Source: Xanthobacteraceae bacterium
GTDB lineage: Bacteria > Pseudomonadota > Alphaproteobacteria > Rhizobiales > Xanthobacteraceae
NCBI GenBank assembly: GCA_019635635.1
Contig: JAHBZB010000001.1
Coordinates: forward strand, 1,488,001-1,552,000
Direction of reading: 5' to 3'
Length of the DNA: 64,000 nucleotides
The notes beneath the pieces were generated by a model. That model searched no databases. It saw only the letters and a program-made list of their open reading frames with translations, and was not told where the DNA came from. Made by a program: the position numbers and the translations under genes. Positions 1-64,000 of this stretch are shown here, one piece after another. Positions within the stretch are counted from its first letter, which is position 1. Each line of letters begins with the position of its first letter.

Positions 1-2
1 CA

Positions 3-605
3 CTCGCCTTGTTCGTGATGAACATGAAGCGCGGACAGGGCTGGTTCCGCGTGATCGCGATTCTGCCGGTGGTGCTTTCGCCGGCGGTCGTCGGCATGAT
101 CTGGCGCACGTTCATGCTCGCGCCGGAATTCGGCATCATCGACTATCTCGCGATCAGCGCGGGCCTCGGCAGCAAGAACTGGCTCGGCGATCCGTTCCTC
201 GCGATGGTGTCGGTCGTCGTGATTCATACCTGGCAATGGACGCCATTCGCCTTCATGGTGCTGCTGGCCTCGCTCGCGTCGCTGCCTGAGGATATTTACG
301 AAGCGGCGCGGATCGACCGTGCTTCGGCCTGGCAGCGCTTCCGCAGAATTACATTGCCGCTGCTGCGCCCGGCGATCGTCATGGTCATCATCATGCGGAC
401 CATGGTTGCGCTCACCGCATTCGCCGCGATATTCACCGTCACCGGTGGCGGGCCGGGTACCGCGACCGAAATCCTCAATCTCTATGCGTACCGGAAATCC
501 TTCACCGAGCTTTCCATTGGCTACGGGTCGGCGCTCGCGGTAGCGCTCCTGATCGTGACGGTTATCATCTCCGCGATTCTGTTTGCGATCCGGAGGGGCA
601 AGTGA
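3..605 (+). CDS. Sugar-type ABC transporter permease (MalF/UgpA-like), 5' end cut by window edge
   Basis: Inner-membrane permease of a carbohydrate-type ABC importer. The reading frame is open from the first complete codon in the window, so the true start lies upstream. The visible 200 or so residues contain several hydrophobic membrane segments and the cytoplasmic EAA loop (EAARIDRASAWQRF), which docks onto the ATPase. The family is usually about 290-310 residues, so roughly a third is missing. The stop overlaps the start of the next permease (GTGA at 602-605), which indicates translational coupling in one operon with the second permease and ATPase. The binding protein is presumably upstream, outside the window. 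The substrate cannot be read from the sequence; a sugar or glycerophosphodiester is usual for the family, and the sulfatase downstream hints at a sulfated compound. Confidence 0.9.
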   Translation, partial: LALFVMNMKRGQGWFRVIAILPVVLSPAVVGMIWRTFMLAPEFGIIDYLAISAGLGSKNWLGDPFLAMVSVVVIHTWQWTPFAFMVLLASLASLPEDIYEAARIDRASAWQRFRRITLPLLRPAIVMVIIMRTMVALTAFAAIFTVTGGGPGTATEILNLYAYRKSFTELSIGYGSALAVALLIVTVIISAILFAIRRGK

Positions 606-1435
606 AGCGCCTGCGGACAATCCTGCTGCTCGCAATCACGGTCGTGTTTCTGCTCGCGTGGGCATTTCCGATCGTCTGGAGCGTGCTCAATTCGCTGAAG
701 ACCGACAAGGACGCGCTGGCCTATCCGCCGAAGCTCCTGTTCGAGCCGACGCTCGATGCCTATCGCGACGTATTGTTCGGCTCCGGCTCGATCCTGCCGA
801 ACCTGCTCTCGAGCATGATCATTTCGCTGGGTACGACTATCGTCACGATGGTGCTGGCGATCCCCGCGGCCTACGCGCTTGCCCGATTGCGATTCCGGGG
901 AAAGAAATTTACCGGCTTCTATGTGCTGGCCACGCAGATGTTGCCGCCGGTCGGCATTATCATTCCGTATTACATCGTACTGCGAAACATTGGCTGGATC
1001 GACACTTATCAGGGCATCATCCTGATCTATCTCTCGTTCTCATTGCCGTTCGCGATCTGGCTCCTGGTCTCGTACTTCGAGGACATTCCCTACGAGATGG
1101 AGGAGGCCGCCTACCTAGACGGTGCAAGCCGGCTGCGCACGCTCTGGCGCATCATCATTCCGCAGGTGCGCGGCGGCATCGCCGTCACGGTGGTTTTCGT
1201 GTTTCTCAACGCATGGAATGAATTTCTGTTCGCTGTCGTACTGAGCGGCAATACCGTGCGGCCGGTAACGATCGCGATGTTCAATTTCGTTTCCGTGGAA
1301 CAGACGCTGTGGGCGAAGCTCGCGGCCGTTTCGGTGCTTGCGATGCTGCCCGTCGTAATCCTCGGTATCGTCGCGCAGAAGCATATCGTGAAAGGTCTGA
1401 CGGTCGGCGCCGTCAAGGGAGGGGGGCGCCGATGA
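602..1435 (+). CDS. Sugar-type ABC transporter permease (MalG/UgpE-like)
   Basis: Second inner-membrane permease of the importer, 277 residues, the normal length for the MalG/UgpE family. Hydrophobic segments run through the protein, and the EAA loop (EEAAYLDGASRLRTLWRIIIP) sits around residues 190-210. The start is GTG at 602 and overlaps the stop of the preceding permease. The stop overlaps the ATG of the ATPase (ATGA at 1432-1435). This tight coupling shows the two permeases and the ATPase are made together. The assignment to the carbohydrate (CUT1) class is from family knowledge; the exact solute is not determinable here. Confidence 0.92.
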   Translation: MKRLRTILLLAITVVFLLAWAFPIVWSVLNSLKTDKDALAYPPKLLFEPTLDAYRDVLFGSGSILPNLLSSMIISLGTTIVTMVLAIPAAYALARLRFRGKKFTGFYVLATQMLPPVGIIIPYYIVLRNIGWIDTYQGIILIYLSFSLPFAIWLLVSYFEDIPYEMEEAAYLDGASRLRTLWRIIIPQVRGGIAVTVVFVFLNAWNEFLFAVVLSGNTVRPVTIAMFNFVSVEQTLWAKLAAVSVLAMLPVVILGIVAQKHIVKGLTVGAVKGGGRR

Positions 1436-2487
1436 GTGCGCGTGGTCAGGTCGTTTTCAAGGACATCTGGAAGAAGCACGGCGAATTCGTCGCGTTGAAG
1501 AACGTGAATTTCGAGATCGAGCCGGGCGAATTTTTCGCGCTTCTGGGGCCTTCGGGCTCCGGCAAGAGCACGACCTTGCGCATTCTCGCGGGTCTTGATG
1601 CGCCGACGGCAGGGCAGGTGTTCATCGACGGCAAGGATGTCACCGGTGCAGACGCGGCCGAGCGCGACGTCGCGATGGTGTTCCAGAGCTATGCGCTCTA
1701 TCCGCATATGACGGTCGCGGAGAATATTTCCTTTCCGCTCGAAATGGCGAAGATGCCGAAAGCGGAAATCGCGCCTGCGGTGTTCGACGCCGCGCGCAAG
1801 GTGAAGATCGAGCATCTGCTCGACCGCAGGCCGGGCCAGCTTTCCGGCGGGCAGCAGCAGCGTTGCGCGCTGGCGCGTGCGATCGTTCGCAAGGCCCGGC
1901 TGTTTCTGCTCGACGAACCGCTTTCGAATCTCGATGCGAAGCTGCGGTTGGAGACGCGGGTCGAGTTGAAAAAGCTCCAGCGTTCGCTCGGTATGACCGC
2001 GGTTTACGTCACGCATGATCAGGAAGAAGCGATGACGCTAGCCGACCGCATGGCAGTGTTCATGGCGGGTGAAATCCAGCAGATAGGCACGCCGGAGGAA
2101 GTCTTCGCCAAGCCGAATTCGATAGACATTGCGGGATTCATCGGCAACCCGCCGATGAATCTGGTGCAGGCGAAATATCAGGACGGCGACGTTTTTCTTG
2201 GCGGGCACAAGTTCGAGACCACGATGCAGGCCGCAGGTTCGCGCGACGTGGTCGCCGGTATCCGGCCCGGTGCAATCCGGCTTGGCGGCGACGGATTGCA
2301 ATCGCGTGTCGATCTCGTCGAGCATCTCGGCGATACGGCCGTGCTCGATCTCGACATCGGCGGCGCCCTGATGCGGGTGCGCGTAAGCGACGAGAACGTG
2401 CCGAAAGAAGGCGACACGGTTGCGATCACCGCCCGCCCACAGGATATTCACTTGTTCGATTCCCAAACCAGAATGCGGCTTTCCTGA
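1432..2487 (+). CDS. ABC transporter ATP-binding protein (UgpC/MalK-like)
   Basis: ATPase that powers the sugar-type importer, 351 residues. Walker A GPSGSGKST begins at residue 39, the ABC signature LSGGQQQR at 137, Walker B LFLLDEP at 157, and the switch histidine is in VTHDQ near 195. The C-terminal third (after about residue 240) is the OB-fold/TOBE regulatory domain usual in MalK/UgpC proteins. The chosen start is the ATG overlapping the upstream stop codon; a longer open frame begins at 1309, but its extra residues are low-complexity and lie inside the permease gene. One base separates its stop from the start of the regulator gene, so the regulator is probably cotranscribed. Confidence 0.95.
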   Translation: MSARGQVVFKDIWKKHGEFVALKNVNFEIEPGEFFALLGPSGSGKSTTLRILAGLDAPTAGQVFIDGKDVTGADAAERDVAMVFQSYALYPHMTVAENISFPLEMAKMPKAEIAPAVFDAARKVKIEHLLDRRPGQLSGGQQQRCALARAIVRKARLFLLDEPLSNLDAKLRLETRVELKKLQRSLGMTAVYVTHDQEEAMTLADRMAVFMAGEIQQIGTPEEVFAKPNSIDIAGFIGNPPMNLVQAKYQDGDVFLGGHKFETTMQAAGSRDVVAGIRPGAIRLGGDGLQSRVDLVEHLGDTAVLDLDIGGALMRVRVSDENVPKEGDTVAITARPQDIHLFDSQTRMRLS

Positions 2488-2488
2488 A

Positions 2489-3268
2489 ATGAAAACCTCG
2501 ACACAGAAAGCCGCCGTCGCACTCGCTAACGGCAAACAGGGAGCCGTGCAGGCCGCCATTCCGCTTCACATCCAGATACGGGAGTCGATCCGGACTCAGG
2601 TGAGGAAAGGCGAATTGATCGACGCCGAGGGACGCCTGATGACCGAGGCCGAACTCGGCCGCTATTTCGGCGTGAGCCGCATTACGATCCGCAACGCGAT
2701 TTCGCCGCTCGTGCATGAGGGCATGTTCGCGCGCTCGCGCGGGCGCGGCACGTTTCTAAAGTCCAACCAGCCGGAAAACTGGGTCGGCCGCCTGATGGGG
2801 TTTTCCGAAACCATTCGTGACGCGGGCTATGCCGCAGGCGCGAAAGTGCTTCAGCAAGGCATGACCAACCGCCACGACGCCGGTGTGAGGGATAAGTTGC
2901 AGGAACGGGCGGTATGGCAGTTGAAGCGGGTCCGCTTCGCCGACGAAACGCCAATCGCGATCGAGCATGCATTTTATCCGCCGGATATCGGTCTCGAGCT
3001 GGAAAAGCGCGATCTCATCAAGATCATCATGTACAGCGTGCTCGAGGACGAACTCGGTCATGAAATCGCCGAAGCCAAGCAGACGATCGGCGCCGGTCTG
3101 ACCGACGCGACCAGCGCAAAACTTCTCGGTGTAAAGGCCGGCGGTCCACTATTGACGATCGAGCGCCTGACTCTCGGTAAGGACGGCCGCGCGCTCGAAC
3201 TTCTGCGCGCCTCCTATCTTCCCGACTATTTCCGTCTCAGCATCAGTCTCACGCGGCGGCACGCGTAG
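2489..3268 (+). CDS. GntR-family transcriptional regulator, HutC/UTRA subfamily
   Basis: DNA-binding regulator, 260 residues. Residues about 20-95 form the winged helix-turn-helix (IPLHIQIRESIRTQV followed by MTEAELGRYFGVSRITIRNA), and the C-terminal half has the UTRA ligand-binding pattern (RVRFADETPIAIEHAFYP; LTLGKDGRALEL). UTRA domains bind small effectors, often sugars or amino acids, that release the repressor. It lies directly after the transporter ATPase and before the sulfatase, so it most likely controls this operon in response to its substrate. The start is the ATG one base after the upstream stop. The effector is unknown. Confidence 0.9.
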   Translation: MKTSTQKAAVALANGKQGAVQAAIPLHIQIRESIRTQVRKGELIDAEGRLMTEAELGRYFGVSRITIRNAISPLVHEGMFARSRGRGTFLKSNQPENWVGRLMGFSETIRDAGYAAGAKVLQQGMTNRHDAGVRDKLQERAVWQLKRVRFADETPIAIEHAFYPPDIGLELEKRDLIKIIMYSVLEDELGHEIAEAKQTIGAGLTDATSAKLLGVKAGGPLLTIERLTLGKDGRALELLRASYLPDYFRLSISLTRRHA

Positions 3269-3296
3269 GCCAGCGTTTCCGAAGGAAAACAAGATC

Positions 3297-4925
3297 ATGG
3301 CAAGCGGCAAGAAGCCCAACGTACTCATCATTCTGAACGATGATATGGGCTATTCGGATATCGGCTGTTACGGCGGCGAGATCGAGACGCCGAACCTCGA
3401 CCGGCTCGCGGCGAACGGTCTGCGCTATTCCCAGTTTTACAATACCGCGCGGTGCAGCCCGTCGCGCGCCTCGCTTTTGACCGGCCTGCATCCGCACCAG
3501 ACCGGCATCGGCATTCTGACTTACAGCAACGGACCGGAAGGCTATGCCGGAAACCTGAACCGCAGCTGTGTCACCATCGCCGAAGTGCTGAAGCAGCAGA
3601 ATTATAAGACCTATCTCAGCGGCAAATGGCACGTCGCACAGAATTTGACCGAGCCGACCGATGCATGGCCCATGCAGCGCGGCTTCGATCATTTTTACGG
3701 GACGATCATCGGCGCGGGGAGTTTCTACCATCCGACGACGCTCACACGCGGCAATGAGAACGTAGAGCACGAATACGAGAAGGACCCGTCGTTCTTCTAC
3801 ACCGATGCGATCAGCGATCAGGCGGTGGAGTATATCCGGCAGCACAAGAGCGAGAGTGGAGATGCGCCGTTCTTCCAATATGTCGCCTACACCGCGCCGC
3901 ATTGGCCGCTACATGCGCATGAAGAAGACATCAAGAAGTATAAAGGCCGTTTCGATGCGGGCTGGGACCGGCTGCGCGAGGAGCGCCTGAAACGTCTGGT
4001 CGATGACGGCATCCTGCATCCGAATTGGAAGCTGACCGATCGCGATCCGAGTCAGCCGCCGTTCGACGAAGCGAAGCATCGCGAATGGACGCTGCGCTGC
4101 ATGGAAGTTTATGCCGCGCAGATCGACCGCATGGATCAGGGTATCGGCCGCATCCTCAAGGCGCTCGAAGAGACGGGCCAGTTGGAGAACACGTTGCTTA
4201 TCTTCCTTTCGGATAACGGTGCCTGCGCCGAAGACATTCCGGAAGGCGTAACCGCGGAAGAATTGATTGGCCTCATGATCGCGAAAGCAAAGACGCGCGA
4301 CGGCAAGCCCGTGCGCTTCGGCAACGATCCGTCGATCATGCCCGGCGCGGAAGATACCTATCAAAGCTACGGCATCGCCTGGGCTAATCTCTCCAATGCG
4401 CCGTTCCGGCTTTACAAGCACTGGATTCACGAGGGCGGCATCGCGACGCCGTTCATCGTGCATTGGCCGGCCGGCATCAAGGAGAAGGGTGGGTTGCGTC
4501 ACAACCCGTATCAATTGCCCGACATCATGGCGACGGTCGTAGATGTGGCCGGTGCCGCCTATCCCGAGGAGTACAAAGGCAACCGGATTCTTCCGCTCGA
4601 AGGCGTGAGCATGGTGCCGTCATTCGGCGCGGAAGCGCCAATGCGCGGTCCGCTGTTCTGGGAGCACGAAGGCAACGCTGCCGTGCGTGTCGGGAAATGG
4701 AAGCTGGTGCGTAAATATCCCGGTCCATGGGAGCTTTACGACATGGAGCTCGACCGCACCGAGTTGCACGATCTCGCCGCACAGCATCCCGAGCGCGTGA
4801 AAGAGATGAAAGCGCAGTACGACGTTTGGGCGAAGCGCTGCGGCGTTATTCCGCGCGAGAAGATTCTCGAACTGATGAAAGCGCAGGGCGAAACCGCGTT
4901 CTGGGAAGAAGAAAAGCAGAAATAA
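3297..4925 (+). CDS. Arylsulfatase-family sulfatase (Cys type)
   Basis: Sulfuric-ester hydrolase of the alkaline-phosphatase superfamily, 542 residues. The N-terminal metal-binding pattern is present (NVLIILNDDMGYSDIG). The modification motif C53-S-P-S-R is within ARCSPSRASLLTG, and a further metal site is FLSDNGA. Cys53 must be converted to formylglycine before the enzyme is active, and the converting enzyme is encoded 20 bases downstream. No signal peptide is seen, so the enzyme probably acts in the cytoplasm on an imported sulfate ester, consistent with the ABC importer upstream. The start ATG is preceded by a GGAAAAC stretch. The natural substrate is unknown; aryl or carbohydrate sulfates are both possible. 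Confidence 0.93.
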   Translation: MASGKKPNVLIILNDDMGYSDIGCYGGEIETPNLDRLAANGLRYSQFYNTARCSPSRASLLTGLHPHQTGIGILTYSNGPEGYAGNLNRSCVTIAEVLKQQNYKTYLSGKWHVAQNLTEPTDAWPMQRGFDHFYGTIIGAGSFYHPTTLTRGNENVEHEYEKDPSFFYTDAISDQAVEYIRQHKSESGDAPFFQYVAYTAPHWPLHAHEEDIKKYKGRFDAGWDRLREERLKRLVDDGILHPNWKLTDRDPSQPPFDEAKHREWTLRCMEVYAAQIDRMDQGIGRILKALEETGQLENTLLIFLSDNGACAEDIPEGVTAEELIGLMIAKAKTRDGKPVRFGNDPSIMPGAEDTYQSYGIAWANLSNAPFRLYKHWIHEGGIATPFIVHWPAGIKEKGGLRHNPYQLPDIMATVVDVAGAAYPEEYKGNRILPLEGVSMVPSFGAEAPMRGPLFWEHEGNAAVRVGKWKLVRKYPGPWELYDMELDRTELHDLAAQHPERVKEMKAQYDVWAKRCGVIPREKILELMKAQGETAFWEEEKQK

Positions 4926-4945
4926 AAGAAGCGAGGTCGCGCGCG

Positions 4946-5890
4946 ATGGCTGAGGGAAATCCGAGCTGCTGCGCTAAGCGTGAAGCGGTGGCTGCGCCGC
5001 CGACGCGCGTAGCGTATGCGTTCAAGCCCTCGTCGACCGAAATTCGCCGCCGCTGGAGCCCATCCATCGGCGGCGCTTTCCTGATGGGTTCGGCAGACAA
5101 AAGATTTCCGGAAGATGGCGAGGGACCTGTTCGCGAGGTGATGCTGAATCCATTTGCGATCGCATGCCACGCCGTCAGCAATCTTCAGTTCGGCGATTTC
5201 GTGCGCGAGACCGGCTATACCACCGACGCGGAGCATTATGGCTGGAGCTTCGTTTTCGACGGCCTGCTCGCCGAAGAAAGCAGGCGTGAATACAAGAGCA
5301 GAGCAGCGGAGACGCCGTGGTGGATACAGGTTCCGCATGCCTATTGGGCGCAGCCGGAGGGTGCGGACAGCACGGTGCTCGACCGTCTCGACCACCCTGC
5401 CGTGCACATTTCATGGAACGACGCGAAGGCATATTGCCATTGGTCCGGTACGCGGCTTCCGACCGAAGCAGAATGGGAAATGGCTGCGCGCGGTGGGCTC
5501 GAGCAGGCGACGTATGCTTGGGGCGACGAACTTCATCCGGGAGGAGAGCATCGCTGCAACATCTGGCAGGGAAACTTTCCCGATCTGAACACTGCCGCCG
5601 ACGGCTATTCAGGTACGGCGCCGGTGCATGCGTTCGAGCCGAACGGCTATGGCCTTCACAATGTCGCGGGCAATGTCTGGGAGTGGTGCGAGGATTATTT
5701 CTCGCCGCTTTATCACGCGAAAACTTCCGCACGAAATCCCATGAACGAAGAGCCGGCACCCAACCGCTCCTTGCGAGGAGGGTCGTTTCTTTGTCATGAG
5801 TCTTACTGCAACCGGTATCGCGTAGCCGCGCGAAGCAGTAATACGCCGGAGAGTGCGGCAAGCAATACCGGTTTCAGGGTTGTTCGCTAG
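4946..5890 (+). CDS. Formylglycine-generating enzyme (sulfatase-modifying factor)
   Basis: Copper-dependent oxidase that converts the sulfatase active-site cysteine to formylglycine; 314 residues from the ATG at 4946. The family pattern is clear: GGAFLMGS near residue 42, RLPTEAEWEMAARGG at 170-184, NVAGNVWEWCEDYF at 239-252. The catalytic cysteine pair lies in CHESYC (Cys283 and Cys288), followed by RYRVAARSSNTPESAASN as in bona fide human and actinobacterial enzymes. Many FGE-sulfatase-domain paralogues lack these cysteines, so this one is likely a true FGE. It follows the sulfatase with a 20-base gap, forming a self-contained sulfatase maturation unit. It could also activate the second sulfatase at 39453-41132. 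Confidence 0.94.
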   Translation: MAEGNPSCCAKREAVAAPPTRVAYAFKPSSTEIRRRWSPSIGGAFLMGSADKRFPEDGEGPVREVMLNPFAIACHAVSNLQFGDFVRETGYTTDAEHYGWSFVFDGLLAEESRREYKSRAAETPWWIQVPHAYWAQPEGADSTVLDRLDHPAVHISWNDAKAYCHWSGTRLPTEAEWEMAARGGLEQATYAWGDELHPGGEHRCNIWQGNFPDLNTAADGYSGTAPVHAFEPNGYGLHNVAGNVWEWCEDYFSPLYHAKTSARNPMNEEPAPNRSLRGGSFLCHESYCNRYRVAARSSNTPESAASNTGFRVVR

Positions 5891-5958
5891 GGCGCCGCGA
5901 CAGACGGAAACTCCGAGCATCAGCAGGAGACGTCCGGCACCACGTACCGCCGATGAAA

Positions 5959-5996
5959 TCCCGGAACGCGCGGCAAGAGTTGCAGGTATTCCGGGA
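5959..5996. terminator. Possible hairpin after the sulfatase operon
   Basis: TCCCGGAA at 5959-5966 pairs exactly with TTCCGGGA at 5989-5996 across a 22-base loop, 68 bases after the stop of the formylglycine-generating enzyme. No T run follows, so an intrinsic terminator is only a possibility; it might instead be an operator or mean nothing. Confidence 0.3.
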
Positions 5997-6029
5997 CGGG
6001 TGTGAGCGCATGGACTTCATTTCCGATAT

Positions 6030-6047
6030 ACTTCATCCGGGTGAAGT
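6030..6047. promoter_or_regulatory. Near-perfect 18-bp palindrome upstream of methyltransferase gene
   Basis: ACTTCATCC-GGGTGAAGT reads the same on both strands at all but one pair of positions. It lies 17 bases before the ATG at 6065. That position suits a repressor operator over the promoter or leader, or a small leader hairpin. No regulator can be assigned. Confidence 0.3.
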
Positions 6048-6064
6048 AAGGATGCGGGGCAGCC

Positions 6065-7045
6065 ATGCCGGTTAGGGAAGAAGACGTCATCGCGGCCTAT
6101 CGGCTGATTCTCGGCAGATATCCCGAGTCGGAAGACGTCGTGAAACGGCATTCTTCCGTGAGCAACGTCCATCAGCTTCGCGATGCGTTCCTCGATAGCG
6201 AAGAGTTTCGCCAGAAATACGCGAACCGGCGCAAGGCCGACATTCAGGATTTAACGCTGTATCTTCCGGTTACCGTTCCGCCACTTTCGATCGATGTTGC
6301 CTGCCCGGCGCCGGAGCGCCGACTCTTTCTGGAGCGGGTGGCAAGCACATGGAAAAAGCTCGGCCAAGAACGGCCGCATTGGTCGGTGCTCACGGATTCG
6401 AAGTTTTTGCCCGATTCGATCGATCACAATGTCGATGAGTTTCATCGGTCCGGCGCCGACGATCTGAAGATCATTCGTGCGATTCTGGCGCGTTGCGCGC
6501 CGCAGTTTGAACTCCGGGTCGCAGACATCACAGAATATGGCTGCGGCATCGGCCGGGTCACCACGCATCTCGCGAGGGCATGCAAGGCGGTTTTCGCGTG
6601 CGACGTCTCGCAATCGCATCTCGATCTCGCAAGCGAACATATCCACCGGGAAAATCTCGCCAACGTCTCGTTCCATCTCGTTACCGAAGACGAACTAAAT
6701 CCAGCGCCGGAATGCGATCTATGGTTCAGCCGTCTCGTGCTGCAACATAATCCGCCGCCGGTTATTGCCGCGATTCTCGAGCGCGCATTCGCGAAAATCA
6801 GGCGGGGTGGAGTCGCGATCTTTCAGGTGCCGACCTACTGGACGGGTTATTCCTTCAGGCTTTCGAACTATCTTAAGGTGCCGCCGTCGCCAGAGATGGA
6901 AATGCACGTTATTCCTCAGCAGGATGTTTTTCGCATTGCTGCGTCGTGCGGCTTTCTGCCGACCGAGGTGAGGGAAGACAACAGCGTTGGAGCGCCTCAC
7001 ATGGCCGTTTCGAGCGTGTTCTGTTTTGTGAAGCAAAGAAAGTAA
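6065..7045 (+). CDS. Class I SAM-dependent methyltransferase with N-terminal DUF4214-like segment
   Basis: The first 55 or so residues (VIAAYRLILGRYPESEDVV ... SEEFRQKY) resemble the short DUF4214-like repeat often fused to rhizobial glycan-modifying enzymes. A class I methyltransferase fold follows, with the SAM-binding glycine motif EYGCGIGRVTTHLA at about 160 and the acidic ACDVSQSH after it. 326 residues. It opens a cluster of glycosyltransferases and a membrane methyltransferase, so methylation of a surface sugar or lipid-linked glycan is the reasonable inference. The substrate is unknown. A purine-rich GGGG lies about 8 bases before the start. Confidence 0.8.
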   Translation: MPVREEDVIAAYRLILGRYPESEDVVKRHSSVSNVHQLRDAFLDSEEFRQKYANRRKADIQDLTLYLPVTVPPLSIDVACPAPERRLFLERVASTWKKLGQERPHWSVLTDSKFLPDSIDHNVDEFHRSGADDLKIIRAILARCAPQFELRVADITEYGCGIGRVTTHLARACKAVFACDVSQSHLDLASEHIHRENLANVSFHLVTEDELNPAPECDLWFSRLVLQHNPPPVIAAILERAFAKIRRGGVAIFQVPTYWTGYSFRLSNYLKVPPSPEMEMHVIPQQDVFRIAASCGFLPTEVREDNSVGAPHMAVSSVFCFVKQRK

Positions 7046-7060
7046 CGGCTGCGAAGCGCC

Positions 7061-7828
7061 ATGAAACTAACCGACACCATGATTGGCCAGGGGAATTTTA
7101 TTTTTCGCTGGCGTTCGTATCTTCCGCTCGCCATCGTTCCGGTGGCCGCGTTGATTTTCGCGGATGGGTTCTCCATCGCCGCGAAGTTCAGCGACGCGGC
7201 GCGCGCGCGCTGGGATATATTCTGCATGCTGCTTTCCTGCGCGGGTTTTGCCTTGCGGATAGCGACGGTGGGATATGTTCCGTCACTCACCTCTGGGCGA
7301 AATACGCGGGAACATCATGCCGACGTTCTGAATACGACCGGCATGTATTCGTTGGTGCGGCATCCTCTCTATGTCGCCAACTTTCTAGTTTTTCTCGGAT
7401 TTTGCCTTGTGTTGAAAAACGCCGCGTTCGTCGTTTTCGCGGTCGTTGCCTATGTCCTCTATTACGAGAGGATCATTCTCGCGGAAGAGCAATTTCTCGA
7501 ATCCGCGTTCGGCGAGAAGTTCAGGGAGTGGGCATCGAGAACACCTACGGTGATACCGTCCTTGCGTTTATGGCAAGCACCGGCGCTGTCGTTTTCTTGG
7601 CGCACGGCGATCTTGCGCGAATATCACGGCGTGCTGCTCATCGGCGCGGTCTTTTTCGTGCTGCGAATGATCGAAGGCGTCGCGATTCAAGGCAGGGCCG
7701 CCCGTGAAGTTCTTGCGGCAAGCACCTTGCAACTTTGGATCTTTGCCGCCTCGGCGGCTTTCTATGCCGTCGCCTATGTGATTAGAAAGCATACCAGCTG
7801 GCTGTCGGCCTTTGGGCGTGGGCCGTAA
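7061..7828 (+). CDS. Isoprenylcysteine-carboxylmethyltransferase-like membrane methyltransferase
   Basis: Polytopic membrane protein of 255 residues. The pattern GMYSLVRHPLYVANFLVFLG followed by EEQFLESAFGEKFREW is the conserved C-terminal SAM-binding and catalytic region of the ICMT/PEMT family. Bacterial members methylate phospholipids or other lipid head groups; none of this can be specified here. It starts 15 bases after the preceding methyltransferase gene and precedes glycosyltransferases, suggesting a role in modifying a lipid-linked glycan or lipid A region. After the usual catalytic domain, about 80 further residues contain two more hydrophobic segments, which is longer than the minimal family member. 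Confidence 0.8.
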   Translation: MKLTDTMIGQGNFIFRWRSYLPLAIVPVAALIFADGFSIAAKFSDAARARWDIFCMLLSCAGFALRIATVGYVPSLTSGRNTREHHADVLNTTGMYSLVRHPLYVANFLVFLGFCLVLKNAAFVVFAVVAYVLYYERIILAEEQFLESAFGEKFREWASRTPTVIPSLRLWQAPALSFSWRTAILREYHGVLLIGAVFFVLRMIEGVAIQGRAAREVLAASTLQLWIFAASAAFYAVAYVIRKHTSWLSAFGRGP

Positions 7829-7845
7829 ACGAGTTTGCGATATCG

Positions 7846-8499
7846 ATGCCGGTGATTCCGAAAAAACTCCATATGATCTGGGTTGGCGACGAAAGCATGC
7901 GCCCTGACGAATGGATTGCGACGTGGCGGCGCAATCATGCCGATTGGGATTTTCGTCTTTGGGATAATTCTGACCTCGAGACCGAGCCTTGGATCTGCCG
8001 CAGGCAATTGCAGCAACTGGCAAAGGAAAAGAGGTGGGAGGGCGTCGCGGACGTAATGCGATACGAGATCCTGCTGCGCCACGGCGGATTTTATGCCGAT
8101 TGCGATTCGATTTCCCTGCGTCCACTGGACGACTGGCTGCTTGCGGCTCCGTTGTTCGCCGTCTGGGAAAGCGAAGTCCACGCTCCCGGCCTGATTGCGA
8201 ACGGTTTTATCGGTGCCGTTCCGGATCATCCGGCTCTCGCCGAACTCGTCGAGCGGGTCAGGCGGCTCGATAACCCGCTTCGTTCCCGCCGCGGGTGGTT
8301 GCCATGGACTAAGAAAGTCGCTCCATGGAAATCGACGGGCCCGGCGCTGTTCACGCGTGTGCTTCGCTCGCAGCCGCCGGAAAAGGTTATCATTCTGCCG
8401 TCGGTCATGTTTCTGCCGCGGCATTTCCGCGAAACGGACGAGCGCGCCGCCGATGTCGTCTACGCGCGGCATTTCTGGTCGACGACTCTTAACTCCTGA
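7846..8499 (+). CDS. GT32-type glycosyltransferase with DXD motif
   Basis: Short glycosyltransferase of 217 residues. It begins IPKKLHMIWVGDESMRPDEW and carries the DXD metal/nucleotide-sugar motif D85-C-D87 within GGFYADCDSISL, preceded by ADVMRYEILLRHGG. This is the pattern of the Gly_transf_sug/GT32 family, whose members transfer hexoses in capsule or lipopolysaccharide synthesis. It is cytoplasmic, with no membrane segment. It lies between a membrane methyltransferase and a GT4 enzyme, seven bases before the latter, so it is likely part of a surface-glycan operon. Donor and acceptor are unknown. Confidence 0.85.
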   Translation: MPVIPKKLHMIWVGDESMRPDEWIATWRRNHADWDFRLWDNSDLETEPWICRRQLQQLAKEKRWEGVADVMRYEILLRHGGFYADCDSISLRPLDDWLLAAPLFAVWESEVHAPGLIANGFIGAVPDHPALAELVERVRRLDNPLRSRRGWLPWTKKVAPWKSTGPALFTRVLRSQPPEKVIILPSVMFLPRHFRETDERAADVVYARHFWSTTLNS

Positions 8500-8505
8500 C
8501 CGGCC

Positions 8506-9732
8506 ATGGCGACCGCGGCTCCAAAGATCGTACTGGACGTCAGCCTGACCCTGAACCTGCGGGGACAAATCGTTTCCGGAATTCCCAGGGTCGAGGAGAA
8601 TTTTGCCGAAGCCCTGATGCGGCGGACCGATATCGACGCGGCTTTCTGCCGGTATCGCTCGCGGCACAATGCGTTTCAGTATGTGCCCGCGCATGTCGTT
8701 CGCGAAGTGTTGCAGCAGCCGCGGGTCAAGCCGTCGCCCCATTGGCCGCCGCATAAGCAAACGATGTTTCGGCGTTTTGGAAAGGCAATCGAAAGGGGCT
8801 GGAGGCGTCATCTGTTTCCGCCGTCCAATCTCGTCGACTGGTCGCCGAAAAGAATTTATATTTCCGTCGGTGCCTGGTGGAACGTAACTTACGACGAACC
8901 CTTGCGATTCATGTTCGATCGTTCCCGGTGCCGCAAAGTGCTGATGTGTCACGACGCCATTCCGGCGCTATTTCCGGACTACTTCGAGGATCGCGATGCG
9001 GAATCGAGATTCAGCGACGGATTGAAGCTGCTGTCGACGGCGGATCTTGCGCTGTGCAATTCGCAGATGACCAGGCGAGACCTTTTATCCGCGCTCGCCG
9101 ATTCCGGAACACCGTGTCCGCCGACAAAAGTGGTCCCTCTTCCGCCGGGTATATCTCCGGAAAGCACGAAGCCGGCGTTTCCGCCCGGTATGCCGGACGG
9201 GGATTTCGTGCTCGCCGTCGGGAGTATTTCGCAGCGTAAGAATCAAATCATGCTGTGCGATGTCTGGTCCCGCTTCGGGGACGAGCCCGCGCTGGCCGGC
9301 GTCAAGCTGGTTATGGCGGGGTCGTGGGGCGATCACTCCGCCGCGGTGCGCGAACGCCTGCAACGCGATTCGAAACTCGCGCAGCGCGTCATCGTGCGTA
9401 ACGATATCACCGACGGCGAGCTTGCGTGGCTCTACCGGAATTGCCGCTTTAGCGTCTATCCGTCTTTTTACGAAGGATGGGGTTTGCCGATCAGCGAAAG
9501 TCTCAGCTTCGGCAAGCTCTGCATCGCGTCCGATACTTCAGCGATGCCAGAAGCCGGGCAGGGTCTTTGCGTGCATCACTCACCCGGCGATCCCGAAAGC
9601 TGGTATCGGACGATAAGAGACCTGCTGCTGAACCCTTCACGTCTCGAGATGTATGAAAAGGAAATTGCGTCCCGCTATTGCGCTGCCAGTTGGGACGAAA
9701 TTATCGATCAGATTCTCAATTCGGTACGTTGA
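8506..9732 (+). CDS. GT4-family (GT-B fold) glycosyltransferase
   Basis: Glycosyltransferase of 408 residues. The C-terminal domain has the GT4 signatures: a FVLAVGSISQRKNQ strand-loop for the donor phosphate and an E-x7-E type motif in YPSFYEGWGLPISESLSFGK. The N-terminal half (VLDVSLTLNLRGQIVSGIPRVE) is the acceptor domain. It follows the GT32 gene with a short gap, and its 3' end overlaps the convergent GT25 gene by 17 bases. Role in cell-surface polysaccharide assembly is inferred from neighbours. Confidence 0.88.
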   Translation: MATAAPKIVLDVSLTLNLRGQIVSGIPRVEENFAEALMRRTDIDAAFCRYRSRHNAFQYVPAHVVREVLQQPRVKPSPHWPPHKQTMFRRFGKAIERGWRRHLFPPSNLVDWSPKRIYISVGAWWNVTYDEPLRFMFDRSRCRKVLMCHDAIPALFPDYFEDRDAESRFSDGLKLLSTADLALCNSQMTRRDLLSALADSGTPCPPTKVVPLPPGISPESTKPAFPPGMPDGDFVLAVGSISQRKNQIMLCDVWSRFGDEPALAGVKLVMAGSWGDHSAAVRERLQRDSKLAQRVIVRNDITDGELAWLYRNCRFSVYPSFYEGWGLPISESLSFGKLCIASDTSAMPEAGQGLCVHHSPGDPESWYRTIRDLLLNPSRLEMYEKEIASRYCAASWDEIIDQILNSVR

Positions 9733-10540
9733 GCTTCCCGGCGCTTTGCCGCCGCGCGGAATCGCGATCGTAGTTGCGCATGGCGGATTTCAATCCATAC
9801 CGTCGGCGACTCCAGCGATGGATCAGCAGCCTTCGGAATTCAATAAAGAAACCGCGGATCGACCGGTATACCGAGCGGTTCGAACGCAGCAGCGCCCGCT
9901 CCGGTTCGATCTGGCTGCCGCCAAGCGTATCGCTGATTTCGGACACGAGGTTGGGGAAGGCCGAGAACACGTATAAGTCGATCTCCCAATAGAATTTAAT
10001 GTCCTCGTCAATCGGGCGAAATACGAAACGGCGCGCGGTCAGTTTCCGTGCGCCGGAGCGGCGCACGAGATAGGCAACCATCCCCGCGGTGGGAGACCGA
10101 TACTCGACAAGCTCGATCGAATTCAAGACGAGCCGTGCGTGAGCGCTTTTGCGCTTGCCGTAGTCGAAAAGCTTCACGAGGTCCCATTGCACGGGCGCCT
10201 GCGCCAGTTGCAGAACTTGCTCTGCAAAGCGCTCTGGATCTACCGCGCCGAAATCGTCTTCCAGAATGATCGCGAACTCGGCGTCCGTTTCGAGGAACGC
10301 CGCCAGCGCACGCCGGTGCGAAAGATAAGCCGCGATTTCGCCGCGGCTCAATGGCCGCTTCATCGATGCGCGGTTGAGGGCGACACTGTAACCGGCGTCT
10401 ACCTCCGGATCATCCGGCGCGTATCCGGGAATAAAGGTGAAGCCGGCACCAAGATGATTCAGTTGGCGCACCGCGGAGAACCGTCTGGCGCCTTCTCCAT
10501 TCTGGATGGAAATCACGAAGCAATGAGGCAACGAGAACAT
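9716..10540 (-). CDS. Glycosyltransferase family 25 (lipooligosaccharide-type)
   Basis: Protein of 274 residues from the ATG at 10540, with the GT25 layout: FVISIQNGEGARR at the N terminus, LSRGEIAAYLSHRRAL at about 64-79, and the LEDD metal/donor motif at 93-96. The C-terminal region is basic. The open frame continues 24 residues further upstream to 10612, but the family starts at the shorter Met (MFSLPHCFVISI). It converges on the GT4 gene with overlapping ends. GT25 enzymes add galactose or similar sugars to lipooligosaccharide; the precise sugar is unknown. Confidence 0.85.
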   Translation of the reverse strand: MFSLPHCFVISIQNGEGARRFSAVRQLNHLGAGFTFIPGYAPDDPEVDAGYSVALNRASMKRPLSRGEIAAYLSHRRALAAFLETDAEFAIILEDDFGAVDPERFAEQVLQLAQAPVQWDLVKLFDYGKRKSAHARLVLNSIELVEYRSPTAGMVAYLVRRSGARKLTARRFVFRPIDEDIKFYWEIDLYVFSAFPNLVSEISDTLGGSQIEPERALLRSNRSVYRSIRGFFIEFRRLLIHRWSRRRYGLKSAMRNYDRDSARRQSAGKLNVPN

Positions 10541-10567
10541 AGCGAAAACGCCTAGCGGGTAGTTGTA

Positions 10568-10586
10568 GCCGGCACGTAGTGCCGGC
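10568..10586. other. Perfect 8-bp hairpin in the GT25 leader
   Basis: GCCGGCAC and GTGCCGGC flank a 3-base loop (GTA), about 30 bases upstream of the GT25 start. It could form in a minus-strand transcript coming from the YrbL-like gene or in the GT25 leader. There is no T run after it. The rest of the 175-base gap to 10716 holds a weaker bulged stem at 10636-10656 and no recognisable gene. Confidence 0.35.
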
Positions 10587-10715
10587 ATCCAACGGTTCGT
10601 TGTCCCAAACAACTTTAATATGAAACGGGATTTTTCTTAGCGCAGACTCTGCTAAGCGCAAAGCGAGATAGCTGCTGGTCGGTAAGTCACACTGTCGCGG
10701 TATCGGTGCCGGACG

Positions 10716-11333
10716 TTAGCGATTTTGCAGGCGGATAATTTCGCCGTCGAGCATACGGAGTTGAGCCCTCCGGCGGCGTTTCTCAAAGACCGGTATCATT
10801 CGCCCGATTGGAATCAGCACCTTGTGGCCAATCCCGTCTACTAGAACAAAGCGGTACCGGCGGCTTTTCCCGTCGAACGCATACACGATGTTCGCCGCAT
10901 TCAGATCGTCGAAGTAAAGTGGTGACGTCCGGAGTTGATCCAGAAACGCCGCCAAGGCTGATTTCTTTTCGGCGTCGAAGTGGCCGCCTACGATAGTCGC
11001 TGTGAGATTCTTCGCCAGGTTTCCGTCTTCATCTTCGAGGCGCTCGATCAACATTCCCGCGCCGGCATCGGTTTCGCAGACGCCGACAATCCGGTTCAGG
11101 AATTCAGGATGGCGATTGCATCGTGACCATACAAGCAACTGCTCTCTGATCTCCCGGACGAACCCGATCGAAGGCCCATACAGGCGTCGATGCAATTTGT
11201 ACCAGCGGGGCGGTGCCGCAGGGCGATGCACCTTGACGAGCAAATTCCGATCGAGAGGATGCTGATAGATGAGATGGCGGCTGCCCGAGGCGACCGGCTC
11301 GCTGTGGCTCAGGATAAGGCGTTCGGTCTGCAT
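10716..11333 (-). CDS. YrbL-family protein (PhoP-regulatory-network type, kinase-like fold)
   Basis: Protein of 205 residues. It begins with a hydrophobic strand pattern and HLIYQHPLDRNLLVKVHRP, and near residue 140 carries SPLYFDDLNAANIVYAF, which resembles the catalytic-loop and Asn/Asp region of kinase-like proteins, followed by VLVDGIGHKV. These are features of the YrbL family, named from a PhoP-regulated gene of enterobacteria whose biochemical role is undefined. It lies beside glycosyltransferases, so a role in surface glycan or lipopolysaccharide metabolism (for example phosphorylating a core sugar) is possible but unproved. Confidence 0.72.
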   Translation of the reverse strand: MQTERLILSHSEPVASGSRHLIYQHPLDRNLLVKVHRPAAPPRWYKLHRRLYGPSIGFVREIREQLLVWSRCNRHPEFLNRIVGVCETDAGAGMLIERLEDEDGNLAKNLTATIVGGHFDAEKKSALAAFLDQLRTSPLYFDDLNAANIVYAFDGKSRRYRFVLVDGIGHKVLIPIGRMIPVFEKRRRRAQLRMLDGEIIRLQNR

Positions 11334-11429
11334 GGCGGGATCAAGTATTCGGATCGTTCCGGGCCGTCCGTCGATGCACTTTAACGACTAGCAGATCGTG
11401 TCTGGGGTCGCGAGCGGCTCTGCGCGCCC

Positions 11430-12341
11430 TTAATAGCGCATGGATATGCCGACGAAGGGATTGACGCGGTCGGCTGCGTCCGTCAGCCCGACGTTGATGC
11501 CGGCGTCGAGTTGCATGTTCTTGCTCAACTTGTAGGTGACGCCGGTACCAACGAATACGATGTCGCCGAGCCCGCCATCGAGACCGAACCTCGCCCCCAC
11601 TTCATAGTAGGTGCCAAGTTTATCAGACCATGCATAGGACAACGACGCTGAAGTGCTCCACTCCGCGTGTGTTCCGATTCCGGTTTCGTTGCGCACGGCG
11701 CTGACACCGGCGTTCAGCCCGAGGCCGAATTTGTCCGTCAGCACGATCGCAAACGGAACGATAAGACCCGCCTCGACATGCTCGGGACTGATCCCGTTAT
11801 TTCGATCCGTGGGAAGCGAAACGTAAGGCAGCAAGGCGAGCGCGGTCGATCCCGGTCGTTCGAAGTTGTCGTTGCCCCAGATATTGATCTTGGCACGAAG
11901 ATCGACGCCACCGACGCCGGACTGACGCGGCACCGGGCCTGACGGGTCACGCGTGCGAACGGCGCCGTAGGGCTGCCATATAAAATTAAACTCACTGTTG
12001 TGGGTGAGGCCGATCCGGATATTCGTCGTGCCGATCTCGTAGCTTTCCGTGAAAACGCCTGCCGCGTCGGCACGGGACCGCGCAAATCCAAACAGCTGCG
12101 TTTCGAATTGAAACCGGCCGGCGTCCACGGTGAACGGGCTTTCCGTCGCGTCGGGTCGGTCGGACGAAAAATCCCTGAGCAGAGAGTCAGGCGTAGCGTT
12201 GAACAGCGTGTATTGCGTCTTGACGGGCGAGGGACCGTCGCCCGCGTGCGCTTGCGGCGGTGCGCCAATCAGCGCGAAAGCTGCCGCTGAAAACGCAGTG
12301 GCGTATTGCAAAGAAGAAAGTTTATTGGAATTGCCCATCAT
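11430..12341 (-). CDS. Outer-membrane beta-barrel protein, transporter (MetA-pathway-like) family
   Basis: Predicted outer-membrane protein of about 303 residues from the ATG at 12341 (a second ATG follows at once). A signal peptide is visible (hydrophobic run ending GAPPQAHA before GDG). The mature part is rich in alternating hydrophobic residues and aromatic belts, and it ends with an aromatic residue after VNPFVGISMRY, typical of barrels. It resembles the family first described next to meta-cleavage operons of phenol degradation and often annotated simply as transporter. Function is unproved. A GTAGTTGC...GCAACTAG inverted repeat lies about 30-56 bases upstream of the start. Confidence 0.72.
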   Translation of the reverse strand: MMGNSNKLSSLQYATAFSAAAFALIGAPPQAHAGDGPSPVKTQYTLFNATPDSLLRDFSSDRPDATESPFTVDAGRFQFETQLFGFARSRADAAGVFTESYEIGTTNIRIGLTHNSEFNFIWQPYGAVRTRDPSGPVPRQSGVGGVDLRAKINIWGNDNFERPGSTALALLPYVSLPTDRNNGISPEHVEAGLIVPFAIVLTDKFGLGLNAGVSAVRNETGIGTHAEWSTSASLSYAWSDKLGTYYEVGARFGLDGGLGDIVFVGTGVTYKLSKNMQLDAGINVGLTDAADRVNPFVGISMRY

Positions 12342-12370
12342 TGCCTGCCCCCGGTTGGGGAGACTGTAAC

Positions 12371-12397
12371 AGTAGTTGCAAGTCGCTCGCAACTAGC
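12371..12397. promoter_or_regulatory. Inverted repeat resembling half-sites of the downstream palindrome family
   Basis: AGTAGTTGC at 12371-12379 and GCAACTAGC at 12389-12397 face each other across nine bases. The half-site GTAGTTGC is identical to the one at 20201, but the arms are five bases further apart than in the four palindromes of the 16-31 kb region. It lies between the outer-membrane protein start and the truncated SDR. It may be a relic or spacing variant of the same operator. Confidence 0.35.
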
Positions 12398-12445
12398 TTT
12401 GCAGCTAAGGCTGGGGGAGGGCTGAGAGGTTATCCTGCGCTGTAG

Positions 12446-12739
12446 CCGTACTATGTCTGGTATGCCGCGTCCAAGGGCGCGATGAACTCGTTTACGATCG
12501 GGCTCGCGCGGGAAGTGATCGGCGAGGGTATTCGCGTGAACGCGGTATCGCCGGGTCTGATCAACACGGACATCCATGCTTCGGCAGGTCAGCCCGACCG
12601 CGCCGAGCGTTTGAAATCGGTTATCCCGATCGGACGTTTCGGTGAGTCCGACGAAGTCGCACAGACGGTGCTCTTCTTGATGTCCGAGGAGGCGTCCTAT
12701 GTCGTGGGCGCGAATGTGAATATTTCCGGCGGCCGATAG
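12446..12739 (+). pseudogene. 5'-truncated short-chain dehydrogenase/reductase remnant
   Basis: From the stop codon TAG at 12443-12445 the frame reads on as [20 protein letters not shown], the catalytic Tyr-x3-Lys helix of an SDR. It continues through [16 protein letters not shown] to the usual end ANVNISGG. This is only the C-terminal 40 percent of a roughly 250-residue enzyme. The Rossmann nucleotide-binding half and catalytic Ser region are absent upstream, where the outer-membrane protein promoter lies instead. An internal ATG at 12482 could start an 85-residue peptide, but that lacks the active-site Tyr. Deletion or recombination of the 5' half is the likely origin. Confidence 0.85.
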
Positions 12740-12770
12740 AAGCGGCTGAAAGAATCTTATTCCGACATCT

Positions 12771-13970
12771 TCATGGCTGGTTGCCGGGCATTTTCCCGGC
12801 GGCGATCTCGTACACGAACGGATGGATTTCCTCGAAGGCCTTGGTCAGGTCTTCATAGGGCCGATCGTCGGCTGATTTAATGCCCCAGCCGCGCGGTTCG
12901 GCGCGTATATAAGCGCCGCAGAAATGCACACCGACGATGTGCGGATGAAGCAGCGCGCCGCGCAGGTAGCGCTGATAGGCTTGCCCACGTGCGTATTCGG
13001 TCGGCGGAACGCAATAGCTCGTTGGCATCACCGCATCCGCCATCAGGATCGGTTTTTCGGTCAGCGCGATCATGCGTTCGAGCACCGTCCGTTCTGCTTC
13101 GAAGTCGAGGCTGAACTGTACCGAGATCACATCCACGGTCTCTTGCATCGCGCTCAGCACGTAGTCTGGAACATGCCGCTGGCCGAGATAGCGGTCGCCG
13201 AGGATCAAGTGGTTCTTGTCGTATCTGCGGATCGCGGCGTGGCACACCTGATAGTAGCGCTCGGCGATCTTATGCAGGCACTGATCACGTTCTTGGGGCG
13301 TGCCGTCAAATTCGCCGAGCCAGTGATTGGAATGGACGTCGCCGTTCCAGTCGGGAATATCGGAATAGAAGTATCCGATCAGATTTGGGTCATCCCGCAT
13401 CGGCGAACATTGCATTCGCGCGGCCCAGTCGCAGAAATCCTCGAAGGCAGAATCGAAGACGTCGGGGAACTGCGGCGCGAATTCGGAAGCAAAGGGAATG
13501 GCGTCGAAATAGAAGGCTGCGTTGAGGAAGTTCAATGTGTGGCAGTAGGGTAGCCCGGCCCAGCGGTATCGCTCGTGCTCCCAGGCACGGTCGTGAACCA
13601 GCGCGAACCGTTCGCCCCATTCACGACGTGGATCGACTGCGTCGGCTTTCTTCATCGGATCATGCGGGGCATAGCGGAACGCGATTTCCTGCGTCCAGCC
13701 GATTGTGTTGAAACCCCATTCTTTCAGATCGGAGGCGAGGCCGTTTCTGATCCAGCCTTCCTCGTCGCGATACTTGGCAAGAAACTCATCGATCCGCTCC
13801 GGCGCCCGGAGGGCGAAGGAGGAGAGATGATTGAGCCCGATGGAAAGAAATGCGTGGCCGTCGGGATCGACAAGCCACCAACGTTCGCCAAGCCGTTCAA
13901 CGCGAAAAAATCCGGAATTCCCGGTTTTCAGATCAAGCCAACCGCCAAACCGGCTAAGTCGCGAAGTCAT
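12771..13970 (-). CDS. Glycoside-hydrolase-like TIM-barrel protein, beta-agarase-related
   Basis: Protein of 399 residues without a signal peptide. The N-terminal RWWLVDPDGHAFLSIGLNHL is the hallmark opening of agarase-like (GH50-type and related) hydrolases. Later barrel strands carry NLIGYFYSDIPDW, HLILGDRYLG and a C-terminal HIVGVHFCGAY. In the GH-A clan, acid/base and nucleophile glutamates follow strands 4 and 7. Here the strand-4 position reads SDIPDW, with Asp rather than the usual Asn-Glu, so true hydrolase activity should not be assumed. It is the first gene after the SDR remnant and ends an operon-like run of minus-strand genes. Substrate is unknown. Confidence 0.6.
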   Translation of the reverse strand: MTSRLSRFGGWLDLKTGNSGFFRVERLGERWWLVDPDGHAFLSIGLNHLSSFALRAPERIDEFLAKYRDEEGWIRNGLASDLKEWGFNTIGWTQEIAFRYAPHDPMKKADAVDPRREWGERFALVHDRAWEHERYRWAGLPYCHTLNFLNAAFYFDAIPFASEFAPQFPDVFDSAFEDFCDWAARMQCSPMRDDPNLIGYFYSDIPDWNGDVHSNHWLGEFDGTPQERDQCLHKIAERYYQVCHAAIRRYDKNHLILGDRYLGQRHVPDYVLSAMQETVDVISVQFSLDFEAERTVLERMIALTEKPILMADAVMPTSYCVPPTEYARGQAYQRYLRGALLHPHIVGVHFCGAYIRAEPRGWGIKSADDRPYEDLTKAFEEIHPFVYEIAAGKMPGNQP

Positions 13971-13976
13971 GTTCGT

Positions 13977-15143
13977 TCATGCCGCGGTCTTTCCATCGCC
14001 GTATATGGCTGCGGGCTGGAACGGGCTGGCGGCACCGTCGATCATCTTCGATACGACTTCAGCGATCGCCATGGATGAGGTGATGCCGGGACTTTCAAAG
14101 CCGAACAGGTTCACAAGACCGGCGACTCCATGCTCGCGTGGCCCCTGAAACAGCCAATCGGCCGGCGGTTCGCCGGGGCCATTCAATCTCGGACGAATGC
14201 CCGCATAGTCGCCGACCAGCATGTTTTCCGGCAGAGCCGGAAAATAAGACCGCACAGCCTCAGCGACGCCCACGGCACGGCGCTCGTCGATGTTATAATC
14301 GACCTCGTCGATCCACTCTTCGTCCGGCCCGAATTTTCCCTGTCCGGCAAGATCGAGCGTGAAGATGCCGCCGTTTCGCCACGCCGGCTGCGAGGGAACG
14401 ACCAGACGCGAAAACGGCGCGCGGCCCTGAAACTTGAAGAAGATTCCCTTGGCCAGATAAATCTTCGGAACAAACTTGCGATCCAGACCTTCGACTTTTT
14501 CCGCGATCCCCGGCGCCCAGATGCCCGCTGCATTGACGAGCGTATCGCAGGCGATTTCGCTCGTGGTGCCGTTGCCGTTATCGCGGACCGTCAGCCGGAA
14601 GCCGCCGTCTTCCTTATGGATTTCGACGACTTCGGCGTTGAAGGCGACCGCACCGCCGGCTTCTTCGACATCGCCGAGATAATTCCGCATCACTCCGTTC
14701 GTATCCATGATGCCGGAGGAGGGCGAGAGCAACGCCGCGTGGCAGCGGATGTTCGGCTCGAGTTCGGTCACCTGGCTGCCGTCGAGCCACGTCAGATCGT
14801 CGACCCCGTTCGCGCGGCCGCGGCGGAAAAATTCCTCGAGCGTGGCACGATCGTCCTCGGTGTTGGCGAGCACGAGCTTGCCTGTCCGGCGACGGCCGAT
14901 GCCGCGTTCGTCGCAATATGCGTACATCAGATCGCGGCCGCGCCGGCAAAGCACGCCCTGCGGGCTGCCTGGCACATGGAAGATGCTTGCGTGGATGACC
15001 TCGTTGCTGCGCGAACTCGTCTCGAGCCCGAAGGTCTTGTTCCGCTCGAGCACGACCACTTCGCGGCCCTGCGCCGTAAGCGCCTTGGCAATGGCAAGGC
15101 CGATGGCACCGGCACCGATAACGACAACGGATACGCGATCCAT
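13977..15143 (-). CDS. FAD-dependent oxidoreductase, L-2-hydroxyglutarate oxidase-like (DAO family)
   Basis: Flavoprotein of 388 residues. The N-terminal dinucleotide-binding motif VVVIGAGAIGLAIAKAL is followed by the acidic residue in VVLERN, and ETSSRSNEVIHA near residue 41 matches the conserved SRHNSGVIHAG-type segment of LhgO/L2HGDH. The end has IRPRLNGPGEP and FGFESPGITSSMAIAEVV, the second flavin-contact region. Such enzymes oxidise 2-hydroxy acids to 2-oxo acids at the expense of a quinone or oxygen. It lies in a four-gene minus-strand run with a GST and an epimerase-like SDR, so oxidation of a sugar-derived hydroxyacid is possible. Confidence 0.82.
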   Translation of the reverse strand: MDRVSVVVIGAGAIGLAIAKALTAQGREVVVLERNKTFGLETSSRSNEVIHASIFHVPGSPQGVLCRRGRDLMYAYCDERGIGRRRTGKLVLANTEDDRATLEEFFRRGRANGVDDLTWLDGSQVTELEPNIRCHAALLSPSSGIMDTNGVMRNYLGDVEEAGGAVAFNAEVVEIHKEDGGFRLTVRDNGNGTTSEIACDTLVNAAGIWAPGIAEKVEGLDRKFVPKIYLAKGIFFKFQGRAPFSRLVVPSQPAWRNGGIFTLDLAGQGKFGPDEEWIDEVDYNIDERRAVGVAEAVRSYFPALPENMLVGDYAGIRPRLNGPGEPPADWLFQGPREHGVAGLVNLFGFESPGITSSMAIAEVVSKMIDGAASPFQPAAIYGDGKTAA

Positions 15144-15152
15144 GGTTCGGCC

Positions 15153-15755
15153 TCAGTCGTGCGTTGTCGTTGCGACGAACGAGGGCCGTTTGGCGAAATC
15201 GTCGAACCATCGCGTGAGCTTGGCGCGGCCCGGCCGCCAGGGATCGTCGGCAAAACGGAAATCGAGATGGCCCAGCGCACAGGCCAGCGCGATATGACCG
15301 ATCGTGACGCTGCCGGTGAGCGAAGCGGCTTCCGCTTCCATCGCATCGAGGCAGCGCTTTACCGTCGCGATCTGCCGGTCGATCCAGCCGTTCGACCGCT
15401 CGCCGTCGGGGCGGCGGCTTTCGAGCCGCCGGGCGATCATCGCATCGAGCAGGCCGTCGCCGAGCGCATTCTGGCGAAGCGCCAGCCAGCGCGACGGGCC
15501 GTTGCCGGGAAAAAGTTTCGGTTCGGTGCCGATCGTATCGAGATATTCGCAGATCACGGGAGAATCGTAGAGCAGGGTGCCGTCTTCCGCGACGAGAGCA
15601 GGAACTTTCCCTACCGGGTTCACTTTTCCGACCGGATTTCCTTCGGACCACGGGTTGAGCACCTCAAGCTCGATTTTGCCGTCGAGCTTTCGCTCGATTG
15701 CCGCAATGCGAACCTTGCGGGCGAAGGGCGAGTTGGTGGTGTAATAGAGCTTCAT
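15153..15755 (-). CDS. Glutathione S-transferase family protein
   Basis: Protein of 200 residues starting at the ATG at 15755, preceded by GGAAG at proper distance. The N-terminal thioredoxin-like domain begins MKLYYTTNSPFARKVRIAA, with the Ser/Cys-type catalytic position at the NSPFARK helix and the cis-Pro region GKVPALV, then the gamma-glutamyl-binding Asp-Ser in LLYDSPVICEYL. The C-terminal helical domain follows. It may conjugate or reduce a pathway intermediate, or have a general detoxification role. It starts 14 bases after the upstream epimerase stop, so the two are cotranscribed. Confidence 0.85.
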   Translation of the reverse strand: MKLYYTTNSPFARKVRIAAIERKLDGKIELEVLNPWSEGNPVGKVNPVGKVPALVAEDGTLLYDSPVICEYLDTIGTEPKLFPGNGPSRWLALRQNALGDGLLDAMIARRLESRRPDGERSNGWIDRQIATVKRCLDAMEAEAASLTGSVTIGHIALACALGHLDFRFADDPWRPGRAKLTRWFDDFAKRPSFVATTTHD

Positions 15756-15769
15756 GATTTTTCTTCCGA

Positions 15770-16720
15770 TCACTTCGTTGCGGCGTTCTGCTTGCGCCAT
15801 TCCTCGATGTAGGCTTCGGCCCCGCGTTTGAAATCGAACCTGGGCGTGAAGCCGATGTCTTTCGCGCGCGAAACGTCGAGCGCGCCTTTCACCGGCGCGT
15901 TCAATGTCTGCGAAAAGCGATAGGGCCCGTCGGCGACCGAAAGCTTCGCGCCGGGTATGAGACCTTGGATGATTGCAACCATCTGCTTCAGCGTAGTCGC
16001 TTCGCCGCTTGCGAGATTGTAGACGTCGAAGCGATGCTCTTTCGCGTCTAGCGCGCAGAGGATGCCGTCGACCACATCGGCCATGTAGGTGAAATCGATC
16101 GCGGCATCGCCGCCGTGATCGAGATGATGGGATTTTCCTTCCAGCGCGGCATCGAGAAACGTCGTAGGTGCGCGCGGGCGGGGCAGGCCTATGCCATAGA
16201 CCCAAGAGGTACGCAGGTTGATCGGATCGAGGCCATGAAGTTCGCGGTAGCTTCTGCCAAGATGTTCGACCGTGAGCTTGGTAATGCCGTAGGCGGTCTT
16301 CGGCATGGCAACGTCGTCTTCGCGCGCGGCGGGAGAGACGAAATCGCCATAGGTTTCCTCGGTGCTCATATGGACCACACGGCGGATGCCGGTGAGTCGC
16401 ATGGCCTCGAATACGTTGATACTTCCCTGAATGTTGACCCGGACGACATTGCTCGGGCTGTTGATCGAGAACAGTACGCCCACGATCGCCGCGCAGTGGA
16501 TGACAGCGTCCGGCCTTTCATTCTGACACGCGGCGATAAGGCCTGCGAGATCGGTAATGTCGCCTTCGGCAAAGCGAATATTGGCGCCGGCCTCGGCAAG
16601 GCCGCGAAGCTCGGGGCCGAGCACCGTGTCGAAAACGATCGCCGTATCGCCGCGCCGGTTCAGCGCCTTGGCAACCTCACGGCCGATATAACCGGAACCT
16701 CCGGTGATCAGCACCCGCAT
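15770..16720 (-). CDS. NAD-dependent epimerase/dehydratase (extended SDR)
   Basis: Extended-SDR enzyme of 316 residues. The NAD-binding motif is ITGGSGYIGREV (residues 5-16), with Asp-Ile at the adenine pocket (EGDITD). The catalytic residues are Ser/Thr at 119-120 (HMSTEETYG) and Tyr144-x3-Lys148 (AYGITK). The family acts on nucleotide sugars or free sugars (epimerases, dehydratases, aldonate dehydrogenases). It is transcribed divergently from the isomerase-like gene at 16848, and the shared 127-base gap contains a 20-bp palindrome at 16792. The specific substrate cannot be assigned. Confidence 0.87.
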   Translation of the reverse strand: MRVLITGGSGYIGREVAKALNRRGDTAIVFDTVLGPELRGLAEAGANIRFAEGDITDLAGLIAACQNERPDAVIHCAAIVGVLFSINSPSNVVRVNIQGSINVFEAMRLTGIRRVVHMSTEETYGDFVSPAAREDDVAMPKTAYGITKLTVEHLGRSYRELHGLDPINLRTSWVYGIGLPRPRAPTTFLDAALEGKSHHLDHGGDAAIDFTYMADVVDGILCALDAKEHRFDVYNLASGEATTLKQMVAIIQGLIPGAKLSVADGPYRFSQTLNAPVKGALDVSRAKDIGFTPRFDFKRGAEAYIEEWRKQNAATK

Positions 16721-16791
16721 TTCCTGCCCCTTGTCCGCTCTACTGGGCTTGTAAACAGCCCTTCGTCGTTATGGCCGGAGCATAGATTGAC

Positions 16792-16811
16792 GTAGCTGCT
16801 TAAGCAACTAC
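16792..16811. promoter_or_regulatory. 20-bp palindromic operator, copy 1 (GTAGCTGCTT-AAGCAACTAC)
   Basis: The two 10-base arms match at nine of ten positions. The site lies between the divergent epimerase (start 16720) and isomerase-like gene (start 16848), and overlaps a possible -35 TTGACG at 16787-16792 for the rightward gene. It belongs to a family of four sites (with 20201, 25907 and 31130). Occupying the promoter spacer suggests repression of the isomerase-regulator operon, including the TrmB gene itself. Confidence 0.7.
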
Positions 16812-16847
16812 TCTTAGGCCGAACGAGCCCAACGAAAGAAGTCGCCA

Positions 16848-17657
16848 ATGCCCTATCCGCTCTCCATAAATACCTTCCCCTATCTCTGGAAGATGCCGGT
16901 CGATGCCTGCATCCGGCATCTGATGTCGCGCGGCTATGCCCGCGTCGAGGTCATGCTCACGGAGCCGCATTGCTGGCCTTTGAGCTTGCCGCGCGAAATC
17001 CGGCAGCAGATTGCGCAACGCGTCAAATCGAAGGAACTGGAAATCACCTCGATCAATCTGGGTGGCTTCGACAACAATCTCGCAAGTCAGGCCGCCGAAG
17101 TGCGGCAACTCGCCGTGAAGATCATCGCTTCCGTGCTCGAACTCGCGGGCGATTGGGGTGCGAAGGGTATCGTGGTTTCGCCGGGTCTCGGTAGGCCGCT
17201 GTTGCCGCCGCCCGCGGGACGGCTCGAGCAGGCATTCCGCAGCAGTATCGAACAGCTACTTCCGGTAGCGGAGAAGACCGGTGTCGATCTGCTGCTCGAA
17301 AATATTCCCTACAGCTTTGCTCCCAAAGCTGACGGACTGGCTTCGGTCATCGAATCCATCGGCAGCAAGCGGATTGGGGTCTGCTACGATGTGCCGAACG
17401 CACTGTTCGCGCGCGAAGCACCCGAAGACGGGTTCCGTCGTCTGGCGGGCCATATCCGGCTGGTCCATTTTTCCGATACGGGTCTCGACGTCTGGAAGCA
17501 TGACCGCATCGGTCAAGGCGTTGTGGATTTTGCAAGCGCACTCAAGGTCATGCGCGAAATCGGATATGGTGGCCCGCTCGTACTTGAAATCATTGATTCG
17601 GACGGCGACAATGCGATTGACGAAAGCGTCGCCGCCATTTCGAAGCTAGACAGTTGA
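16848..17657 (+). CDS. Sugar phosphate isomerase/epimerase family protein (xylose-isomerase-like TIM barrel)
   Basis: Protein of 269 residues with the AP-endonuclease-2/xylose-isomerase-like barrel. Metal-binding acidic and His positions are seen in LLLENIPYSF (Glu), RIGVCYDVPNAL (Asp), HIRLVHFSDT (His, Asp) and GPLVLEIIDSD (Glu). The family includes hydroxypyruvate isomerase, tagatose epimerase and inosose dehydratase-like enzymes. It begins 36 bases after palindrome copy 1 and is followed 24 bases later by the TrmB-type regulator, so the two form an operon. Substrate unknown. Confidence 0.82.
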   Translation: MPYPLSINTFPYLWKMPVDACIRHLMSRGYARVEVMLTEPHCWPLSLPREIRQQIAQRVKSKELEITSINLGGFDNNLASQAAEVRQLAVKIIASVLELAGDWGAKGIVVSPGLGRPLLPPPAGRLEQAFRSSIEQLLPVAEKTGVDLLLENIPYSFAPKADGLASVIESIGSKRIGVCYDVPNALFAREAPEDGFRRLAGHIRLVHFSDTGLDVWKHDRIGQGVVDFASALKVMREIGYGGPLVLEIIDSDGDNAIDESVAAISKLDS

Positions 17658-17681
17658 TGTCGCAAAGAGGCTTATTTCCAG

Positions 17682-18608
17682 ATGGCTAAAAAGCTCGTTG
17701 CGCGAAAAGGGCGCGAGAGTTCCTCGGACGTTTTCGACGATCTACAGCGTCTGGGATTTTCCGAATACGAGGCCCGGACCTATCTCGCACTTCTGCGTTC
17801 CAGCCCGGCTACGGCTTACGAAGTCAGCCGGGAGGCGGGGCTACCGCGCTCGAATACCTACAGCGCGCTGGAGAATCTGACCAAGAACATGGCCGTACAG
17901 CCGGTCTCGGAAAGTCCGGTACGATATGTTCCGGTCGAGCCCGCGGTTCTGCTCGGCCGCATGTCGCGCGAAGTCAAGGATGTCTGCGACCGGCTCAAGC
18001 TCAAACTTCGCACCGCAGCGAAGAAGGAAGAGTCGGACATCGTCTGGCGGCTCGAAGGCGCAGGGAACGTCGATGAGAAGATCAAGGAACTGATCGACGG
18101 CGCGCAACGCCACATCTGGATCAAGGCCGCCGCGGATATTCTTCAGGCGCATTCCAGCGAGTTGCGCCGCGCCGCCGCGCGCGGTGTCAGTATTCTGATC
18201 ATCCTGTTCGGCGACGATACCAAGCCGTTCGAGTTCAACCGCAACTGTCAGGTGTTTTTGCACGAAGGCAACGGCATGCGGATCGGCGTCGCCGACAACC
18301 TGTTCACGATCACGGTCGATTACAAGGCGGCGTTGACCGCAAGTCTCGCGGGCGATGTGGTGGGTGCGTTCACGCGCTCGGAACCGGTCGTCAGGATGGC
18401 GGAAACGCTGATCCGGCACGACTACTACATTACCGAAATCTTCAATCGTCTCGGCAAGCAGATCGACGCCGAGTTCGGGCCGTTTCTACAGTCTTTGCGC
18501 CGCCAGACTTTTTCCCCTGAACAGTTGTCGCTGTTCGAGAGGAACATCAAACATTTCGATGAGGCGAAGGCCTCGAAACCGCGCGGCTCGCCAAAGCGTT
18601 CCAAATAA
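17682..18608 (+). CDS. TrmB-family transcriptional regulator
   Basis: Regulator of 308 residues. Residues about 18-75 are the TrmB winged helix (LGFSEYEARTYLALL ... AYEVSREAGLPRSNTYSALENL). Residues from about 120 resemble the phospholipase-D-like effector domain of TrmB proteins (DGAQRHIWIKAAADIL). TrmB proteins, best studied in archaea, sense sugars and can repress or activate. It sits in the middle of a catabolic block whose promoters share a palindrome, including one in front of its own operon, so it is the leading candidate for the binding protein. The C terminus is Lys/Ser-rich. The effector is unknown. Confidence 0.85.
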   Translation: MAKKLVARKGRESSSDVFDDLQRLGFSEYEARTYLALLRSSPATAYEVSREAGLPRSNTYSALENLTKNMAVQPVSESPVRYVPVEPAVLLGRMSREVKDVCDRLKLKLRTAAKKEESDIVWRLEGAGNVDEKIKELIDGAQRHIWIKAAADILQAHSSELRRAAARGVSILIILFGDDTKPFEFNRNCQVFLHEGNGMRIGVADNLFTITVDYKAALTASLAGDVVGAFTRSEPVVRMAETLIRHDYYITEIFNRLGKQIDAEFGPFLQSLRRQTFSPEQLSLFERNIKHFDEAKASKPRGSPKRSK

Positions 18609-18620
18609 GGGCAAGCCTTT

Positions 18621-19385
18621 TCAGCCGGTGATCCGGATAAGATTGACGACGAATACGATGCAGGAAATGACGGCCAGCGTGCCCAAGGCGACGCGCTGGT
18701 AGAGCCGCTCCGGCGCGGCCCTGAAAAGACGCGCGCCGATCATGCCGCCGGCCAAAAATATCGGTGCGAGCAGCAATCCGCCGGTCAGTGCCTGCCGCTC
18801 CAGCAGCCCGAAGTAATACATCGAACCAACGGCCGCGATCAGGGCGGCGCCGGAAACCGTGATTACGTTTGCGCGCATTATTTCCGCCGATTCAGGGCCG
18901 GAAAGTATGTAAAGCATGAGCGGGGGGCCGCCCGCGCTGCCGAAGCCGGTCAATAGTCCGGAAAGAGAGCCGGCAAAGATTCGGCCGAACAATCCGCGTG
19001 GAAAGCGGACGGTGCCGCCTGCAATCATCCAGAACGCCATGCAAACGACCGCGAGGCTGATGAGCAGATTGCTGAGCGAAGGGTTCAGAAACGTCAGCGC
19101 CGCATGACCGGCGGGAATGGCGGCGCTCGCAGATGCCGCCAGCGGAATCAGCATGCGCATATTCGTGTGCCGCACGGCCGGTACGACCAGCAGTAGTGTC
19201 GCGAAGCACTCGAGAAGCGTCGCGATCGTCACGGCGATCGCCGGGCCGACCATGATTCCGAGGATGGGGACGACGAGCAGCGAAGAGCCGAAGCCCGAGA
19301 ATCCGCGAAGGATCCCGGCGATGAGCACGAGCGCCCCAATCGCAATCCAGGCAAACGGCGAGCCTGCAAGATTGATTGCGTTCAT
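18621..19385 (-). CDS. TauE/SafE-family anion exporter
   Basis: Integral membrane protein of 254 residues from the ATG at 19385, two bases after the stop of the SDR gene. The family repeats are visible: GFSGFGSSLLVVPILGIMVGP near the N terminus and GSLSGLLTGFGSAGGPPLMLY in the second half. Members export sulfite, sulfoacetate or related organic anions produced during sulfonate degradation, though many have unknown substrates. Its placement with a catabolic SDR downstream of palindrome copy 2 suggests export of a pathway anion. A larger open frame upstream is out of register with the family and was not used. Confidence 0.87.
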   Translation of the reverse strand: MNAINLAGSPFAWIAIGALVLIAGILRGFSGFGSSLLVVPILGIMVGPAIAVTIATLLECFATLLLVVPAVRHTNMRMLIPLAASASAAIPAGHAALTFLNPSLSNLLISLAVVCMAFWMIAGGTVRFPRGLFGRIFAGSLSGLLTGFGSAGGPPLMLYILSGPESAEIMRANVITVSGAALIAAVGSMYYFGLLERQALTGGLLLAPIFLAGGMIGARLFRAAPERLYQRVALGTLAVISCIVFVVNLIRITG

Positions 19386-19387
19386 GT

Positions 19388-20158
19388 TCACGCCGGCAGC
19401 GAGCGATGAATTACTCCAGCGCCGGCAAATCCTCCGTCGATCGCAAGGGTGTGCCCGGTGACATAGCTCGCTTCGCTGGAAGCAAGGAACAGCGCGCCAG
19501 CTGCGATTTCTTCGATTTTCCCGTAGCGGTTCATGGGGACGTCCGCGCAGAGCGCGCGACGGATTTCCTGCGGCTGCCAGGCCGTCATCGGTGTGTCGGT
19601 CGGGCCGGGAGCAATCGCATTCACGGTTATCCCATAAGGGGCCAGTTCGATTGCCATGGTCTGCGCGAGGTTGATCGTCGCCGCTTTCGACGCGGCATAG
19701 GCCGCGCGGTCGACTGCGCCGCGAAATCCGGTATTCGATGCGATCAGGATGATGCGGCCGGATTTTTTCCGGACCATCGTGCGGGCGACGGCCTGTGCGA
19801 CGAGGAACGTGCCGGTCAGGTTCACGTCGATGATGCGCCGCCAGTCGGCGGCCGGCGTTTCGAGAAACGGCATCAGCTTGTTTATTGCAGCGCAATGCAC
19901 GAGGACGTCGATGCCGTCTGTTCCGGCAAAGCGCTCCACATTCTGTTGGACGCTCGCCTCATCGGCGGAGTCGATCCGGTAAGCGGCCGCTTTTGCGCCG
20001 GTGGCCTGGATTTCTTCCGCAGCTGCGGCCGCCGATTTTTCGTCGATATCCGCAACTGCGAGAGTTGCTTGCTGCTTTGCAAAAGCAAGCGCGATCCCGC
20101 GGCCAATGCCGCGTCCGCCGCCCGTCACCAGCACTTTTCTTCCGGAAAAACTGTTCAT
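19388..20158 (-). CDS. SDR-family oxidoreductase
   Basis: Classical short-chain dehydrogenase of 256 residues. The cofactor motif is TGGGRGIGRGIA (12-23), followed by Asp38 in VADID, which favours NAD over NADP. The catalytic residues are Ser141, Tyr154 and Lys158 (YAASK). It is the promoter-proximal gene of a two-gene operon with the TauE-type exporter, divergent from the TPP-enzyme operon across palindrome copy 2. It probably oxidises an alcohol group of the substrate. Full length, unlike the SDR remnant at 12446. Confidence 0.9.
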   Translation of the reverse strand: MNSFSGRKVLVTGGGRGIGRGIALAFAKQQATLAVADIDEKSAAAAAEEIQATGAKAAAYRIDSADEASVQQNVERFAGTDGIDVLVHCAAINKLMPFLETPAADWRRIIDVNLTGTFLVAQAVARTMVRKKSGRIILIASNTGFRGAVDRAAYAASKAATINLAQTMAIELAPYGITVNAIAPGPTDTPMTAWQPQEIRRALCADVPMNRYGKIEEIAAGALFLASSEASYVTGHTLAIDGGFAGAGVIHRSLPA

Positions 20159-20200
20159 TTACTGTCCCCAGCGTCACGCGCGAGCAACGCTATCACGAAA

Positions 20201-20220
20201 GTAGTTGCTCTAGCTACGAC
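20201..20220. promoter_or_regulatory. 20-bp palindromic operator, copy 2 (GTAGTTGCTC-TAGCTACGAC)
   Basis: The arms match at seven of ten positions, the least symmetric copy of the set; the outer CTAC is CGAC here. It is centred in the 106-base gap between the divergent SDR (start 20158) and TPP enzyme (start 20265). A possible -35 TTGCTC lies inside it at 20205-20210, with TAATCC 17 bases further on as a -10 for the rightward operon. It would control both directions. Confidence 0.6.
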
Positions 20221-20264
20221 GTTTGTGTAATCCAAAAGCAACCGAATAAGGAGCGGGCTGAGAA

Positions 20265-22034
20265 ATGGCGTTCATGAAGGGAAGCGAGTTCATCGTCGAT
20301 TTTCTGATCCGCGAGAAAGTACCTTACGTTTTCGGCATCTGCGGTCACGGCAATGTCGGCCTGCTCGACGCGATGTACGACCGGCAGGACGAACTCAAGC
20401 TGGTTTCGCCTCGCCACGAACAGGCGGCGGGCCATATGGCCGACGCGTACTATCGCGTCACGCATAAGCCGGTCGCGACGCTGGCTTCGATCGGGCCGGG
20501 CTCCGTCAACATGCTGATGTCGCTCGCCAACGCATTCATGGATTCCTCGGCGATCCTGTCGATCACCTCCGCGACGCCGACGGTGCAGGCCAATCGCTCG
20601 CCGTTCCAGGAAATAGGCCGCCACAATCAGGCGGATTTCGCGCAAAGCATTCAGTCTTACGTCAAGCGTTGTTACCAGCCGCAGCGGGTCGAAAATCTTC
20701 CGCTCGCTTTGCGGCAGGCCTATTCGCTGACTACGACCGGGCGGCCCGGACCGGTCGCGATCGATATTCCGTTCGATCTGTTTCAGGAAACCGGCGATCT
20801 CGACTACGAGCCGGTGCAGACTAGGGCAATTTCGAGCCGGATCGGCGCCTCGTCGGAGGTCGTGAACGAAACGGTCGATCTGCTCACCAACGCGCAACGC
20901 CCGGTCATCTATACCGGCAACGGTACCGTGCTTTCGGAGGCGGGGCCGGAACTGACGGCACTGGTCGATCGTCTCGGCATTCCCGTCGTCAGCCTGCCGA
21001 ACGGCATGGGCGGCCTCGACATGCGCCATGAACTGTCGCTCGGGTTCGTCGGGCGCAACGGCGCTTATCCCGCGAACGAGGCCGCGCGCCAGAGCGACGT
21101 CATTCTCAATCTCGGCGCGCGTTTCGACGATCGCTCGTCGTCGTCCTGGATCCCTGGCTATTCGTGGAATATTCCGCCGAGCAAGCTGATCCATGTCGAT
21201 ATCGACCCGCTCGAAATCGGCCGCAACTATCCGGTCGCGATCGGAGTCGCCGCCGACGTCAAGACTTTCCTCGCACAAGTGCTTGCTGAACTCGAGCGGC
21301 GCAAGGTCAAGCAGCGTCCCGAAGCGTGGCTCGCGCAGATCGCGCAGTGGCGCGCGGAGTGGGAAAAATTCGTCCGTCCCAACTTCGACATATCGAGTTC
21401 GCCGTTGCGCCCGGAGCGGATCGTCAAGGAAATGCGGCAGATCCTCCCCGACGACGCGATCCTGCTTCCCGACGTCGGTGCACACCACAACTGGTTCATG
21501 CAGTTCTGGGAAGCGCGCCGACCGCAGACCTTCCTGAATGCATACGGCTTCGGCGCGATGGGCTTCAGTGTTGCCGGCGTGCTCGGCGCGAAGCTCGCTG
21601 CGCCGGATCGTCCCTGCATCAGCGTTTGCGGCGACGGCGGTTTCACGATGGCGCCTTATGTGCTGGCGACCGCCGTCGAATACAACATTCCGGCGATCTG
21701 GGTAATCTGGAACAACTTCGGTTGGGCTTCGATCCGCGACATTCAGGTCGGCATGTTCCAGGGCCGCGAGATCGGTACGCTCTTCTATCGCGACGGCGAA
21801 CGCTACAATCCCGACTTCGCGGCGATGGCGCGTTCCTACGGCGTCGAAGGCATCACCGTGAAACATTCCGATCAACTCGGCGATGCGCTGAAGCATGCGC
21901 TTCAGCTCGGCAAACCCTGCGTGCTCGACGTGCATGTGGACAGCGAGATCCGTCCGCCATCGACCGGCGCCTGGCAGCTTCCGCCCACGCCGTACCGTGA
22001 ACCCGCCTATGGCAAGCGTTATCTTCCGGAGTAA
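20265..22034 (+). CDS. Thiamine-pyrophosphate-dependent enzyme, acetolactate-synthase-like
   Basis: ThDP enzyme of 589 residues with the three usual domains. The catalytic Glu that activates the cofactor is Glu52 (SPRHEQAAGHMADAY), and the ThDP/Mg motif runs from GDGGF at 456 to Asn at 483-484 (NNFGW). The family covers acetolactate synthase, 2-hydroxyacyl-CoA lyase, oxalyl-CoA decarboxylase and others. The next genes encode CoA-ester enzymes, so a CoA-ester lyase or decarboxylase is as plausible as an acetolactate synthase. No small regulatory ilvN-like subunit is nearby, and the operon is catabolic, which argues against valine synthesis. First gene of a six-gene operon. Confidence 0.85.
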   Translation: MAFMKGSEFIVDFLIREKVPYVFGICGHGNVGLLDAMYDRQDELKLVSPRHEQAAGHMADAYYRVTHKPVATLASIGPGSVNMLMSLANAFMDSSAILSITSATPTVQANRSPFQEIGRHNQADFAQSIQSYVKRCYQPQRVENLPLALRQAYSLTTTGRPGPVAIDIPFDLFQETGDLDYEPVQTRAISSRIGASSEVVNETVDLLTNAQRPVIYTGNGTVLSEAGPELTALVDRLGIPVVSLPNGMGGLDMRHELSLGFVGRNGAYPANEAARQSDVILNLGARFDDRSSSSWIPGYSWNIPPSKLIHVDIDPLEIGRNYPVAIGVAADVKTFLAQVLAELERRKVKQRPEAWLAQIAQWRAEWEKFVRPNFDISSSPLRPERIVKEMRQILPDDAILLPDVGAHHNWFMQFWEARRPQTFLNAYGFGAMGFSVAGVLGAKLAAPDRPCISVCGDGGFTMAPYVLATAVEYNIPAIWVIWNNFGWASIRDIQVGMFQGREIGTLFYRDGERYNPDFAAMARSYGVEGITVKHSDQLGDALKHALQLGKPCVLDVHVDSEIRPPSTGAWQLPPTPYREPAYGKRYLPE

Positions 22035-22040
22035 GCGACC

Positions 22041-22841
22041 ATGAGTGATCCAGTTCTGTTCGAGCGCAACGGCGACATCGTCACCCTGACGCTCAATCGT
22101 CCGGAGACGCGCAACGCTCTGACGGCGGAAGTCGTCGATGCGCTGGTCGCTGCCTGCGGCCGCATCGCCTACGACCACACGGTTCGCGCCGTGATCGTGA
22201 CGGGCGCGGGCCCCGCATTCTGCGCCGGCGGCAGCGTGAAGGACATGAAAGAGCGCGGCGGCCTGTTCGGTGGCAGCCCCGCCGAAATGCGCAACCGCTA
22301 TCGCACCGGTATTCAGCAGATTCCGCTCGCGCTCTACGATCTCGAGGCGCCGACAATCGCCGCGGTGAACGGTCCTGCGATCGGCGCGGGCTGTGATCTC
22401 GCGCTGATGTGCGATGTCCGTATCGCGTCGGACAAAGCGGTATTCGCCGAAAGCTTCGTGAAGCTCGGCATCATTCCCGGAGACGGCGGCGCTTGGCTGT
22501 TACAGCGTATCGTCGGCACTTCGCGCGCCTGCGAAATGTCCTTCACCGGAATGTCGGTGGATGCGGCAAAAGCGGTCGAATGGAATCTCGCTTCGCGTTC
22601 GGTGCCAGCGGCGGATCTCATGGCGGAAGCCGGAAAACTCGCCGCCGAAATCGCGTCCAATCCGCCGGAAGTGCTGCGCATGACCAAACGGCTGATCCGT
22701 GAAGGCGCGCGGACCGATCTGCGCACGACGCTGGAAATGTCCGCGGCGTTCCAGGCGATCGTACAGCATCTGCCCGACCATCGCGAAGCCGTGGCGGCTT
22801 TGTTCGAAAAAAGAGCCGGCAAGTTCACCGGCGAACGCTAA
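22041..22841 (+). CDS. Enoyl-CoA hydratase/isomerase (crotonase) family protein
   Basis: Crotonase-fold protein of 266 residues, the normal length. The first oxyanion-hole region is AFCAGGSVKDMKERGG, and the second is PAIGAGCDLALMCDVRIAS followed by KLGIIPGDGGAWLL. The exact acid/base residues differ among subfamilies and cannot be fixed here. It begins six bases after the TPP-enzyme stop, so it is in the same operon with two hotdog proteins and a CoA ligase. It would hydrate, isomerise or hydrolyse the CoA ester formed in this pathway. Confidence 0.9.
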   Translation: MSDPVLFERNGDIVTLTLNRPETRNALTAEVVDALVAACGRIAYDHTVRAVIVTGAGPAFCAGGSVKDMKERGGLFGGSPAEMRNRYRTGIQQIPLALYDLEAPTIAAVNGPAIGAGCDLALMCDVRIASDKAVFAESFVKLGIIPGDGGAWLLQRIVGTSRACEMSFTGMSVDAAKAVEWNLASRSVPAADLMAEAGKLAAEIASNPPEVLRMTKRLIREGARTDLRTTLEMSAAFQAIVQHLPDHREAVAALFEKRAGKFTGER

Positions 22842-22855
22842 GCAGGAGAGTAAAA

Positions 22856-23317
22856 GTGGCGGTCAAAATCGTCGAAAACAGTGCAATGGATCTGAAAGTC
22901 GGGGACGAACAGGCGCCGCTCGTCTTCACCGTGACGCCTGAACTCAACCAGCAATATCTCTACGCCGTTGAGGACTATCACCCGCGCTACCTCGAAAAAG
23001 GCGCGTGGGGCGACCCGATCATTCATCCCTCGATCCTGATGAATATGTCGAACCGCACGCGCAGCCCGTCGTTCAAGCTGCCGGCAGGCTGGAGTTCGAT
23101 CCACGCGCGCGACGACACCGAGTTTCATTCGGCGGCGCGCGTCGGCGAGACGATCACCGTACAGTGGAAAGTCGTCGAATGTTACGAGCGCAAGGAGCGG
23201 CCTTATCAGGCGCTCGAGGTGCGCATCACCCGTCCGAACGGCGAACTGGCGCTGCGCCGTATCGCACATTCGACGGTATCGCGGCAGGAAAAAGCCGTTA
23301 CCGGCAAATCTTCGTAA
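22856..23317 (+). CDS. MaoC-like hotdog-fold protein, degenerate hydratase motif
   Basis: Protein of 153 residues starting at GTG 22856 behind a strong AGGAGAG ribosome-binding site. The hydratase-motif region reads EDYHPRY, where the usual D-x-N-P-x-H has His at the Asn position and Tyr at the catalytic His position, so the subunit may be structural rather than catalytic. The adjacent gene encodes a second hotdog protein with a more complete motif. Pairs of one degenerate and one active MaoC subunit are known (HadAB and ChsH1-ChsH2 in actinobacteria), which suggests a heteromeric enoyl-CoA hydratase. Confidence 0.75.
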   Translation: MAVKIVENSAMDLKVGDEQAPLVFTVTPELNQQYLYAVEDYHPRYLEKGAWGDPIIHPSILMNMSNRTRSPSFKLPAGWSSIHARDDTEFHSAARVGETITVQWKVVECYERKERPYQALEVRITRPNGELALRRIAHSTVSRQEKAVTGKSS

Positions 23318-23343
23318 CCGGCAGCGTAGCAGAGGGTACAAAA

Positions 23344-23775
23344 ATGATCGAGCAAGACGTCGCAGTTGGCGCAGCTTTCCAGGGGGGCGGAAAGAAAATC
23401 ACCGCAGCCCGCCTGATCACGTTCTCCGGCGGACCGCTGACGGATGCCGGCTGGCCGCGCAAGAATATTCACACCGATACGGACTTTGCGAAATCGACGG
23501 GCCTGCCGTCGCGTTGCGCGTCCGGCACGCATTTTCAGGGGCAGATGGTCGAGTTCATGGTCGATCTGTTCGGAGAGCGCTGGTTCGAGACCGGCAGCAT
23601 GAACGTAAAGTTCGTCGATCTCGTGCTCGAAGACCAGATCGTTACGGCGCATGCGAAGGTCGTCGATAAGAAGCCGGATGCCAAGAAAGGCACGCGCATC
23701 GAGCTCGAAGTCTGGAGCGAGCGCAACGACGGCCGCAAGGTGATGACCGGCACCGCAGCCGGCGTGGTGGGCTGA
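23344..23775 (+). CDS. MaoC-like hotdog-fold dehydratase subunit
   Basis: Protein of 143 residues from the ATG at 23344. The hydratase motif is well kept: KNIHTDTDFAKSTG (Asn41, His43, Asp45), followed by a glycine-rich turn CASGTHFQGQM corresponding to the helix start of MaoC proteins. It probably hydrates an enoyl-CoA or dehydrates a 3-hydroxyacyl-CoA, together with the preceding hotdog protein. An open frame extends upstream to 23005 but overlaps the preceding gene and was rejected. Next gene is ten bases downstream. Confidence 0.78.
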   Translation: MIEQDVAVGAAFQGGGKKITAARLITFSGGPLTDAGWPRKNIHTDTDFAKSTGLPSRCASGTHFQGQMVEFMVDLFGERWFETGSMNVKFVDLVLEDQIVTAHAKVVDKKPDAKKGTRIELEVWSERNDGRKVMTGTAAGVVG

Positions 23776-23784
23776 TCGTTTCAG

Positions 23785-24996
23785 ATGATCCGTCTCACCG
23801 AAGAGAAAACCAAGGCGTGGCTTGCGGCGCGTGGATTGCCGGTGCCGAAAGGCGCGGTGGCGAATACGCCCGACGAAGCCGCGGCCGTTGTCGATCGCTT
23901 CGGTGGCGGCGTCATCAAGGCGCTGGTCGCGACCGGCCGGCGCGGCAAGGCGGGCGCGGTGAAGGTCGTCGCGAACGCCGCAGAGGCAAAGCCCGCGGCC
24001 GCGAGCGTTCTCGCAGTACAGATCGGCGAACATTCCGTCGAGCGTCTCTACGTCGAAAGCAAAGTCTCGATCGACAAGGAATTTTATCTTGCCTTCGCTT
24101 TTGACGGGCGCTCGCCGTCGGTCGTTGCCAGCATCAATGGCGGCGTCGACATCGAGGAAGTACACCGTCAATCGCCGGAATCGATCATCCATCGTCCAAT
24201 CGATTCGGTGACCGGCATTCGCTTCTGGGAAGCGCTGGATCTGTGGCAGTCCGCCAAGGCGCCGAACGAGAACCTCGCCTCACTGGCGAAGATCACGGTG
24301 GAGCTTTGGCAGGCATTCCGGGGCGCGGACGCGCTGACCCTTGAACTCAATCCGCTCGCGGTCACCGTCGACAAGAAAGTGTCGTTGGTCGGCGCGATGA
24401 TGGGTATCGACGACAACGCGTTGTTTCGGCAGCCGCAATGGCAGGCGGAGAGCGGCGAGCAGACAATCGGCGGCCGCAAACAGACCAGGGGCGAGCTTAC
24501 AGTTGCGGAGGCGAACCGCACGCTTCCCGGCGGGGCCGTGCGGTACACGGAACTTGAAGGCAATATCGGCCTGCTGGTCGGCGGCGGCGGCGCGTCGCTG
24601 CTGGTGCACGACATGATTCTAGCCCGCGGTGGCAAGCCTGCGAACCATACGGATTCGAGCCCCGGACCGATCACCGAGAAACTCAAGGTGATGCTGCGCG
24701 AGATCCTCACGCGGCCGAACATGGCGGGCCTGCTGATCGCGTATAACCACCTGCAAATGGCCCGCTGCGACGTGAAAATCGAAGCGTTGGCCGACGCGCT
24801 GCGCAAAACCGGCGTCGATCCACGCAAATTTCCAATCGTCGTTCGTCTGGCCGGTCCCGCGGAGGCGCGGGCACGTGAACTCGCGGCGGAATTTCCCGGC
24901 ATTCAATACCTCGATGACGACGCGTCGCTCGACGATGCCGTGCGCCTCATTGTCGAAAAAGCCGGGAAGGGCGGGCTTCGAGAGGCGAGCGCATGA
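23785..24996 (+). CDS. ATP-grasp acid-CoA ligase beta subunit (SucC/MtkA-like)
   Basis: Protein of 403 residues related to the beta subunit of succinyl-CoA synthetase. The N-terminal ATP-grasp part begins IRLTEEKTKAWLAARGLPVP and has VIKALVATGRRGKAGAVKV. The nucleotide/metal region is LTLELNPLAV, with the Glu and Asn that bind magnesium. The C-terminal CoA-ligase domain has IGLLVGGGGASLLVHDMI and a hinge region. It overlaps the alpha-subunit gene by four bases (ATGA at 24993). The substrate is probably a carboxylic acid other than succinate, since the operon is catabolic and apart from the TCA genes; malate (as in MtkAB) is one possibility. Confidence 0.85.
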   Translation: MIRLTEEKTKAWLAARGLPVPKGAVANTPDEAAAVVDRFGGGVIKALVATGRRGKAGAVKVVANAAEAKPAAASVLAVQIGEHSVERLYVESKVSIDKEFYLAFAFDGRSPSVVASINGGVDIEEVHRQSPESIIHRPIDSVTGIRFWEALDLWQSAKAPNENLASLAKITVELWQAFRGADALTLELNPLAVTVDKKVSLVGAMMGIDDNALFRQPQWQAESGEQTIGGRKQTRGELTVAEANRTLPGGAVRYTELEGNIGLLVGGGGASLLVHDMILARGGKPANHTDSSPGPITEKLKVMLREILTRPNMAGLLIAYNHLQMARCDVKIEALADALRKTGVDPRKFPIVVRLAGPAEARARELAAEFPGIQYLDDDASLDDAVRLIVEKAGKGGLREASA

Positions 24997-25910
24997 GCAT
25001 TCTGATCAATTCGTCCACGCGCGTGCTCGTGCAGGGCATTACCGGTTTTCAGGGGCGAATGGATACCGAGTTCAGCCTCGCTTACGGTACCAAGATCGTA
25101 TGTGGCGTCACGCCGGGTCGCGCCGGCGAGATTGTCCACGGCGTTCCGACCTTCAATACCGTACGCGCTGCGATCGGACGGCATCCGGCGGACGCCAGCA
25201 TTCTCTATGTGCCGGCGCCTGCGTTACGCGACGCGGCACTCGAGGCGATGGAGGCCGGCATCAAGCTTCTGGTCGCGACCACGGAAAACGTGCCGCGCCA
25301 CGACGCCTCGCTGATCGTTGCGGAAGCACAGAAGCGCGGCGTGAAGATCGTGGGCTTCAATACCAACGGCATTATTACGCCGGGCGAATGCAAGCTCGCA
25401 GGCATCGGCGGCGACAAGCCGGAGCGGATTTATTGGCCGGGACGGATCGGTGTCTGCTCGCGCTCGGGCGGTATGTCCGCGGAAATTTCCTGGACGCTGA
25501 AAAAGGCCGGCCTCGGCGTTTCTACCTGCGTGTCGATGGGTGGCGATCCGATCACCGGTCTGATGATGGCGGACTATCTGCGCCTGTTCGAAGCGGATCC
25601 GGAAACCGACGCGATGGTGGTGTTCGGCGAACCCGGTTCGGGGCACGAGCAGGGCGTCGCCAATGCGGTCGCTTCCGGAGAAATCCGCAAGCCAGTGTTC
25701 GCGCTGATCGCAGGCGTTTTTCAGGAAAACTATCCGCGTGGCGTCAGCTTCGGTCATGTCGCGGCAATGATCGCCGATGAGGCCGATACCGCGACGGCAA
25801 AACGAAAAATGCTCGCGAAGGCCGGAGTAACGGTCGTTTCCGGTCTTGATGAACTGGCGGCAAGCGTAAGGCAGATCATGCAAGCGCCTGCTGCAATGCG
25901 GAAAGCGTAG
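24993..25910 (+). CDS. Acid-CoA ligase alpha subunit (SucD/MtkB-like)
   Basis: Protein of 305 residues, close to the usual SucD length. The CoA-binding Rossmann motif is VQGITGFQGRMDT (13-25), then NTNGIITPGECKL and GVCSRSGGMSAEISW. The phosphorylated active-site histidine is probably His255 in SFGHVAAMIADEADT, which replaces the usual GHAGAI...GKGTA pattern. Retention of His255 argues for an active ligase. Its stop codon lies inside palindrome copy 3, so the TRAP-transporter promoter begins at the end of this gene. Confidence 0.85.
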   Translation: MSILINSSTRVLVQGITGFQGRMDTEFSLAYGTKIVCGVTPGRAGEIVHGVPTFNTVRAAIGRHPADASILYVPAPALRDAALEAMEAGIKLLVATTENVPRHDASLIVAEAQKRGVKIVGFNTNGIITPGECKLAGIGGDKPERIYWPGRIGVCSRSGGMSAEISWTLKKAGLGVSTCVSMGGDPITGLMMADYLRLFEADPETDAMVVFGEPGSGHEQGVANAVASGEIRKPVFALIAGVFQENYPRGVSFGHVAAMIADEADTATAKRKMLAKAGVTVVSGLDELAASVRQIMQAPAAMRKA

Positions 25911-25926
25911 TAGTAATTACAACTAC
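25907..25926. promoter_or_regulatory. 20-bp palindromic operator, copy 3 (GTAGTAGTAA-TTACAACTAC)
   Basis: The arms match at nine of ten positions. The site overlaps the stop codon of the CoA-ligase alpha gene and ends five bases before a good -35 hexamer at 25932. A site just upstream of the -35 is typical for activation, in contrast with copy 1. Confidence 0.7.
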
Positions 25927-25931
25927 TTTTC

Positions 25932-25960
25932 TTGACGAAGGAATACGGTTCGGTAAAGAT
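25932..25960 (+). promoter_or_regulatory. Predicted sigma-70 promoter for the TRAP operon
   Basis: TTGACG at 25932-25937, a 17-base spacer, and AAAGAT at 25955-25960. It lies 57 bases before the dctP-like start and directly downstream of palindrome copy 3. GGAGG at 26008-26012 provides the ribosome-binding site. Confidence 0.5.
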
Positions 25961-26017
25961 CGACAACAGTTCGTAAGCTCCAGCAAGAGAGCGCGAGCGA
26001 CTTCCAGGGAGGAAAAC

Positions 26018-27229
26018 ATGGACGAGAAGAAATTGTTTGGCCCGCATCAGACGCGGCGTCAGTTTATGTCGCTCGCAAGCCGCTTCGGCGGGTCCGCTGC
26101 GACGCTCGCATGGTTCGGTGCACCGCTTGGCGTATCTTTGCTCGAAGTAACGAAGGCTTACGCGCAGACCGAAGCCGAGAAGAAGAGCAAAGCCGACCAC
26201 ATCATCTTGACCGGCATCACCGAAAATCCGAAGCGCTGGCCCAACGGCAAGCTTTCGACCGAGCAGTCGAATCTTACTGGCGTGATCCAGTGGAAAGAAA
26301 ACATCGAGAAGCACACCAACGGTAAGGTGTATGTCGATCTCCAGTACGGCGGCTCGCTCGGCAATCAGATCGACATGCCGAAGAAGTTGCAGCAGGGAAC
26401 GCTACAGGGCGCGCACGGCTCAACACAGAACGCCGCCGCCTCGGCTTCGGTCTGGAACGTCATCGATTTCCCGTATCACGTCGGCCCGGTGGAGAACTTC
26501 TGGCGCCTCGTTTTCTCAAAGGAATTCAATGACGTCGTGCGCAAGAAATCCGAGCAACAAGGGCTCGTGATGACCGTTATTTTCCCGCAGGTCCGGTGGA
26601 TGGAATACCGCAAGGGACTCGGCCGGGAAGTTCGACGTCCGGAAGATATCAAGGGCCTGAAGATTCGCGTTACCGGCTCCAAGCTGGAGCAGACCGCGTT
26701 CCGCATTCTGCCCGCGAACCCGACGCCGGTTGCGTGGGGCGAGACCTACAATGCGCTCAAGGAAGGCGCGGTCGACGGCCTTCATGTTGGTCCCGGCCCG
26801 ATTGCCGACGTGAATATCTCGGAGGTGATCGGTCAGCTCGTGGACACCGAGTTCATGTACAATTCGGACGCGATGTATCTCTCGGCGCGCTGGTACCGGG
26901 CGTTGCCGGCGGCGATCCAGGAGCAGATCATGGAAGCCTGCTACGACACACAGGTGTTCCAGCACAAAGTCTACGAATCTTATCTTCGCGACCAGTGGGG
27001 AATCCGTGCCGACTCGCCGCCGGATTCGATCTGGCAGAAACTCAAGCCACAGTTCATCTACCTCAACACGCAGGAACTGGACGCCTGGAAGGAATATCTT
27101 TCCTACGGCCGCAACAAGGCGATCTACGATCCGCTGATCGCGCAGTTCGGCAAAAAGGAATACGAAACGACCGGGAAGGTTGCGAACGAGAAGTCTCCGG
27201 TCTCGCCGCGCCGCTGGTGGAAGGCCTAA
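26018..27229 (+). CDS. TRAP transporter substrate-binding protein (DctP type), Tat-exported
   Basis: Periplasmic binding protein of 403 residues for a TRAP importer. The N terminus holds a twin-arginine signal (TRRQFMSLAS, then a hydrophobic stretch ending KAYAQT), so it is exported folded. The mature part has the DctP layout: KVYVDLQYGGSLGNQIDM, KGLKIRVTGSKLEQ with the carboxylate-binding Arg, and WGETYNALKEGAVDGLHV. Ligands of this family are usually carboxylates or sulfonates. The binding protein is followed by both membrane subunits. Tat export is common for TRAP proteins that need cofactors or rapid folding. Confidence 0.92.
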   Translation: MDEKKLFGPHQTRRQFMSLASRFGGSAATLAWFGAPLGVSLLEVTKAYAQTEAEKKSKADHIILTGITENPKRWPNGKLSTEQSNLTGVIQWKENIEKHTNGKVYVDLQYGGSLGNQIDMPKKLQQGTLQGAHGSTQNAAASASVWNVIDFPYHVGPVENFWRLVFSKEFNDVVRKKSEQQGLVMTVIFPQVRWMEYRKGLGREVRRPEDIKGLKIRVTGSKLEQTAFRILPANPTPVAWGETYNALKEGAVDGLHVGPGPIADVNISEVIGQLVDTEFMYNSDAMYLSARWYRALPAAIQEQIMEACYDTQVFQHKVYESYLRDQWGIRADSPPDSIWQKLKPQFIYLNTQELDAWKEYLSYGRNKAIYDPLIAQFGKKEYETTGKVANEKSPVSPRRWWKA

Positions 27230-27302
27230 ATCTACCGGCCGCGGCACGACAATAGATCGCGCCGCGGCCGATCCCATCACCGCACGCCCCAGAGGTTCAG
27301 CA

Positions 27303-27866
27303 GTGAGTGCGCCATCCAAAAATTCGATTGAACCGGGCGAGCGATCGCTGTTGCGAAGAGTTGTGAGCTGGCTCGACGAATATGTCGAGTTCTACATCAA
27401 CTTCTTCCTGTATTCGCTTTTGACGGTCGTTATCGTCGTCGAAGTGTTTCGCCGCTACATGCTTGATTCCGCCACTTCGTATGGCGAAGAGGTCGCCAGA
27501 TATGCATTTATCTGGCTCGCCTATTTCGCGGCTGCGCGCGGCGTGAAGAACCGCTCCCATCTGTCGATCGACTTGTTGCGGGATATGTGCAGCCGCAACG
27601 TGAAGTTCGTTCTGTTTTTGCTGAGCGATCTTTGCTTCTTCGTGCTGTCGTTGATCATTATTTATACCGGGTCTCGGTTTGTGATCACGACGATCGAGTT
27701 CGAACAGAGCTTCACCGGCATCAATCTTCCGCTCTGGCTCGCGGTCGGAGCGATACCGGTCGGGTGGAGCATGATCGCAATTCGCGTCGTGCAGCGAACA
27801 ATCAAGACGGTTCAGGCTTTCCGCCGCGGCGAGCCGATGGTGTCTGGCTTTATCGGAGCGGGCTAA
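27303..27866 (+). CDS. TRAP transporter small permease (DctQ type)
   Basis: Membrane protein of 187 residues with four hydrophobic segments (YVEFYINFFLYSLLTVVIVV; EEVARYAFIWLAYFAAARG; VKFVLFLLSDLCFFVL; and a last helix before the C terminus). This is the DctQ pattern, including the conserved ARYAFIWL and the H in RSHLSIDLL. The start is the GTG at 27303; the open frame from 27180 runs back into the binding-protein gene. Two bases after its stop region the large permease begins, so they are coupled. Confidence 0.9.
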   Translation: MSAPSKNSIEPGERSLLRRVVSWLDEYVEFYINFFLYSLLTVVIVVEVFRRYMLDSATSYGEEVARYAFIWLAYFAAARGVKNRSHLSIDLLRDMCSRNVKFVLFLLSDLCFFVLSLIIIYTGSRFVITTIEFEQSFTGINLPLWLAVGAIPVGWSMIAIRVVQRTIKTVQAFRRGEPMVSGFIGAG

Positions 27867-27867
27867 G

Positions 27868-29151
27868 ATGGACCTCTATACAACGATTGCCCTGCTCGGC
27901 ACGGCAGTACTGCTTCTGCTCGGCGTGGAAATCGTGGTGTGCCTGGGCTTGGGCGCGGTATTTTTCGTACTCACCCAGAAGCACTTCGCGATGGACAACA
28001 TCGGAATTGCCACCTTTTCGGAAATCAATCTTTTTCCGTTGCTGGCGATGCCGCTTTATATTCTCACCGGCGACCTGATTGCGCATTCGGGAATCGCGGC
28101 GCGACTCATAGAATTTTCGCGGGCCTTGATCGGCTGGGCGCGCGGAGGAATGGCACTCACGCTGCTCGTTGCCTGCGGCTTCTTCGCGGCGATCAGCGGA
28201 TCGAACGCGGCGACCGTTGCTGCAATGGGGCGGATGATGCTCGGGCCGATGGAGCGCGACGGATATCCACGCGACTACGCGGCCGCTGTCGCAGCTTGCG
28301 GAGGAACGGTGGGCATCATTATTCCGCCGAGCATTGTCTTCGTGATCTACGGCGTCGCATCGGGAACGTCGATCGGCGATCTGTTCGTCGCGGGTATCAT
28401 CCCCGGAATCATCATGGTTGCAGCAATGGCGATCGTGGCGACGATTACCTGCCGGCGCCGGAACATCGGAACGACCATACCCTTCAAATTCAGCGAGGTG
28501 GCTCGTACCGGTCTGCGCGCGAATCTCGCGTTCGGTGCCACCGCGGTGATCCTGGGCGGTATCTACGGCGGCATTTTCACGCCGACCGAAGCCGCGGCGG
28601 TAGCTGTCGCCTACTGTCTCATCGTGGGTCTGTTTCTAACACGTGAGATCAAGTTGCGGGACTTGCCCCGCATCGCCAATACCAGTGCCGATGTCGCCGG
28701 GCTGGTCGCGCCGATCATCGCGCTCGCGGTTGCGTTGTCGCAAATTCTATCCGTGTTGGGTCTTCCCAAGGCTGGCGTCGATGCTCTGCTTGGGCTGTCT
28801 TCGGAGCCGGTCGTGATCATGCTGGTCGTGCTGGTGATCCTGCTCATCGCGGGAATGCTCATGGAAACCACTCCCAACGTCATTCTGCTTACTCCGCTGC
28901 TGGCTCCGGTCGGCGCGCAGCTCGGCTACGATCCAATTCACTTCGGCGTAATCTTCGTGGTGACGCTTGCGATCGGTTTTGTGACGCCGCCATTAGGCTT
29001 GAACCTGTTCGTGGCAAGCTCCATCGCGCGCGTGCCGGTAATGACGATTGCATGGCGTTCGGCGTGGATGATCGTGGGCTTGCTTGTCGCGATGTTGCTG
29101 GTGACGTTCGTGCCGTGGTTCTCGCTCGCTTTCCTGACGCGCGCTTCCTAA
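27868..29151 (+). CDS. dctM: TRAP transporter large permease (DctM type)
   Basis: Sodium-coupled transport subunit of 427 residues with about a dozen hydrophobic segments. Family landmarks: a glycine-rich SGSNAATVAAMGRMM loop after FFAAISG, the GGTVGIIIPPSIVFVIYG motif near residue 145, GIFTPTEAAAVAVAYCL in the second half, and GFVTPPLGLNLFV near the end. With the binding protein and the small permease it completes a TRAP importer. Its 3' end lies inside a perfect hairpin shared with the convergent dehalogenase-like gene. Confidence 0.95.
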   Translation: MDLYTTIALLGTAVLLLLGVEIVVCLGLGAVFFVLTQKHFAMDNIGIATFSEINLFPLLAMPLYILTGDLIAHSGIAARLIEFSRALIGWARGGMALTLLVACGFFAAISGSNAATVAAMGRMMLGPMERDGYPRDYAAAVAACGGTVGIIIPPSIVFVIYGVASGTSIGDLFVAGIIPGIIMVAAMAIVATITCRRRNIGTTIPFKFSEVARTGLRANLAFGATAVILGGIYGGIFTPTEAAAVAVAYCLIVGLFLTREIKLRDLPRIANTSADVAGLVAPIIALAVALSQILSVLGLPKAGVDALLGLSSEPVVIMLVVLVILLIAGMLMETTPNVILLTPLLAPVGAQLGYDPIHFGVIFVVTLAIGFVTPPLGLNLFVASSIARVPVMTIAWRSAWMIVGLLVAMLLVTFVPWFSLAFLTRAS

Positions 29152-29161
29152 GCGCGTCAGG
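29133..29161. terminator. Perfect 10-bp hairpin spanning two convergent stop codons
   Basis: CCTGACGCGC at 29133-29142 pairs exactly with GCGCGTCAGG at 29152-29161 around a nine-base loop. It contains the stop codon of the TRAP large permease and the last codons of the convergent hydrolase. It reads the same from both strands, so it could end transcription in both directions, although the T run after it is poor. Confidence 0.55.
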
Positions 29162-30038
29162 ATTTCGAGAACCAGTTCAACAACGCGCCGGAGACCTCCG
29201 ACGGCGATTCCTCCGCAATGAAGTGGCCGCCCGGCACGGCGACGCCTTCGACGATGTCGGCTTGCGTGCGCCAATACTCCACCGGATCGAAGCGGGGGCC
29301 AAATTTGCTAGACGTTCCCCAGATGGAAAGTACCGGGCATCGGATGCGGCCGGCGGGCGGAGTAAGGGTGTCGGCAGTGACGCCGGCACGATAATCTTCG
29401 CAGGTTGCGTGGATTGTTTCGGGCCTCGCGAAGGTCCTGAGATATTCCGCAAATATTTCTTCGCTCATCCATCCGGGCGTAGCGGCCCAGGATTCCAGCG
29501 TCCAGCGCAGGAAGAACGCCGGATCGTTGCCGATCAGCCGTTCCGGCAAGTTGTAAGGCTGGGATAAAAAGAACCAGTGATAGGTGTCCTGCCCGAAGCA
29601 CGCATCGACCTTGCGAAACATTTCCGGCTCTAGCGTCATCGGGATGATGTCGAGCACGGCGATGCGCTTTAGCCGTTCGGGGAAATCCTGCGCGAGCCGC
29701 TGCACGACCCGACCGCCGCGATCGTGCCCGGCGGCCGAGAATTCGCGATGGCCGAGCGATTCCATCACGGTGGCCATGTCGGCGGCCATCTGCCGCTTGC
29801 TGTAGTTGACATGATTGACGCCGCCGTCCGGCTTTGTGCTTTCGCCGTAGCCGCGCAGATCTGCGGCAACGACGGTGAATTTCTCCGCGAGCTTCGGCGC
29901 GACCTTGTGCCAGCACAGGTGCGTCTGCGGATAGCCGTGCAACAGTAGCACCGGCGGGCCAGATCCTCCGACGACGGCGTGTATCGTGCAGCCTTCGACC
30001 TCCACATCGACGCTTCGGAAGCCGGGGAAGAAATTCAT
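29157..30038 (-). CDS. Haloacetate (fluoroacetate) dehalogenase-like alpha/beta hydrolase
   Basis: Alpha/beta hydrolase of 293 residues. It has the nucleophile Asp106 in GHDRGGR with Arg107 and Arg110, the catalytic acid Asp130 in AVLDIIP, and the base His272 in GGHFIAEE. It also has the halide pocket His154-Trp155 (TYHWFFL) and Tyr216 (CEDYRAG). These match, position for position, the residues known in fluoroacetate dehalogenase of Rhodopseudomonas (Asp110, Arg111, Arg114, Asp134, His155, Trp156, Tyr219, His280). Such enzymes hydrolyse the carbon-halogen bond of haloacetates to give glycolate. Epoxide hydrolase is less likely, since the fluoride-binding trio is present. Its start overlaps the stop of the alcohol dehydrogenase gene by one base. 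Confidence 0.85.
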   Translation of the reverse strand: MNFFPGFRSVDVEVEGCTIHAVVGGSGPPVLLLHGYPQTHLCWHKVAPKLAEKFTVVAADLRGYGESTKPDGGVNHVNYSKRQMAADMATVMESLGHREFSAAGHDRGGRVVQRLAQDFPERLKRIAVLDIIPMTLEPEMFRKVDACFGQDTYHWFFLSQPYNLPERLIGNDPAFFLRWTLESWAATPGWMSEEIFAEYLRTFARPETIHATCEDYRAGVTADTLTPPAGRIRCPVLSIWGTSSKFGPRFDPVEYWRTQADIVEGVAVPGGHFIAEESPSEVSGALLNWFSKS

Positions 30039-31066
30039 CAGACCTGTTCCTTCGGGGAGATTAAGATTTTCAGGTGCCGCGCTGGATTATTCCGAAGATC
30101 GGAAAAAGCGTCCGCGAATTTCGTCAGCGGATATGTCGCGGTAATCATCCGCGCCGCGTCGATCTTGCCGCCTTCGAGCAAGGCAATCGAGGCGGTGAAG
30201 TCTTCGCGCGCGTAATTGCGCGATACGATCACGTCGAGCTCTTTGCGATAGACTTTGGGATAGGGCAGCGTCACGGGGTCCGACCCGTGCGGGAAGGCGA
30301 GCATGACGAGCGTGCCGCGCGTGCGTAACCCGTCGACCGCCGCGGCGAGGGTCGCCGGAGCCCCGACATTGTCGAATACAATGTCGAACTCGCCGTATTG
30401 CGCGAGTGTGCGGGCAAGATTCCCGTCCGAAAGCACGAACTGATCGAAACCGAGCGCGCGGCAGGTCTCGGCCCGTTCCGGGAGCCGATCTACCACCGCG
30501 ACATAGCCCGCACCGGCAGCTTTCGCGGCCTGCGCGATCAGGAGACCGATCGAGCCGGCGCCAATCACTGCGATACGCTGTCCCGATTTCAACGCCGAGC
30601 GCCGGATCGCATGCGTAGCCACGGCGGTGGGTTCGATCAGTGCGCCTGCATCGTTCCTGAGCGTTGCGGGAACGGCGAGTAACCGATCTTCGGGTACGAC
30701 CATGAATTCGGCGAAGCAACCGCCGTCGCGATGAACGCCCTGCACGCGGAACGTGGCGCAGTGGTTGTCCTCCTTTCGCGCGCAAGCGTTGCAATGGCCG
30801 CAGCCTTGTGTTGGATAAATCGTCACCCAATCGCCCTTGGCGAAAGCCGGCGCCGCGGCGGCCGGCTCTTCGACGGTCGCAATCAATTCGTGGCCGGGCG
30901 TCATCGGATAAATCGCGACCGGGCTCTCACCTTTGATCGTCGTGATATCGGTCGCGCAGATGCCGGCGCGATGGATCCGAAGAACGACATCGCGGTCGCC
31001 GCGCTCAGGCAAGGGGCGCTCTGTGACGGAAAAGCGGTTTGGGGCTTCCAGCAGCAAGGCATGCAT
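30038..31066 (-). CDS. Zinc-dependent medium-chain alcohol dehydrogenase
   Basis: MDR-family dehydrogenase of 342 residues from the ATG at 31066, which has GGAG-AAGGAAA upstream. The catalytic zinc ligands are in GICATDIT and GHEL, the structural zinc cysteines in GCGHCNACARKEDNHC, and the NAD-binding motif is GAGSIGLLIAQAAKAAG. This is the pattern of polyol/threonine-type dehydrogenases (sorbitol, idonate, galactitol). It is the first gene of a two-gene operon with the dehalogenase-like hydrolase, divergent from the ABM-YeiH-ALDH operon across palindrome copy 4. Confidence 0.9.
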   Translation of the reverse strand: MHALLLEAPNRFSVTERPLPERGDRDVVLRIHRAGICATDITTIKGESPVAIYPMTPGHELIATVEEPAAAAPAFAKGDWVTIYPTQGCGHCNACARKEDNHCATFRVQGVHRDGGCFAEFMVVPEDRLLAVPATLRNDAGALIEPTAVATHAIRRSALKSGQRIAVIGAGSIGLLIAQAAKAAGAGYVAVVDRLPERAETCRALGFDQFVLSDGNLARTLAQYGEFDIVFDNVGAPATLAAAVDGLRTRGTLVMLAFPHGSDPVTLPYPKVYRKELDVIVSRNYAREDFTASIALLEGGKIDAARMITATYPLTKFADAFSDLRNNPARHLKILISPKEQV

Positions 31067-31129
31067 TTTTGCGTTTCCTTCTCCACGCGCGATGCTAGCC
31101 CCCGGCTGGACAGACTTCAAGAAAGAGTG

Positions 31130-31149
31130 GTAGCTATAGCAGCTACTAC
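31130..31149. promoter_or_regulatory. 20-bp palindromic operator, copy 4 (GTAGCTATAG-CAGCTACTAC)
   Basis: The outer four bases on each side are exact (GTAG/CTAC), and the arms match at about half of all positions. It lies between the alcohol dehydrogenase (start 31066) and the ABM gene (start 31169), nine bases upstream of a possible leftward -35 TTGAAG (31115-31120, minus strand) and 20 bases before the ABM start codon. The position could couple both operons to the regulator. Confidence 0.55.
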
Positions 31150-31168
31150 CTTTGCTCCGGAATATTTA

Positions 31169-31456
31169 ATGTCCGCCTTTGCGATCGTCGCAACGCACCA
31201 TTTGAAGCAAGGCAAGCGGGAAGCCTGGGCCGCCCTGGCGGCGATCAACGCCGTCGAGGCGCGGAAGGAGCAGGGCTGTTTACAGTTCGACGTCGTGCTG
31301 CCGCGCGATCGCCCGGACATGGGAATTCTGATCGAGCGTTACGTAGACGAGGCGGCGTGGAACTGGCATTTCGAGCAGTCGTACTGCAGGGATTTCATGC
31401 AGGCCATCGAGACAATGCTCGTTGATCGCACGCGCGTTCTCTGCGACGCCGTTTAA
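31169..31456 (+). CDS. ABM-domain (YgiN-like) monooxygenase family protein
   Basis: Small protein of 95 residues with the antibiotic-biosynthesis-monooxygenase fold: FAIVATHHLKQGKREAW, then CLQFDVVLPRDRPDMGILIERYVDEAAWNWH. The ferredoxin-like fold dimerises, and members include cofactor-free quinol monooxygenases and small isomerases. It starts 20 bases after palindrome copy 4 and heads the ABM-YeiH-ALDH-ABM-reductase operon. A second ABM protein is encoded at 33993. A role in oxidising or isomerising a pathway intermediate is inferred from context only. Confidence 0.8.
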   Translation: MSAFAIVATHHLKQGKREAWAALAAINAVEARKEQGCLQFDVVLPRDRPDMGILIERYVDEAAWNWHFEQSYCRDFMQAIETMLVDRTRVLCDAV

Positions 31457-31474
31457 GCAAAGGAAGATTTCGAC

Positions 31475-32512
31475 ATGGCGAATGGCGAAGCTCCGGTCAT
31501 CAGGCCGAGTTCGGAAACCGGAACGAAAATCGGTGCGTGGATTTCGCGTTTCGTGCCGGGGATCGTCGTCGCGATTACGGTTGCGCTGGCATCGAAGTAT
31601 CTGGAAAGCGTGACACCTGTTCCGGCACTCATGACGGCTCTGATCATCGGTCTGCTGCTGAGCGGCGTGATCGGCGGCGGGGACGCGACCGCAGGTCTGG
31701 ATTTTTCCGGCAAGCATCTGCTCGCGCTGGGCGTTGCCTTGCTCGGCGCGCGCCTGACGCTCGACGACGTAACGGCGCTCGGCTGGAAGACTGCTGCGGT
31801 CGTCGTCTTTTCGATGGCCGCGACGCTGGTGACGAGCTGGCTCGCGGCGCGTATCCTGGGCTTGAGCAGAAATACCGCGATCCTCGCAGGCGCCGGCACC
31901 GCGATCTGTGGCGCTTCCGCCATTATCGCGACGAGTGCGGCACTGCCGAAGAAAGAGAGCGGAGACGTCGATACGGCGCTCGTTATCATCGCGGTCGTCG
32001 TGATCAGCGCGGCGTCGATGCTCCTCTATCCGCTTATCGCGACGCATCTCGGTCTTTCGCAGATCGAAGCAGGCGTCGTGCTCGGCGGCTCGATTCATAA
32101 CGTCCCGCAGGCCGTCGGCGCGGGCTACAGTCTTTCGGAAGTTGCCGGCAATTCCGCGACGCTTACGAAGCTCTTTCGGGTAGCGCTTCTCGGGCCGCTG
32201 GTGATCGGCGTCGCCTTGCTTTTCGGCGGAGCAAACAAGGGCGCGGGTACGAAGATCGGTCTTCCCTGGTTCATCATTGTTTTCACCGCGTTGCTGCTCC
32301 TCGGTTCTTTCGTAAAGATTCCCGGAAACATAACCTCTGCGTTGAATCATCTTTCGAGCTGGCTGCTGTTGATCGCGATTGCTGCGATCGGTCTGCGCAC
32401 GCCGATCGCAGCCGCGCGCACCGCCGGACCGCGGATACTGGTGCTGGTCGTGATAAACAGCATCGTGCTGGTCACGATCCTCATGGTGGCGGCGCTCCTG
32501 CACATATTCTAG
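31475..32512 (+). CDS. YeiH-family putative sulfate/sulfite exporter (UPF0324)
   Basis: Membrane protein of 345 residues with about ten hydrophobic segments. The UPF0324 signatures are clear: LLALGVALLGARLTL, then AGAGTAICGASAIIATSAAL, and GVVLGGSIHNVPQAVGAGY. The family is annotated as putative sulfate exporter from its neighbours in sulfonate pathways; direct transport data are limited. A TauE-type exporter lies 12 kb away in the same presumed regulon. The combination suggests that the substrate may release a sulfur oxyanion, but a role with another anion is possible. Confidence 0.88.
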   Translation: MANGEAPVIRPSSETGTKIGAWISRFVPGIVVAITVALASKYLESVTPVPALMTALIIGLLLSGVIGGGDATAGLDFSGKHLLALGVALLGARLTLDDVTALGWKTAAVVVFSMAATLVTSWLAARILGLSRNTAILAGAGTAICGASAIIATSAALPKKESGDVDTALVIIAVVVISAASMLLYPLIATHLGLSQIEAGVVLGGSIHNVPQAVGAGYSLSEVAGNSATLTKLFRVALLGPLVIGVALLFGGANKGAGTKIGLPWFIIVFTALLLLGSFVKIPGNITSALNHLSSWLLLIAIAAIGLRTPIAAARTAGPRILVLVVINSIVLVTILMVAALLHIF

Positions 32513-32538
32513 AGCCGCTGCTGCGTGGAGTTACCCGG

Positions 32539-33981
32539 ATGAATGTTGCCGCAAAGCTGCAATCGGCCGCCGACGTTCCAATGCGCATCGGTGCCGAATG
32601 GCGTACAGGAAAAAATGTCGTATCGACGTTTGAGCCTTATGCCGGCAAGCCGGTTGCGAAGGTAGCCGTCTCGAGGCGCGAGGACCTCGACGATGCGTTA
32701 AACGCGGCTGTTGCGGCGAGGCAGTTGATCGGCGAAATGCCGCCCTATGAGCGCGCGGCCATTCTCCGCCGCGCAGCCGATGGCCTCGCGGCCAAAGCAG
32801 ACGAGATCGCAAAGACGCTTTCCTTCGAGACAGGCAAGGCGCTTACCGACACGCGTACGGAACTTGCCCGCAGCATCGAGACGGTACGCTTTTCCGCTGA
32901 GGAAGCGGTGCGCATTACCGGCGAGCATGTGCCGCTCGACGGCAGTGCGCTCGGCGCCGGGAAGATCGCGATGCTGTTGCGCTTTCCGGTGGGTGTGGTC
33001 GCGGCAATCACGCCGTTCAACGCGCCCGTGAATCTGACCGTTCACAAGATTGCGCCTGCGATCGCAGCGGGAAATTCCGTCGTGCTGAAGCCGCCGCCGC
33101 AAGCCTCGCTGACCGTGCATCGCGTAGTCGAAGCGTTCGTCGCGGCGGGAATGCCGGCGGGCGTGTTGAACACGCTTTACGGCCGGGAGATCGGCGCCGA
33201 ACTCGTGCGCGATCCGCGCGTCGATTTCATCAGCTTTACCGGTTCGGGCCACGTCGGTGCGGAGATCAAGGCGGCAAGCGGATTGAAGCGCGTCGCGCTC
33301 GAACTTGGCGGCATCGGCCCGACAATCGTGCATGCGGACGCGGATGTTTCCACAACCGCGCCGATCTGTGCACGTAATGGCATGCGGCTCGCGGGGCAAA
33401 GCTGCGTTTCGGTGCAGGTCGTCTATGTCCACAGGTCGATCGCCGAGGCCTTTATCGCGGCGCTGGTCGCTGAGGTTGTAAAGTTCAAGGCCGGCGACCC
33501 GCTGGATTCGGCAACCGATGTAGGTCCGCTGATCGACGAGGCCGCGGCCCGCCGCGTCGAGCAATGGGTGCAGGAAGCGGTGTCCGGCGGCGCGAAACTT
33601 CACACCGGCGGCAAGCGAACCGGCGCCGTGATGCAGCCGACCGTGCTAACCAACGTTACCGGCGACATGAAGGTCGTATGTGAAGAGGTGTTCGGTCCGG
33701 TCATTTCGGTCATTGCCTATGACGATATCGATGCGGTCTTTTCGCGCATCAGCGAAAGCCGCTTCGGGCTCCAGTGCGGTCTGTTCACGCAATCCATGCC
33801 GCTCGCGATGAAGGCGATCAAAAAACTGCGCACGGGCGGCATCATCGTCAACGGCACCTCGACATGGCGCCCGGACCAGATGCCGTATGGCGGCGTGAAA
33901 GACAGCGGCATTGGCCGTGAAGGCCCGCGCTACGCCATCCGTGACATGACCGACGAGCGGCTCGTCGTCTTCAACTACTAG
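32539..33981 (+). CDS. Aldehyde dehydrogenase family protein
   Basis: NAD(P)-dependent aldehyde dehydrogenase of 480 residues. The catalytic Cys289 is in AGQSCVSVQ, the general base Glu255 in ALELGGIGP, the cofactor Lys184 in VVLKPPPQ, and the Asn for transition-state stabilisation in ITPFNAPVN. Length and motifs are normal. It oxidises an aldehyde to an acid (or acyl-CoA) in the pathway. It follows the YeiH-type exporter and precedes an ABM protein and enone reductase in one operon. Confidence 0.92.
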   Translation: MNVAAKLQSAADVPMRIGAEWRTGKNVVSTFEPYAGKPVAKVAVSRREDLDDALNAAVAARQLIGEMPPYERAAILRRAADGLAAKADEIAKTLSFETGKALTDTRTELARSIETVRFSAEEAVRITGEHVPLDGSALGAGKIAMLLRFPVGVVAAITPFNAPVNLTVHKIAPAIAAGNSVVLKPPPQASLTVHRVVEAFVAAGMPAGVLNTLYGREIGAELVRDPRVDFISFTGSGHVGAEIKAASGLKRVALELGGIGPTIVHADADVSTTAPICARNGMRLAGQSCVSVQVVYVHRSIAEAFIAALVAEVVKFKAGDPLDSATDVGPLIDEAAARRVEQWVQEAVSGGAKLHTGGKRTGAVMQPTVLTNVTGDMKVVCEEVFGPVISVIAYDDIDAVFSRISESRFGLQCGLFTQSMPLAMKAIKKLRTGGIIVNGTSTWRPDQMPYGGVKDSGIGREGPRYAIRDMTDERLVVFNY

Positions 33982-33992
33982 CGTTGCCGGAG

Positions 33993-34301
33993 ATGGCCGC
34001 CGTGATCTTTCATACCGCGCATCTCGTCTGTAAACCGGAGCATATCGAGGCGTTTCGCGCGCGTTTGCAACGCCACGCCGCCACGACGCTTGCGAGTGAA
34101 ACGGGATGCAAGCGCTTCGACATCCACGAGAACGCAGAAAAGCCGGGTCTTTTTCTGCTTTATGAAATCTACGAAGATCAGGACGCACTGGAAACGCATC
34201 GCGCAAGCCCGCATTTCATTGCGTTCAGGAAAGATACGGCGGACTGGGTCGCGGAACGCATGTGGTGGTTCTGGACCCGACTCGACGCGGCTTCGGCATG
34301 A
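33993..34301 (+). CDS. Second ABM-domain monooxygenase family protein
   Basis: Protein of about 102 residues with HTAHLVCKPEHIEAFRARLQ, then CKRFDIHENAEKPGLFLLYE and QDALETHRASPHFIAF, the typical ABM signature ending in a His-Phe strand. The ATG at 33993 is used here, but GTG at 34002 has a better-spaced GGAG (33989-33992), so the protein may be three residues shorter. The stop overlaps the next gene (ATGA at 34298). Sequence similarity to the ABM protein at 31169 is only in fold pattern, so they are not a recent duplication. Confidence 0.8.
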   Translation: MAAVIFHTAHLVCKPEHIEAFRARLQRHAATTLASETGCKRFDIHENAEKPGLFLLYEIYEDQDALETHRASPHFIAFRKDTADWVAERMWWFWTRLDAASA

Positions 34302-35335
34302 CGGCGAAGGTCGCGCTGATCGCAGGAGCGAAAGGTCATGTCGGCTCGCAACTCGCCGGGCTGCTTGCACAAAAGGCGGACTGGCGCGTCGTCACGCTTG
34401 GCCGATCCGCGGGAGGCCGCGGTCACGTCTCAGCCGATCTGCTCACAGACGATCTCGACTCCGCGCTATCAAGCGTCCCGCAAATCACGCACCTGTTCTA
34501 TTGCGTACGCGCCCCGCATAACGAAAGCGGGAAGGAGAATGTCGCCGGCAATCTCTTGATGTTGCAGCGCGTGGTGGAGGCTGCCGAGCGCACGAATGCG
34601 CTTGCTCATATCCACATCGTAGAGGGCGGCAAGTGGTACGGCGCGCATCTGGGCCCCTACAAAACGCCGGCGAGGGAAGACGACGAGCGGCACGCGGGCG
34701 AGAATTTCTATCACGCACAGGAAGACTGGCTGCGTGCACACCAGCCGCGCGCGAACTGGTCCTGGTCCGCCTCGCGTCCCAGCTTTGTCTGTGCCGTCAC
34801 GCCGGGGCAAGGCCGCAATATGATTTCGACGCTTGGCGCCTATGCGGCGATCTGCAAGGAGACCGGCCAGCCGCTTCATTATCCCGGTTCGGAGCAAAGT
34901 TTTCGTTCGCTGACCGAAATCACGAATGGCGGGCTGCTGGCGCGCGCGATTCATCATATCGTCTGCGAGTCTGCGGCACGCAATCAGGCGTTCAATGTTA
35001 CCAACGGCGACTGGTTTTGCTGGAGCGACATCTGGGCGGATATCGCGGCGCTGTTCGAGGTTCCGGCGGGCGATGCAAAGCCGTTTCGTCTGGCCGACTG
35101 GTCGGCTGATAAAGATGCGGTATGGGCTTCGATCGTTGCGCGTCATCGGCTGGAGCAGACCAGCCTGTCGCAGGTCGCGAACTGGCCGTTCGCCGACTTT
35201 TTTATCGGCCAGGACTACGACGTTGCTTCCGACGTCAACAAATTACGCTCCATCGGTTTCGACGAAGCGGCCGACAGCAAGGCCTCGATCCTTTCGATGA
35301 TCGGCGAATATCGAAAGCTTCGATTGCTGCCGTGA
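34298..35335 (+). CDS. PRISE-like NAD(P)H-dependent enone reductase (extended SDR)
   Basis: Extended-SDR protein of 345 residues from the ATG overlapping the upstream stop. The cofactor motif is GAKGHVGSQLA (10-20). The catalytic pair of progesterone 5-beta-reductase/iridoid-synthase (PRISE) enzymes appears as Lys112 (VEGGKWYG) and Tyr138 (ENFYHAQED), instead of the classical Tyr-x3-Lys. The C-terminal QAFNVTNGDWFCWSDIWADIA also matches the PRISE fold. Known PRISE enzymes reduce 1,4-enones with NADPH. It is the last gene of the operon starting at 31169. Confidence 0.8.
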   Translation: MTAKVALIAGAKGHVGSQLAGLLAQKADWRVVTLGRSAGGRGHVSADLLTDDLDSALSSVPQITHLFYCVRAPHNESGKENVAGNLLMLQRVVEAAERTNALAHIHIVEGGKWYGAHLGPYKTPAREDDERHAGENFYHAQEDWLRAHQPRANWSWSASRPSFVCAVTPGQGRNMISTLGAYAAICKETGQPLHYPGSEQSFRSLTEITNGGLLARAIHHIVCESAARNQAFNVTNGDWFCWSDIWADIAALFEVPAGDAKPFRLADWSADKDAVWASIVARHRLEQTSLSQVANWPFADFFIGQDYDVASDVNKLRSIGFDEAADSKASILSMIGEYRKLRLLP

Positions 35336-35350
35336 GCCGGCATCCCGGCT
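35335..35350. terminator. Short hairpin between convergent genes
   Basis: AGCCGG at 35335-35340 and CCGGCT at 35345-35350 enclose a four-base loop, in the 21-base gap between the convergent enone reductase and TctA genes. Only six base pairs and no T run, so terminator function is weakly supported. Confidence 0.3.
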
Positions 35351-35356
35351 GCATTG

Positions 35357-36859
35357 CTACTCGACGAAGATCGTCTCGCGTTTTTTACGCACCGAAGGCA
35401 GCAGCGCCATAAGCAGCACGATTATGGCGCTGGCAAGCAACATCGCGGTCAGGGGCCGCGAAAGAATCTCGAGATACTCGCCGCGTCCGATCGCAACCGC
35501 CTTGCGCAGGTTTTCTTCCATCAACGGACCAAGGATGAAACCCAGGAGCAGCGGCGCAACCTCGTAGTCGTGTTTGTTCAGCCAGTAGCCGAATAATCCG
35601 AAGGCGAGCGCCAGCATGATCTCGAAGGACGAAGTGTTCAACGAATAAACGCCGATGCAGCAGAATACGAGGATCATCGGATAGAGCAGGCGATAGGGCA
35701 CGCGCAGGAGTCGCACCCACAGTCCGACCAACGGCAGATTGATAACAAGCAGCATCGCGTTGCCGACCCACATTGACGCGATCAGGCCCCAGAACAGTTC
35801 AGGTTGCTTTACCGCGACCTGCGGTCCCGGCGAGATGCCGTGCAGCGTCATGGCGCCGATCATCAACGCCATAACCGCGTTCGCGGGAATACCGAGCGTG
35901 AGCAGCGGAATGAACGAGGTCTGAGACGCGGCGTTGTTCGCGCTTTCGGGACCGGCGACACCTTCGATAGCTCCCTTGCCGAAGCGCTCCGGGGTTTTCG
36001 AGATCTTCTTTTCCAACGTGTAGGAGGCAAACGAAGACAGGATCGCACCGCCGCCCGGCAGAATGCCGAGGAACGAGCCGAGCAGGGTGCCGCGCAAGAC
36101 CGCGGGAAACGCATCGGCCAGGTCTTTTTTCGTCGGCATCAGGCCGGTGACGCGCTGCGTCACCAGTTCGCGCTCTGAAGTTTTCATCAGATTGCCGAGA
36201 ATTTCGGCGACACCAAATACGCCCATCGCGACGATGATGAAGCCGAAGCCGTCAGAAAGCTCGTACTGGTCGAAAGTCATACGGCCCTGTCCGGTCTGTA
36301 CGTCGTCGCTGACCATGGAAAGTACGATGCCGGTCAGGATCATCAGCACGGCTTTGGCGATCGGACCGTTGGCGAGCGCAATTGCGAGCACAAGGCCCAG
36401 TACCATCAAGGAGAAATATTCCGCCGCCCCGAACAGCAGCGCTACTTTCGTCAGCGGCGCGGCGAGCACCGCGATCAATACCGTCGCGACGCAGCCCGCG
36501 AAGAACGAACCGATCGCGGAAATCGCAAGCGCCGGTCCGGCCCTTCCTTGCAAGGCCATCTGGAAGCCGTCGAGAGTCGTGACCACGGACGCGGCTTCGC
36601 CCGGGATATTGACGAGAATCGCGGTCGTCGAGCCGCCGTACATTGCGCCGTAAAAAACGCCTGCAAGCATGATCAGTGCCCCGACGGGGGAGAGCCCGAA
36701 GGTGATCGGCAGGAGCATGGCGATCGTGGCGAGCGGTCCGATGCCGGGCAGGACGCCGACCAGCGTTCCGGCGAGCGCGCCGACGAGGCAGAGAGCGATG
36801 TTGGTCGGCGTGATCGCAACCGACATGCCGAGCCAGAGATTTGCGAAAATATCGGTCAT
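35357..36859 (-). CDS. tctA: Tripartite tricarboxylate transporter large permease TctA
   Basis: Membrane protein of 500 residues. Family landmarks: [21 protein letters not shown] near the N terminus, [22 protein letters not shown] at about 70-90, [22 protein letters not shown], and [17 protein letters not shown]. The start is the ATG at 36859, overlapping the tctB stop by four bases (ATGA). An open frame that extends to 37444 has no homology in the extension and is rejected. With TctB and TctC it forms an importer for a carboxylate-type solute. Confidence 0.95.
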
Positions 36860-37482
36860 TGGGACAGCAGAACCGGCGGTATCGCCGCAAACGGCAGGTT
36901 GAGGAGAAGGATGAAGAAGAGCGCGCTGAAAATGCCGAGGACAAGGCCCCAGATCAGGGATTCGACAAGCCTGAACTCCCGGCTTGCGGCTGCAGAGATG
37001 ACAACCAGCGTAAAGACCGCGATCGCGAGGCCGAGCGGCTTCACGAAGACACCGAAGGCGAAAATAGCGACCGCGATGAATACCGGCGCGCGAATTCCCA
37101 GTTCGTCGAATTTTTTCAGAAAGAGGAAGGCGACAACGATCAAATAGATCGCGGTCAGTTGCGGGCCCGCGAAGCGATAGACGGCAAGCGCGGTGCTGCA
37201 ATAAGCAGCGACCGCGAGCGCAGCCGGCATCGAATATCGAACAGAAGGTCCAGGCGTGAAGGCGGCGCTCGCCATCACGAGCAGGGCATTGGCGCCAAGC
37301 AGCAGCGCGAACAGGCGCGGGATCGATCCCGCGCCGAGTTGAAATCCTTCCTGTCCGGGCAGATCGAGCGTCGCCCAGAGCACGAAAAGAGCGAGAAGCA
37401 GCAGAACCAGTGCGCCGAAGAAGTCGCGCGGATTTGCAATCCATCCGCGGGCGTTCGCCGGTGGCGTGTCAGGGGAGTTCAT
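36856..37482 (-). CDS. tctB: Tripartite tricarboxylate transporter small permease TctB
   Basis: Protein of 208 residues with four main hydrophobic segments (FFGALVLLLLALFVLWATL; FALLLGANALLVMAS; TAIYLIVVAFLFLKKF; a C-terminal LIWGLVLGIFSALFFIL). This is the TctB pattern, including the short G-x-GSIPRLF segment. It lies between tctC and tctA, overlapping tctA. It is 40 bases downstream of tctC. Confidence 0.9.
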   Translation of the reverse strand: MNSPDTPPANARGWIANPRDFFGALVLLLLALFVLWATLDLPGQEGFQLGAGSIPRLFALLLGANALLVMASAAFTPGPSVRYSMPAALAVAAYCSTALAVYRFAGPQLTAIYLIVVAFLFLKKFDELGIRAPVFIAVAIFAFGVFVKPLGLAIAVFTLVVISAAASREFRLVESLIWGLVLGIFSALFFILLLNLPFAAIPPVLLSQ

Positions 37483-37522
37483 GGCTGCTCCTCGCTCGAG
37501 ACTATTGTTGCTTCGTGTCCGG

Positions 37523-38491
37523 TTACTTGGCCGGATTGAAGCCGGACGCTTTCACCGCCGGCGCCCAGCGGTCGGCATGTTCTTTCTGCAGCTTGCCGAG
37601 TTCGGCAGGGGTCGACCCCTTTGCGTAGAGACCCATCTTCAACAAGCGCGCTTTCATTTCGGGTCTTTGCACGGCATCCGAAATGATCTTGCTGTACTTG
37701 TTGATTACGTCGTCGGGCGTTTTTGCCGGAGCGAAGACTGCGTACCAGGCGGTGCCTTCGATGTTGTAGCCGAGTTCTTTGAAGGTCGGGACTTCGGGCA
37801 CAAGCGGCGAGCGCTTCGAATCGGAAGTCGCAAGAATGCGAATCTTGCCGTCCTGATGCGTCGCAAGCAGATCGGTCGTGGTGGTCACCACGATCGGAAT
37901 CTGGCCGCCAATCAGATCCGTCAAGGCGGCCGACGAGCCGCGATAGCCGACATGGACCATATCGATGCCGACGGCTTTTCCGAACAGAACGCCGAAGAAA
38001 TGCGGAAGCGCGCCCGCGCCGGGCGAGCCGAAGGTTGCTTGCTTCGGGTTGGCTTTCAGCCAGGTCACCAGTTCAGGAAGCGTCTTGACTGGAACGTTCG
38101 GGCCGACCGCGATCGCGAATTCGAAATCGGCGACCAGTGCGACGGGCTTCAGATCCTTGAATGGATCGTATTTCAAATTCTTGTAGACGTTCTGATAGAC
38201 CACCACTGGTGCGATCGGTGTCAGCAGAAGCGAATTGCCGTCCGGATTGGAATTGACGACTTCGAGCACGCCGTTCTGGCCGGCGCCGCCGGTCTTGTTT
38301 TCGACGACCACGTTGCGGTTGAGACCCTTGTGAAGTTCTTCCGCGAGAATGCGCGCGAGCGCATCGCCACCGCCTCCGGCCGCGAACGGAAATACGATCC
38401 GCACTGGTTGTTGCAGCAATTGGGCCTGCGCGGTGAACGGCGCTAGCGCAGCGAATGCGAGAGCAACCCCGCAAGCAAATAGACGTTTCAT
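37523..38491 (-). CDS. tctC: Tripartite tricarboxylate transporter substrate-binding protein TctC
   Basis: Periplasmic binding protein of 322 residues starting at the ATG at 38491 behind a GGGAGAG ribosome-binding site. The signal peptide is MKRLFACGVALAFAALAPFTAQAQ. The mature protein has VRIVFPFAAGGGGDALARIL, NVVVENKTGGAGQNGVL and the HVGYRGSSAALTDLIGGQI segment typical of Bug/TctC proteins. It is divergent from the IclR-type regulator, with a 17-bp palindrome at 38580 in the shared promoter region. Solute unknown, carboxylates being usual. Confidence 0.93.
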   Translation of the reverse strand: MKRLFACGVALAFAALAPFTAQAQLLQQPVRIVFPFAAGGGGDALARILAEELHKGLNRNVVVENKTGGAGQNGVLEVVNSNPDGNSLLLTPIAPVVVYQNVYKNLKYDPFKDLKPVALVADFEFAIAVGPNVPVKTLPELVTWLKANPKQATFGSPGAGALPHFFGVLFGKAVGIDMVHVGYRGSSAALTDLIGGQIPIVVTTTTDLLATHQDGKIRILATSDSKRSPLVPEVPTFKELGYNIEGTAWYAVFAPAKTPDDVINKYSKIISDAVQRPEMKARLLKMGLYAKGSTPAELGKLQKEHADRWAPAVKASGFNPAK

Positions 38492-38579
38492 CGTTCTCTC
38501 CCTCTGTCTGCACACTTATGTGCGTGCTTGGGTGCATGAGGGCACAAGGGACGGAGCATCAAAAAAAGAATATTCCGCT

Positions 38580-38596
38580 GTTCCGGCCACCGGAAC
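38580..38596. promoter_or_regulatory. 17-bp palindrome, putative IclR-family operator 1 (GTTCCGGCCACCGGAAC)
   Basis: Perfect seven-base arms around a three-base centre, between divergent tctC and the IclR-type gene. The same sequence, with one arm base different, occurs at 41158 upstream of the second sulfatase. Confidence 0.65.
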
Positions 38597-38650
38597 GTTG
38601 CTAATTGCTTGTGGCTTCGTCAGAATTGGCCTGTTTGAGGCGTGTTCGCG

Positions 38651-39451
38651 ATGACGGGCAATACACTCAGAGGTCTCGATCGGGGCCTGCAAGTGCTGGA
38701 TGCGTTGAGCTTTTCCAGTGGCATGACCCTGCGCGAGTTGCACCGCAGCACAAATTTGCCAAAGCCGACGCTGCTCAGAATTTTGGCGACGCTCGAAGCG
38801 CACGGCTATGCGCGCCGCCGCATCGCAGACGGCGTGTGGCGGCGGAGCGTGCGGAGTTCCGATACGGGTTCGTTACAGGGACTGCTGCTGGATGCCAGCA
38901 GCGAAGTGCTCGACGATCTCTGTCAGCGCCTGCGCTGGCCGTCCGATCTTGCGATCTACGAAGAGCGCTCGATGATGATCATCGAGACCACGCGTAAGAA
39001 AACGCCGTATATCATCAACTGGACCGGCGTCGGCTATCGCCTGCCGATGTTGCAGACCGGACTCGGGCGCGCATGGCTCGCCTATTGCAGTCAGGAAGAG
39101 CGCGACACGATTCTTGCCGATCTTCGCACCTCGAGCAGTCCGTTCGACCGCGCCGCGAACAGCGCGCTGCTGGTCGAGCAATTGCTCGCGGAGACGAGGG
39201 AGCTCGGCTATGGCACGCGCGTTCCGGGCTTCACCTTGCGCAAGATCGGCGAAGAAAAAACCGATGGCTTCGCGGTGCCGGTGATCGCGGGAGACAGGGT
39301 CGTCGGCTGTATCAACATGACCTGGCTCGTGTCCGCGTTCGATCTGCAAACTGCGGTTTCGCGCTATCTTCCCGATATACAGGCGGCGGCGCAGGCAATC
39401 GGTGAGCGGGTCGATGCGCGTCTTTCGCTCGCCGGCGCGCCGCTGCAATAA
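38651..39451 (+). CDS. IclR-family transcriptional regulator
   Basis: Regulator of 266 residues from the ATG at 38651, which has GAGG ten bases upstream; the GTG at 38642 has no well-placed site. Winged helix at about 5-60 (TLRGLDRGLQVLDAL ... LRELHRSTNLPKPTLLRILATLEAHGYA). The effector domain has the GVGYRLPMLQTGLGRAWLAY and VPVIAGDRVVGCINMTWLVSAF patterns. It is divergent from tctCBA and convergent with the sulfatase. The palindrome at 38580, repeated before the sulfatase, suggests it controls both sets. Confidence 0.9.
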   Translation: MTGNTLRGLDRGLQVLDALSFSSGMTLRELHRSTNLPKPTLLRILATLEAHGYARRRIADGVWRRSVRSSDTGSLQGLLLDASSEVLDDLCQRLRWPSDLAIYEERSMMIIETTRKKTPYIINWTGVGYRLPMLQTGLGRAWLAYCSQEERDTILADLRTSSSPFDRAANSALLVEQLLAETRELGYGTRVPGFTLRKIGEEKTDGFAVPVIAGDRVVGCINMTWLVSAFDLQTAVSRYLPDIQAAAQAIGERVDARLSLAGAPLQ

Positions 39452-39452
39452 C

Positions 39453-41132
39453 CTAGCGGTCTTCGCCGAGATAGGTGCTCCAGAGTTCTTCCGGAATTTC
39501 GCTTTCGTCCCAGACGCCGATCAGGATGCCCTTGCGAGCAGATTTTCCACGCGCGGCGAGAATTTGCTTCTCCGAGCGCGTGGTGCGCTGTGAATAGCGC
39601 AGGCCCCAGCGATTGAGCACGCCCTGCATTTCCGTGCAGACCGGCGCGTAAGCCGGGTTCGCGCCGATATCGGTCAGCTCCAGCGGATCGTTTTCGAGAT
39701 CAAACAGCATCGGTCGGAAACCTGGCGCGTGCATGTATTTCCACTTCTTGTTCGCGACCATGAATAGGCGGGCATCGCGCGGCGCGATGTTCAGTTTCGC
39801 CGATACCGGAAACATCGAGTAATCGTATTCGCTGATCGCGTAGCTGCGCCATGAGGCGGGCGTTTCGCCGCGCAGGAACGGCAGAAGCGAGCGGCCTTCC
39901 AGCCGATGCGATTGGTCTTCGGCGTCGCCGCCCACGGCATCGAGCAGTGTCGGCACGATGTCGATCGCTTCCACGAGTTCGTCGCAGACATTCGGCGTAG
40001 TGCTGCGCGGGTCATAGACGATCAGCGGGATTTTCACCGATGGCTCGTGAAATAGATCCTTTTCGCCCATCCAGTGATCGCCGAGATAGTCGCCGTGATC
40101 GGAGGTGAAGACAATCATGGTATTGTCCATGAGGCCCTTGCGGCTCATGTAGTCGAACAACACTCCCATCTGGTCGTCGATCTGCTTGATCAGGCCCATA
40201 TAGACCGGGATCACTTCGTCGCGGACTTCGTCGCGCGCGAAGCTCTTGCTGACACGCAGGTCCATGAATTCGCGGTAGATCGGGTGCGCGTCGTCGCGCT
40301 CGCTCTCGGAACGGACAGCGGGCTGCACCGCGTCTTTCCCGTACATATCGTTGTAGGGCGCGGGCGCGATATAGGGCCAGTGCGGCTTGATATAAGACAG
40401 ATGCAGGCACCAGGGTTTTTGCGCCTGATCCATGTAGTCGATCGCGCGCCGGGTCATATAAGGCGTTTCGGAATCTTCCTCCGCGACGCGCGCGGGGCGG
40501 CTTGCGTGGCGCATCGCCCAGCCGGACGCGATCTTGTTCCCGTCTCCGGTCGCGGCATTGGCCCAGTCATGCCACGGGTTGTCGCCAGCGTATCCCTTAT
40601 CGCGAAGGTATTCGTTATAGCGCGGCAGTTTCGGATCGTAGCGGCCGTCCGGACCGACGCCGTGCAGGCCGTCGTCACGCTCGAACGGATCGAAGCCGCA
40701 TTCGGAGACGCGGACGCCGATGATGGAATCCGGGTCGATGCCGAGCCGCTCCATGCCTTCGGTGTCGGCGCGCATGTGGGTTTTGCCAACCAGCGCGACG
40801 TCCATGCCGCGTGCGCGCAGATAGTCGCCGAGCGTCATCTCGCCGACTTTTAGCGGAAAGCCGTTCCACGATGCACCGTGCGACTGCACGTAGCGCCCGG
40901 TGTAGAAGCTCATGCGCGACGCGCCGCAGACCGGCGACTGCACATAGGTGCGCGTGAAGCGCGTGCCGCGCTCGGCAAGACGATCGATATTAGGGGTATG
41001 CAGTGTGGGATGCCCGTAGCAGGACAGGTAATCCCAGCGAAGCTGATCGCACATAATAAAGAGGATGTTTTCGACCTTACGCACTTTCAGCCCCGTACTG
41101 CTTGCTTGTTTCGAAGCTGCGATACGCGGCAA
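39453..41132 (-). CDS. Sulfatase-family hydrolase, choline-sulfatase/phosphonate-hydrolase-like (CxAxR motif)
   Basis: Protein of 559 residues. Motifs: N-terminal metal site ILFIMCDQLRWDYLSCYG, the modification site Cys69 in VCGASRMSFYTGRY (C-x-A-x-R), then DVALVGKTHM, and VFTSDHGDYLGDH. The Ala instead of Pro is allowed by the general (C/S)-x-(P/A)-x-R rule but uncommon. No signal peptide is seen. An alternative GTG start 16 codons later (VRKVENILF) has a GGGG upstream and would remove an unconserved N terminus. It converges on the IclR gene one base apart, and its promoter holds palindrome 41158. Substrate could be a sulfate or phosphonate ester. Confidence 0.88.
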   Translation of the reverse strand: MPRIAASKQASSTGLKVRKVENILFIMCDQLRWDYLSCYGHPTLHTPNIDRLAERGTRFTRTYVQSPVCGASRMSFYTGRYVQSHGASWNGFPLKVGEMTLGDYLRARGMDVALVGKTHMRADTEGMERLGIDPDSIIGVRVSECGFDPFERDDGLHGVGPDGRYDPKLPRYNEYLRDKGYAGDNPWHDWANAATGDGNKIASGWAMRHASRPARVAEEDSETPYMTRRAIDYMDQAQKPWCLHLSYIKPHWPYIAPAPYNDMYGKDAVQPAVRSESERDDAHPIYREFMDLRVSKSFARDEVRDEVIPVYMGLIKQIDDQMGVLFDYMSRKGLMDNTMIVFTSDHGDYLGDHWMGEKDLFHEPSVKIPLIVYDPRSTTPNVCDELVEAIDIVPTLLDAVGGDAEDQSHRLEGRSLLPFLRGETPASWRSYAISEYDYSMFPVSAKLNIAPRDARLFMVANKKWKYMHAPGFRPMLFDLENDPLELTDIGANPAYAPVCTEMQGVLNRWGLRYSQRTTRSEKQILAARGKSARKGILIGVWDESEIPEELWSTYLGEDR

Positions 41133-41157
41133 GCAACGTCAATTTTACGCCCCGGCC

Positions 41158-41174
41158 GTTCCGGCAGCCGGAAG
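41158..41174. promoter_or_regulatory. 17-bp palindrome, putative IclR-family operator 2 (GTTCCGGCAGCCGGAAG)
   Basis: Matches the site at 38580 in both arms except for one terminal base, with the same three-base spacing. It lies 26 bases upstream of the sulfatase start on the minus strand. The 261-base gap to imuA holds this site and the LexA box, plus an AT-rich stretch, and no further gene. Confidence 0.6.
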
Positions 41175-41361
41175 GCAGTACTTTATAATTAGCAAAACGG
41201 CCGGGAGAGGTGAGCGCGACGCGGCTTTTGCCAGCCGAATGCCGCTCGCGGGCGTGGTGAAAACGGTGGCTGCTTTCAAGCGCACGGCCCCCAAATTTTC
41301 TTTATTGATTTCAATTGCTTGCAGCTTCGTCAAAGCCATTGACTCATTGTTAGGAGAAGTG

Positions 41362-41376
41362 GAACATAACAGGAAC
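41362..41376. promoter_or_regulatory. LexA (SOS) box of the alphaproteobacterial type
   Basis: GAAC-N7-GAAC (direct repeat, equal to GTTC-N7-GTTC on the other strand), 17 bases before the imuA start. A possible -35 TTGACT is at 41339-41344, so bound LexA would cover the -10 region. This is the known alphaproteobacterial consensus and explains SOS induction of the cassette downstream. Confidence 0.85.
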
Positions 41377-41393
41377 ATCTAATCAGGTTCGTC

Positions 41394-42188
41394 ATGCCGC
41401 GCCTATCGCTTGCAGCGCTGCGAGAACGCATTGCCCGCATCGAGCAGGCCAGCGTCTCGCTTGCGGAAGAAAACAGAAAAGCGCCGCTCGGCCACGCCGG
41501 TGCGGACGCGGCCTTGCTTGGCGGAATCGCGCCGGGCGCGCTGCATGAGATTTATGCGAGCGAGCGCGACAGCGTTTCGGCGTCGGCCTTCGCAGCCATT
41601 CTGGCGTTGCGGGTCGCGCGGCCGAAAAGTTTTCTGCTCTGGGTGCGGCAGGATTTCACCGCGCACCAATGCGGGCAGTTGTCTGCGCAAGGACTGTTCG
41701 ATCTCGGCATCGATCCGGAGCGGCTGCTGCTCGTGAAGACGCGGAACGGGGCGGAAGCATTGCGTGCGGCGTCCGATGCGCTTTCCTGCAAGGCGCTCGG
41801 CGCGATCGTATTCGAAGTCTGGCGGCAGCCGAAATCGCTCGATCTGGTCGCCTCGCGCAAGCTCACGCTGCGCGCGGGTGCATCGAACGTCACGATCTTT
41901 CTAATTCGTGTGGCGGCGCAAGACGCCATGCCGAGTACGGCGGAGACGCGCTGGTTCGTCCGCGCGCTTCCCACGCCGGATTTTGTCGGGGAGTGGGGAA
42001 ATCCCCTGTTTGAAGCAACGCTCGCGCGCAACCGGCATGGGCAGACCGGCGCGTGGGGGATGGAGTGGAATTGTGATGCCCGCGTATTCGGAGAAATCCC
42101 GCAGAATCCTCGCGCTCGACTTTCCGGCGCTGACCCTCGACCGCATCCGGCGGAACCGGCAACGCCGCGGCGAAGCGTCTCCGGCTAA
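41394..42188 (+). CDS. imuA: ImuA, SOS mutasome accessory protein
   Basis: Protein of 264 residues, RecA-fold-like in the middle but without a clear Walker A. It begins LSLAALRERIARIEQ and has GIAPGALHEIYA and SFLLWVRQDF, as in ImuA proteins. ImuA works with ImuB and DnaE2 in translesion DNA synthesis; it interacts with RecA and ImuB. It directly follows a LexA box. Its 3' end overlaps imuB by more than 110 bases, which is unusually long for coupled genes. Confidence 0.88.
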   Translation: MPRLSLAALRERIARIEQASVSLAEENRKAPLGHAGADAALLGGIAPGALHEIYASERDSVSASAFAAILALRVARPKSFLLWVRQDFTAHQCGQLSAQGLFDLGIDPERLLLVKTRNGAEALRAASDALSCKALGAIVFEVWRQPKSLDLVASRKLTLRAGASNVTIFLIRVAAQDAMPSTAETRWFVRALPTPDFVGEWGNPLFEATLARNRHGQTGAWGMEWNCDARVFGEIPQNPRARLSGADPRPHPAEPATPRRSVSG

Positions 42189-43638
42189 TCTGCCGCTCGT
42201 CGCCGTCGCCAAGATCGAAAACGCATTGCGGCTGACGGCGGTCGACGAACGCGCGGCGCGCGACGGGCTGCATCCCGGCCTGCCGCTTGCGGATGCACGC
42301 GCGCGCGTGATCGCGCTCGATGTCGTCGATGCGGACGACGAGACGGACCGCGCGCTGCTGGAAGCGATCGCCGACTGGTGCGACCGTTTCACGCCACTGG
42401 TAGCGCTTCACCCGCCGCACGGACTGCTGCTCGATATTTCGGGCTGTGCGCATCTGTTCGGTGGCGAAGCAGCGCTGATGCGCACACTTTGCGATTTCGT
42501 GCGCGGGCAAGGGATTTCCGTGTGTGCGGCGATTGCGGGCACGAGTGTCGCCGCGCAGGCACTCGCTAAAGGCGCAGAAGGTGTAATTGTCGAAAACGGC
42601 AGCGAACGTGAGGCGGTTTCTTCGCTCCCGGTATCAGCGCTCACCGGTGACGAGAAGGTCGTCTATGCGCTGAAGCGCGCGGGGCTGAAAACTATCGGTG
42701 AAGTCGCGAGCCGTTCTTCGTCCGAACTGACCGCGCGTTTCGGCGCGGCGTTCGCCTTTCTACTCGAACAGGCGCTCGGGCGAAACGGCCAGCCAATCGT
42801 GCCGCGCCGCGCGCTGCCGGATTACGTCGCCGAGCGGCGCTTCGCCGATCCGGTCGCGACTGCGGAGGTGATCGACAGGGCCATCGCTTCGCTTGCCGGT
42901 ACGCTCGAGAGTCTCCTCGAAGAACGTGGGCAGGGGGCGCGCAGGCTGGAGGCGTCTTTCTTCCGTACCGACGGCGCGGTGCGCCATATCGCGCTCGATA
43001 CCGGAAGGCCGCTGCGCGATGCTGCATCGATTATGGTCTATTTCTCCGAGCGGCTGGAGGTGCTGGCCGATCCGGTCGATCCGGGTTTCGGCTTCGACCT
43101 GGTCCGCCTTTCGGCGCTTCATACCGAGGCGCTCGAGTATCAGGCTGCTGAACTGGAAAGCAGGGAAGACGAGCGCGAGATCGCCGATTTGATCGACCGG
43201 TTGTCTGCGCGTTTCGGCGGCGAGCGGGTCACGCGCTTTCTTTCCATGAATACGCATGTGCCCGAATATGCCGCCGCGTTCTGCCCAGCGCAGCGGGGTG
43301 CCGCCCCCAGCGCGTGGCCGCAACTGCGCGCGGAAGGCGAAACGCCGCGCCGCCCGCTGCACATGCTGGCGCCGCCGGAGGAAATAGAGAACGCGCTCGC
43401 GGATGTTCCTGACGGTCCGCCAAAGCGTTTCGTATGGCGGCGCGCATTGCATCAGATCGTGAAAACGGAAGGCCCCGAGCGCATTGCGATGGAATGGTGG
43501 CGTGACGCAGAAGCAAAAACGCGTGACTATTTTCAGGTCGAGGACGAGGACGGACGCCGCTTCTGGCTCTATCGCGACGGGGTCTACGGGCTCGAAGCGG
43601 AAAACCCGCGCTGGTTTATGCACGGGCTGTTCGCGTGA
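42076..43638 (+). CDS. imuB: ImuB, catalytically inactive Y-family polymerase-like protein
   Basis: Protein of about 520 residues with a Y-family (DinB-like) fold but without the catalytic Asp/Glu triad; the N terminus is ILALDFPALTLDRIRRNRQ in place of the DxD-type motif. ImuB acts as a scaffold that binds the beta clamp, ImuA and DnaE2. The start ATG at 42076 (GTG at 42073 is an alternative) lies within imuA; the frame is open back to 41908 but the upstream part is not conserved. The stop overlaps the dnaE2 start (GTGA at 43635). Confidence 0.9.
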   Translation: MPAYSEKSRRILALDFPALTLDRIRRNRQRRGEASPANLPLVAVAKIENALRLTAVDERAARDGLHPGLPLADARARVIALDVVDADDETDRALLEAIADWCDRFTPLVALHPPHGLLLDISGCAHLFGGEAALMRTLCDFVRGQGISVCAAIAGTSVAAQALAKGAEGVIVENGSEREAVSSLPVSALTGDEKVVYALKRAGLKTIGEVASRSSSELTARFGAAFAFLLEQALGRNGQPIVPRRALPDYVAERRFADPVATAEVIDRAIASLAGTLESLLEERGQGARRLEASFFRTDGAVRHIALDTGRPLRDAASIMVYFSERLEVLADPVDPGFGFDLVRLSALHTEALEYQAAELESREDEREIADLIDRLSARFGGERVTRFLSMNTHVPEYAAAFCPAQRGAAPSAWPQLRAEGETPRRPLHMLAPPEEIENALADVPDGPPKRFVWRRALHQIVKTEGPERIAMEWWRDAEAKTRDYFQVEDEDGRRFWLYRDGVYGLEAENPRWFMHGLFA

Positions 43639-46600
43639 GCGCGCCGCATATTCCCTATGCCGAGATCGGCGTCACGACAAATTTTTCGTTTCTGCGGGGC
43701 GCATCGAGACCGGAAGAACTCGCCGCTGCCGCGAGCCTGCACCGGCTCCATGCGCTCGGGATTGCCGACCGCAATACGCTTGCCGGCACGGTGCGCGCGT
43801 TTCGCGTGTTCAACGAACTCGAACCGGAGCAATGGAAGCCGAAATTGCTGGTCGGCGCGCGACTCTGCTTCACAGACGATACGCCGGAAATTCTCGCTTA
43901 CCCGCGTGACAAGGAAGCCTATGGCCGGCTTTGCCGGTTGCTGACGGAAGGAAACCTGCGCGGCGAGAAAGGCGAATGCCTGCTCACGCTGCACGATCTT
44001 CTGGAACACCGCTACGGTCTGTCGCTCGCCGTGATCCCGCCGCGCCAGCCCGGCGAAAAATTAGCGGCACTCCTGGATCGACTACAGAACGCGAGTAACG
44101 GGAATGTCTGGCTATTCGCGTCGATGCTTTACCGGGGCTATGACCGGCGCAGGCTTGCGCGATTGCAGGAAACCGCGCGCAGGGCCTTAACGCCGCTGAT
44201 CGCCAGTAACGACGTGCTCTATCACGCCTACGAACGGCGCACCTTGCAGGATGTCGTGAGCTGCATCCGCGAGAAGATGACGATCGAGAAGGCGGGCCGG
44301 ATTCTCGAAAGCAATGCCGAGCGGCATCTGAAAAACGGATTAGAGATGGCGCGTCTGTTTCGCGATGCGCCGGAAGCAGTTGCTGAAACCAAGCGCTTCG
44401 CCGACAGGATTGGGTTTTCCTTCGACCAGCTCCGATACATCTATCCCGACGAGCCGGTGCCGCCGGGAATGACGCCGCAGCGCTATCTTGAGTCCCTCGT
44501 CTGGAAAGGAATCCGGAAGCGATACCGCGGCTTCAAGCCGCCGCGCGTGCGCAAGCTCCTGCACAAGGAGCTGCGCCTGATCCGGCAGCTTGATTACGCG
44601 AATTACTTCATCACGGTGCACGACATCGTCGTATTCGCAAACTCCCAAGGGATTCTTTGTCAGGGCAGGGGGTCGGCGGCGAATTCCGCGATCTGCTATG
44701 TGCTCGGCGTCACCGCAGTCGATCCGCTGTTGATTAAGGTGCTGCTTGCACGATTTCTTTCCAAGGAACGGAAAGAGCCGCCCGACATCGACATCGATTT
44801 CGAGCACGAGCGGCGCGAGGAAGTGATCCAGTGGATTTACGAGCGCTATGGCGAGCGCCGCGCGGCGATCACCGCCACCGTCATTCATTATCGTCCGCGC
44901 AGCGCCATCCGCGATGTCGGAAAGGTTCTCGGCCTGACCGAAGACGTTACTGCCGCGCTCGCCAATACGGTCTGGGGAAGCTGGGGCAGCGGCATTCCGG
45001 AGGAGCATATCCGTCAGGCCGGTCTCGACCCCGATAACAGGGAGATCGCGCGCGCGGCGGCGCTCGCAACCGAATTGCTCGGCTTTCCCCGGCATCTTTC
45101 GCAGCATGTCGGCGGCTTCGTGCTGATCAAAGGCCGCCTCGACGAGCATGTTCCGGTCGGCAACGCCGCGATGGAAAAGCGCCGCTTCATCGAATGGGAC
45201 AAGGACGACATCGACGAACTCGGCATGATGAAGGTCGATGTGCTGGCGCTCGGCATGCTGACCTGCATCCGCAAGGCGCTCGACCTTCTGCGCAGGCACA
45301 AACGCATCGACTACGATCTCGCGCAGATTCCGAAAGAGGACGCGGCCGTCTATGAAATGCTGAGCCGGGGCGACTCGCTCGGCGTGTTTCAGGTCGAAAG
45401 CCGCGCGCAGATGAACATGCTGCCGCGCATGCGCCCGAAAGAGTTTTACGATCTGGTGATCGAAGTCGCGATCGTGCGGCCCGGCCCGATTCAGGGCGAC
45501 ATGGTGCATCCTTATCTGAAGCGCAGAAATGGAATCGAGGAGGTGAAGTTTCCTTCGCCGTCACCCGATCATGGTGACGTCAACGAACTGCACGAAATTC
45601 TCGGCCGGACCAAAGGCGTGCCGCTGTTTCAGGAGCAGGCGATGGAGCTGGCCATTACGGCTGCGAAATTCTCGCCGGACGAGGCGAACGGCCTGCGCAA
45701 AGCCATGGCGACTTTCCGCAACGACGGCACAATGTGGAAATATAAAGAGAAGTTCATCAATCGCATGATCGCGCGCGGCTATGACCGCGATTTCGTGGAG
45801 CGCTGCTACAAGCAGATCGAAGGCTTCGGCAGTTACGGCTTTCCCGAAAGCCATGCCGTCAGCTTCGCGCTTCTGGTTTATGCGTCGTCTTGGCTCAAAT
45901 GCCATCATCCCGAGGCGTTCTGCTGTGCGATCCTGAATTCGCAGCCGATGGGTTTCTATACCCGCGCGAGCCTCGTGCGCGACGCGCGCGAGCATGGCGC
46001 GGAAGTGCGCGAGATCGACGTGAACTTCAGCGAGCAGGACAATATTCTGGAACCCTCCGGCGAAAAGTTTGCAGTACGGCTTGGCTTCAGGAATATCGAC
46101 GGCTTTCAGGACAAGTGGGAAGAAAAAATTGTGCAGCGGCGCGCTGGCGGTTTTCCTTCGCTGGAAAGTTTTGCGCAGCGCACGCAGCTTCCGAAGAAGG
46201 CGATCCTGTTGCTCGCGGATGCCGACTGTTTCCGTTCGATCGGCCTCGACCGCCGCGCTGCGCTATGGAGTGCGCGACGGCTGCCGAATGATGATGCGCT
46301 GCCTTTATTCGCGGCACTCAATGAAGACGAGCATCCGCGCGAGGAAATCAAGCCGCTGCCCGTGATGCCGCTCCCCGAACACGTCGTCGCCGATTACCAG
46401 ACCGCGGGGCTTTCGCTCAAAGGCCATCCGATGGAGTTTCTCCGCGAAATGTTTTCGCTCGAGCGCGTTTATTCATGCCGCGCGGCGACGAACGCGAAGA
46501 ATGGCAGCCGTCTCCGCTGTGCTGGCGCTGTGCTGGTGCGCCAGCGGCCGGGCACCGCCAAGGGCGTGGTCTTCATGACCATCGAGGACGAAACCGGAAT

Positions 46601-46886
46601 TGCGAACATCGTGATCTGGCAGAACGTGTTCGAGCGCTACCGGAAAGAAATCATGGGTGCGCGCCTCGTCCTGATCGAGGGCCGCATCCAGCGCGGGGAC
46701 GGCGTCACCCATCTCGTTGCGGAACGCTTCGAGGACCGGAGTGCCGAGTTGCACCGGCTTTCGGAATGGAAAGGCGAGGTGCCGCTGGCCAGAACGGACG
46801 AAGTGTCGCGTCCGCAGCAGGATCACCGCTCGCGGCAGCATCCGCGTAATGTGCGGATTCTGCCGCGGTCGCGCGATTTTCATTGA
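43635..46886 (+). CDS. dnaE2: DnaE2, error-prone DNA polymerase (C-family)
   Basis: Polymerase of 1083 residues, the usual DnaE2 length (shorter than DnaE1). The N-terminal PHP domain starts AEIGVTTNFSFLRGASRPEE. The catalytic acidic residues are in PPDIDIDFEHERREEV near residue 380. The PPGMTPQRYLESLVWKG and GFGSYGFPESHAVSFALLVY regions are conserved, and an OB-fold part is near the end (VVFMTIEDETGIANIVIW). It carries out translesion synthesis and SOS mutagenesis with ImuA and ImuB. GTG start overlapping imuB. Confidence 0.95.
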   Translation: MSAPHIPYAEIGVTTNFSFLRGASRPEELAAAASLHRLHALGIADRNTLAGTVRAFRVFNELEPEQWKPKLLVGARLCFTDDTPEILAYPRDKEAYGRLCRLLTEGNLRGEKGECLLTLHDLLEHRYGLSLAVIPPRQPGEKLAALLDRLQNASNGNVWLFASMLYRGYDRRRLARLQETARRALTPLIASNDVLYHAYERRTLQDVVSCIREKMTIEKAGRILESNAERHLKNGLEMARLFRDAPEAVAETKRFADRIGFSFDQLRYIYPDEPVPPGMTPQRYLESLVWKGIRKRYRGFKPPRVRKLLHKELRLIRQLDYANYFITVHDIVVFANSQGILCQGRGSAANSAICYVLGVTAVDPLLIKVLLARFLSKERKEPPDIDIDFEHERREEVIQWIYERYGERRAAITATVIHYRPRSAIRDVGKVLGLTEDVTAALANTVWGSWGSGIPEEHIRQAGLDPDNREIARAAALATELLGFPRHLSQHVGGFVLIKGRLDEHVPVGNAAMEKRRFIEWDKDDIDELGMMKVDVLALGMLTCIRKALDLLRRHKRIDYDLAQIPKEDAAVYEMLSRGDSLGVFQVESRAQMNMLPRMRPKEFYDLVIEVAIVRPGPIQGDMVHPYLKRRNGIEEVKFPSPSPDHGDVNELHEILGRTKGVPLFQEQAMELAITAAKFSPDEANGLRKAMATFRNDGTMWKYKEKFINRMIARGYDRDFVERCYKQIEGFGSYGFPESHAVSFALLVYASSWLKCHHPEAFCCAILNSQPMGFYTRASLVRDAREHGAEVREIDVNFSEQDNILEPSGEKFAVRLGFRNIDGFQDKWEEKIVQRRAGGFPSLESFAQRTQLPKKAILLLADADCFRSIGLDRRAALWSARRLPNDDALPLFAALNEDEHPREEIKPLPVMPLPEHVVADYQTAGLSLKGHPMEFLREMFSLERVYSCRAATNAKNGSRLRCAGAVLVRQRPGTAKGVVFMTIEDETGIANIVIWQNVFERYRKEIMGARLVLIEGRIQRGDGVTHLVAERFEDRSAELHRLSEWKGEVPLARTDEVSRPQQDHRSRQHPRNVRILPRSRDFH

Positions 46887-46973
46887 TCGCTCGAATGCCA
46901 TGCAATGCCGGCGGTGGTGTGCGCCGTCGAAGCGTATTACTGAACATGCGGAATTCTTCTTCGTGAACGCGCC

Positions 46974-47645
46974 ATGAGCAACGCCGAATATCTTTCGCCC
47001 AGCAAGTATGTCGATAGCGACAATCCGGACATCGTCCGCTTCGCGAAACAGGCGGTCGCCGGTATCGCCGGTGAGAAGCCGCGTGCGCTTGCGCTCTATC
47101 GCGCGGTGCGCGATGGCATCGCCTATAATCCCTATCTCGATTATTCCGATCGCGGCGTGTTTCGCGCGAGCGACGTATTGCACGCAAAACAGGGCTTCTG
47201 CATCGGCAAGGCCGCGCTACTTGCGGCTTGCGCGCGCGCCATCGGCATTCCGGCGCGGCCCGGCTATGCCGACGTCCGCAATCACATCACGTCGAAGAAG
47301 CTGCGCGAACTGGTCGAATCCGACGTATTCGCCTGGCACTCCTATACCGAGCTTTTCATCGACGGAAAGTGGGTGAAGTGTACGCCCGCGTTCGATGCCG
47401 CGCTTTGCGAACGCGCGAAGCTCGCTCCGCTCGAATTCGATGGCGAACACGATTCGCTGTTTCAGCCCTATGACCCGTCGGGGCGGGATTTCATGGAATA
47501 TCTGGAGGACCGCGGCGCTTACGCCGACGTTCCGGTTGAGATCATCTGGCCGGAGTTCCAGCGGCTTTATCCGAAGCTGGTCGCGCACGGACAGGCCAGC
47601 GGCGACTTCAAGGCCGATGTCGCCGAGGCGACCAAGGACAAATAG
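46974..47645 (+). CDS. Transglutaminase-like domain protein
   Basis: Cytoplasmic protein of 223 residues with a transglutaminase/peptidase-like core: catalytic Cys76 in QGFCIGKAALLAACAR, His122 in WHSYTELFIDGKW, and Asp141 in TPAFD. Bacterial members are usually proteases or amidases rather than cross-linkers. The triad is intact, so it is probably active. It begins 87 bases after dnaE2, with no obvious shared promoter element, and precedes an aminotransferase. No specific role can be given. Confidence 0.82.
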   Translation: MSNAEYLSPSKYVDSDNPDIVRFAKQAVAGIAGEKPRALALYRAVRDGIAYNPYLDYSDRGVFRASDVLHAKQGFCIGKAALLAACARAIGIPARPGYADVRNHITSKKLRELVESDVFAWHSYTELFIDGKWVKCTPAFDAALCERAKLAPLEFDGEHDSLFQPYDPSGRDFMEYLEDRGAYADVPVEIIWPEFQRLYPKLVAHGQASGDFKADVAEATKDK

Positions 47646-47731
47646 CGCGGGCTGGTAAGTGCCTGGATTTTTTCGGATAGTCGCGCGCTAAGAAGCCGCG
47701 CGCCCGCGCGGCACGGAAATCCGGCTCCCTC

Positions 47732-48967
47732 ATGCGTGCAAGTGCGTTCGATTTATCCTCGCTGTTTGCCTCGACCCTGCCGCCGCCCGCGGCCAAGTGG
47801 AATGGCGCTGCACGATACAATTTTACCGGCGGACATAACGATCCGGACATGGTGCCGGTCGAGGCCTTGCGGCAGGCGGCAGACAGCGTACTCGCGCGGG
47901 AAGGGCAATCGCTTGCCACCTATAACGTCGGTCACGGCCCGCTGGGCTACCTGCCGCTGCGTGAATTCATCGCCGAAAAACTGAAACGCGACGCAGGGAT
48001 CGAATGCAGTGCGGACGAAGTGCTGCTCGTTTCCGGCTCACTGCAGGCGCTCGATCTCGTGAACGGCGTGTTCTGCGAGCGCGGCGACACCGTGATCTAC
48101 GAAGAGGACTGCTATCAGGGATCGATCAACCGCATGACGCGCATGGGCGTCAACATCGTGGGCATTCCGCTCGATGAGGGCGGGATGAAGATGGACGCGC
48201 TGGCCACGGCGCTTGCCGATCTGAAAGCGCGCGGCGTGCGCCCGAAATTCATCTACACGATCCCGACCGTGCAAAATCCGACCGGGACGATCATGAGCGA
48301 AGCTCGCCGCCGCGAATTGCTCGCGCTCTCGCAAGAATACGGCGTGCCGTTGTTCGAGGACGACTGCTACGCCGACCTGATCTGGAGCGGCAAGCGCCCG
48401 CCCGCGCTCTATGCCATGCGAAACGGAGACGGTGTCGTTTATATCGGCTCGTTCTCGAAGTCGGTCGCGCCGGCGCTTCGCGTCGGCTATATCGTCGCGA
48501 AGTGGAACGTGCTTTCGCGCGCGCTTGCGCTGAAGACCGATGCCGGCTCCGCTTCGCTCGAACAGATGCTGCTTGCCGAATTCTGTAAGTCGCAGTTCGA
48601 GCAGCACGTGCCGAAGCTGCGCGCGGCGCTGCGCGCGAAACTCGAAACCTTGATGGAGTCGCTGAACGAGCAATTCGGAACCGCGGCCGAGTTCAGCGAT
48701 GCGCCGGGTGGAATATTTCTCTGGGTGAAGCTGCCGGGTCAGGTGGATGCGATGCAGCTTTACCAGAAGGCGCTTGCCGCAGGGGTCGCGATCAATCCGG
48801 GGCCGGAATGGTCCGTGAACACGGCACACTCGCGAAGCCATATTCGCCTCTGCTTTGCCAATCTACCGCACGAAGACATCCGCGCCGGCGTCGCGTTGCT
48901 TGCCGAAGTCTGCCGCAACGAGTTCGGCGTGCCCGCGCGCAGCGCCAATATCCAGAAGCAGGTGTGA
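47732..48967 (+). CDS. PLP-dependent aminotransferase, class I/II (2-aminoadipate-transaminase-like)
   Basis: Fold-type I aminotransferase of 411 residues. PLP lysine is Lys243 in GSFSKSVAPALRVGYI, the cofactor ring-binding residues are in TVQNPTGTIM (around 179-188) and FEDDCYADL (208-216), and the phosphate/substrate arginine is Arg250. The pattern is that of LysN/MocR-type aminotransferases, which accept 2-aminoadipate, leucine or aromatic amino acids. There is no N-terminal HTH, so it is not a MocR regulator. The next gene starts ten bases downstream. Confidence 0.88.
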   Translation: MRASAFDLSSLFASTLPPPAAKWNGAARYNFTGGHNDPDMVPVEALRQAADSVLAREGQSLATYNVGHGPLGYLPLREFIAEKLKRDAGIECSADEVLLVSGSLQALDLVNGVFCERGDTVIYEEDCYQGSINRMTRMGVNIVGIPLDEGGMKMDALATALADLKARGVRPKFIYTIPTVQNPTGTIMSEARRRELLALSQEYGVPLFEDDCYADLIWSGKRPPALYAMRNGDGVVYIGSFSKSVAPALRVGYIVAKWNVLSRALALKTDAGSASLEQMLLAEFCKSQFEQHVPKLRAALRAKLETLMESLNEQFGTAAEFSDAPGGIFLWVKLPGQVDAMQLYQKALAAGVAINPGPEWSVNTAHSRSHIRLCFANLPHEDIRAGVALLAEVCRNEFGVPARSANIQKQV

Positions 48968-48977
48968 CGGAGCGCGC

Positions 48978-49916
48978 ATGGCAAAGCGAGCCCGCCCGAC
49001 AAGCAAGAAAAAGCCAAGTACGGCCGCCGCGATCTTTCGCAGTCTGCGCGTTCATCAGTGGATAAAAAACGGGCTGGTGTTCGTGCCGCTCGTGCTCGGC
49101 GGACTGATCGGCGAGCACGATGCGTGGTCTTATGCCTCGCTCGGCTTTCTCGCGCTTTCGCTCGCGGCGTCCGCGAGCTACATCCTCAACGACATCCGCG
49201 ATATCGAAAGCGACCGCAGGCACTGGAGCAAGCGCGACCGGCCGTTTGCGAGCGGCGCGCTTTCGATCCGCACAGGATATGCCCTTGCCGCGCTGCTGCT
49301 GATCGCCGCTTTCGGCGTGGCCGCGCTGATCGGCCCGGAAGAAATGGTGATGCTTGCGATCTATGTCATCGCGGCATTGAGTTACACGCTTTACTGGAAA
49401 CGAATACCTGTCTTCGACATTTTCGTGCTGGCAAGTCTTTTCACGTTCCGGATCGCGCTCGGCATCCTGATTCTGGACGTGCGGATTTCGCCGTGGCTGA
49501 TGATTTTCTCGATGTTCGTTTTCCTGTCGCTGTCGGCGGCGAAGCGGCACACCGAACTTCTGCGAAACGGAATCGAGGAGAAGCAGTATCTGCCGGGCCG
49601 CGGCTATCTGGCGGGCGATGCGCCGCTGCTTCTCGGTCTCGGCCTCGCGGCGATGCTCGGCGCGGTGCTGATCAACATCGTCTATCTGCTTGAGGATGCT
49701 TTTCCGCGCGCGGTATACGGCAATCCGGTCTGGCTCTGGAGCGTGCCTCCGGTCATTTTTCTTTTTCTTGGCCGGATCTGGCTGCTCTCGCAGCGCGGCC
49801 TTCTGCTCGACGACCCGGTCGCTTTCGCGCTCAAGGACCGCGTCAGCCTTTCGCTCGCGCTCGTCGGTGGGCTCGGCTTCGCCGCGGCACTGATCGGACT
49901 GCCGACGCCAAGCTGA
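48978..49916 (+). CDS. UbiA-family prenyltransferase, decaprenyl-phosphate phosphoribosyltransferase-like
   Basis: Membrane protein of 312 residues with about eight hydrophobic segments. The first aspartate-rich motif is NDIRDIESDRRHWSKRDRP, starting at residue 71, and the second region is SYTLYWKRIPVFDIF. The Lys-Arg-Asp-Arg-Pro sequence matches decaprenyl-phosphate phosphoribosyltransferases (DPPR synthase, Rv3806c-type), which make the arabinose donor precursor in mycobacteria and are also found in proteobacteria. The gene may therefore serve a ribofuranosyl- or arabinofuranosyl-containing surface glycan. The start is the ATG at 48978, with a nearly continuous frame back to 48855. Confidence 0.82.
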   Translation: MAKRARPTSKKKPSTAAAIFRSLRVHQWIKNGLVFVPLVLGGLIGEHDAWSYASLGFLALSLAASASYILNDIRDIESDRRHWSKRDRPFASGALSIRTGYALAALLLIAAFGVAALIGPEEMVMLAIYVIAALSYTLYWKRIPVFDIFVLASLFTFRIALGILILDVRISPWLMIFSMFVFLSLSAAKRHTELLRNGIEEKQYLPGRGYLAGDAPLLLGLGLAAMLGAVLINIVYLLEDAFPRAVYGNPVWLWSVPPVIFLFLGRIWLLSQRGLLLDDPVAFALKDRVSLSLALVGGLGFAAALIGLPTPS

Positions 49917-49920
49917 ATGA

Positions 49921-50700
49921 TTAAGCCGCGATCGCCTTCAACACGTCGTCAGGGGCTTCCGCGAGCATCATGTGTCCCGCACCCGGCAGCACGACGGTTT
50001 TTGCACCCGGAATGAGTGTCGCGAGCGCCTTGCCGTTCTTCGCGGGCGTCATCAGGTCGCGCTCCCCGAGCACGATCGTGACCGGCACCGTTATCTTCGC
50101 CGCCGCTTCGCTCGCGTTATAGCCGTTGCTGGCGGAGAGATCGGCGTGCAATACGCCGGGCTTCATGGTCTCCAGAGTACGGACACCTTTGCCCATCATC
50201 CAGCCGCCAGGCGTCAGACTGCCGCCGAGCCCTGCGCGGTGACCGAAGCCCCACACCGTCATCATCGCAATCGCGTCCGGCGAGTTCTCCTTCGCCGCGT
50301 TGAGCAACGCTTCGCTGACCGGCATTGAGGTTGCGGTCGCAATCAGCCGCAGGCCGGTAACCTTCTCTGGAAAACGCGCCGCCGCATCAATTGCGATCAG
50401 TGTCCCGAGCGAGTGGCCGACGAGGCGTGCCTGTTTCGCTCCCACGGCATCGATCAGCGCCACCACCCAATCGGCATATTGTTCGACGGAAGTCAGCGGC
50501 TTGCCGCCCGATTGGCCGTGGCCCGGAAGGTCGGGTGCGAGCACCGAAAAGCCATGATGCGCGTGCCAGCGCGTATAGAGCGCCCAGGCGGAATGATCGA
50601 ATCCCGCGCCGTGCAGGAAGATGACCAATGGCTTTTGCGGATCGAACTCCTGTCCGCCGGTCGCGGCATAAACTTCTTCGCCGCTTACGTTGATGCGCAT
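49921..50700 (-). CDS. Alpha/beta hydrolase
   Basis: Hydrolase of 259 residues with a serine nucleophile Ser97 in GHSLGT, oxyanion region LHGAGFDHSAWA, and the histidine in PGAGHMMLAEAP. The substrate is not determinable. Its gene ends four bases before the aminotransferase-prenyltransferase pair's convergent end and starts four bases after the metY stop, so it is likely cotranscribed with metY, although a functional link is not obvious. Confidence 0.88.
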   Translation of the reverse strand: MRINVSGEEVYAATGGQEFDPQKPLVIFLHGAGFDHSAWALYTRWHAHHGFSVLAPDLPGHGQSGGKPLTSVEQYADWVVALIDAVGAKQARLVGHSLGTLIAIDAAARFPEKVTGLRLIATATSMPVSEALLNAAKENSPDAIAMMTVWGFGHRAGLGGSLTPGGWMMGKGVRTLETMKPGVLHADLSASNGYNASEAAAKITVPVTIVLGERDLMTPAKNGKALATLIPGAKTVVLPGAGHMMLAEAPDDVLKAIAA

Positions 50701-50704
50701 GGCG

Positions 50705-52000
50705 TCACGCCTTCTGCGAGGCGCGGAGCGCCTGGTTGAGATCGTCGATGATGTCGACGGCGTTTTCGATACCGACGGAGAGACGGATTAATTCCTCGCC
50801 GATGCCGGCCGCCTTGAGTTGTTCCGTATCCATCTGCTGATGCGTCGTGCTCGCGGGATGAATAACGAGTGTTTTGGCGTCGCCGACATTCGCAAGATGG
50901 CTGGCCAGCCGCAGGCTTTCGATAAATTTCCTGCCCGCTGCGCGTCCGCCCTTGATGCCGAAGCTCACGATCGAGCCCGCGCCGCGCGGCAGAAGCTTCT
51001 GCGCGAGCGCATGATCTTCGTGCGAGGTCAGGGATGGATGCAGCACCCACGCGACCGCCGGGTTTTTCGAAAGCGCGTCGAGTATCGCTTTTGTGTTCTC
51101 GACGTGCCGGTCCATTCGCACGCCAAGCGTCTCCGCTCCTTGCAAAATCTGGAAAGCGTTGGTCGGCGAAATGCAGGCGCCGAAATCGCGCAAACCCTCG
51201 GAACGCGCGCGCATCACAAAGGCCCAGGGTCCGTATTGTTCGGCGAAGTTGATGCCGTGATAGCCGGCGTAAGGTTCGGTGAGTTGCGGGAATTTTCCCG
51301 AGCCGATCCAGTCGAAACGTCCGCTATCGACGACGATGCCGCCGATCGCGATGCCGTGGCCGCCGATCCATTTGGTTAGCGAATGCATGACAAGATCGGC
51401 GCCTAGATCGAGCGGACGCGAGAGATAGGGCGTCGCAAAGGTATTGTCGATCAATAGCGGAATTTTCGCCGCATGCGCGATTTCCGCGACCTTCGGAATG
51501 TCGAGCACTTCGAGCCCGGGATTGCCGATGGTCTCGCCGATCACAAGCTTCGTGTTCGGCTTGATCGCGGCCTTGATACCGGCGTGGTCGCGCGGCTTCA
51601 CGAAGGTCGTGGTGATGCCGAAGCGCGGCAGCGTATGCGCGAGCAGATTGATCGTGCCACCATAGAGCGAAGCGGAAGCGACGATGTGGTCGCCGGCGTT
51701 CGCAATCGTCGCAATCGCGAGATGCATCGCGGCCATGCCGCTCGCAGTGGCGACCGCGCCGGCGCCGTTTTCGAGCGCGGCGATTCGCTCTTCCAGTACC
51801 GAGGTCGTTGGATTGGAGATGCGGGTATAGATGTTGCCCGCGCGCTCGAGATTGAAGAGCGCGGCGGCGTGATCGGTGTCCTGAAACACATAAGAAGTGG
51901 TCTGGTAGATCGGCACGGCGCGCGCGCCCGTCACGGGGTCCGGATGCTGGCCTGCATGCAGGCTCAAGGTTTCGAAGGCGGGCGGTTTCGGAGCGGCCAT
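50705..52000 (-). CDS. metY: O-acetylhomoserine sulfhydrylase (MetY-like)
   Basis: PLP enzyme of 431 residues from the ATG at 52000. Family motifs: AVPIYQTTSYVFQDTDHAA, FNLERAGNIYTRISNPTTS, SLYGGTINLLAHTLPRFGI, and the PLP lysine in MHSLTKWIGGHG. The length, with the long C-terminal part ending VGIENAVDIIDDL, fits the O-acetylhomoserine class. It forms homocysteine from O-acetylhomoserine and sulfide (or methanethiol). An upstream extension of the frame to 52210 is not conserved. I looked for a SAM-II-type riboswitch in the 245-base upstream gap and did not find a convincing match. Confidence 0.92.
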   Translation of the reverse strand: MAAPKPPAFETLSLHAGQHPDPVTGARAVPIYQTTSYVFQDTDHAAALFNLERAGNIYTRISNPTTSVLEERIAALENGAGAVATASGMAAMHLAIATIANAGDHIVASASLYGGTINLLAHTLPRFGITTTFVKPRDHAGIKAAIKPNTKLVIGETIGNPGLEVLDIPKVAEIAHAAKIPLLIDNTFATPYLSRPLDLGADLVMHSLTKWIGGHGIAIGGIVVDSGRFDWIGSGKFPQLTEPYAGYHGINFAEQYGPWAFVMRARSEGLRDFGACISPTNAFQILQGAETLGVRMDRHVENTKAILDALSKNPAVAWVLHPSLTSHEDHALAQKLLPRGAGSIVSFGIKGGRAAGRKFIESLRLASHLANVGDAKTLVIHPASTTHQQMDTEQLKAAGIGEELIRLSVGIENAVDIIDDLNQALRASQKA

Positions 52001-52245
52001 TTCGTTTTCTTTCGCGCGGATTGCTCCGTGCAATTTCGCCCGTAGCACTCGCGAGAGCAACGCATCGCGCGACGCAGCGCAAGTTCCTGTTGGACTTTTC
52101 CGGGAAGGGGCGGGACCTCTTTCTAGTGCGTTGCAGCGTGTTTTCCCTCTATTCCTGCCCATAAATCGTTGGTACACCAATCGAACGAGCTCCGACTTTT
52201 GGGGTCCCAACAGTCTTTGAACGAGAAAAAGCAGGGGAGAGACAA

Positions 52246-53469
52246 ATGAAATTCAACAGGAAGCTGCTCGCAGGCCTCGCCGCCGCGGCGGCGATCGGCC
52301 TCGGCGCGCCGTCGCTTTCGGCGCAGGACGCGCCGAAGTCGATCAAGATCGGTTACGCGATTTCCAAGACCGGCCCGAACGCGGGCGGCGCGAACATCAC
52401 GCAGATTCCGAATTACCAGCTCTGGGTTCAGGAAGTGAACGCCAAGGGCGGGTTGATGCTGAAGCAGTACGGCAAGCGCATCCCGATCGAAATCGTCGAG
52501 TACGACGACCGCTCCAACTCCGAAGAGGCGGTCCGCGCGGTCGAGCGCCTGATCGAGCAGGACAAGGTCGATCTCCTGCTGCCGCCGTGGGGCACGGGCA
52601 TCAACCTCGCGGTCGGCCCGACCTTCAACAAGCACGGCTTTCCGCAACTCACCTTCAGCGCCGTCACCGACCGCGCGCCGGAACTCGCCAAGCGCTGGCC
52701 GAACAGCTTCTGGTTCCTCGGCACCTCGAAGCAGTACATCGACGCACTTGTCGATCTGCTCGTGAAGCTGCGCAAGGAAGGCAAGATCAACGACCAGATC
52801 GCGATGGTCTCGGTCGCCGACGGTTTCGGTATCGACCTCTCGAAGGCCGCGCGCGCGGGATTCGAAAAGGCCGGCTTTAAAATCGTGTTCGACAAGAGCT
52901 ATCCGATCGGCACGCAGGACATGTCGCCGATCATCGGCGAAGCGCAGCGCTCGAAGGCAGATACCTTCGTCGCCTTCAGCTATCCGCCGGATACGGTCGC
53001 GATCACCGATCAGGCGCGGCTGACCGCATACGCGCCGAAGGTGATGTTCACCGGCGTCGGCACCGGCTTCCCGCTGTTCCCGCAGCGTTTCGGCGACAAC
53101 GTCGAGGGCATTATTTCGCTCGGCGGCTGGTCACGCGACAACAAGGCGACGATGGAGTACCGCGAGAAGATCCGGAAACTCGTGAACCGCGACCCGGACT
53201 ATTGGGGCAGCCAGATTGGCTACGCGTCGCTGCAGATGCTGGAACAGGCAATCGAGCGCGTCGGCAAGATCGACCGTCCGGCGATCATCAAGGAACTGCA
53301 GATCGGCACCTTCGACACGGTTCTCGGCAAGATCAAGCTCGAGAACAACCAGCCGAAGGATGCGTTCTGGCTGATCGGCCAATGGCAGAACGGCGTGTTC
53401 ACCGGCGTCGCGCCGCACCGCGCGGGGGCCGCCGACTTCATCGTTCCGAAGCCGGCCTGGAAGAAATAG
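52246..53469 (+). CDS. ABC transporter substrate-binding protein (LivK/branched-chain-amino-acid type)
   Basis: Periplasmic binding protein of 407 residues. Signal peptide of about 26 residues (KLLAGLAAAAAIGLGAPSLSAQ). The mature part has IKIGYAISKTGPNAGG at the N terminus and LLLPPWGTGINLAVGP, both type-I periplasmic-binding-protein patterns. Many such proteins bind aromatic acids or other carboxylates rather than amino acids. The downstream dioxygenase-like cupin suggests an aromatic or keto compound. Its start has GGGGAGAG directly upstream. Confidence 0.92.
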   Translation: MKFNRKLLAGLAAAAAIGLGAPSLSAQDAPKSIKIGYAISKTGPNAGGANITQIPNYQLWVQEVNAKGGLMLKQYGKRIPIEIVEYDDRSNSEEAVRAVERLIEQDKVDLLLPPWGTGINLAVGPTFNKHGFPQLTFSAVTDRAPELAKRWPNSFWFLGTSKQYIDALVDLLVKLRKEGKINDQIAMVSVADGFGIDLSKAARAGFEKAGFKIVFDKSYPIGTQDMSPIIGEAQRSKADTFVAFSYPPDTVAITDQARLTAYAPKVMFTGVGTGFPLFPQRFGDNVEGIISLGGWSRDNKATMEYREKIRKLVNRDPDYWGSQIGYASLQMLEQAIERVGKIDRPAIIKELQIGTFDTVLGKIKLENNQPKDAFWLIGQWQNGVFTGVAPHRAGAADFIVPKPAWKK

Positions 53470-53484
53470 ACGGACCGGCATGTG

Positions 53485-53516
53485 ACGCGGCGGGCCTCCT
53501 CCCAGGCCCGCCGCGT
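53485..53516 (+). terminator. Strong 13-bp hairpin between the binding-protein and permease genes
   Basis: ACGCGGCGGGCCT at 53485-53497 pairs perfectly with AGGCCCGCCGCGT at 53504-53516 across a CCTCCC loop, and TGCGTTTCGTT follows. In binding-protein operons such stems usually limit transcription into the permeases or protect the binding-protein mRNA end, so that the periplasmic protein is made in excess. Both roles fit here. Confidence 0.7.
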
Positions 53517-53552
53517 TGCGTTTCGTTCAGATAAAGCGCGAAGATCGAGTTC

Positions 53553-54425
53553 ATGTTCACGGAGCCGCTGCTTTCCGGCATCACGCTCGGAGGCATCTAC
53601 GCCCTGATCGCGATGGGCCTGACGCTGCAATACGGCGTCGCGCGCATCATGAATCTGTCCTACGGCGAGTCGCTCGTCGCGGCGGCCTTCGCCGCGCTGT
53701 GGCTGTTCACGTCGGTTTCGGTCAATCCGCTGATCGGCCTTTTCGTGATAGTGCCGGCGGCGGGTCTCACCAACTGGCTGATCTATCGCATCTTGCTGGT
53801 GCCGCTCGTGAAGCGCGCACCTTCGCGCGATGCGCTCGAGGTCGATTCCATACTCGCGACTTTCGGCCTGTTGTTCATCGCGCAGGGCGTGATGCTCGCG
53901 ATCTTCGGCGGCAACTATTTCAGCTACGACTTCCTCTCGATCCCGGTGAAAATCTTGGGCGCGACGATCTCGGCGAGCCGTCTGCTCGCACTCGGCTTCG
54001 CGGTGGTGATCGGGCTTGCGCTTTACCTCGGGCTTACCCGCACGCGGGCGGGTACTGCGATCCGCGCGGTCGCGGTCGACCCGGTGTCGGCGCAACTCGT
54101 CGCAATCGATGTGCGCGCCACGGCGGCGTTTGCCTACGCGCTCGGCGGCGCGCTGGTCGCGGCCGGCGGCGTGCTGGTTTCGATGTTTCTTACCTTCAAC
54201 GCCAATCTCGGCGTCGTCTTCACGATGAAGGCACTGATCGTGGTCATCATGGGGGGTGTCGGCAATTTGCTCGGCTGCCTCGTAGCGGGTCTCATCCTCG
54301 GGCTGACCGAAACTTTCGTCGCGACCTATGTGGATCCGGGCCTTACGCTTGCTGCGACCTACATCATCTTTATCCTTGTTCTGCTCTTGCGTCCGCAGGG
54401 CCTGTTCGGGACGCGGCGGTCATGA
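53553..54425 (+). CDS. livH: ABC transporter permease (LivH type)
   Basis: Inner-membrane permease of 290 residues with the LivH family pattern: ITLGGIYALIAMGLTLQYGVARIMNLSYG near the start, TRAGTAIRAVAVDPVSAQLVAIDV in the cytoplasmic loop, and GGVGNLLGCLVAGLILGLTE. Overlaps the livM-type start by four bases. It follows the hairpin after the binding-protein gene. Confidence 0.93.
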   Translation: MFTEPLLSGITLGGIYALIAMGLTLQYGVARIMNLSYGESLVAAAFAALWLFTSVSVNPLIGLFVIVPAAGLTNWLIYRILLVPLVKRAPSRDALEVDSILATFGLLFIAQGVMLAIFGGNYFSYDFLSIPVKILGATISASRLLALGFAVVIGLALYLGLTRTRAGTAIRAVAVDPVSAQLVAIDVRATAAFAYALGGALVAAGGVLVSMFLTFNANLGVVFTMKALIVVIMGGVGNLLGCLVAGLILGLTETFVATYVDPGLTLAATYIIFILVLLLRPQGLFGTRRS

Positions 54426-55360
54426 GCGCGCGCAACGTCTCCATTGCCGTTGCGCTTGCCGCTCTCGTTGTGGCGCTCGCCTTCGTGCCGTCGGTCGCGA
54501 ACGGCTATCAATTGTCGCTCGCCATTAACATCATGAACTACACGGTGCTCGCGACCGCGTGGACGCTATTCTCCGGCCCCACGCGCTACGTGTCGCTTGC
54601 GACCGTCGCCTTCTTCGGCATCGGCGCCTATACGGTCGCGGTGCTCGGCGAGGTGCTCGCCTGGCCGCTGGTGCTGCTCGTCGCGTTCGCGATCGGCTTT
54701 GTGCTTTCGCTGTTCGTGGGGCTTGCCACGCTGCGCCTGTCCGGGGTCTATTTCGTGATCTTCACGTTCGGTCTCGCCGAACTCGTGCGCCAGCTCGTGA
54801 CCTGGTACGAGGTGAACGTCACCCGCACGCTGGGCCGTTACGTCTTCGTCGATATCACGACCGAGCAGATCTACTGGCAATTGCTTGCGCTTGCGGTTGT
54901 CGTATTTCTCTCCGGCTGGCTCATTCAGCGCTCGAAGCTGGGTCTTGCGCTTCGCGTCATCGGCGACGACGAAGCGGTCGCGCGGCATGTCGGCATCAAC
55001 ACCACGCTTGCGAAGGTCGTGCTGTTCGCTTTCAGCGCATCTTTCATGACGCTTGCGGGCGCGGTGATGGCGCCGCGCTGGACCTATATTGATCCGGCGA
55101 TCGCGTTTAACCCTGTGGTGTCGTTTCAGGTGCTGATCATGGCGCTCTTGGGCGGCGTGCAGCGGCTCTATGGTCCGGTGTTCGGCGTGATCCCGCTCGT
55201 CATGCTGTTCGAGGTGCTGCTTGCGAAGTTTCCGAACCACTTCAGCATCATGGTCGGCATTGCGTTTCTTTTGATCGTATATGCGATTCCGCGCGGCATC
55301 GTTGGCCTGATCGAAGGCGCGCAGCTTTCGCTCTTTCGCATGAAGGGAGCCAAGGCATGA
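54422..55360 (+). CDS. livM: ABC transporter permease (LivM type)
   Basis: Permease of 312 residues from the ATG at 54422 that overlaps the livH stop. The LivM patterns are seen: NYTVLATAWTLFSGPTRYVSLATVAFFGIGAY, then GLALRVIGDDEAVARHVGINTTLAKVVLFAFSA, and a GGVQRLYGPVFG loop. It is the second permease of the importer. It overlaps the first ATPase gene by four bases. Confidence 0.93.
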   Translation: MSARNVSIAVALAALVVALAFVPSVANGYQLSLAINIMNYTVLATAWTLFSGPTRYVSLATVAFFGIGAYTVAVLGEVLAWPLVLLVAFAIGFVLSLFVGLATLRLSGVYFVIFTFGLAELVRQLVTWYEVNVTRTLGRYVFVDITTEQIYWQLLALAVVVFLSGWLIQRSKLGLALRVIGDDEAVARHVGINTTLAKVVLFAFSASFMTLAGAVMAPRWTYIDPAIAFNPVVSFQVLIMALLGGVQRLYGPVFGVIPLVMLFEVLLAKFPNHFSIMVGIAFLLIVYAIPRGIVGLIEGAQLSLFRMKGAKA

Positions 55361-56088
55361 GCGCGCCGCTGCTCTTGGTTTCAGGTCTCACGCGTCGCTT
55401 CGGCGGCCTCGTCGCGGTCGATGGCGTGACGTTGGAAGTGCATCCCGGCGAGATCGTCGGGCTGCTCGGTCCGAACGGCTCCGGCAAGACGACCGTGCTC
55501 AATCTCATTTCGGGGGCGCTGAAATCGGATGCCGGTTCGGTGTCGCTGCGGGGGCAGGCACTCGAAAAGCTGCCTGCGTTCAGGATCGCACGCGAAGGCG
55601 TGGCGCGCACCTTCCAGCTCGTGCGCGTGCTCGGCTCCATGACCTGCAAGGAAAACGTGATCGCGGGTCTCGCTTTCGGCACGAAAAGCCGCTGGGGCAA
55701 TGAGGCCGATGCCGCGGCGCTCGCGCTGCTTGACCGGGTTGGTCTTGGCGGGCGTGCAGATGTTATGACTTCGGAACTGACCTATATCGACCAGAAACGG
55801 CTCGAGCTTGCCCGCGCGCTCGCGATGCAGCCGGAGCTTCTCTTGCTCGACGAATGGCTCGCGGGACTGAACCCGACCGAATTGCGCGATGGCATCGAAC
55901 TCGTGCGCTCGCTGCGCGCGGAAGGCCGCACGATTTTGATGGTCGAGCATGTGATGGATGCGATCCGTTCGCTCTGCGACCGCTGCTACGTGATGAACGC
56001 GGGCAAGAAGATCGCGGAAGGTAAGCCGAAAGACGTGCTCGCCGACCCGGAAGTAATCCGCGCCTATCTGGGAGACGCGGATGCTTGA
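55357..56088 (+). CDS. livG: ABC transporter ATP-binding protein (LivG type), variant signature
   Basis: ATPase of 243 residues. Walker A GPNGSGKTT is normal, and the LivG-type C terminus (ILMVEHVMDAIRSLCDRCYVM) is present. The ABC signature reads SELTYIDQKRLELARAL, in which the usual LSxGQ glycine is replaced, and the Walker B segment is LLLLDEWLAGLNP with Trp where most have Pro. Signature changes of this kind may occur in a subfamily that relies on the partner ATPase's intact site. Overlaps the livF-type gene by eight bases. Confidence 0.92.
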   Translation: MSAPLLLVSGLTRRFGGLVAVDGVTLEVHPGEIVGLLGPNGSGKTTVLNLISGALKSDAGSVSLRGQALEKLPAFRIAREGVARTFQLVRVLGSMTCKENVIAGLAFGTKSRWGNEADAAALALLDRVGLGGRADVMTSELTYIDQKRLELARALAMQPELLLLDEWLAGLNPTELRDGIELVRSLRAEGRTILMVEHVMDAIRSLCDRCYVMNAGKKIAEGKPKDVLADPEVIRAYLGDADA

Positions 56089-56788
56089 GGTTTCGGGTCT
56101 TTCGGTCGCCTATGGCAAGCATCGCGCGCTCGACGATGTGTCGCTTTCGGTCGCGCAACGCGAGATCGTGGTGATCCTGGGCGCGAACGGCTCGGGCAAG
56201 ACCTCGCTCCTGAAGGCGATTGCCGGCGTCGTGCCGAAATCCGTATCGCGGATTTCGCTCTGCGGCCGCGATCTCGACAAGATGCGCGCGAACGACATCG
56301 TCGAAGCGGGGCTTGCGCTGGTACCGGAAGGGCGCGGGATTTTCGGCGAGCTCACGGTTCGCGAAAACCTGCTGCTCGGCGCTTACGCGAAGCGGGCGCG
56401 CGCAAAGGAGAGAGAGAATCTCGAACGCGCGATTTCGCTGTTTCCCAAGCTCGCGCAGCGCATGAAGCAGGCCGCGAACACCATGAGCGGCGGCGAGCAG
56501 CAGATGGTCGCAATCGGCCGTGCGCTGATGTCGGCGCCCGACATTCTCCTGCTCGACGAGCCGTCGCTCGGCCTTGCGCCGGTGGTCTGCGGCGAGTTGT
56601 TCGCCTCGCTCGGCAAGATCCGCGAGGCCGGGATCGGCGTGTTGCTGGTCGAGCAGAACGCGAAGCGCAGTCTCCAGATCGCCGACCGCGGCTACTTGAT
56701 CGAAACCGGCCGCATCACCGGCGAAGGAAGCGCGGCGCAGTTGCGCGAGGACCCGGCCGTGCAGCGCGCTTATCTCGGGGTCGCGTGA
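56081..56788 (+). CDS. livF: ABC transporter ATP-binding protein (LivF type)
   Basis: ATPase of 235 residues, with an intact Walker A (GANGSGKTS), signature MSGGEQQMVAIGRALM, Walker B LLLDEPSLGLAP and VEQNAKRSL switch region. It pairs with the LivG-type ATPase. Its stop is two bases before the SDR gene, so the catabolic genes downstream are in the same operon as the importer. Confidence 0.93.
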   Translation: MLEVSGLSVAYGKHRALDDVSLSVAQREIVVILGANGSGKTSLLKAIAGVVPKSVSRISLCGRDLDKMRANDIVEAGLALVPEGRGIFGELTVRENLLLGAYAKRARAKERENLERAISLFPKLAQRMKQAANTMSGGEQQMVAIGRALMSAPDILLLDEPSLGLAPVVCGELFASLGKIREAGIGVLLVEQNAKRSLQIADRGYLIETGRITGEGSAAQLREDPAVQRAYLGVA

Positions 56789-56789
56789 G

Positions 56790-57554
56790 ATGGGCAAACT
56801 CGACGGCAAGGTTTGTGTCGTGACGGGTGCGGCGGGAAGCCTCGGTCTTGCCGCGACCGAAGCGATGCTCGCAGAAGGTGCGAAAGTGTTGCTCGTCGAC
56901 CGCACGAACCAGCAACTCGCCGCAGCCGCGAAGTCGCTCGAGAAATACAAGGACCGCCTTGCGATCTGCGCCGCGAACGTCGCAGAGGTTTCCGAGACAA
57001 AAAAGTATGTCGAAGAGGCGGCGAAGCATTTCGGCCGGATCGACGTCCTGTTCTCGAACGCCGGAATTTCCGGCGTGATTGCGCCGATCGCCCAATATCC
57101 TGACGAATTGTTTGACCAGGTGATGGCGGTGAATGTGCGCGCGTCGTTCCTCGCCATTAAATATGCGCAGCCTCACATGAACGACGGCGGCAGCATTATC
57201 GTGACCTCGAGCGTGGTGGGCGTGACTTCCGACCCCGGTATCTGCGCTTACGCGACTTCGAAACACGCGGTGATCGGGCTGGTGCGTACTGCCGCCAAGG
57301 AACTCGCGGGCCGCAATATTCGCGTCAACATCCTAGCACCCGGGCCGATCGACAACTCGTTTCAGAAAAATATCGAAGACGGCATCACGCAGGCCACGGG
57401 CCACGACGGCACCAAGCTGCTCGATGCCGTTATTCCGCTGCATCGCCATGCGCAGGCGGACGAAGTCGCGAGGATGGTGCTGTTTCTCGCCTCGAGCGAC
57501 AGCAGCTTCTCGACCGGCAGCGTGTTCATGGCCGACGGCGGAATGCACATCTAG
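56790..57554 (+). CDS. SDR-family oxidoreductase
   Basis: Classical short-chain dehydrogenase of 254 residues. The cofactor motif TGAAGSLGLAATEA is at 12-25 with Asp37 in LVDRT, indicating NAD preference. Catalytic Ser140, Tyr154 (CAYATSK) and Lys158 are intact, and it ends VFMADGGMHI. It follows the ABC ATPase directly and precedes the cupin dioxygenase-like gene; it may oxidise an alcohol to the ketone that the cupin acts on. Confidence 0.9.
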   Translation: MGKLDGKVCVVTGAAGSLGLAATEAMLAEGAKVLLVDRTNQQLAAAAKSLEKYKDRLAICAANVAEVSETKKYVEEAAKHFGRIDVLFSNAGISGVIAPIAQYPDELFDQVMAVNVRASFLAIKYAQPHMNDGGSIIVTSSVVGVTSDPGICAYATSKHAVIGLVRTAAKELAGRNIRVNILAPGPIDNSFQKNIEDGITQATGHDGTKLLDAVIPLHRHAQADEVARMVLFLASSDSSFSTGSVFMADGGMHI

Positions 57555-57592
57555 CGGAGCGAAATACGAAAACGAGCAAGCAGGAGGACGAA

Positions 57593-58126
57593 ATGCCCGA
57601 GCTAGCCACCAACGAATTCTGGAAAGACCTGAAGCCGATCACGCGCGTGTTTCAGCCGGACGCGCTACCCGAGGTCTACACCAAGAACGCGGCGACCGAC
57701 GACGAGCGCTATTACGTTCCCTTCACCGAAACGGTTTCGTCGCGCCCGCTCTGGATTTCGCCGTCGCAGAACAAGTGGTGCGACATCCTGATGGCGAAGA
57801 AGGCGGGTCTCGTGAACCGCCACTACCATCCACACGAAGTCTTCGCCTACACGATCTCGGGTAAATGGGGTTATCTCGAACATGATTGGACCGCGACCGC
57901 GGGCGATTTCGTGTATGAAACGCCGGGCGAGGGACACACGCTGGTCGCCTATGAAAGCGACCAACCGATGAAGGTGTTCTTTCAGGTGAAAGGCCCGCTG
58001 GTCTGGCTCGACGAGAAGGGCGAGGCGAACGGCTTTTTCGATGTCCACGACTACATCGGGATGTGCAAGGCGCATTACGAAAAGGTCGGGATCGGCGCGG
58101 ACTACATCAAGAAGCTGTTTCGTTAA
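57593..58126 (+). CDS. Cupin protein, 2,4'-dihydroxyacetophenone-dioxygenase-like
   Basis: Cupin of 177 residues. The metal-binding motif has His77 and His79 ([20 protein letters not shown]) and His115 ([12 protein letters not shown]). This spacing and surrounding sequence resemble 2,4'-dihydroxyacetophenone dioxygenase, an iron enzyme that splits the C-C bond next to an acyl group to give a carboxylic acid and formate. The importer and SDR upstream would fit uptake and oxidation of a hydroxyacyl aromatic. The substrate is inferred, not seen; other cupins of this clan have unknown roles. GGAGG at 57582-57586 is the ribosome-binding site. Confidence 0.78.
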
Positions 58127-58167
58127 GCCGCATTCCGCGTCCGCCGGTTTCGTCGCATAGTCGGATC

Positions 58168-58659
58168 ATGGTGAGACGCGATGAAATCCGTGCGGGCGAA
58201 GTGGCGGTCGAGGCACCGGAAGCGAACGATGCCGGGATCGTTTTCATCGGCCGCATCCACACGCCATGGCAGGACCGGATGGAGTGCCCCCGGCAAGGGC
58301 GCCATGACGGCCCGGTCTGCCGGATCGAGATTTTCAAGCCATGGGCCGCGGGGCTGCACGGCATCGAGAGATATGCGCAGCTCGAAGTGCTCTACTGGCT
58401 CGACAAGTCGCGGCGCGATCTCGTCATGCAGAGTCCGAAAAGCGACGGCGAAACGCGCGGGGTGTTCTCGCTGCGCTCGCCGGTACGTCCGAACCCGATC
58501 GGTACGTCGCTCGCGAAATTCGAGCGGGTCGAGGGAAATTCGGTCTATGTGCGCGGACTCGATTGCCTCGACGGTACGCCGCTCGTGGACCTAAAGCCGG
58601 ATCGCTGCCTGTTCACGCCGCTCGCTCCGCCGCAGCCGGGCGATTTTCAGAAGGGCTGA
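58168..58659 (+). CDS. TrmO/TsaA-family tRNA m6t6A37 methyltransferase-like protein
   Basis: Protein of 163 residues from the ATG at 58168. The TsaA/TrmO (YaeB) pattern is present: [12 protein letters not shown], then [20 protein letters not shown], and [21 protein letters not shown] with the conserved R-S-P-x-R-P-N-P-I-G. Known TrmO methylates threonylcarbamoyladenosine at position 37 of tRNA(Thr). Some bacterial homologues act on other substrates. It converges on the aldo/keto reductase gene with a ten-base gap. Confidence 0.88.
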
Positions 58660-58669
58660 GCGCCGGCCT

Positions 58670-59512
58670 TCAAAGCATCGGCAGGCTTCTCGGCCGCCCC
58701 AGCGGAAACGCCTTTTCGATATTTTCGATTTCCTGCGCCGTCAGTTCGAGGCTACCTGCGCCCGCGTTTTCTTCCGTATGCGCGACCTTCGATGCTTTGG
58801 GAATCGCGAACACGCTTTTGCGTCGCGTGAGAAAAGCGAGCGCGACCTGTCTTGGTGTCGCGTCGCGCGCGTCCGCAATTTCAGCGAGTGCCTTGCCGCC
58901 GGGCGAAGACAAGGGCGGCATCGCGCTCTGCCCGAAGGGGCTGTAGGCGACGACCGCGATATCGTTTCGCTCGCACCACGGAATTACCGCGTGTTCGATC
59001 GCACGCTCGCGCAGATGATAGAGCACCTGATTGCAGGCGATTCTGCCTTTGCCCGCGACTTTCAGCGCTTCCTCGAGATCGTCTTCATCGAAGTTGGAAA
59101 CGCCCCAGGAGCGGATTTTCCCCGCGGCCTTCAATTCCTCGAAAGCAGCGAAGGTTTCCGAAAGCGGATAAGACCCGCGCCAGTGCAGTAGATAGCAGTC
59201 GAGGTAATCCGTCTTCAGTTGCTTGAGCGAGCGCTCGCAGGCCGCAAGTGTGCCTTTGCGAGACGCGTTCGACGGCAGCACTTTCGAGACGACGAACACC
59301 TTGTCGCGTTTCCCCGCAATCGCCTCGCCGGCGAGCGCCTCGGCGCGGCCGGAGCCATACATCTCCGCGGTGTCGATATGCGTCATGCCGAGATCGATGC
59401 CGCGGGCAAGCGTACGCAGCGCATCCGCGCGCGGCGCCAGTTCGAGATTCCATGTTCCCTGACCGATGACGGACACGGCGGGCGCCGCTGGCCCGAAAGG
59501 ACGCGTTTTCAT
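58670..59512 (-). CDS. Aldo/keto reductase
   Basis: NADPH-dependent aldo/keto reductase of 280 residues with the full catalytic tetrad: Asp47 (THIDTAEMYGSG), Tyr52, Lys77 (VVSKV) and His110 (CYLLHW). Cofactor-binding end pattern is FAIPKASKVAH. The substrate is not determinable. It is transcribed in the same direction as the cyclopropane-synthase operon, with a 31-base gap after it, so it may be cotranscribed. Confidence 0.9.
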   Translation of the reverse strand: MKTRPFGPAAPAVSVIGQGTWNLELAPRADALRTLARGIDLGMTHIDTAEMYGSGRAEALAGEAIAGKRDKVFVVSKVLPSNASRKGTLAACERSLKQLKTDYLDCYLLHWRGSYPLSETFAAFEELKAAGKIRSWGVSNFDEDDLEEALKVAGKGRIACNQVLYHLRERAIEHAVIPWCERNDIAVVAYSPFGQSAMPPLSSPGGKALAEIADARDATPRQVALAFLTRRKSVFAIPKASKVAHTEENAGAGSLELTAQEIENIEKAFPLGRPRSLPML

Positions 59513-59543
59513 TCTAAGAGTGTCGCGAAGCGCAGCCGCACGG

Positions 59544-60791
59544 TCAATTCGCGGGCTTTTCCATCATATACAGGCCGACGTCGATTGCTTTGGAGCGGAA
59601 GCCGCCTTCGCAATAAGCAAGGTAGTATTCCCAGGTGCGCTTGAATTTTTTCGAATAGCCCATCGCCTCGATTTCGGGCCATGCGCGCTGGAAGCGGCGG
59701 TTCCATTCGTTCAGCGTATGCGCGTAGCTCTCGCCGAAATTTTCGAGCGAGATGAATTTCATGCCCGCCTGTTTGATCTGTTCGAGCATCACGCCGTGCG
59801 AAGGCAGCATGCCACCGGGGAACACATAGCGCTGAATGAAGTCCGCGTTCCTGCGATAGAGTTCGAAGCGTTCTTCCGCGATGGTGATGACCTGCAACAC
59901 AGCGCGCCCGCCGGCGTTCAGCACCTGCGCGATCTTGCCGAAATAGGCGGGCCAGTATTTCTCGCCGACCGCCTCGATCATCTCGATCGAAACCACGCGG
60001 TCGAAGGTTTCCGTGACGTCGCGGTAGTCCTGCAAGCGCAGGTCGGACTTATCCGCAGCGCCGGCTTTTGCGAGCCGTTCGCGCGCGCCTTTCAGTTGCG
60101 AGGGCGAGAGCGTGAGCCCGGTGACGTGCGCGTTGCGCTCGGTGGTGATGCGTTCGGCGAGGCGGCCCCAGCCACAGCCGATTTCCAGTACGCGCTCGCC
60201 GCCGTTGAGAGCAAGCAGGTCCATGATGCGTGCGAGTTTGTTGTCCTGCGCGTCCTCGAGCGACTGTTTCGCGTCCGCGTAAAGTGCGGACGAGTAGGTC
60301 ATGCTGGGGTCGAGCCAGAGCTTGTAGAAATCGTTCCCGAGATCGTAATGCGCCTCGATGTTGCGGCGGCTGCCGCTCTTCGTGTTCGCGCGCAGAAGAT
60401 GCCGCATGCGGTGGAGCACGCGGTTGAACCAGCGGCCCGCGGTGACTTCGCTGAGCGCGGTTTCGTTCAACGCGGCGAGTTCGATCAGTGTCGCGAGGTC
60501 GGGCGTCGACCAGTCGCCGTCCATATAGGCTTCGGCAAAGCCGACATCGCCGCCGAACATCAGGCGGCGCATCGTGCGCCAGCGATGGAGGATCAGGGTC
60601 GCGCGCGGGCCTTCGATTTCGCCCTTGCCTTCGACGCGCGCGCCGGAGGGGGTCTCGATGGTGAGATGGCCGATCTTGAGCGAGCGCAGGACGTGGGCAA
60701 TCCAGCGGTCGGTAAAGCGCGAATGATCGAGGACTTCCTCGATCGCCGTCTGGCCGTCACGCCGCTCGATCTCCGGTGCCTGCGATGACAT
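59544..60791 (-). CDS. Cyclopropane-fatty-acyl-phospholipid synthase family methyltransferase
   Basis: Methyltransferase of 415 residues that acts on membrane-lipid acyl chains. SAM motif I is VLEIGCGWGRLAERITTE, followed by GLTLSPSQLKGARERL and VVSIEMIEAVGEKYWPAYF. The N terminus (residues 1-90) has the phospholipid-facing part. It overlaps the DUF1365 gene by 35 bases, part of a three-gene operon with a flavoprotein. The product could be cyclopropane, methyl-branched or furan-type fatty acids. Confidence 0.9.
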   Translation of the reverse strand: MSSQAPEIERRDGQTAIEEVLDHSRFTDRWIAHVLRSLKIGHLTIETPSGARVEGKGEIEGPRATLILHRWRTMRRLMFGGDVGFAEAYMDGDWSTPDLATLIELAALNETALSEVTAGRWFNRVLHRMRHLLRANTKSGSRRNIEAHYDLGNDFYKLWLDPSMTYSSALYADAKQSLEDAQDNKLARIMDLLALNGGERVLEIGCGWGRLAERITTERNAHVTGLTLSPSQLKGARERLAKAGAADKSDLRLQDYRDVTETFDRVVSIEMIEAVGEKYWPAYFGKIAQVLNAGGRAVLQVITIAEERFELYRRNADFIQRYVFPGGMLPSHGVMLEQIKQAGMKFISLENFGESYAHTLNEWNRRFQRAWPEIEAMGYSKKFKRTWEYYLAYCEGGFRSKAIDVGLYMMEKPAN

Positions 60792-61578
60792 TTCGCTTCG
60801 CCTCGTTTCGCTCTTCAGCCCCCAGCGTCACCTTTCGTCGGGGCGGTTCCGGTTTGAAGTACACCTTGACGCCCTTCAGCCAGAGCTTGAGGGCCTCCCA
60901 GTGGATGCCCGCCACCACCTTCAAGGGGAGTAAAGGCAACGTAACAAAGGTCTTCAATAGCGCGCCGTTCGTCAACTCCATTCGGCGGGCGGTCAGCGAT
61001 GCGGCCAGCAAAAGGCCAATGTCGTCATGGACGTGCACGGAAACGGAGGCGTTCTCGCCCGGTGGTGCGATGCGAAAACGGTAACGGAGGTTTAGCGGCA
61101 GGAAAGGCGACACATGGAAGCGCTTTTCGGCGCCCTGGCTCGCCACTCCCCCGGTACTGACCGGCATCATGTAGCTGTGCCGCTCGCCGAACGTGTTGTT
61201 TACCTCATAGAGGGTCGCAGCCAGCATGCCGTCCGGCCGGTAGCAGAAATAGATGCTAAGCGGATTGAACACATAGCCGAGCACGCGTGGCATGCAGAAC
61301 AGGCGGATCGGCCCTACGGGTATATCCAGGCCGTGCCCGCGCAATACGTCTTCTACGTACTGGCGAAGCGGAAGTTTACCGTCGCCGTGGTCGCCGTCGT
61401 AGAAACCGAAAAGATTGAAATGGTTGCGCGAGAACCAGCGGAGCCCGCGATCGAGCGCCGGAAGTTCGTCGAGATCGAACAGGATATTGAAGACGTTGTA
61501 ACGCAGTTCGTGACGTTTTGGCCGCAGCCGCCGATGCATCACGGTGCCCGTGTAAAGCGCGGATGCGATACCCTTCAT
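60757..61578 (-). CDS. DUF1365 family protein
   Basis: Protein of 273 residues with family motifs ALYTGTVMHRRLRPKRHELRY, FCMPRVLGYVFNPLSIYFCYRP and YEVNNTFGERHSYMMP. The family has no established biochemistry and nearly always lies between the flavoprotein and the cyclopropane synthase, as here. It overlaps the flavoprotein gene by four bases (61575-61578) and the synthase gene by 35. In Rhodobacter a similar set belongs to the singlet-oxygen regulon, from family knowledge. Confidence 0.9.
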   Translation of the reverse strand: MKGIASALYTGTVMHRRLRPKRHELRYNVFNILFDLDELPALDRGLRWFSRNHFNLFGFYDGDHGDGKLPLRQYVEDVLRGHGLDIPVGPIRLFCMPRVLGYVFNPLSIYFCYRPDGMLAATLYEVNNTFGERHSYMMPVSTGGVASQGAEKRFHVSPFLPLNLRYRFRIAPPGENASVSVHVHDDIGLLLAASLTARRMELTNGALLKTFVTLPLLPLKVVAGIHWEALKLWLKGVKVYFKPEPPRRKVTLGAEERNEAKRNVIAGTGDRAA

Positions 61579-62933
61579 GCCGCACCCATTGCCGTCGCGG
61601 ACATTTTTCCGCCTACGCGGATTCGCCCGCTCTCGTCAGCGACCGTCCAGGGGCGCTTCACCCCGCCGAGCGTTTCCGCAACCGCGAGCCCCGACTGCAA
61701 ACCGTCCTCATGAAAGCCCGAGCCGAAATAGGCGCCGCAGAACCATGTGTTGCGCGCGCCCTGTAGCGACCAGAGTTTTTCCTGCGCGCGCAGGGCGGAA
61801 GCGTCGAACAACGGGTGATCGTAATAGTCAGTGCGGATCAGGTGCTCTTCACGCGGCAGGCGAGGCGGATTGAGCGTTACGAACAGCGGGATATCTTCGC
61901 GGATTTCCTGTAGCCGGTTCATCCAGTACGTCACGCAGAACTGCGGTGTGCCGCCGTGGCCACAGCTGCCTATGTAATTCCAGCTCGACCACGCGGCACG
62001 GCGCTTTGGCATTAAGGCGGGATCGCTGTGCAGGATCGCGGTATTCGCCTGATAGCGGAATTGCGAAAGTACGCTCCACTCGCCACCGCTCGGATCGCCG
62101 AGAAGGCGGAGCGCTTCATTAGCGTGGGTTGCGATCACCACGTGATCGAAAACGCGCGCCTCGCCGCGCGCGTCGTCGATCTGCACGCTGCCCGGTCTGC
62201 GGACTACGCGCCGGGCAGTGCAATTGAGGCGAATGCGATCGGCATAGTCCGCAGTCAGGCGGCGCACATATTCACGGCTACCGCCCGCGACCGTGCGCCA
62301 GATCGGACGTCCGGCAATTTTCATCAATCCGTGATTTTCGCAGAAGCGCACGAAAGCGGCGGTGGGATAGGCGGCAAGCTGCGCTGGCGACGAAGACCAG
62401 ATCGCGGCTGCCATGGGCAAGAGATGATCCTCGCAGAACGGGCGGCCATAGCGCTCGCGCGCGAGATACTCGCCGAGCGGCATCAGCGCCGCCGATTTCG
62501 CGTGCGCGGGTGCCTCCCGATAGAAGCGAAGCAGGTCTTTCAGCATCGACCAGAACCGCGGGCGGAACAAATTGCTTTTCTGCGCGAAAAGACCGCGCAG
62601 ATCGGTCCCGGAGTACTCGAATGCGCCCCCGTCGAATGAGGCCGCGAACGACATGCAGGATGCCTTGGTGGCGACGCCGAGGTGGCGGAATAGGGCCGTC
62701 AGATTGGGATAGTTTGTCTCATTGAAAACGATGAAGCCGGTATCGACCGGCAGTGGGCCGAATGCGCTGGGTGCTTCGGCGGTATTGCTGTGGCCGCCGA
62801 GCCGCGGCTCGCGTTCGTAGACTGTGACTCGATGCCGCGCTGAAAGCAGCCAAGCGGCGCTCATGCCGGAAATGCCGCTTCCGATTACGGCAATTTCGAG
62901 CGGTCGATGTGGGGACGAGGCGGGAACGAGCAT
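61575..62933 (-). CDS. FAD-dependent amine-oxidase-like protein (cyclopropane/DUF1365 operon type)
   Basis: Flavoprotein of 452 residues. N-terminal motif IAVIGSGISGMSAAWLL with Glu in TVYEREPRLGGHSNT, the second GG motif, and a C-terminal flavin-contact segment WFCGAYFGSGFHEDGLQSG. The pattern is of the amine-oxidase/phytoene-desaturase-like flavoproteins found next to DUF1365 and the cyclopropane synthase. It is likely to desaturate or oxidise a fatty acyl chain. Start at 62933 is the first good ATG; the divergent esterase starts 95 bases away. Confidence 0.88.
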   Translation of the reverse strand: MLVPASSPHRPLEIAVIGSGISGMSAAWLLSARHRVTVYEREPRLGGHSNTAEAPSAFGPLPVDTGFIVFNETNYPNLTALFRHLGVATKASCMSFAASFDGGAFEYSGTDLRGLFAQKSNLFRPRFWSMLKDLLRFYREAPAHAKSAALMPLGEYLARERYGRPFCEDHLLPMAAAIWSSSPAQLAAYPTAAFVRFCENHGLMKIAGRPIWRTVAGGSREYVRRLTADYADRIRLNCTARRVVRRPGSVQIDDARGEARVFDHVVIATHANEALRLLGDPSGGEWSVLSQFRYQANTAILHSDPALMPKRRAAWSSWNYIGSCGHGGTPQFCVTYWMNRLQEIREDIPLFVTLNPPRLPREEHLIRTDYYDHPLFDASALRAQEKLWSLQGARNTWFCGAYFGSGFHEDGLQSGLAVAETLGGVKRPWTVADESGRIRVGGKMSATAMGAA

Positions 62934-63027
62934 GCATAGCGGCTACCCGCGAGAAGCGAATTCGGATGCATCCATTTGCATATTGTTTGGGTTATGAATC
63001 GCCGGATATCGAACAATATGTAGGCAA

Positions 63028-63915
63028 ATGAAGCGCGTGTGGATTGCCGTTCTGGTGTCGCTTGCTGCGGTGGCTGCGCTCTTTGTCTGGGCGCCGACAT
63101 TCGTGTTGAACACAGCCTCTTGGGGCGGTGATGTCGAAGTCGAACGCGACATTTCCTTTGGAGATGATCCCCGCCTGAAACTAGACATCTATCATCCGGC
63201 GAGTGCCCGTGGCGTTTTGCCGGTCGTGATTTTCTTCTACGGCGGCTCGTGGCAGCACGGGGACAAGTCGATCTATCGTTTTCTGGGTGCCTCTCTCGCA
63301 CGCGCGGGGATGGTCGTCGTAATTCCCGACTATCGTCTTTATCCACCTGTGCTGTACCCGGACTTTCTTCGCGACTCGGCGCGCTCCGTGCGCTGGACCA
63401 AGGACAACGTCGCGCGGTTCGGCGGCGATGCATCGAAACTTTTTCTCGCGGGGCATTCGGCCGGAGCCTATAACGCCGTTTCGCTGGCGACCGATCGGCG
63501 CTGGCTTGCCGAAGTGAAGCTCGACGCGAAAGCGGATCTATCAGGCGTGATCGGTATCGCCGGACCCTACGATTTTCTGCCGCTGAAAGACGAATTCTTG
63601 AAGATCATTTTCGGCCCCGAGAACGCGCGGCCCGCAACGCAGCCGATCAACTACGTAAACGGCGACGAGCCGCCGCTGCTTCTTCTGCGCCCGGCGGATG
63701 ACACAGTGGTCGATCCCGGTAATTCTTCGCGGCTTGCGAAGCGTATCGAAGAAAAAGGTGGTGAGGCGCTACTGAAAACCTACAATCACGTCGGCCATCT
63801 TTCGATAATCGGTACGATGTCTCCGCTTTTGTCGGTGCTGGCGCCCACGAAAAACGATCTCGTCGAATTCGTCCATCAGCGCAGCATGCGTTCGACAAGC
63901 GCTGCGCCGAAATAA
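63028..63915 (+). CDS. Alpha/beta hydrolase, carboxylesterase of the HSL-like type
   Basis: Hydrolase of 295 residues with an N-terminal hydrophobic segment (about residues 4-28) that may be a signal anchor. The nucleophile Ser144 is in AGHSAGAYNA, and the oxyanion region FFYGGSWQHGDK contains Tyr-Gly-Gly in place of the usual His-Gly-Gly. The later Asp and His are in LRPADDTVVDPGN and NHVGHLSI. A membrane-anchored lipase or esterase with unknown substrate is the best reading. It is divergent from the flavoprotein operon. Confidence 0.85.
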   Translation: MKRVWIAVLVSLAAVAALFVWAPTFVLNTASWGGDVEVERDISFGDDPRLKLDIYHPASARGVLPVVIFFYGGSWQHGDKSIYRFLGASLARAGMVVVIPDYRLYPPVLYPDFLRDSARSVRWTKDNVARFGGDASKLFLAGHSAGAYNAVSLATDRRWLAEVKLDAKADLSGVIGIAGPYDFLPLKDEFLKIIFGPENARPATQPINYVNGDEPPLLLLRPADDTVVDPGNSSRLAKRIEEKGGEALLKTYNHVGHLSIIGTMSPLLSVLAPTKNDLVEFVHQRSMRSTSAAPK

Positions 63916-63998
63916 CCGGCTGCGGCCGCAAGCCCGGTCGCGAATCCTCCCCAGATCATGTCGATCACGGTGATCCTCGTGTCCCAATTTTTCAGGGT
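63876..63998 (-). CDS. Possible 3' end of a membrane-protein gene entering from the right edge
   Basis: On the minus strand a frame stays open from the window edge to a TGA at 63876-63878. It would encode about 40 residues ending in a hydrophobic helix (MIWGGFATGLAAAAGYFGA) and a short basic tail. It overlaps the 3' end of the esterase gene by 40 bases. The upstream part is outside the window, so identity cannot be given. Confidence 0.5.
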   Translation of the reverse strand, partial: TLKNWDTRITVIDMIWGGFATGLAAAAGYFGAALVERMLR

Positions 63999-64000
63999 CG

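Follow-up and report, generated by a model that had tools for sequence, protein, structure and literature searches.

TrmB-family transcription regulators are known mainly from archaea, and to our knowledge those of proteobacteria have hardly been studied. The family's share of transcription factors is 0.5% in bacteria and 12% in archaea, according to PMC9426492. A review (PMC4158304) gives TACT-N3-AGTA as the operator of P. furiosus and Thermococcus litoralis TrmB, places the sugar contacts of P. furiosus TrmB mainly at residues 305-326 of the second effector subdomain, and describes its Tyr50 as important for DNA binding; TrmBL1 retains two of the seven sugar contacts, so these contacts are not required of all members. 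In the same review, TrmBL1/Tgr of the Thermococcales and VNG1451C of Halobacterium act as repressor or activator according to site position, and their operators, TATCAC-N5-GTGATA and TACT-N7-8-GAGTA, lie at archaeal promoters. TrmBL2 (5box, 5bpd) is an archaeal chromatin protein with a novel DNA-binding mode, as the structure title puts it. The open-access literature that we searched yielded no operator of any proteobacterial TrmB.

This study analyzed a window of 64,000 nucleotides from a Xanthobacteraceae bacterium in which four related palindromes accompany a block of catabolic genes and a TrmB-type gene (Table 1). The four palindromes are very probably operators of this regulator and would control one catabolic block, including the regulator's own operon. 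The regulon proposed in the original prediction is thereby supported. The sequence itself shows that the sites exist, that they are conserved, and that they depend on the regulator gene. The regulator resembles P. furiosus and T. litoralis TrmB in its winged helix-turn-helix (HTH) with the recognition tyrosine, the following helix, and the first part of the effector domain, and also in having palindromic operators, here predicted, at promoters. Unlike in those systems, the putative operator is longer and of different sequence, the sugar-binding second effector subdomain has no detected counterpart, and the genes concerned belong to acyl-CoA and carboxylate-type catabolism. TrmBL1/Tgr and VNG1451C share the DNA-binding family but not the operator. 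TrmBL2 provides the best Foldseek matches of the regulator model, whereas the present locus carries a few defined sites at promoters.

Table 1. Features of the predicted regulon, in window coordinates (G130, a MAG labelled Pseudorhodoplanes sinuspersici)
Feature	Position	Strand	Remark
Leftward genes from copy 1	12771-16720	-	order kept in G130
Protein without assigned function	12771-13970	-	
FAD oxidoreductase	13977-15143	-	
GST-like	15153-15755	-	
Epimerase	15770-16720	-	
Putative operator, copy 1	16792-16811		between leftward epimerase operon and TIM-barrel/TrmB operon; identical in G130, flanks diverged
Xylose-isomerase-like TIM-barrel protein	16848-17657	+	first gene of the regulator's operon
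TrmB-family regulator, 308 aa	17682-18608	+	winged HTH, phospholipase-D-like effector half, helical C-terminus
TauE-type exporter	18621-19385	-	
SDR	19388-20158	-	
Putative operator, copy 2	20201-20220		between SDR/TauE (-) and TPP-enzyme/CoA-ligase operon (+); identical in G130
TPP enzyme, crotonase, two hotdog hydratase-like proteins, two-subunit ADP-forming CoA ligase	20265-25910	+	
Putative operator, copy 3	25907-25926		overlaps end of CoA-ligase alpha gene, precedes TRAP transporter genes; upstream of conserved TTGAC
TRAP transporter DctP-DctQ-DctM	26018-29151	+	
Alpha/beta hydrolase	29157-30038	-	
Zinc alcohol dehydrogenase	30038-31066	-	
Putative operator, copy 4 (corrected register)	31127-31146		between dehydrogenase/hydrolase (-) and ABM-YeiH-ALDH-ABM-PRISE (+)
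ABM protein, YeiH-type exporter, aldehyde dehydrogenase, ABM protein, PRISE-like reductase	31178-35335	+	
Tct transporter genes	35357-38515		no strong site
IclR regulator	38642-39451		beside the Tct transporter genes

The protein matched the winged HTH profile PF01978 over positions 1-67 of 68 (E 3.6e-20; 72 bits against a cut-off of 25.6), and the effector-binding domain PF11495 with 32.5 bits against a cut-off of 22.2, but in just positions 2-71 of 233. It fell short of the NCBIfam equivalogs for TrmB, TrmBL1, haloarchaeal TrmB, and TrmBL2, with 28.9-71.9 bits against cut-offs of 500-650. By sequence, then, it is a member of the TrmB family through its DNA-binding domain, has a partial effector-domain match, and lies outside the NCBIfam orthologue groups. 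Tyr60, which aligns with Tyr50 of P. furiosus TrmB, was invariant in all 13 aligned orthologues. A structure model built from 13 sequences (mean pLDDT 81, pTM 0.49) folds into a winged HTH, a long helix, a phospholipase-D-like domain, and a C-terminus of long helices. Foldseek ranked TrmBL2 and TrmB chains first in the PDB, with whole-chain TM-scores by query of 0.34-0.35, values so low that the modelled domain arrangement is unsure; against 2f5t, the alignment covered 136 columns of the 233-residue chain. The profile match to P. furiosus TrmB (3qph) stopped at residue 163 of 342, and in this comparison no counterpart of the archaeal sugar-contact subdomain was detected.

The pattern GTAGN12CTAC occurs on the forward strand at 16792, 25907, and 31130, where dinucleotide shuffles of the window gave an expectation of 0.10, and a near-palindrome, GTAGTTGCTCTAGCTACGAC, stands at copy 2. 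Aligned in register, copies 1 to 4 read GTAGCTGCTTAAGCAACTAC, GTAGTTGCTCTAGCTACGAC, GTAGTAGTAATTACAACTAC, and GTGGTAGCTATAGCAGCTAC, with the consensus GTAGTWGCWNNWGCWACTAC. The first three palindromes are present as originally described, and the two said to be symmetric at nine of ten arm positions are copies 1 and 3. The fourth palindrome also exists, but its first placement, at 31130-31149, was 3 bp too far to the right: on a matrix of the four sites that register scores 15.1 with five of ten arm positions symmetric, versus 26.2 and seven of ten in the corrected register, which is in step with copies 1-3. When each copy was left out in turn, it ranked fourth among all 20-mers of the window, directly after the three copies that built the matrix. 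The palindromes are real and no product of chance. A terminator or hairpin identity was tried as a candidate and rejected; copy 4 alone of the four was listed as terminator-like, and the region has 12 such sites versus 15.5 in shuffles.

The organism's own genome (3,369,323 bases in four contigs) was then searched by pattern. GTAGN12CTAC was present at 12 places, three of them in the block, and the probability of at least three in 14.4 kb at the density found elsewhere in the genome was 9e-6. The four block copies score 25.7-27.1 on their own matrix; the nine places outside the block reach -5.8 to 7.6. Allowing up to two mismatches, GTWGYWGYWNNWRCWRCWAC was found at 23 places on the forward strand; five of them belong to the four sites, copy 4 being counted in both registers, and the other 18 are mostly CAG/CTG-repeat-like. 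With GTAGNNGCTNNAGCNACTAC and up to three mismatches, places with none or one were confined to the block, and two three-mismatch places outside it scored 14.4 and 15.2. These pattern searches of the 3.37 Mb found no strong site outside the block; many unrelated copies, which would have spoken against the proposal, did not appear. One of the nine non-block places is itself a palindrome at nine of ten arm positions, with different inner bases and a score of 4.9.

We compared the distribution of the site with that of the regulator in 391 genomes of the family, taking E below 1e-70 as the mark of a TrmB orthologue. TrmB matches at E 0.001 or better were present in 40 genomes and orthologues in 14. 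Ten of these 14 contained exact GTWGYWGYWNNWRCWRCWAC, as did 6 of the remaining 377 genomes, of which 26 have weak TrmB-like matches only (Fisher p 4e-13). The six matches in the latter are GCAGC/GCTGC-rich, and their loci score 9.3-14.8. In the four orthologue-bearing genomes lacking the pattern (G164, G354, G357, and G375), PKAN replaces PRxN in the recognition helix. Homologues of the TPP enzyme were found in 121 of the 391 genomes at E 1e-150, and 30 of their loci were examined. All three from TrmB-bearing genomes had sites scoring 22.9 or more, versus none of the 27 from genomes without such an orthologue (best score 11.1). The homologues share 54-63% identity and may head different operons.

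The sites persist in two relatives that keep the genes and the regulator. In G130, the gene order is maintained up to the contig end, and all three testable sites are kept while the surrounding spacers have diverged; the TTGAC by copies 1 and 3 is kept as well. In G077, whose cluster is rearranged, the promoters of copies 1, 2, and 4 have sites, the second of them upstream of the TPP gene and the last between the same two genes as copy 4, and three further sites are present.

The palindromes might instead belong to a different regulator encoded elsewhere, TrmB merely sharing the cluster. Other regulators do exist, such as the IclR protein of Table 1, and the assignment of the operators to TrmB is drawn from sequence. 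We regard this alternative as very unlikely, as the exact pattern tracks TrmB presence over the family genomes, and the IclR protein had no tblastn match at 1e-10 in the 83 loci tested. Furthermore, of the 67 loci with a site, 28 are without the four commonest enzyme families and still have TrmB and the site, TrmB being there by selection of the loci.

To cover proteobacteria more broadly, one genome per species was scanned with the 13-sequence alignment, and the best 80 of 435 relatives were kept; the site matrix was built solely from the four window sites. The 80 TrmB loci come from alpha-, beta-, and gammaproteobacteria; 66 of them have a site scoring at least 18 and 67 one scoring at least 16, although the loci are mutually related and overlap with the genomes of the family scan, so that the counts are not independent. 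At the threshold of 18, one hundred permuted palindromic matrices picked out 0.52 loci on average and never more than 5, and Markov-resampled loci gave one. Thirteen loci had no site of at least 16. Four of these are contigs of 3-5 kb (L132, L136 with 5060 bases, L161, and L168), four belong to the PKAN branch (L135, L137, L141, and L148), and five are unexplained (L158, L160, L165, L180, and L185), L165 also having Lys in the helix. Including the window, 124 sites scored at least 16; 118 had a start, predicted mechanically, within -120 to +400 bases, and two lay inside a conserved ORF and away from any start.

Given this enrichment far above permuted matrices, the rarity in the organism's own genome, and the conservation of promoter sites across genera as their flanks diverge, it is scarcely credible that the sites are chance palindromes or repeat elements (terminator hairpins or mobile repeats) with no regulatory role, even though the sequence of copy 4 allows a hairpin with some T after it.

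A site lay near the trmB start in 25 of 81 loci. The neighbors recurring among the 81 were TctC (58), ADP-forming acyl-CoA ligase (38), biotin carboxylase (37), carboxyltransferase (35), and enolase-superfamily proteins (30); no non-TrmB gene family was present in more than 58 of these neighborhoods, which had been chosen for TrmB.

At the strictness used, a sigma-70 scan called 3 promoters, versus 3.9 in shuffles, and none of them at the sites; the placement of the copies at promoters of different operons, as originally proposed, is therefore backed by the conserved TTGAC and by flank conservation. TTGAC stood 27-28 bases before the first base of the operator in 17 of 48 cases, against a mean of 0.36 per offset; these cases are largely one promoter in relatives, and the counts are not independent. 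At this offset, the -10 would lie against the operator edge. Copy 1 sits between a -35-like TTGACG and a weak -10, and the operator fills the spacer, as had been predicted. Both arrangements suit repression, which, judged from this geometry, is the most likely default direction of control.

Alternatively, the sites may be TrmB operators from which the regulator mainly activates, upstream of the -35, repression being exceptional. Copy 3 does lie upstream of its likely -35, as first described, and the spacing from this operator to the TTGAC that follows it is equal in the window and G130; the archaeal relatives do both by site position (PMC4158304). Across the 48 cases, however, TTGAC was at the copy-3 offset in two, versus 30 with it at -34, -28/-27, -19, or -6/-5, offsets at which the operator would reach into or abut the -10/start region or the spacer. 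Predominant activation is thus unlikely. Since copy 3 is upstream of a conserved TTGAC, activation is possible there. Of the dual control suggested originally, repression fits copy 1 and many relatives, whereas activation at copy 3 draws only on the TTGAC of two genomes.

Under default repression by TrmB, each recognition helix of a regulator dimer would contact one half-site of GTAGTWGC-N4-GCWACTAC, and the bound protein would control the promoters of the whole block, including its own operon. Repression would follow where the operator overlaps or touches the core promoter, as at copy 1 and at many relatives' sites with a visible -35; copy 3, upstream of a likely -35, may act positively. A small pathway molecule binding the phospholipase-D-like effector half would lift repression. 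The repeated presence of CoA-ligase, hydratase, and carboxylate-transport genes next to the sites suggests that this ligand may be a carboxylate or the corresponding CoA ester. A non-sugar ligand is likewise suggested because the profile match to 3qph ends well before the main sugar contacts.

When the closely spaced genes leftward of copy 1 are counted, the block spans approximately 12771-35335 and is larger than the 19 kb originally given. A sulfonate pathway had been suggested by the two exporters, of TauE and YeiH type, and by the aldehyde dehydrogenase, which partially matches SafD. This is not claimed here because, among the matches listed, the NCBIfam cut-offs were reached by no more than one crotonase subfamily and one TRAP subfamily. 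A genomic island was considered and rejected; the G+C content is 0.606 in the block versus 0.607 in the rest of the window, and the window contains no tRNA. The regulator was nevertheless not found in the seven other genomes of the genus that were searched, and the block is therefore accessory.

We tentatively consider a wider reading possible, in which a proteobacterial TrmB branch, with a helical C-terminus in place of the archaeal sugar-binding half, may sense carboxylates or acyl-CoA. The regulator and the GTAGTWGC palindrome would then form a portable module placed before unrelated catabolic clusters in alpha-, beta-, and gammaproteobacteria, one branch having changed in both helix and operator. 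Each of the 66 loci shows the regulator and operator side by side with candidate target genes. With a defined operator, these loci, and the apparent lack of the sugar subdomain, the operator code, ligand, and control direction of the bacterial TrmB branch become directly testable, and the regulon provides a handle on poorly annotated acyl-CoA catabolic clusters.

Covariation of recognition helix and operator was examined and rejected as a finding, as it concerns mostly one branch and the tree gives two independent pairs, with no statistical power; it is kept as a lead. Lys replaces Arg56 in eight loci, five of which have no site of at least 16; the others score 17.1 (L164), 18.3 (L162), and 24.2 (L157), the strong canonical site of L157 arguing against covariation. 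At least four Arg-type loci longer than 5 kb also lack a site (L136, L158, L160, and L180). Among the loci that lack a canonical site, a blind palindrome search turned up no second motif that they share. Some Lys-type loci carry GTAGTAT...ATACTAC-like palindromes of varying spacing.

A strong site was identified on a second contig of the TrmB-bearing genome G295 (contig 79; L218), and its position apart from the regulator gene suggests an additional candidate target of the TrmB regulator in this genome.

The final gene of the leftward set from copy 1, a predicted operator, encodes a 399-residue protein that matched no Pfam model at 0.001 and no NCBIfam model at 1e-30. A counterpart (75% identity over the 210 residues that the contig carries) is present in G130, a relative that keeps the block gene order up to its contig end. 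The IclR-type regulator gene and the divergent Tct-type transporter operon adjoin the block. No strong TrmB site was found at these genes, and the IclR-type regulator yielded no tblastn match at 1e-10 across the 83 loci tested.

Coordinates of the features
Feature	Sequence	Position
399-residue protein	window	12771-13970
Tct-type transporter operon	window	35357-38515
IclR-type regulator	window	38642-39451
Palindrome AGTAGTCATATTTTGACTACT	L090	9382-9402
Strong site	L218	1408-1427

Different palindromes were also observed at other TrmB genes. The palindrome of L090, approximately 190 bp upstream of a distant TrmB gene (28% identity), shares the outer GTAGT with the canonical site but differs in the inner bases. 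At the TrmB orthologues with a PKAN recognition helix (L083, L137, L162, and L164), GTAGTAT...ATACTAC-like palindromes of varying spacing replace the canonical site or represent weak forms of it.
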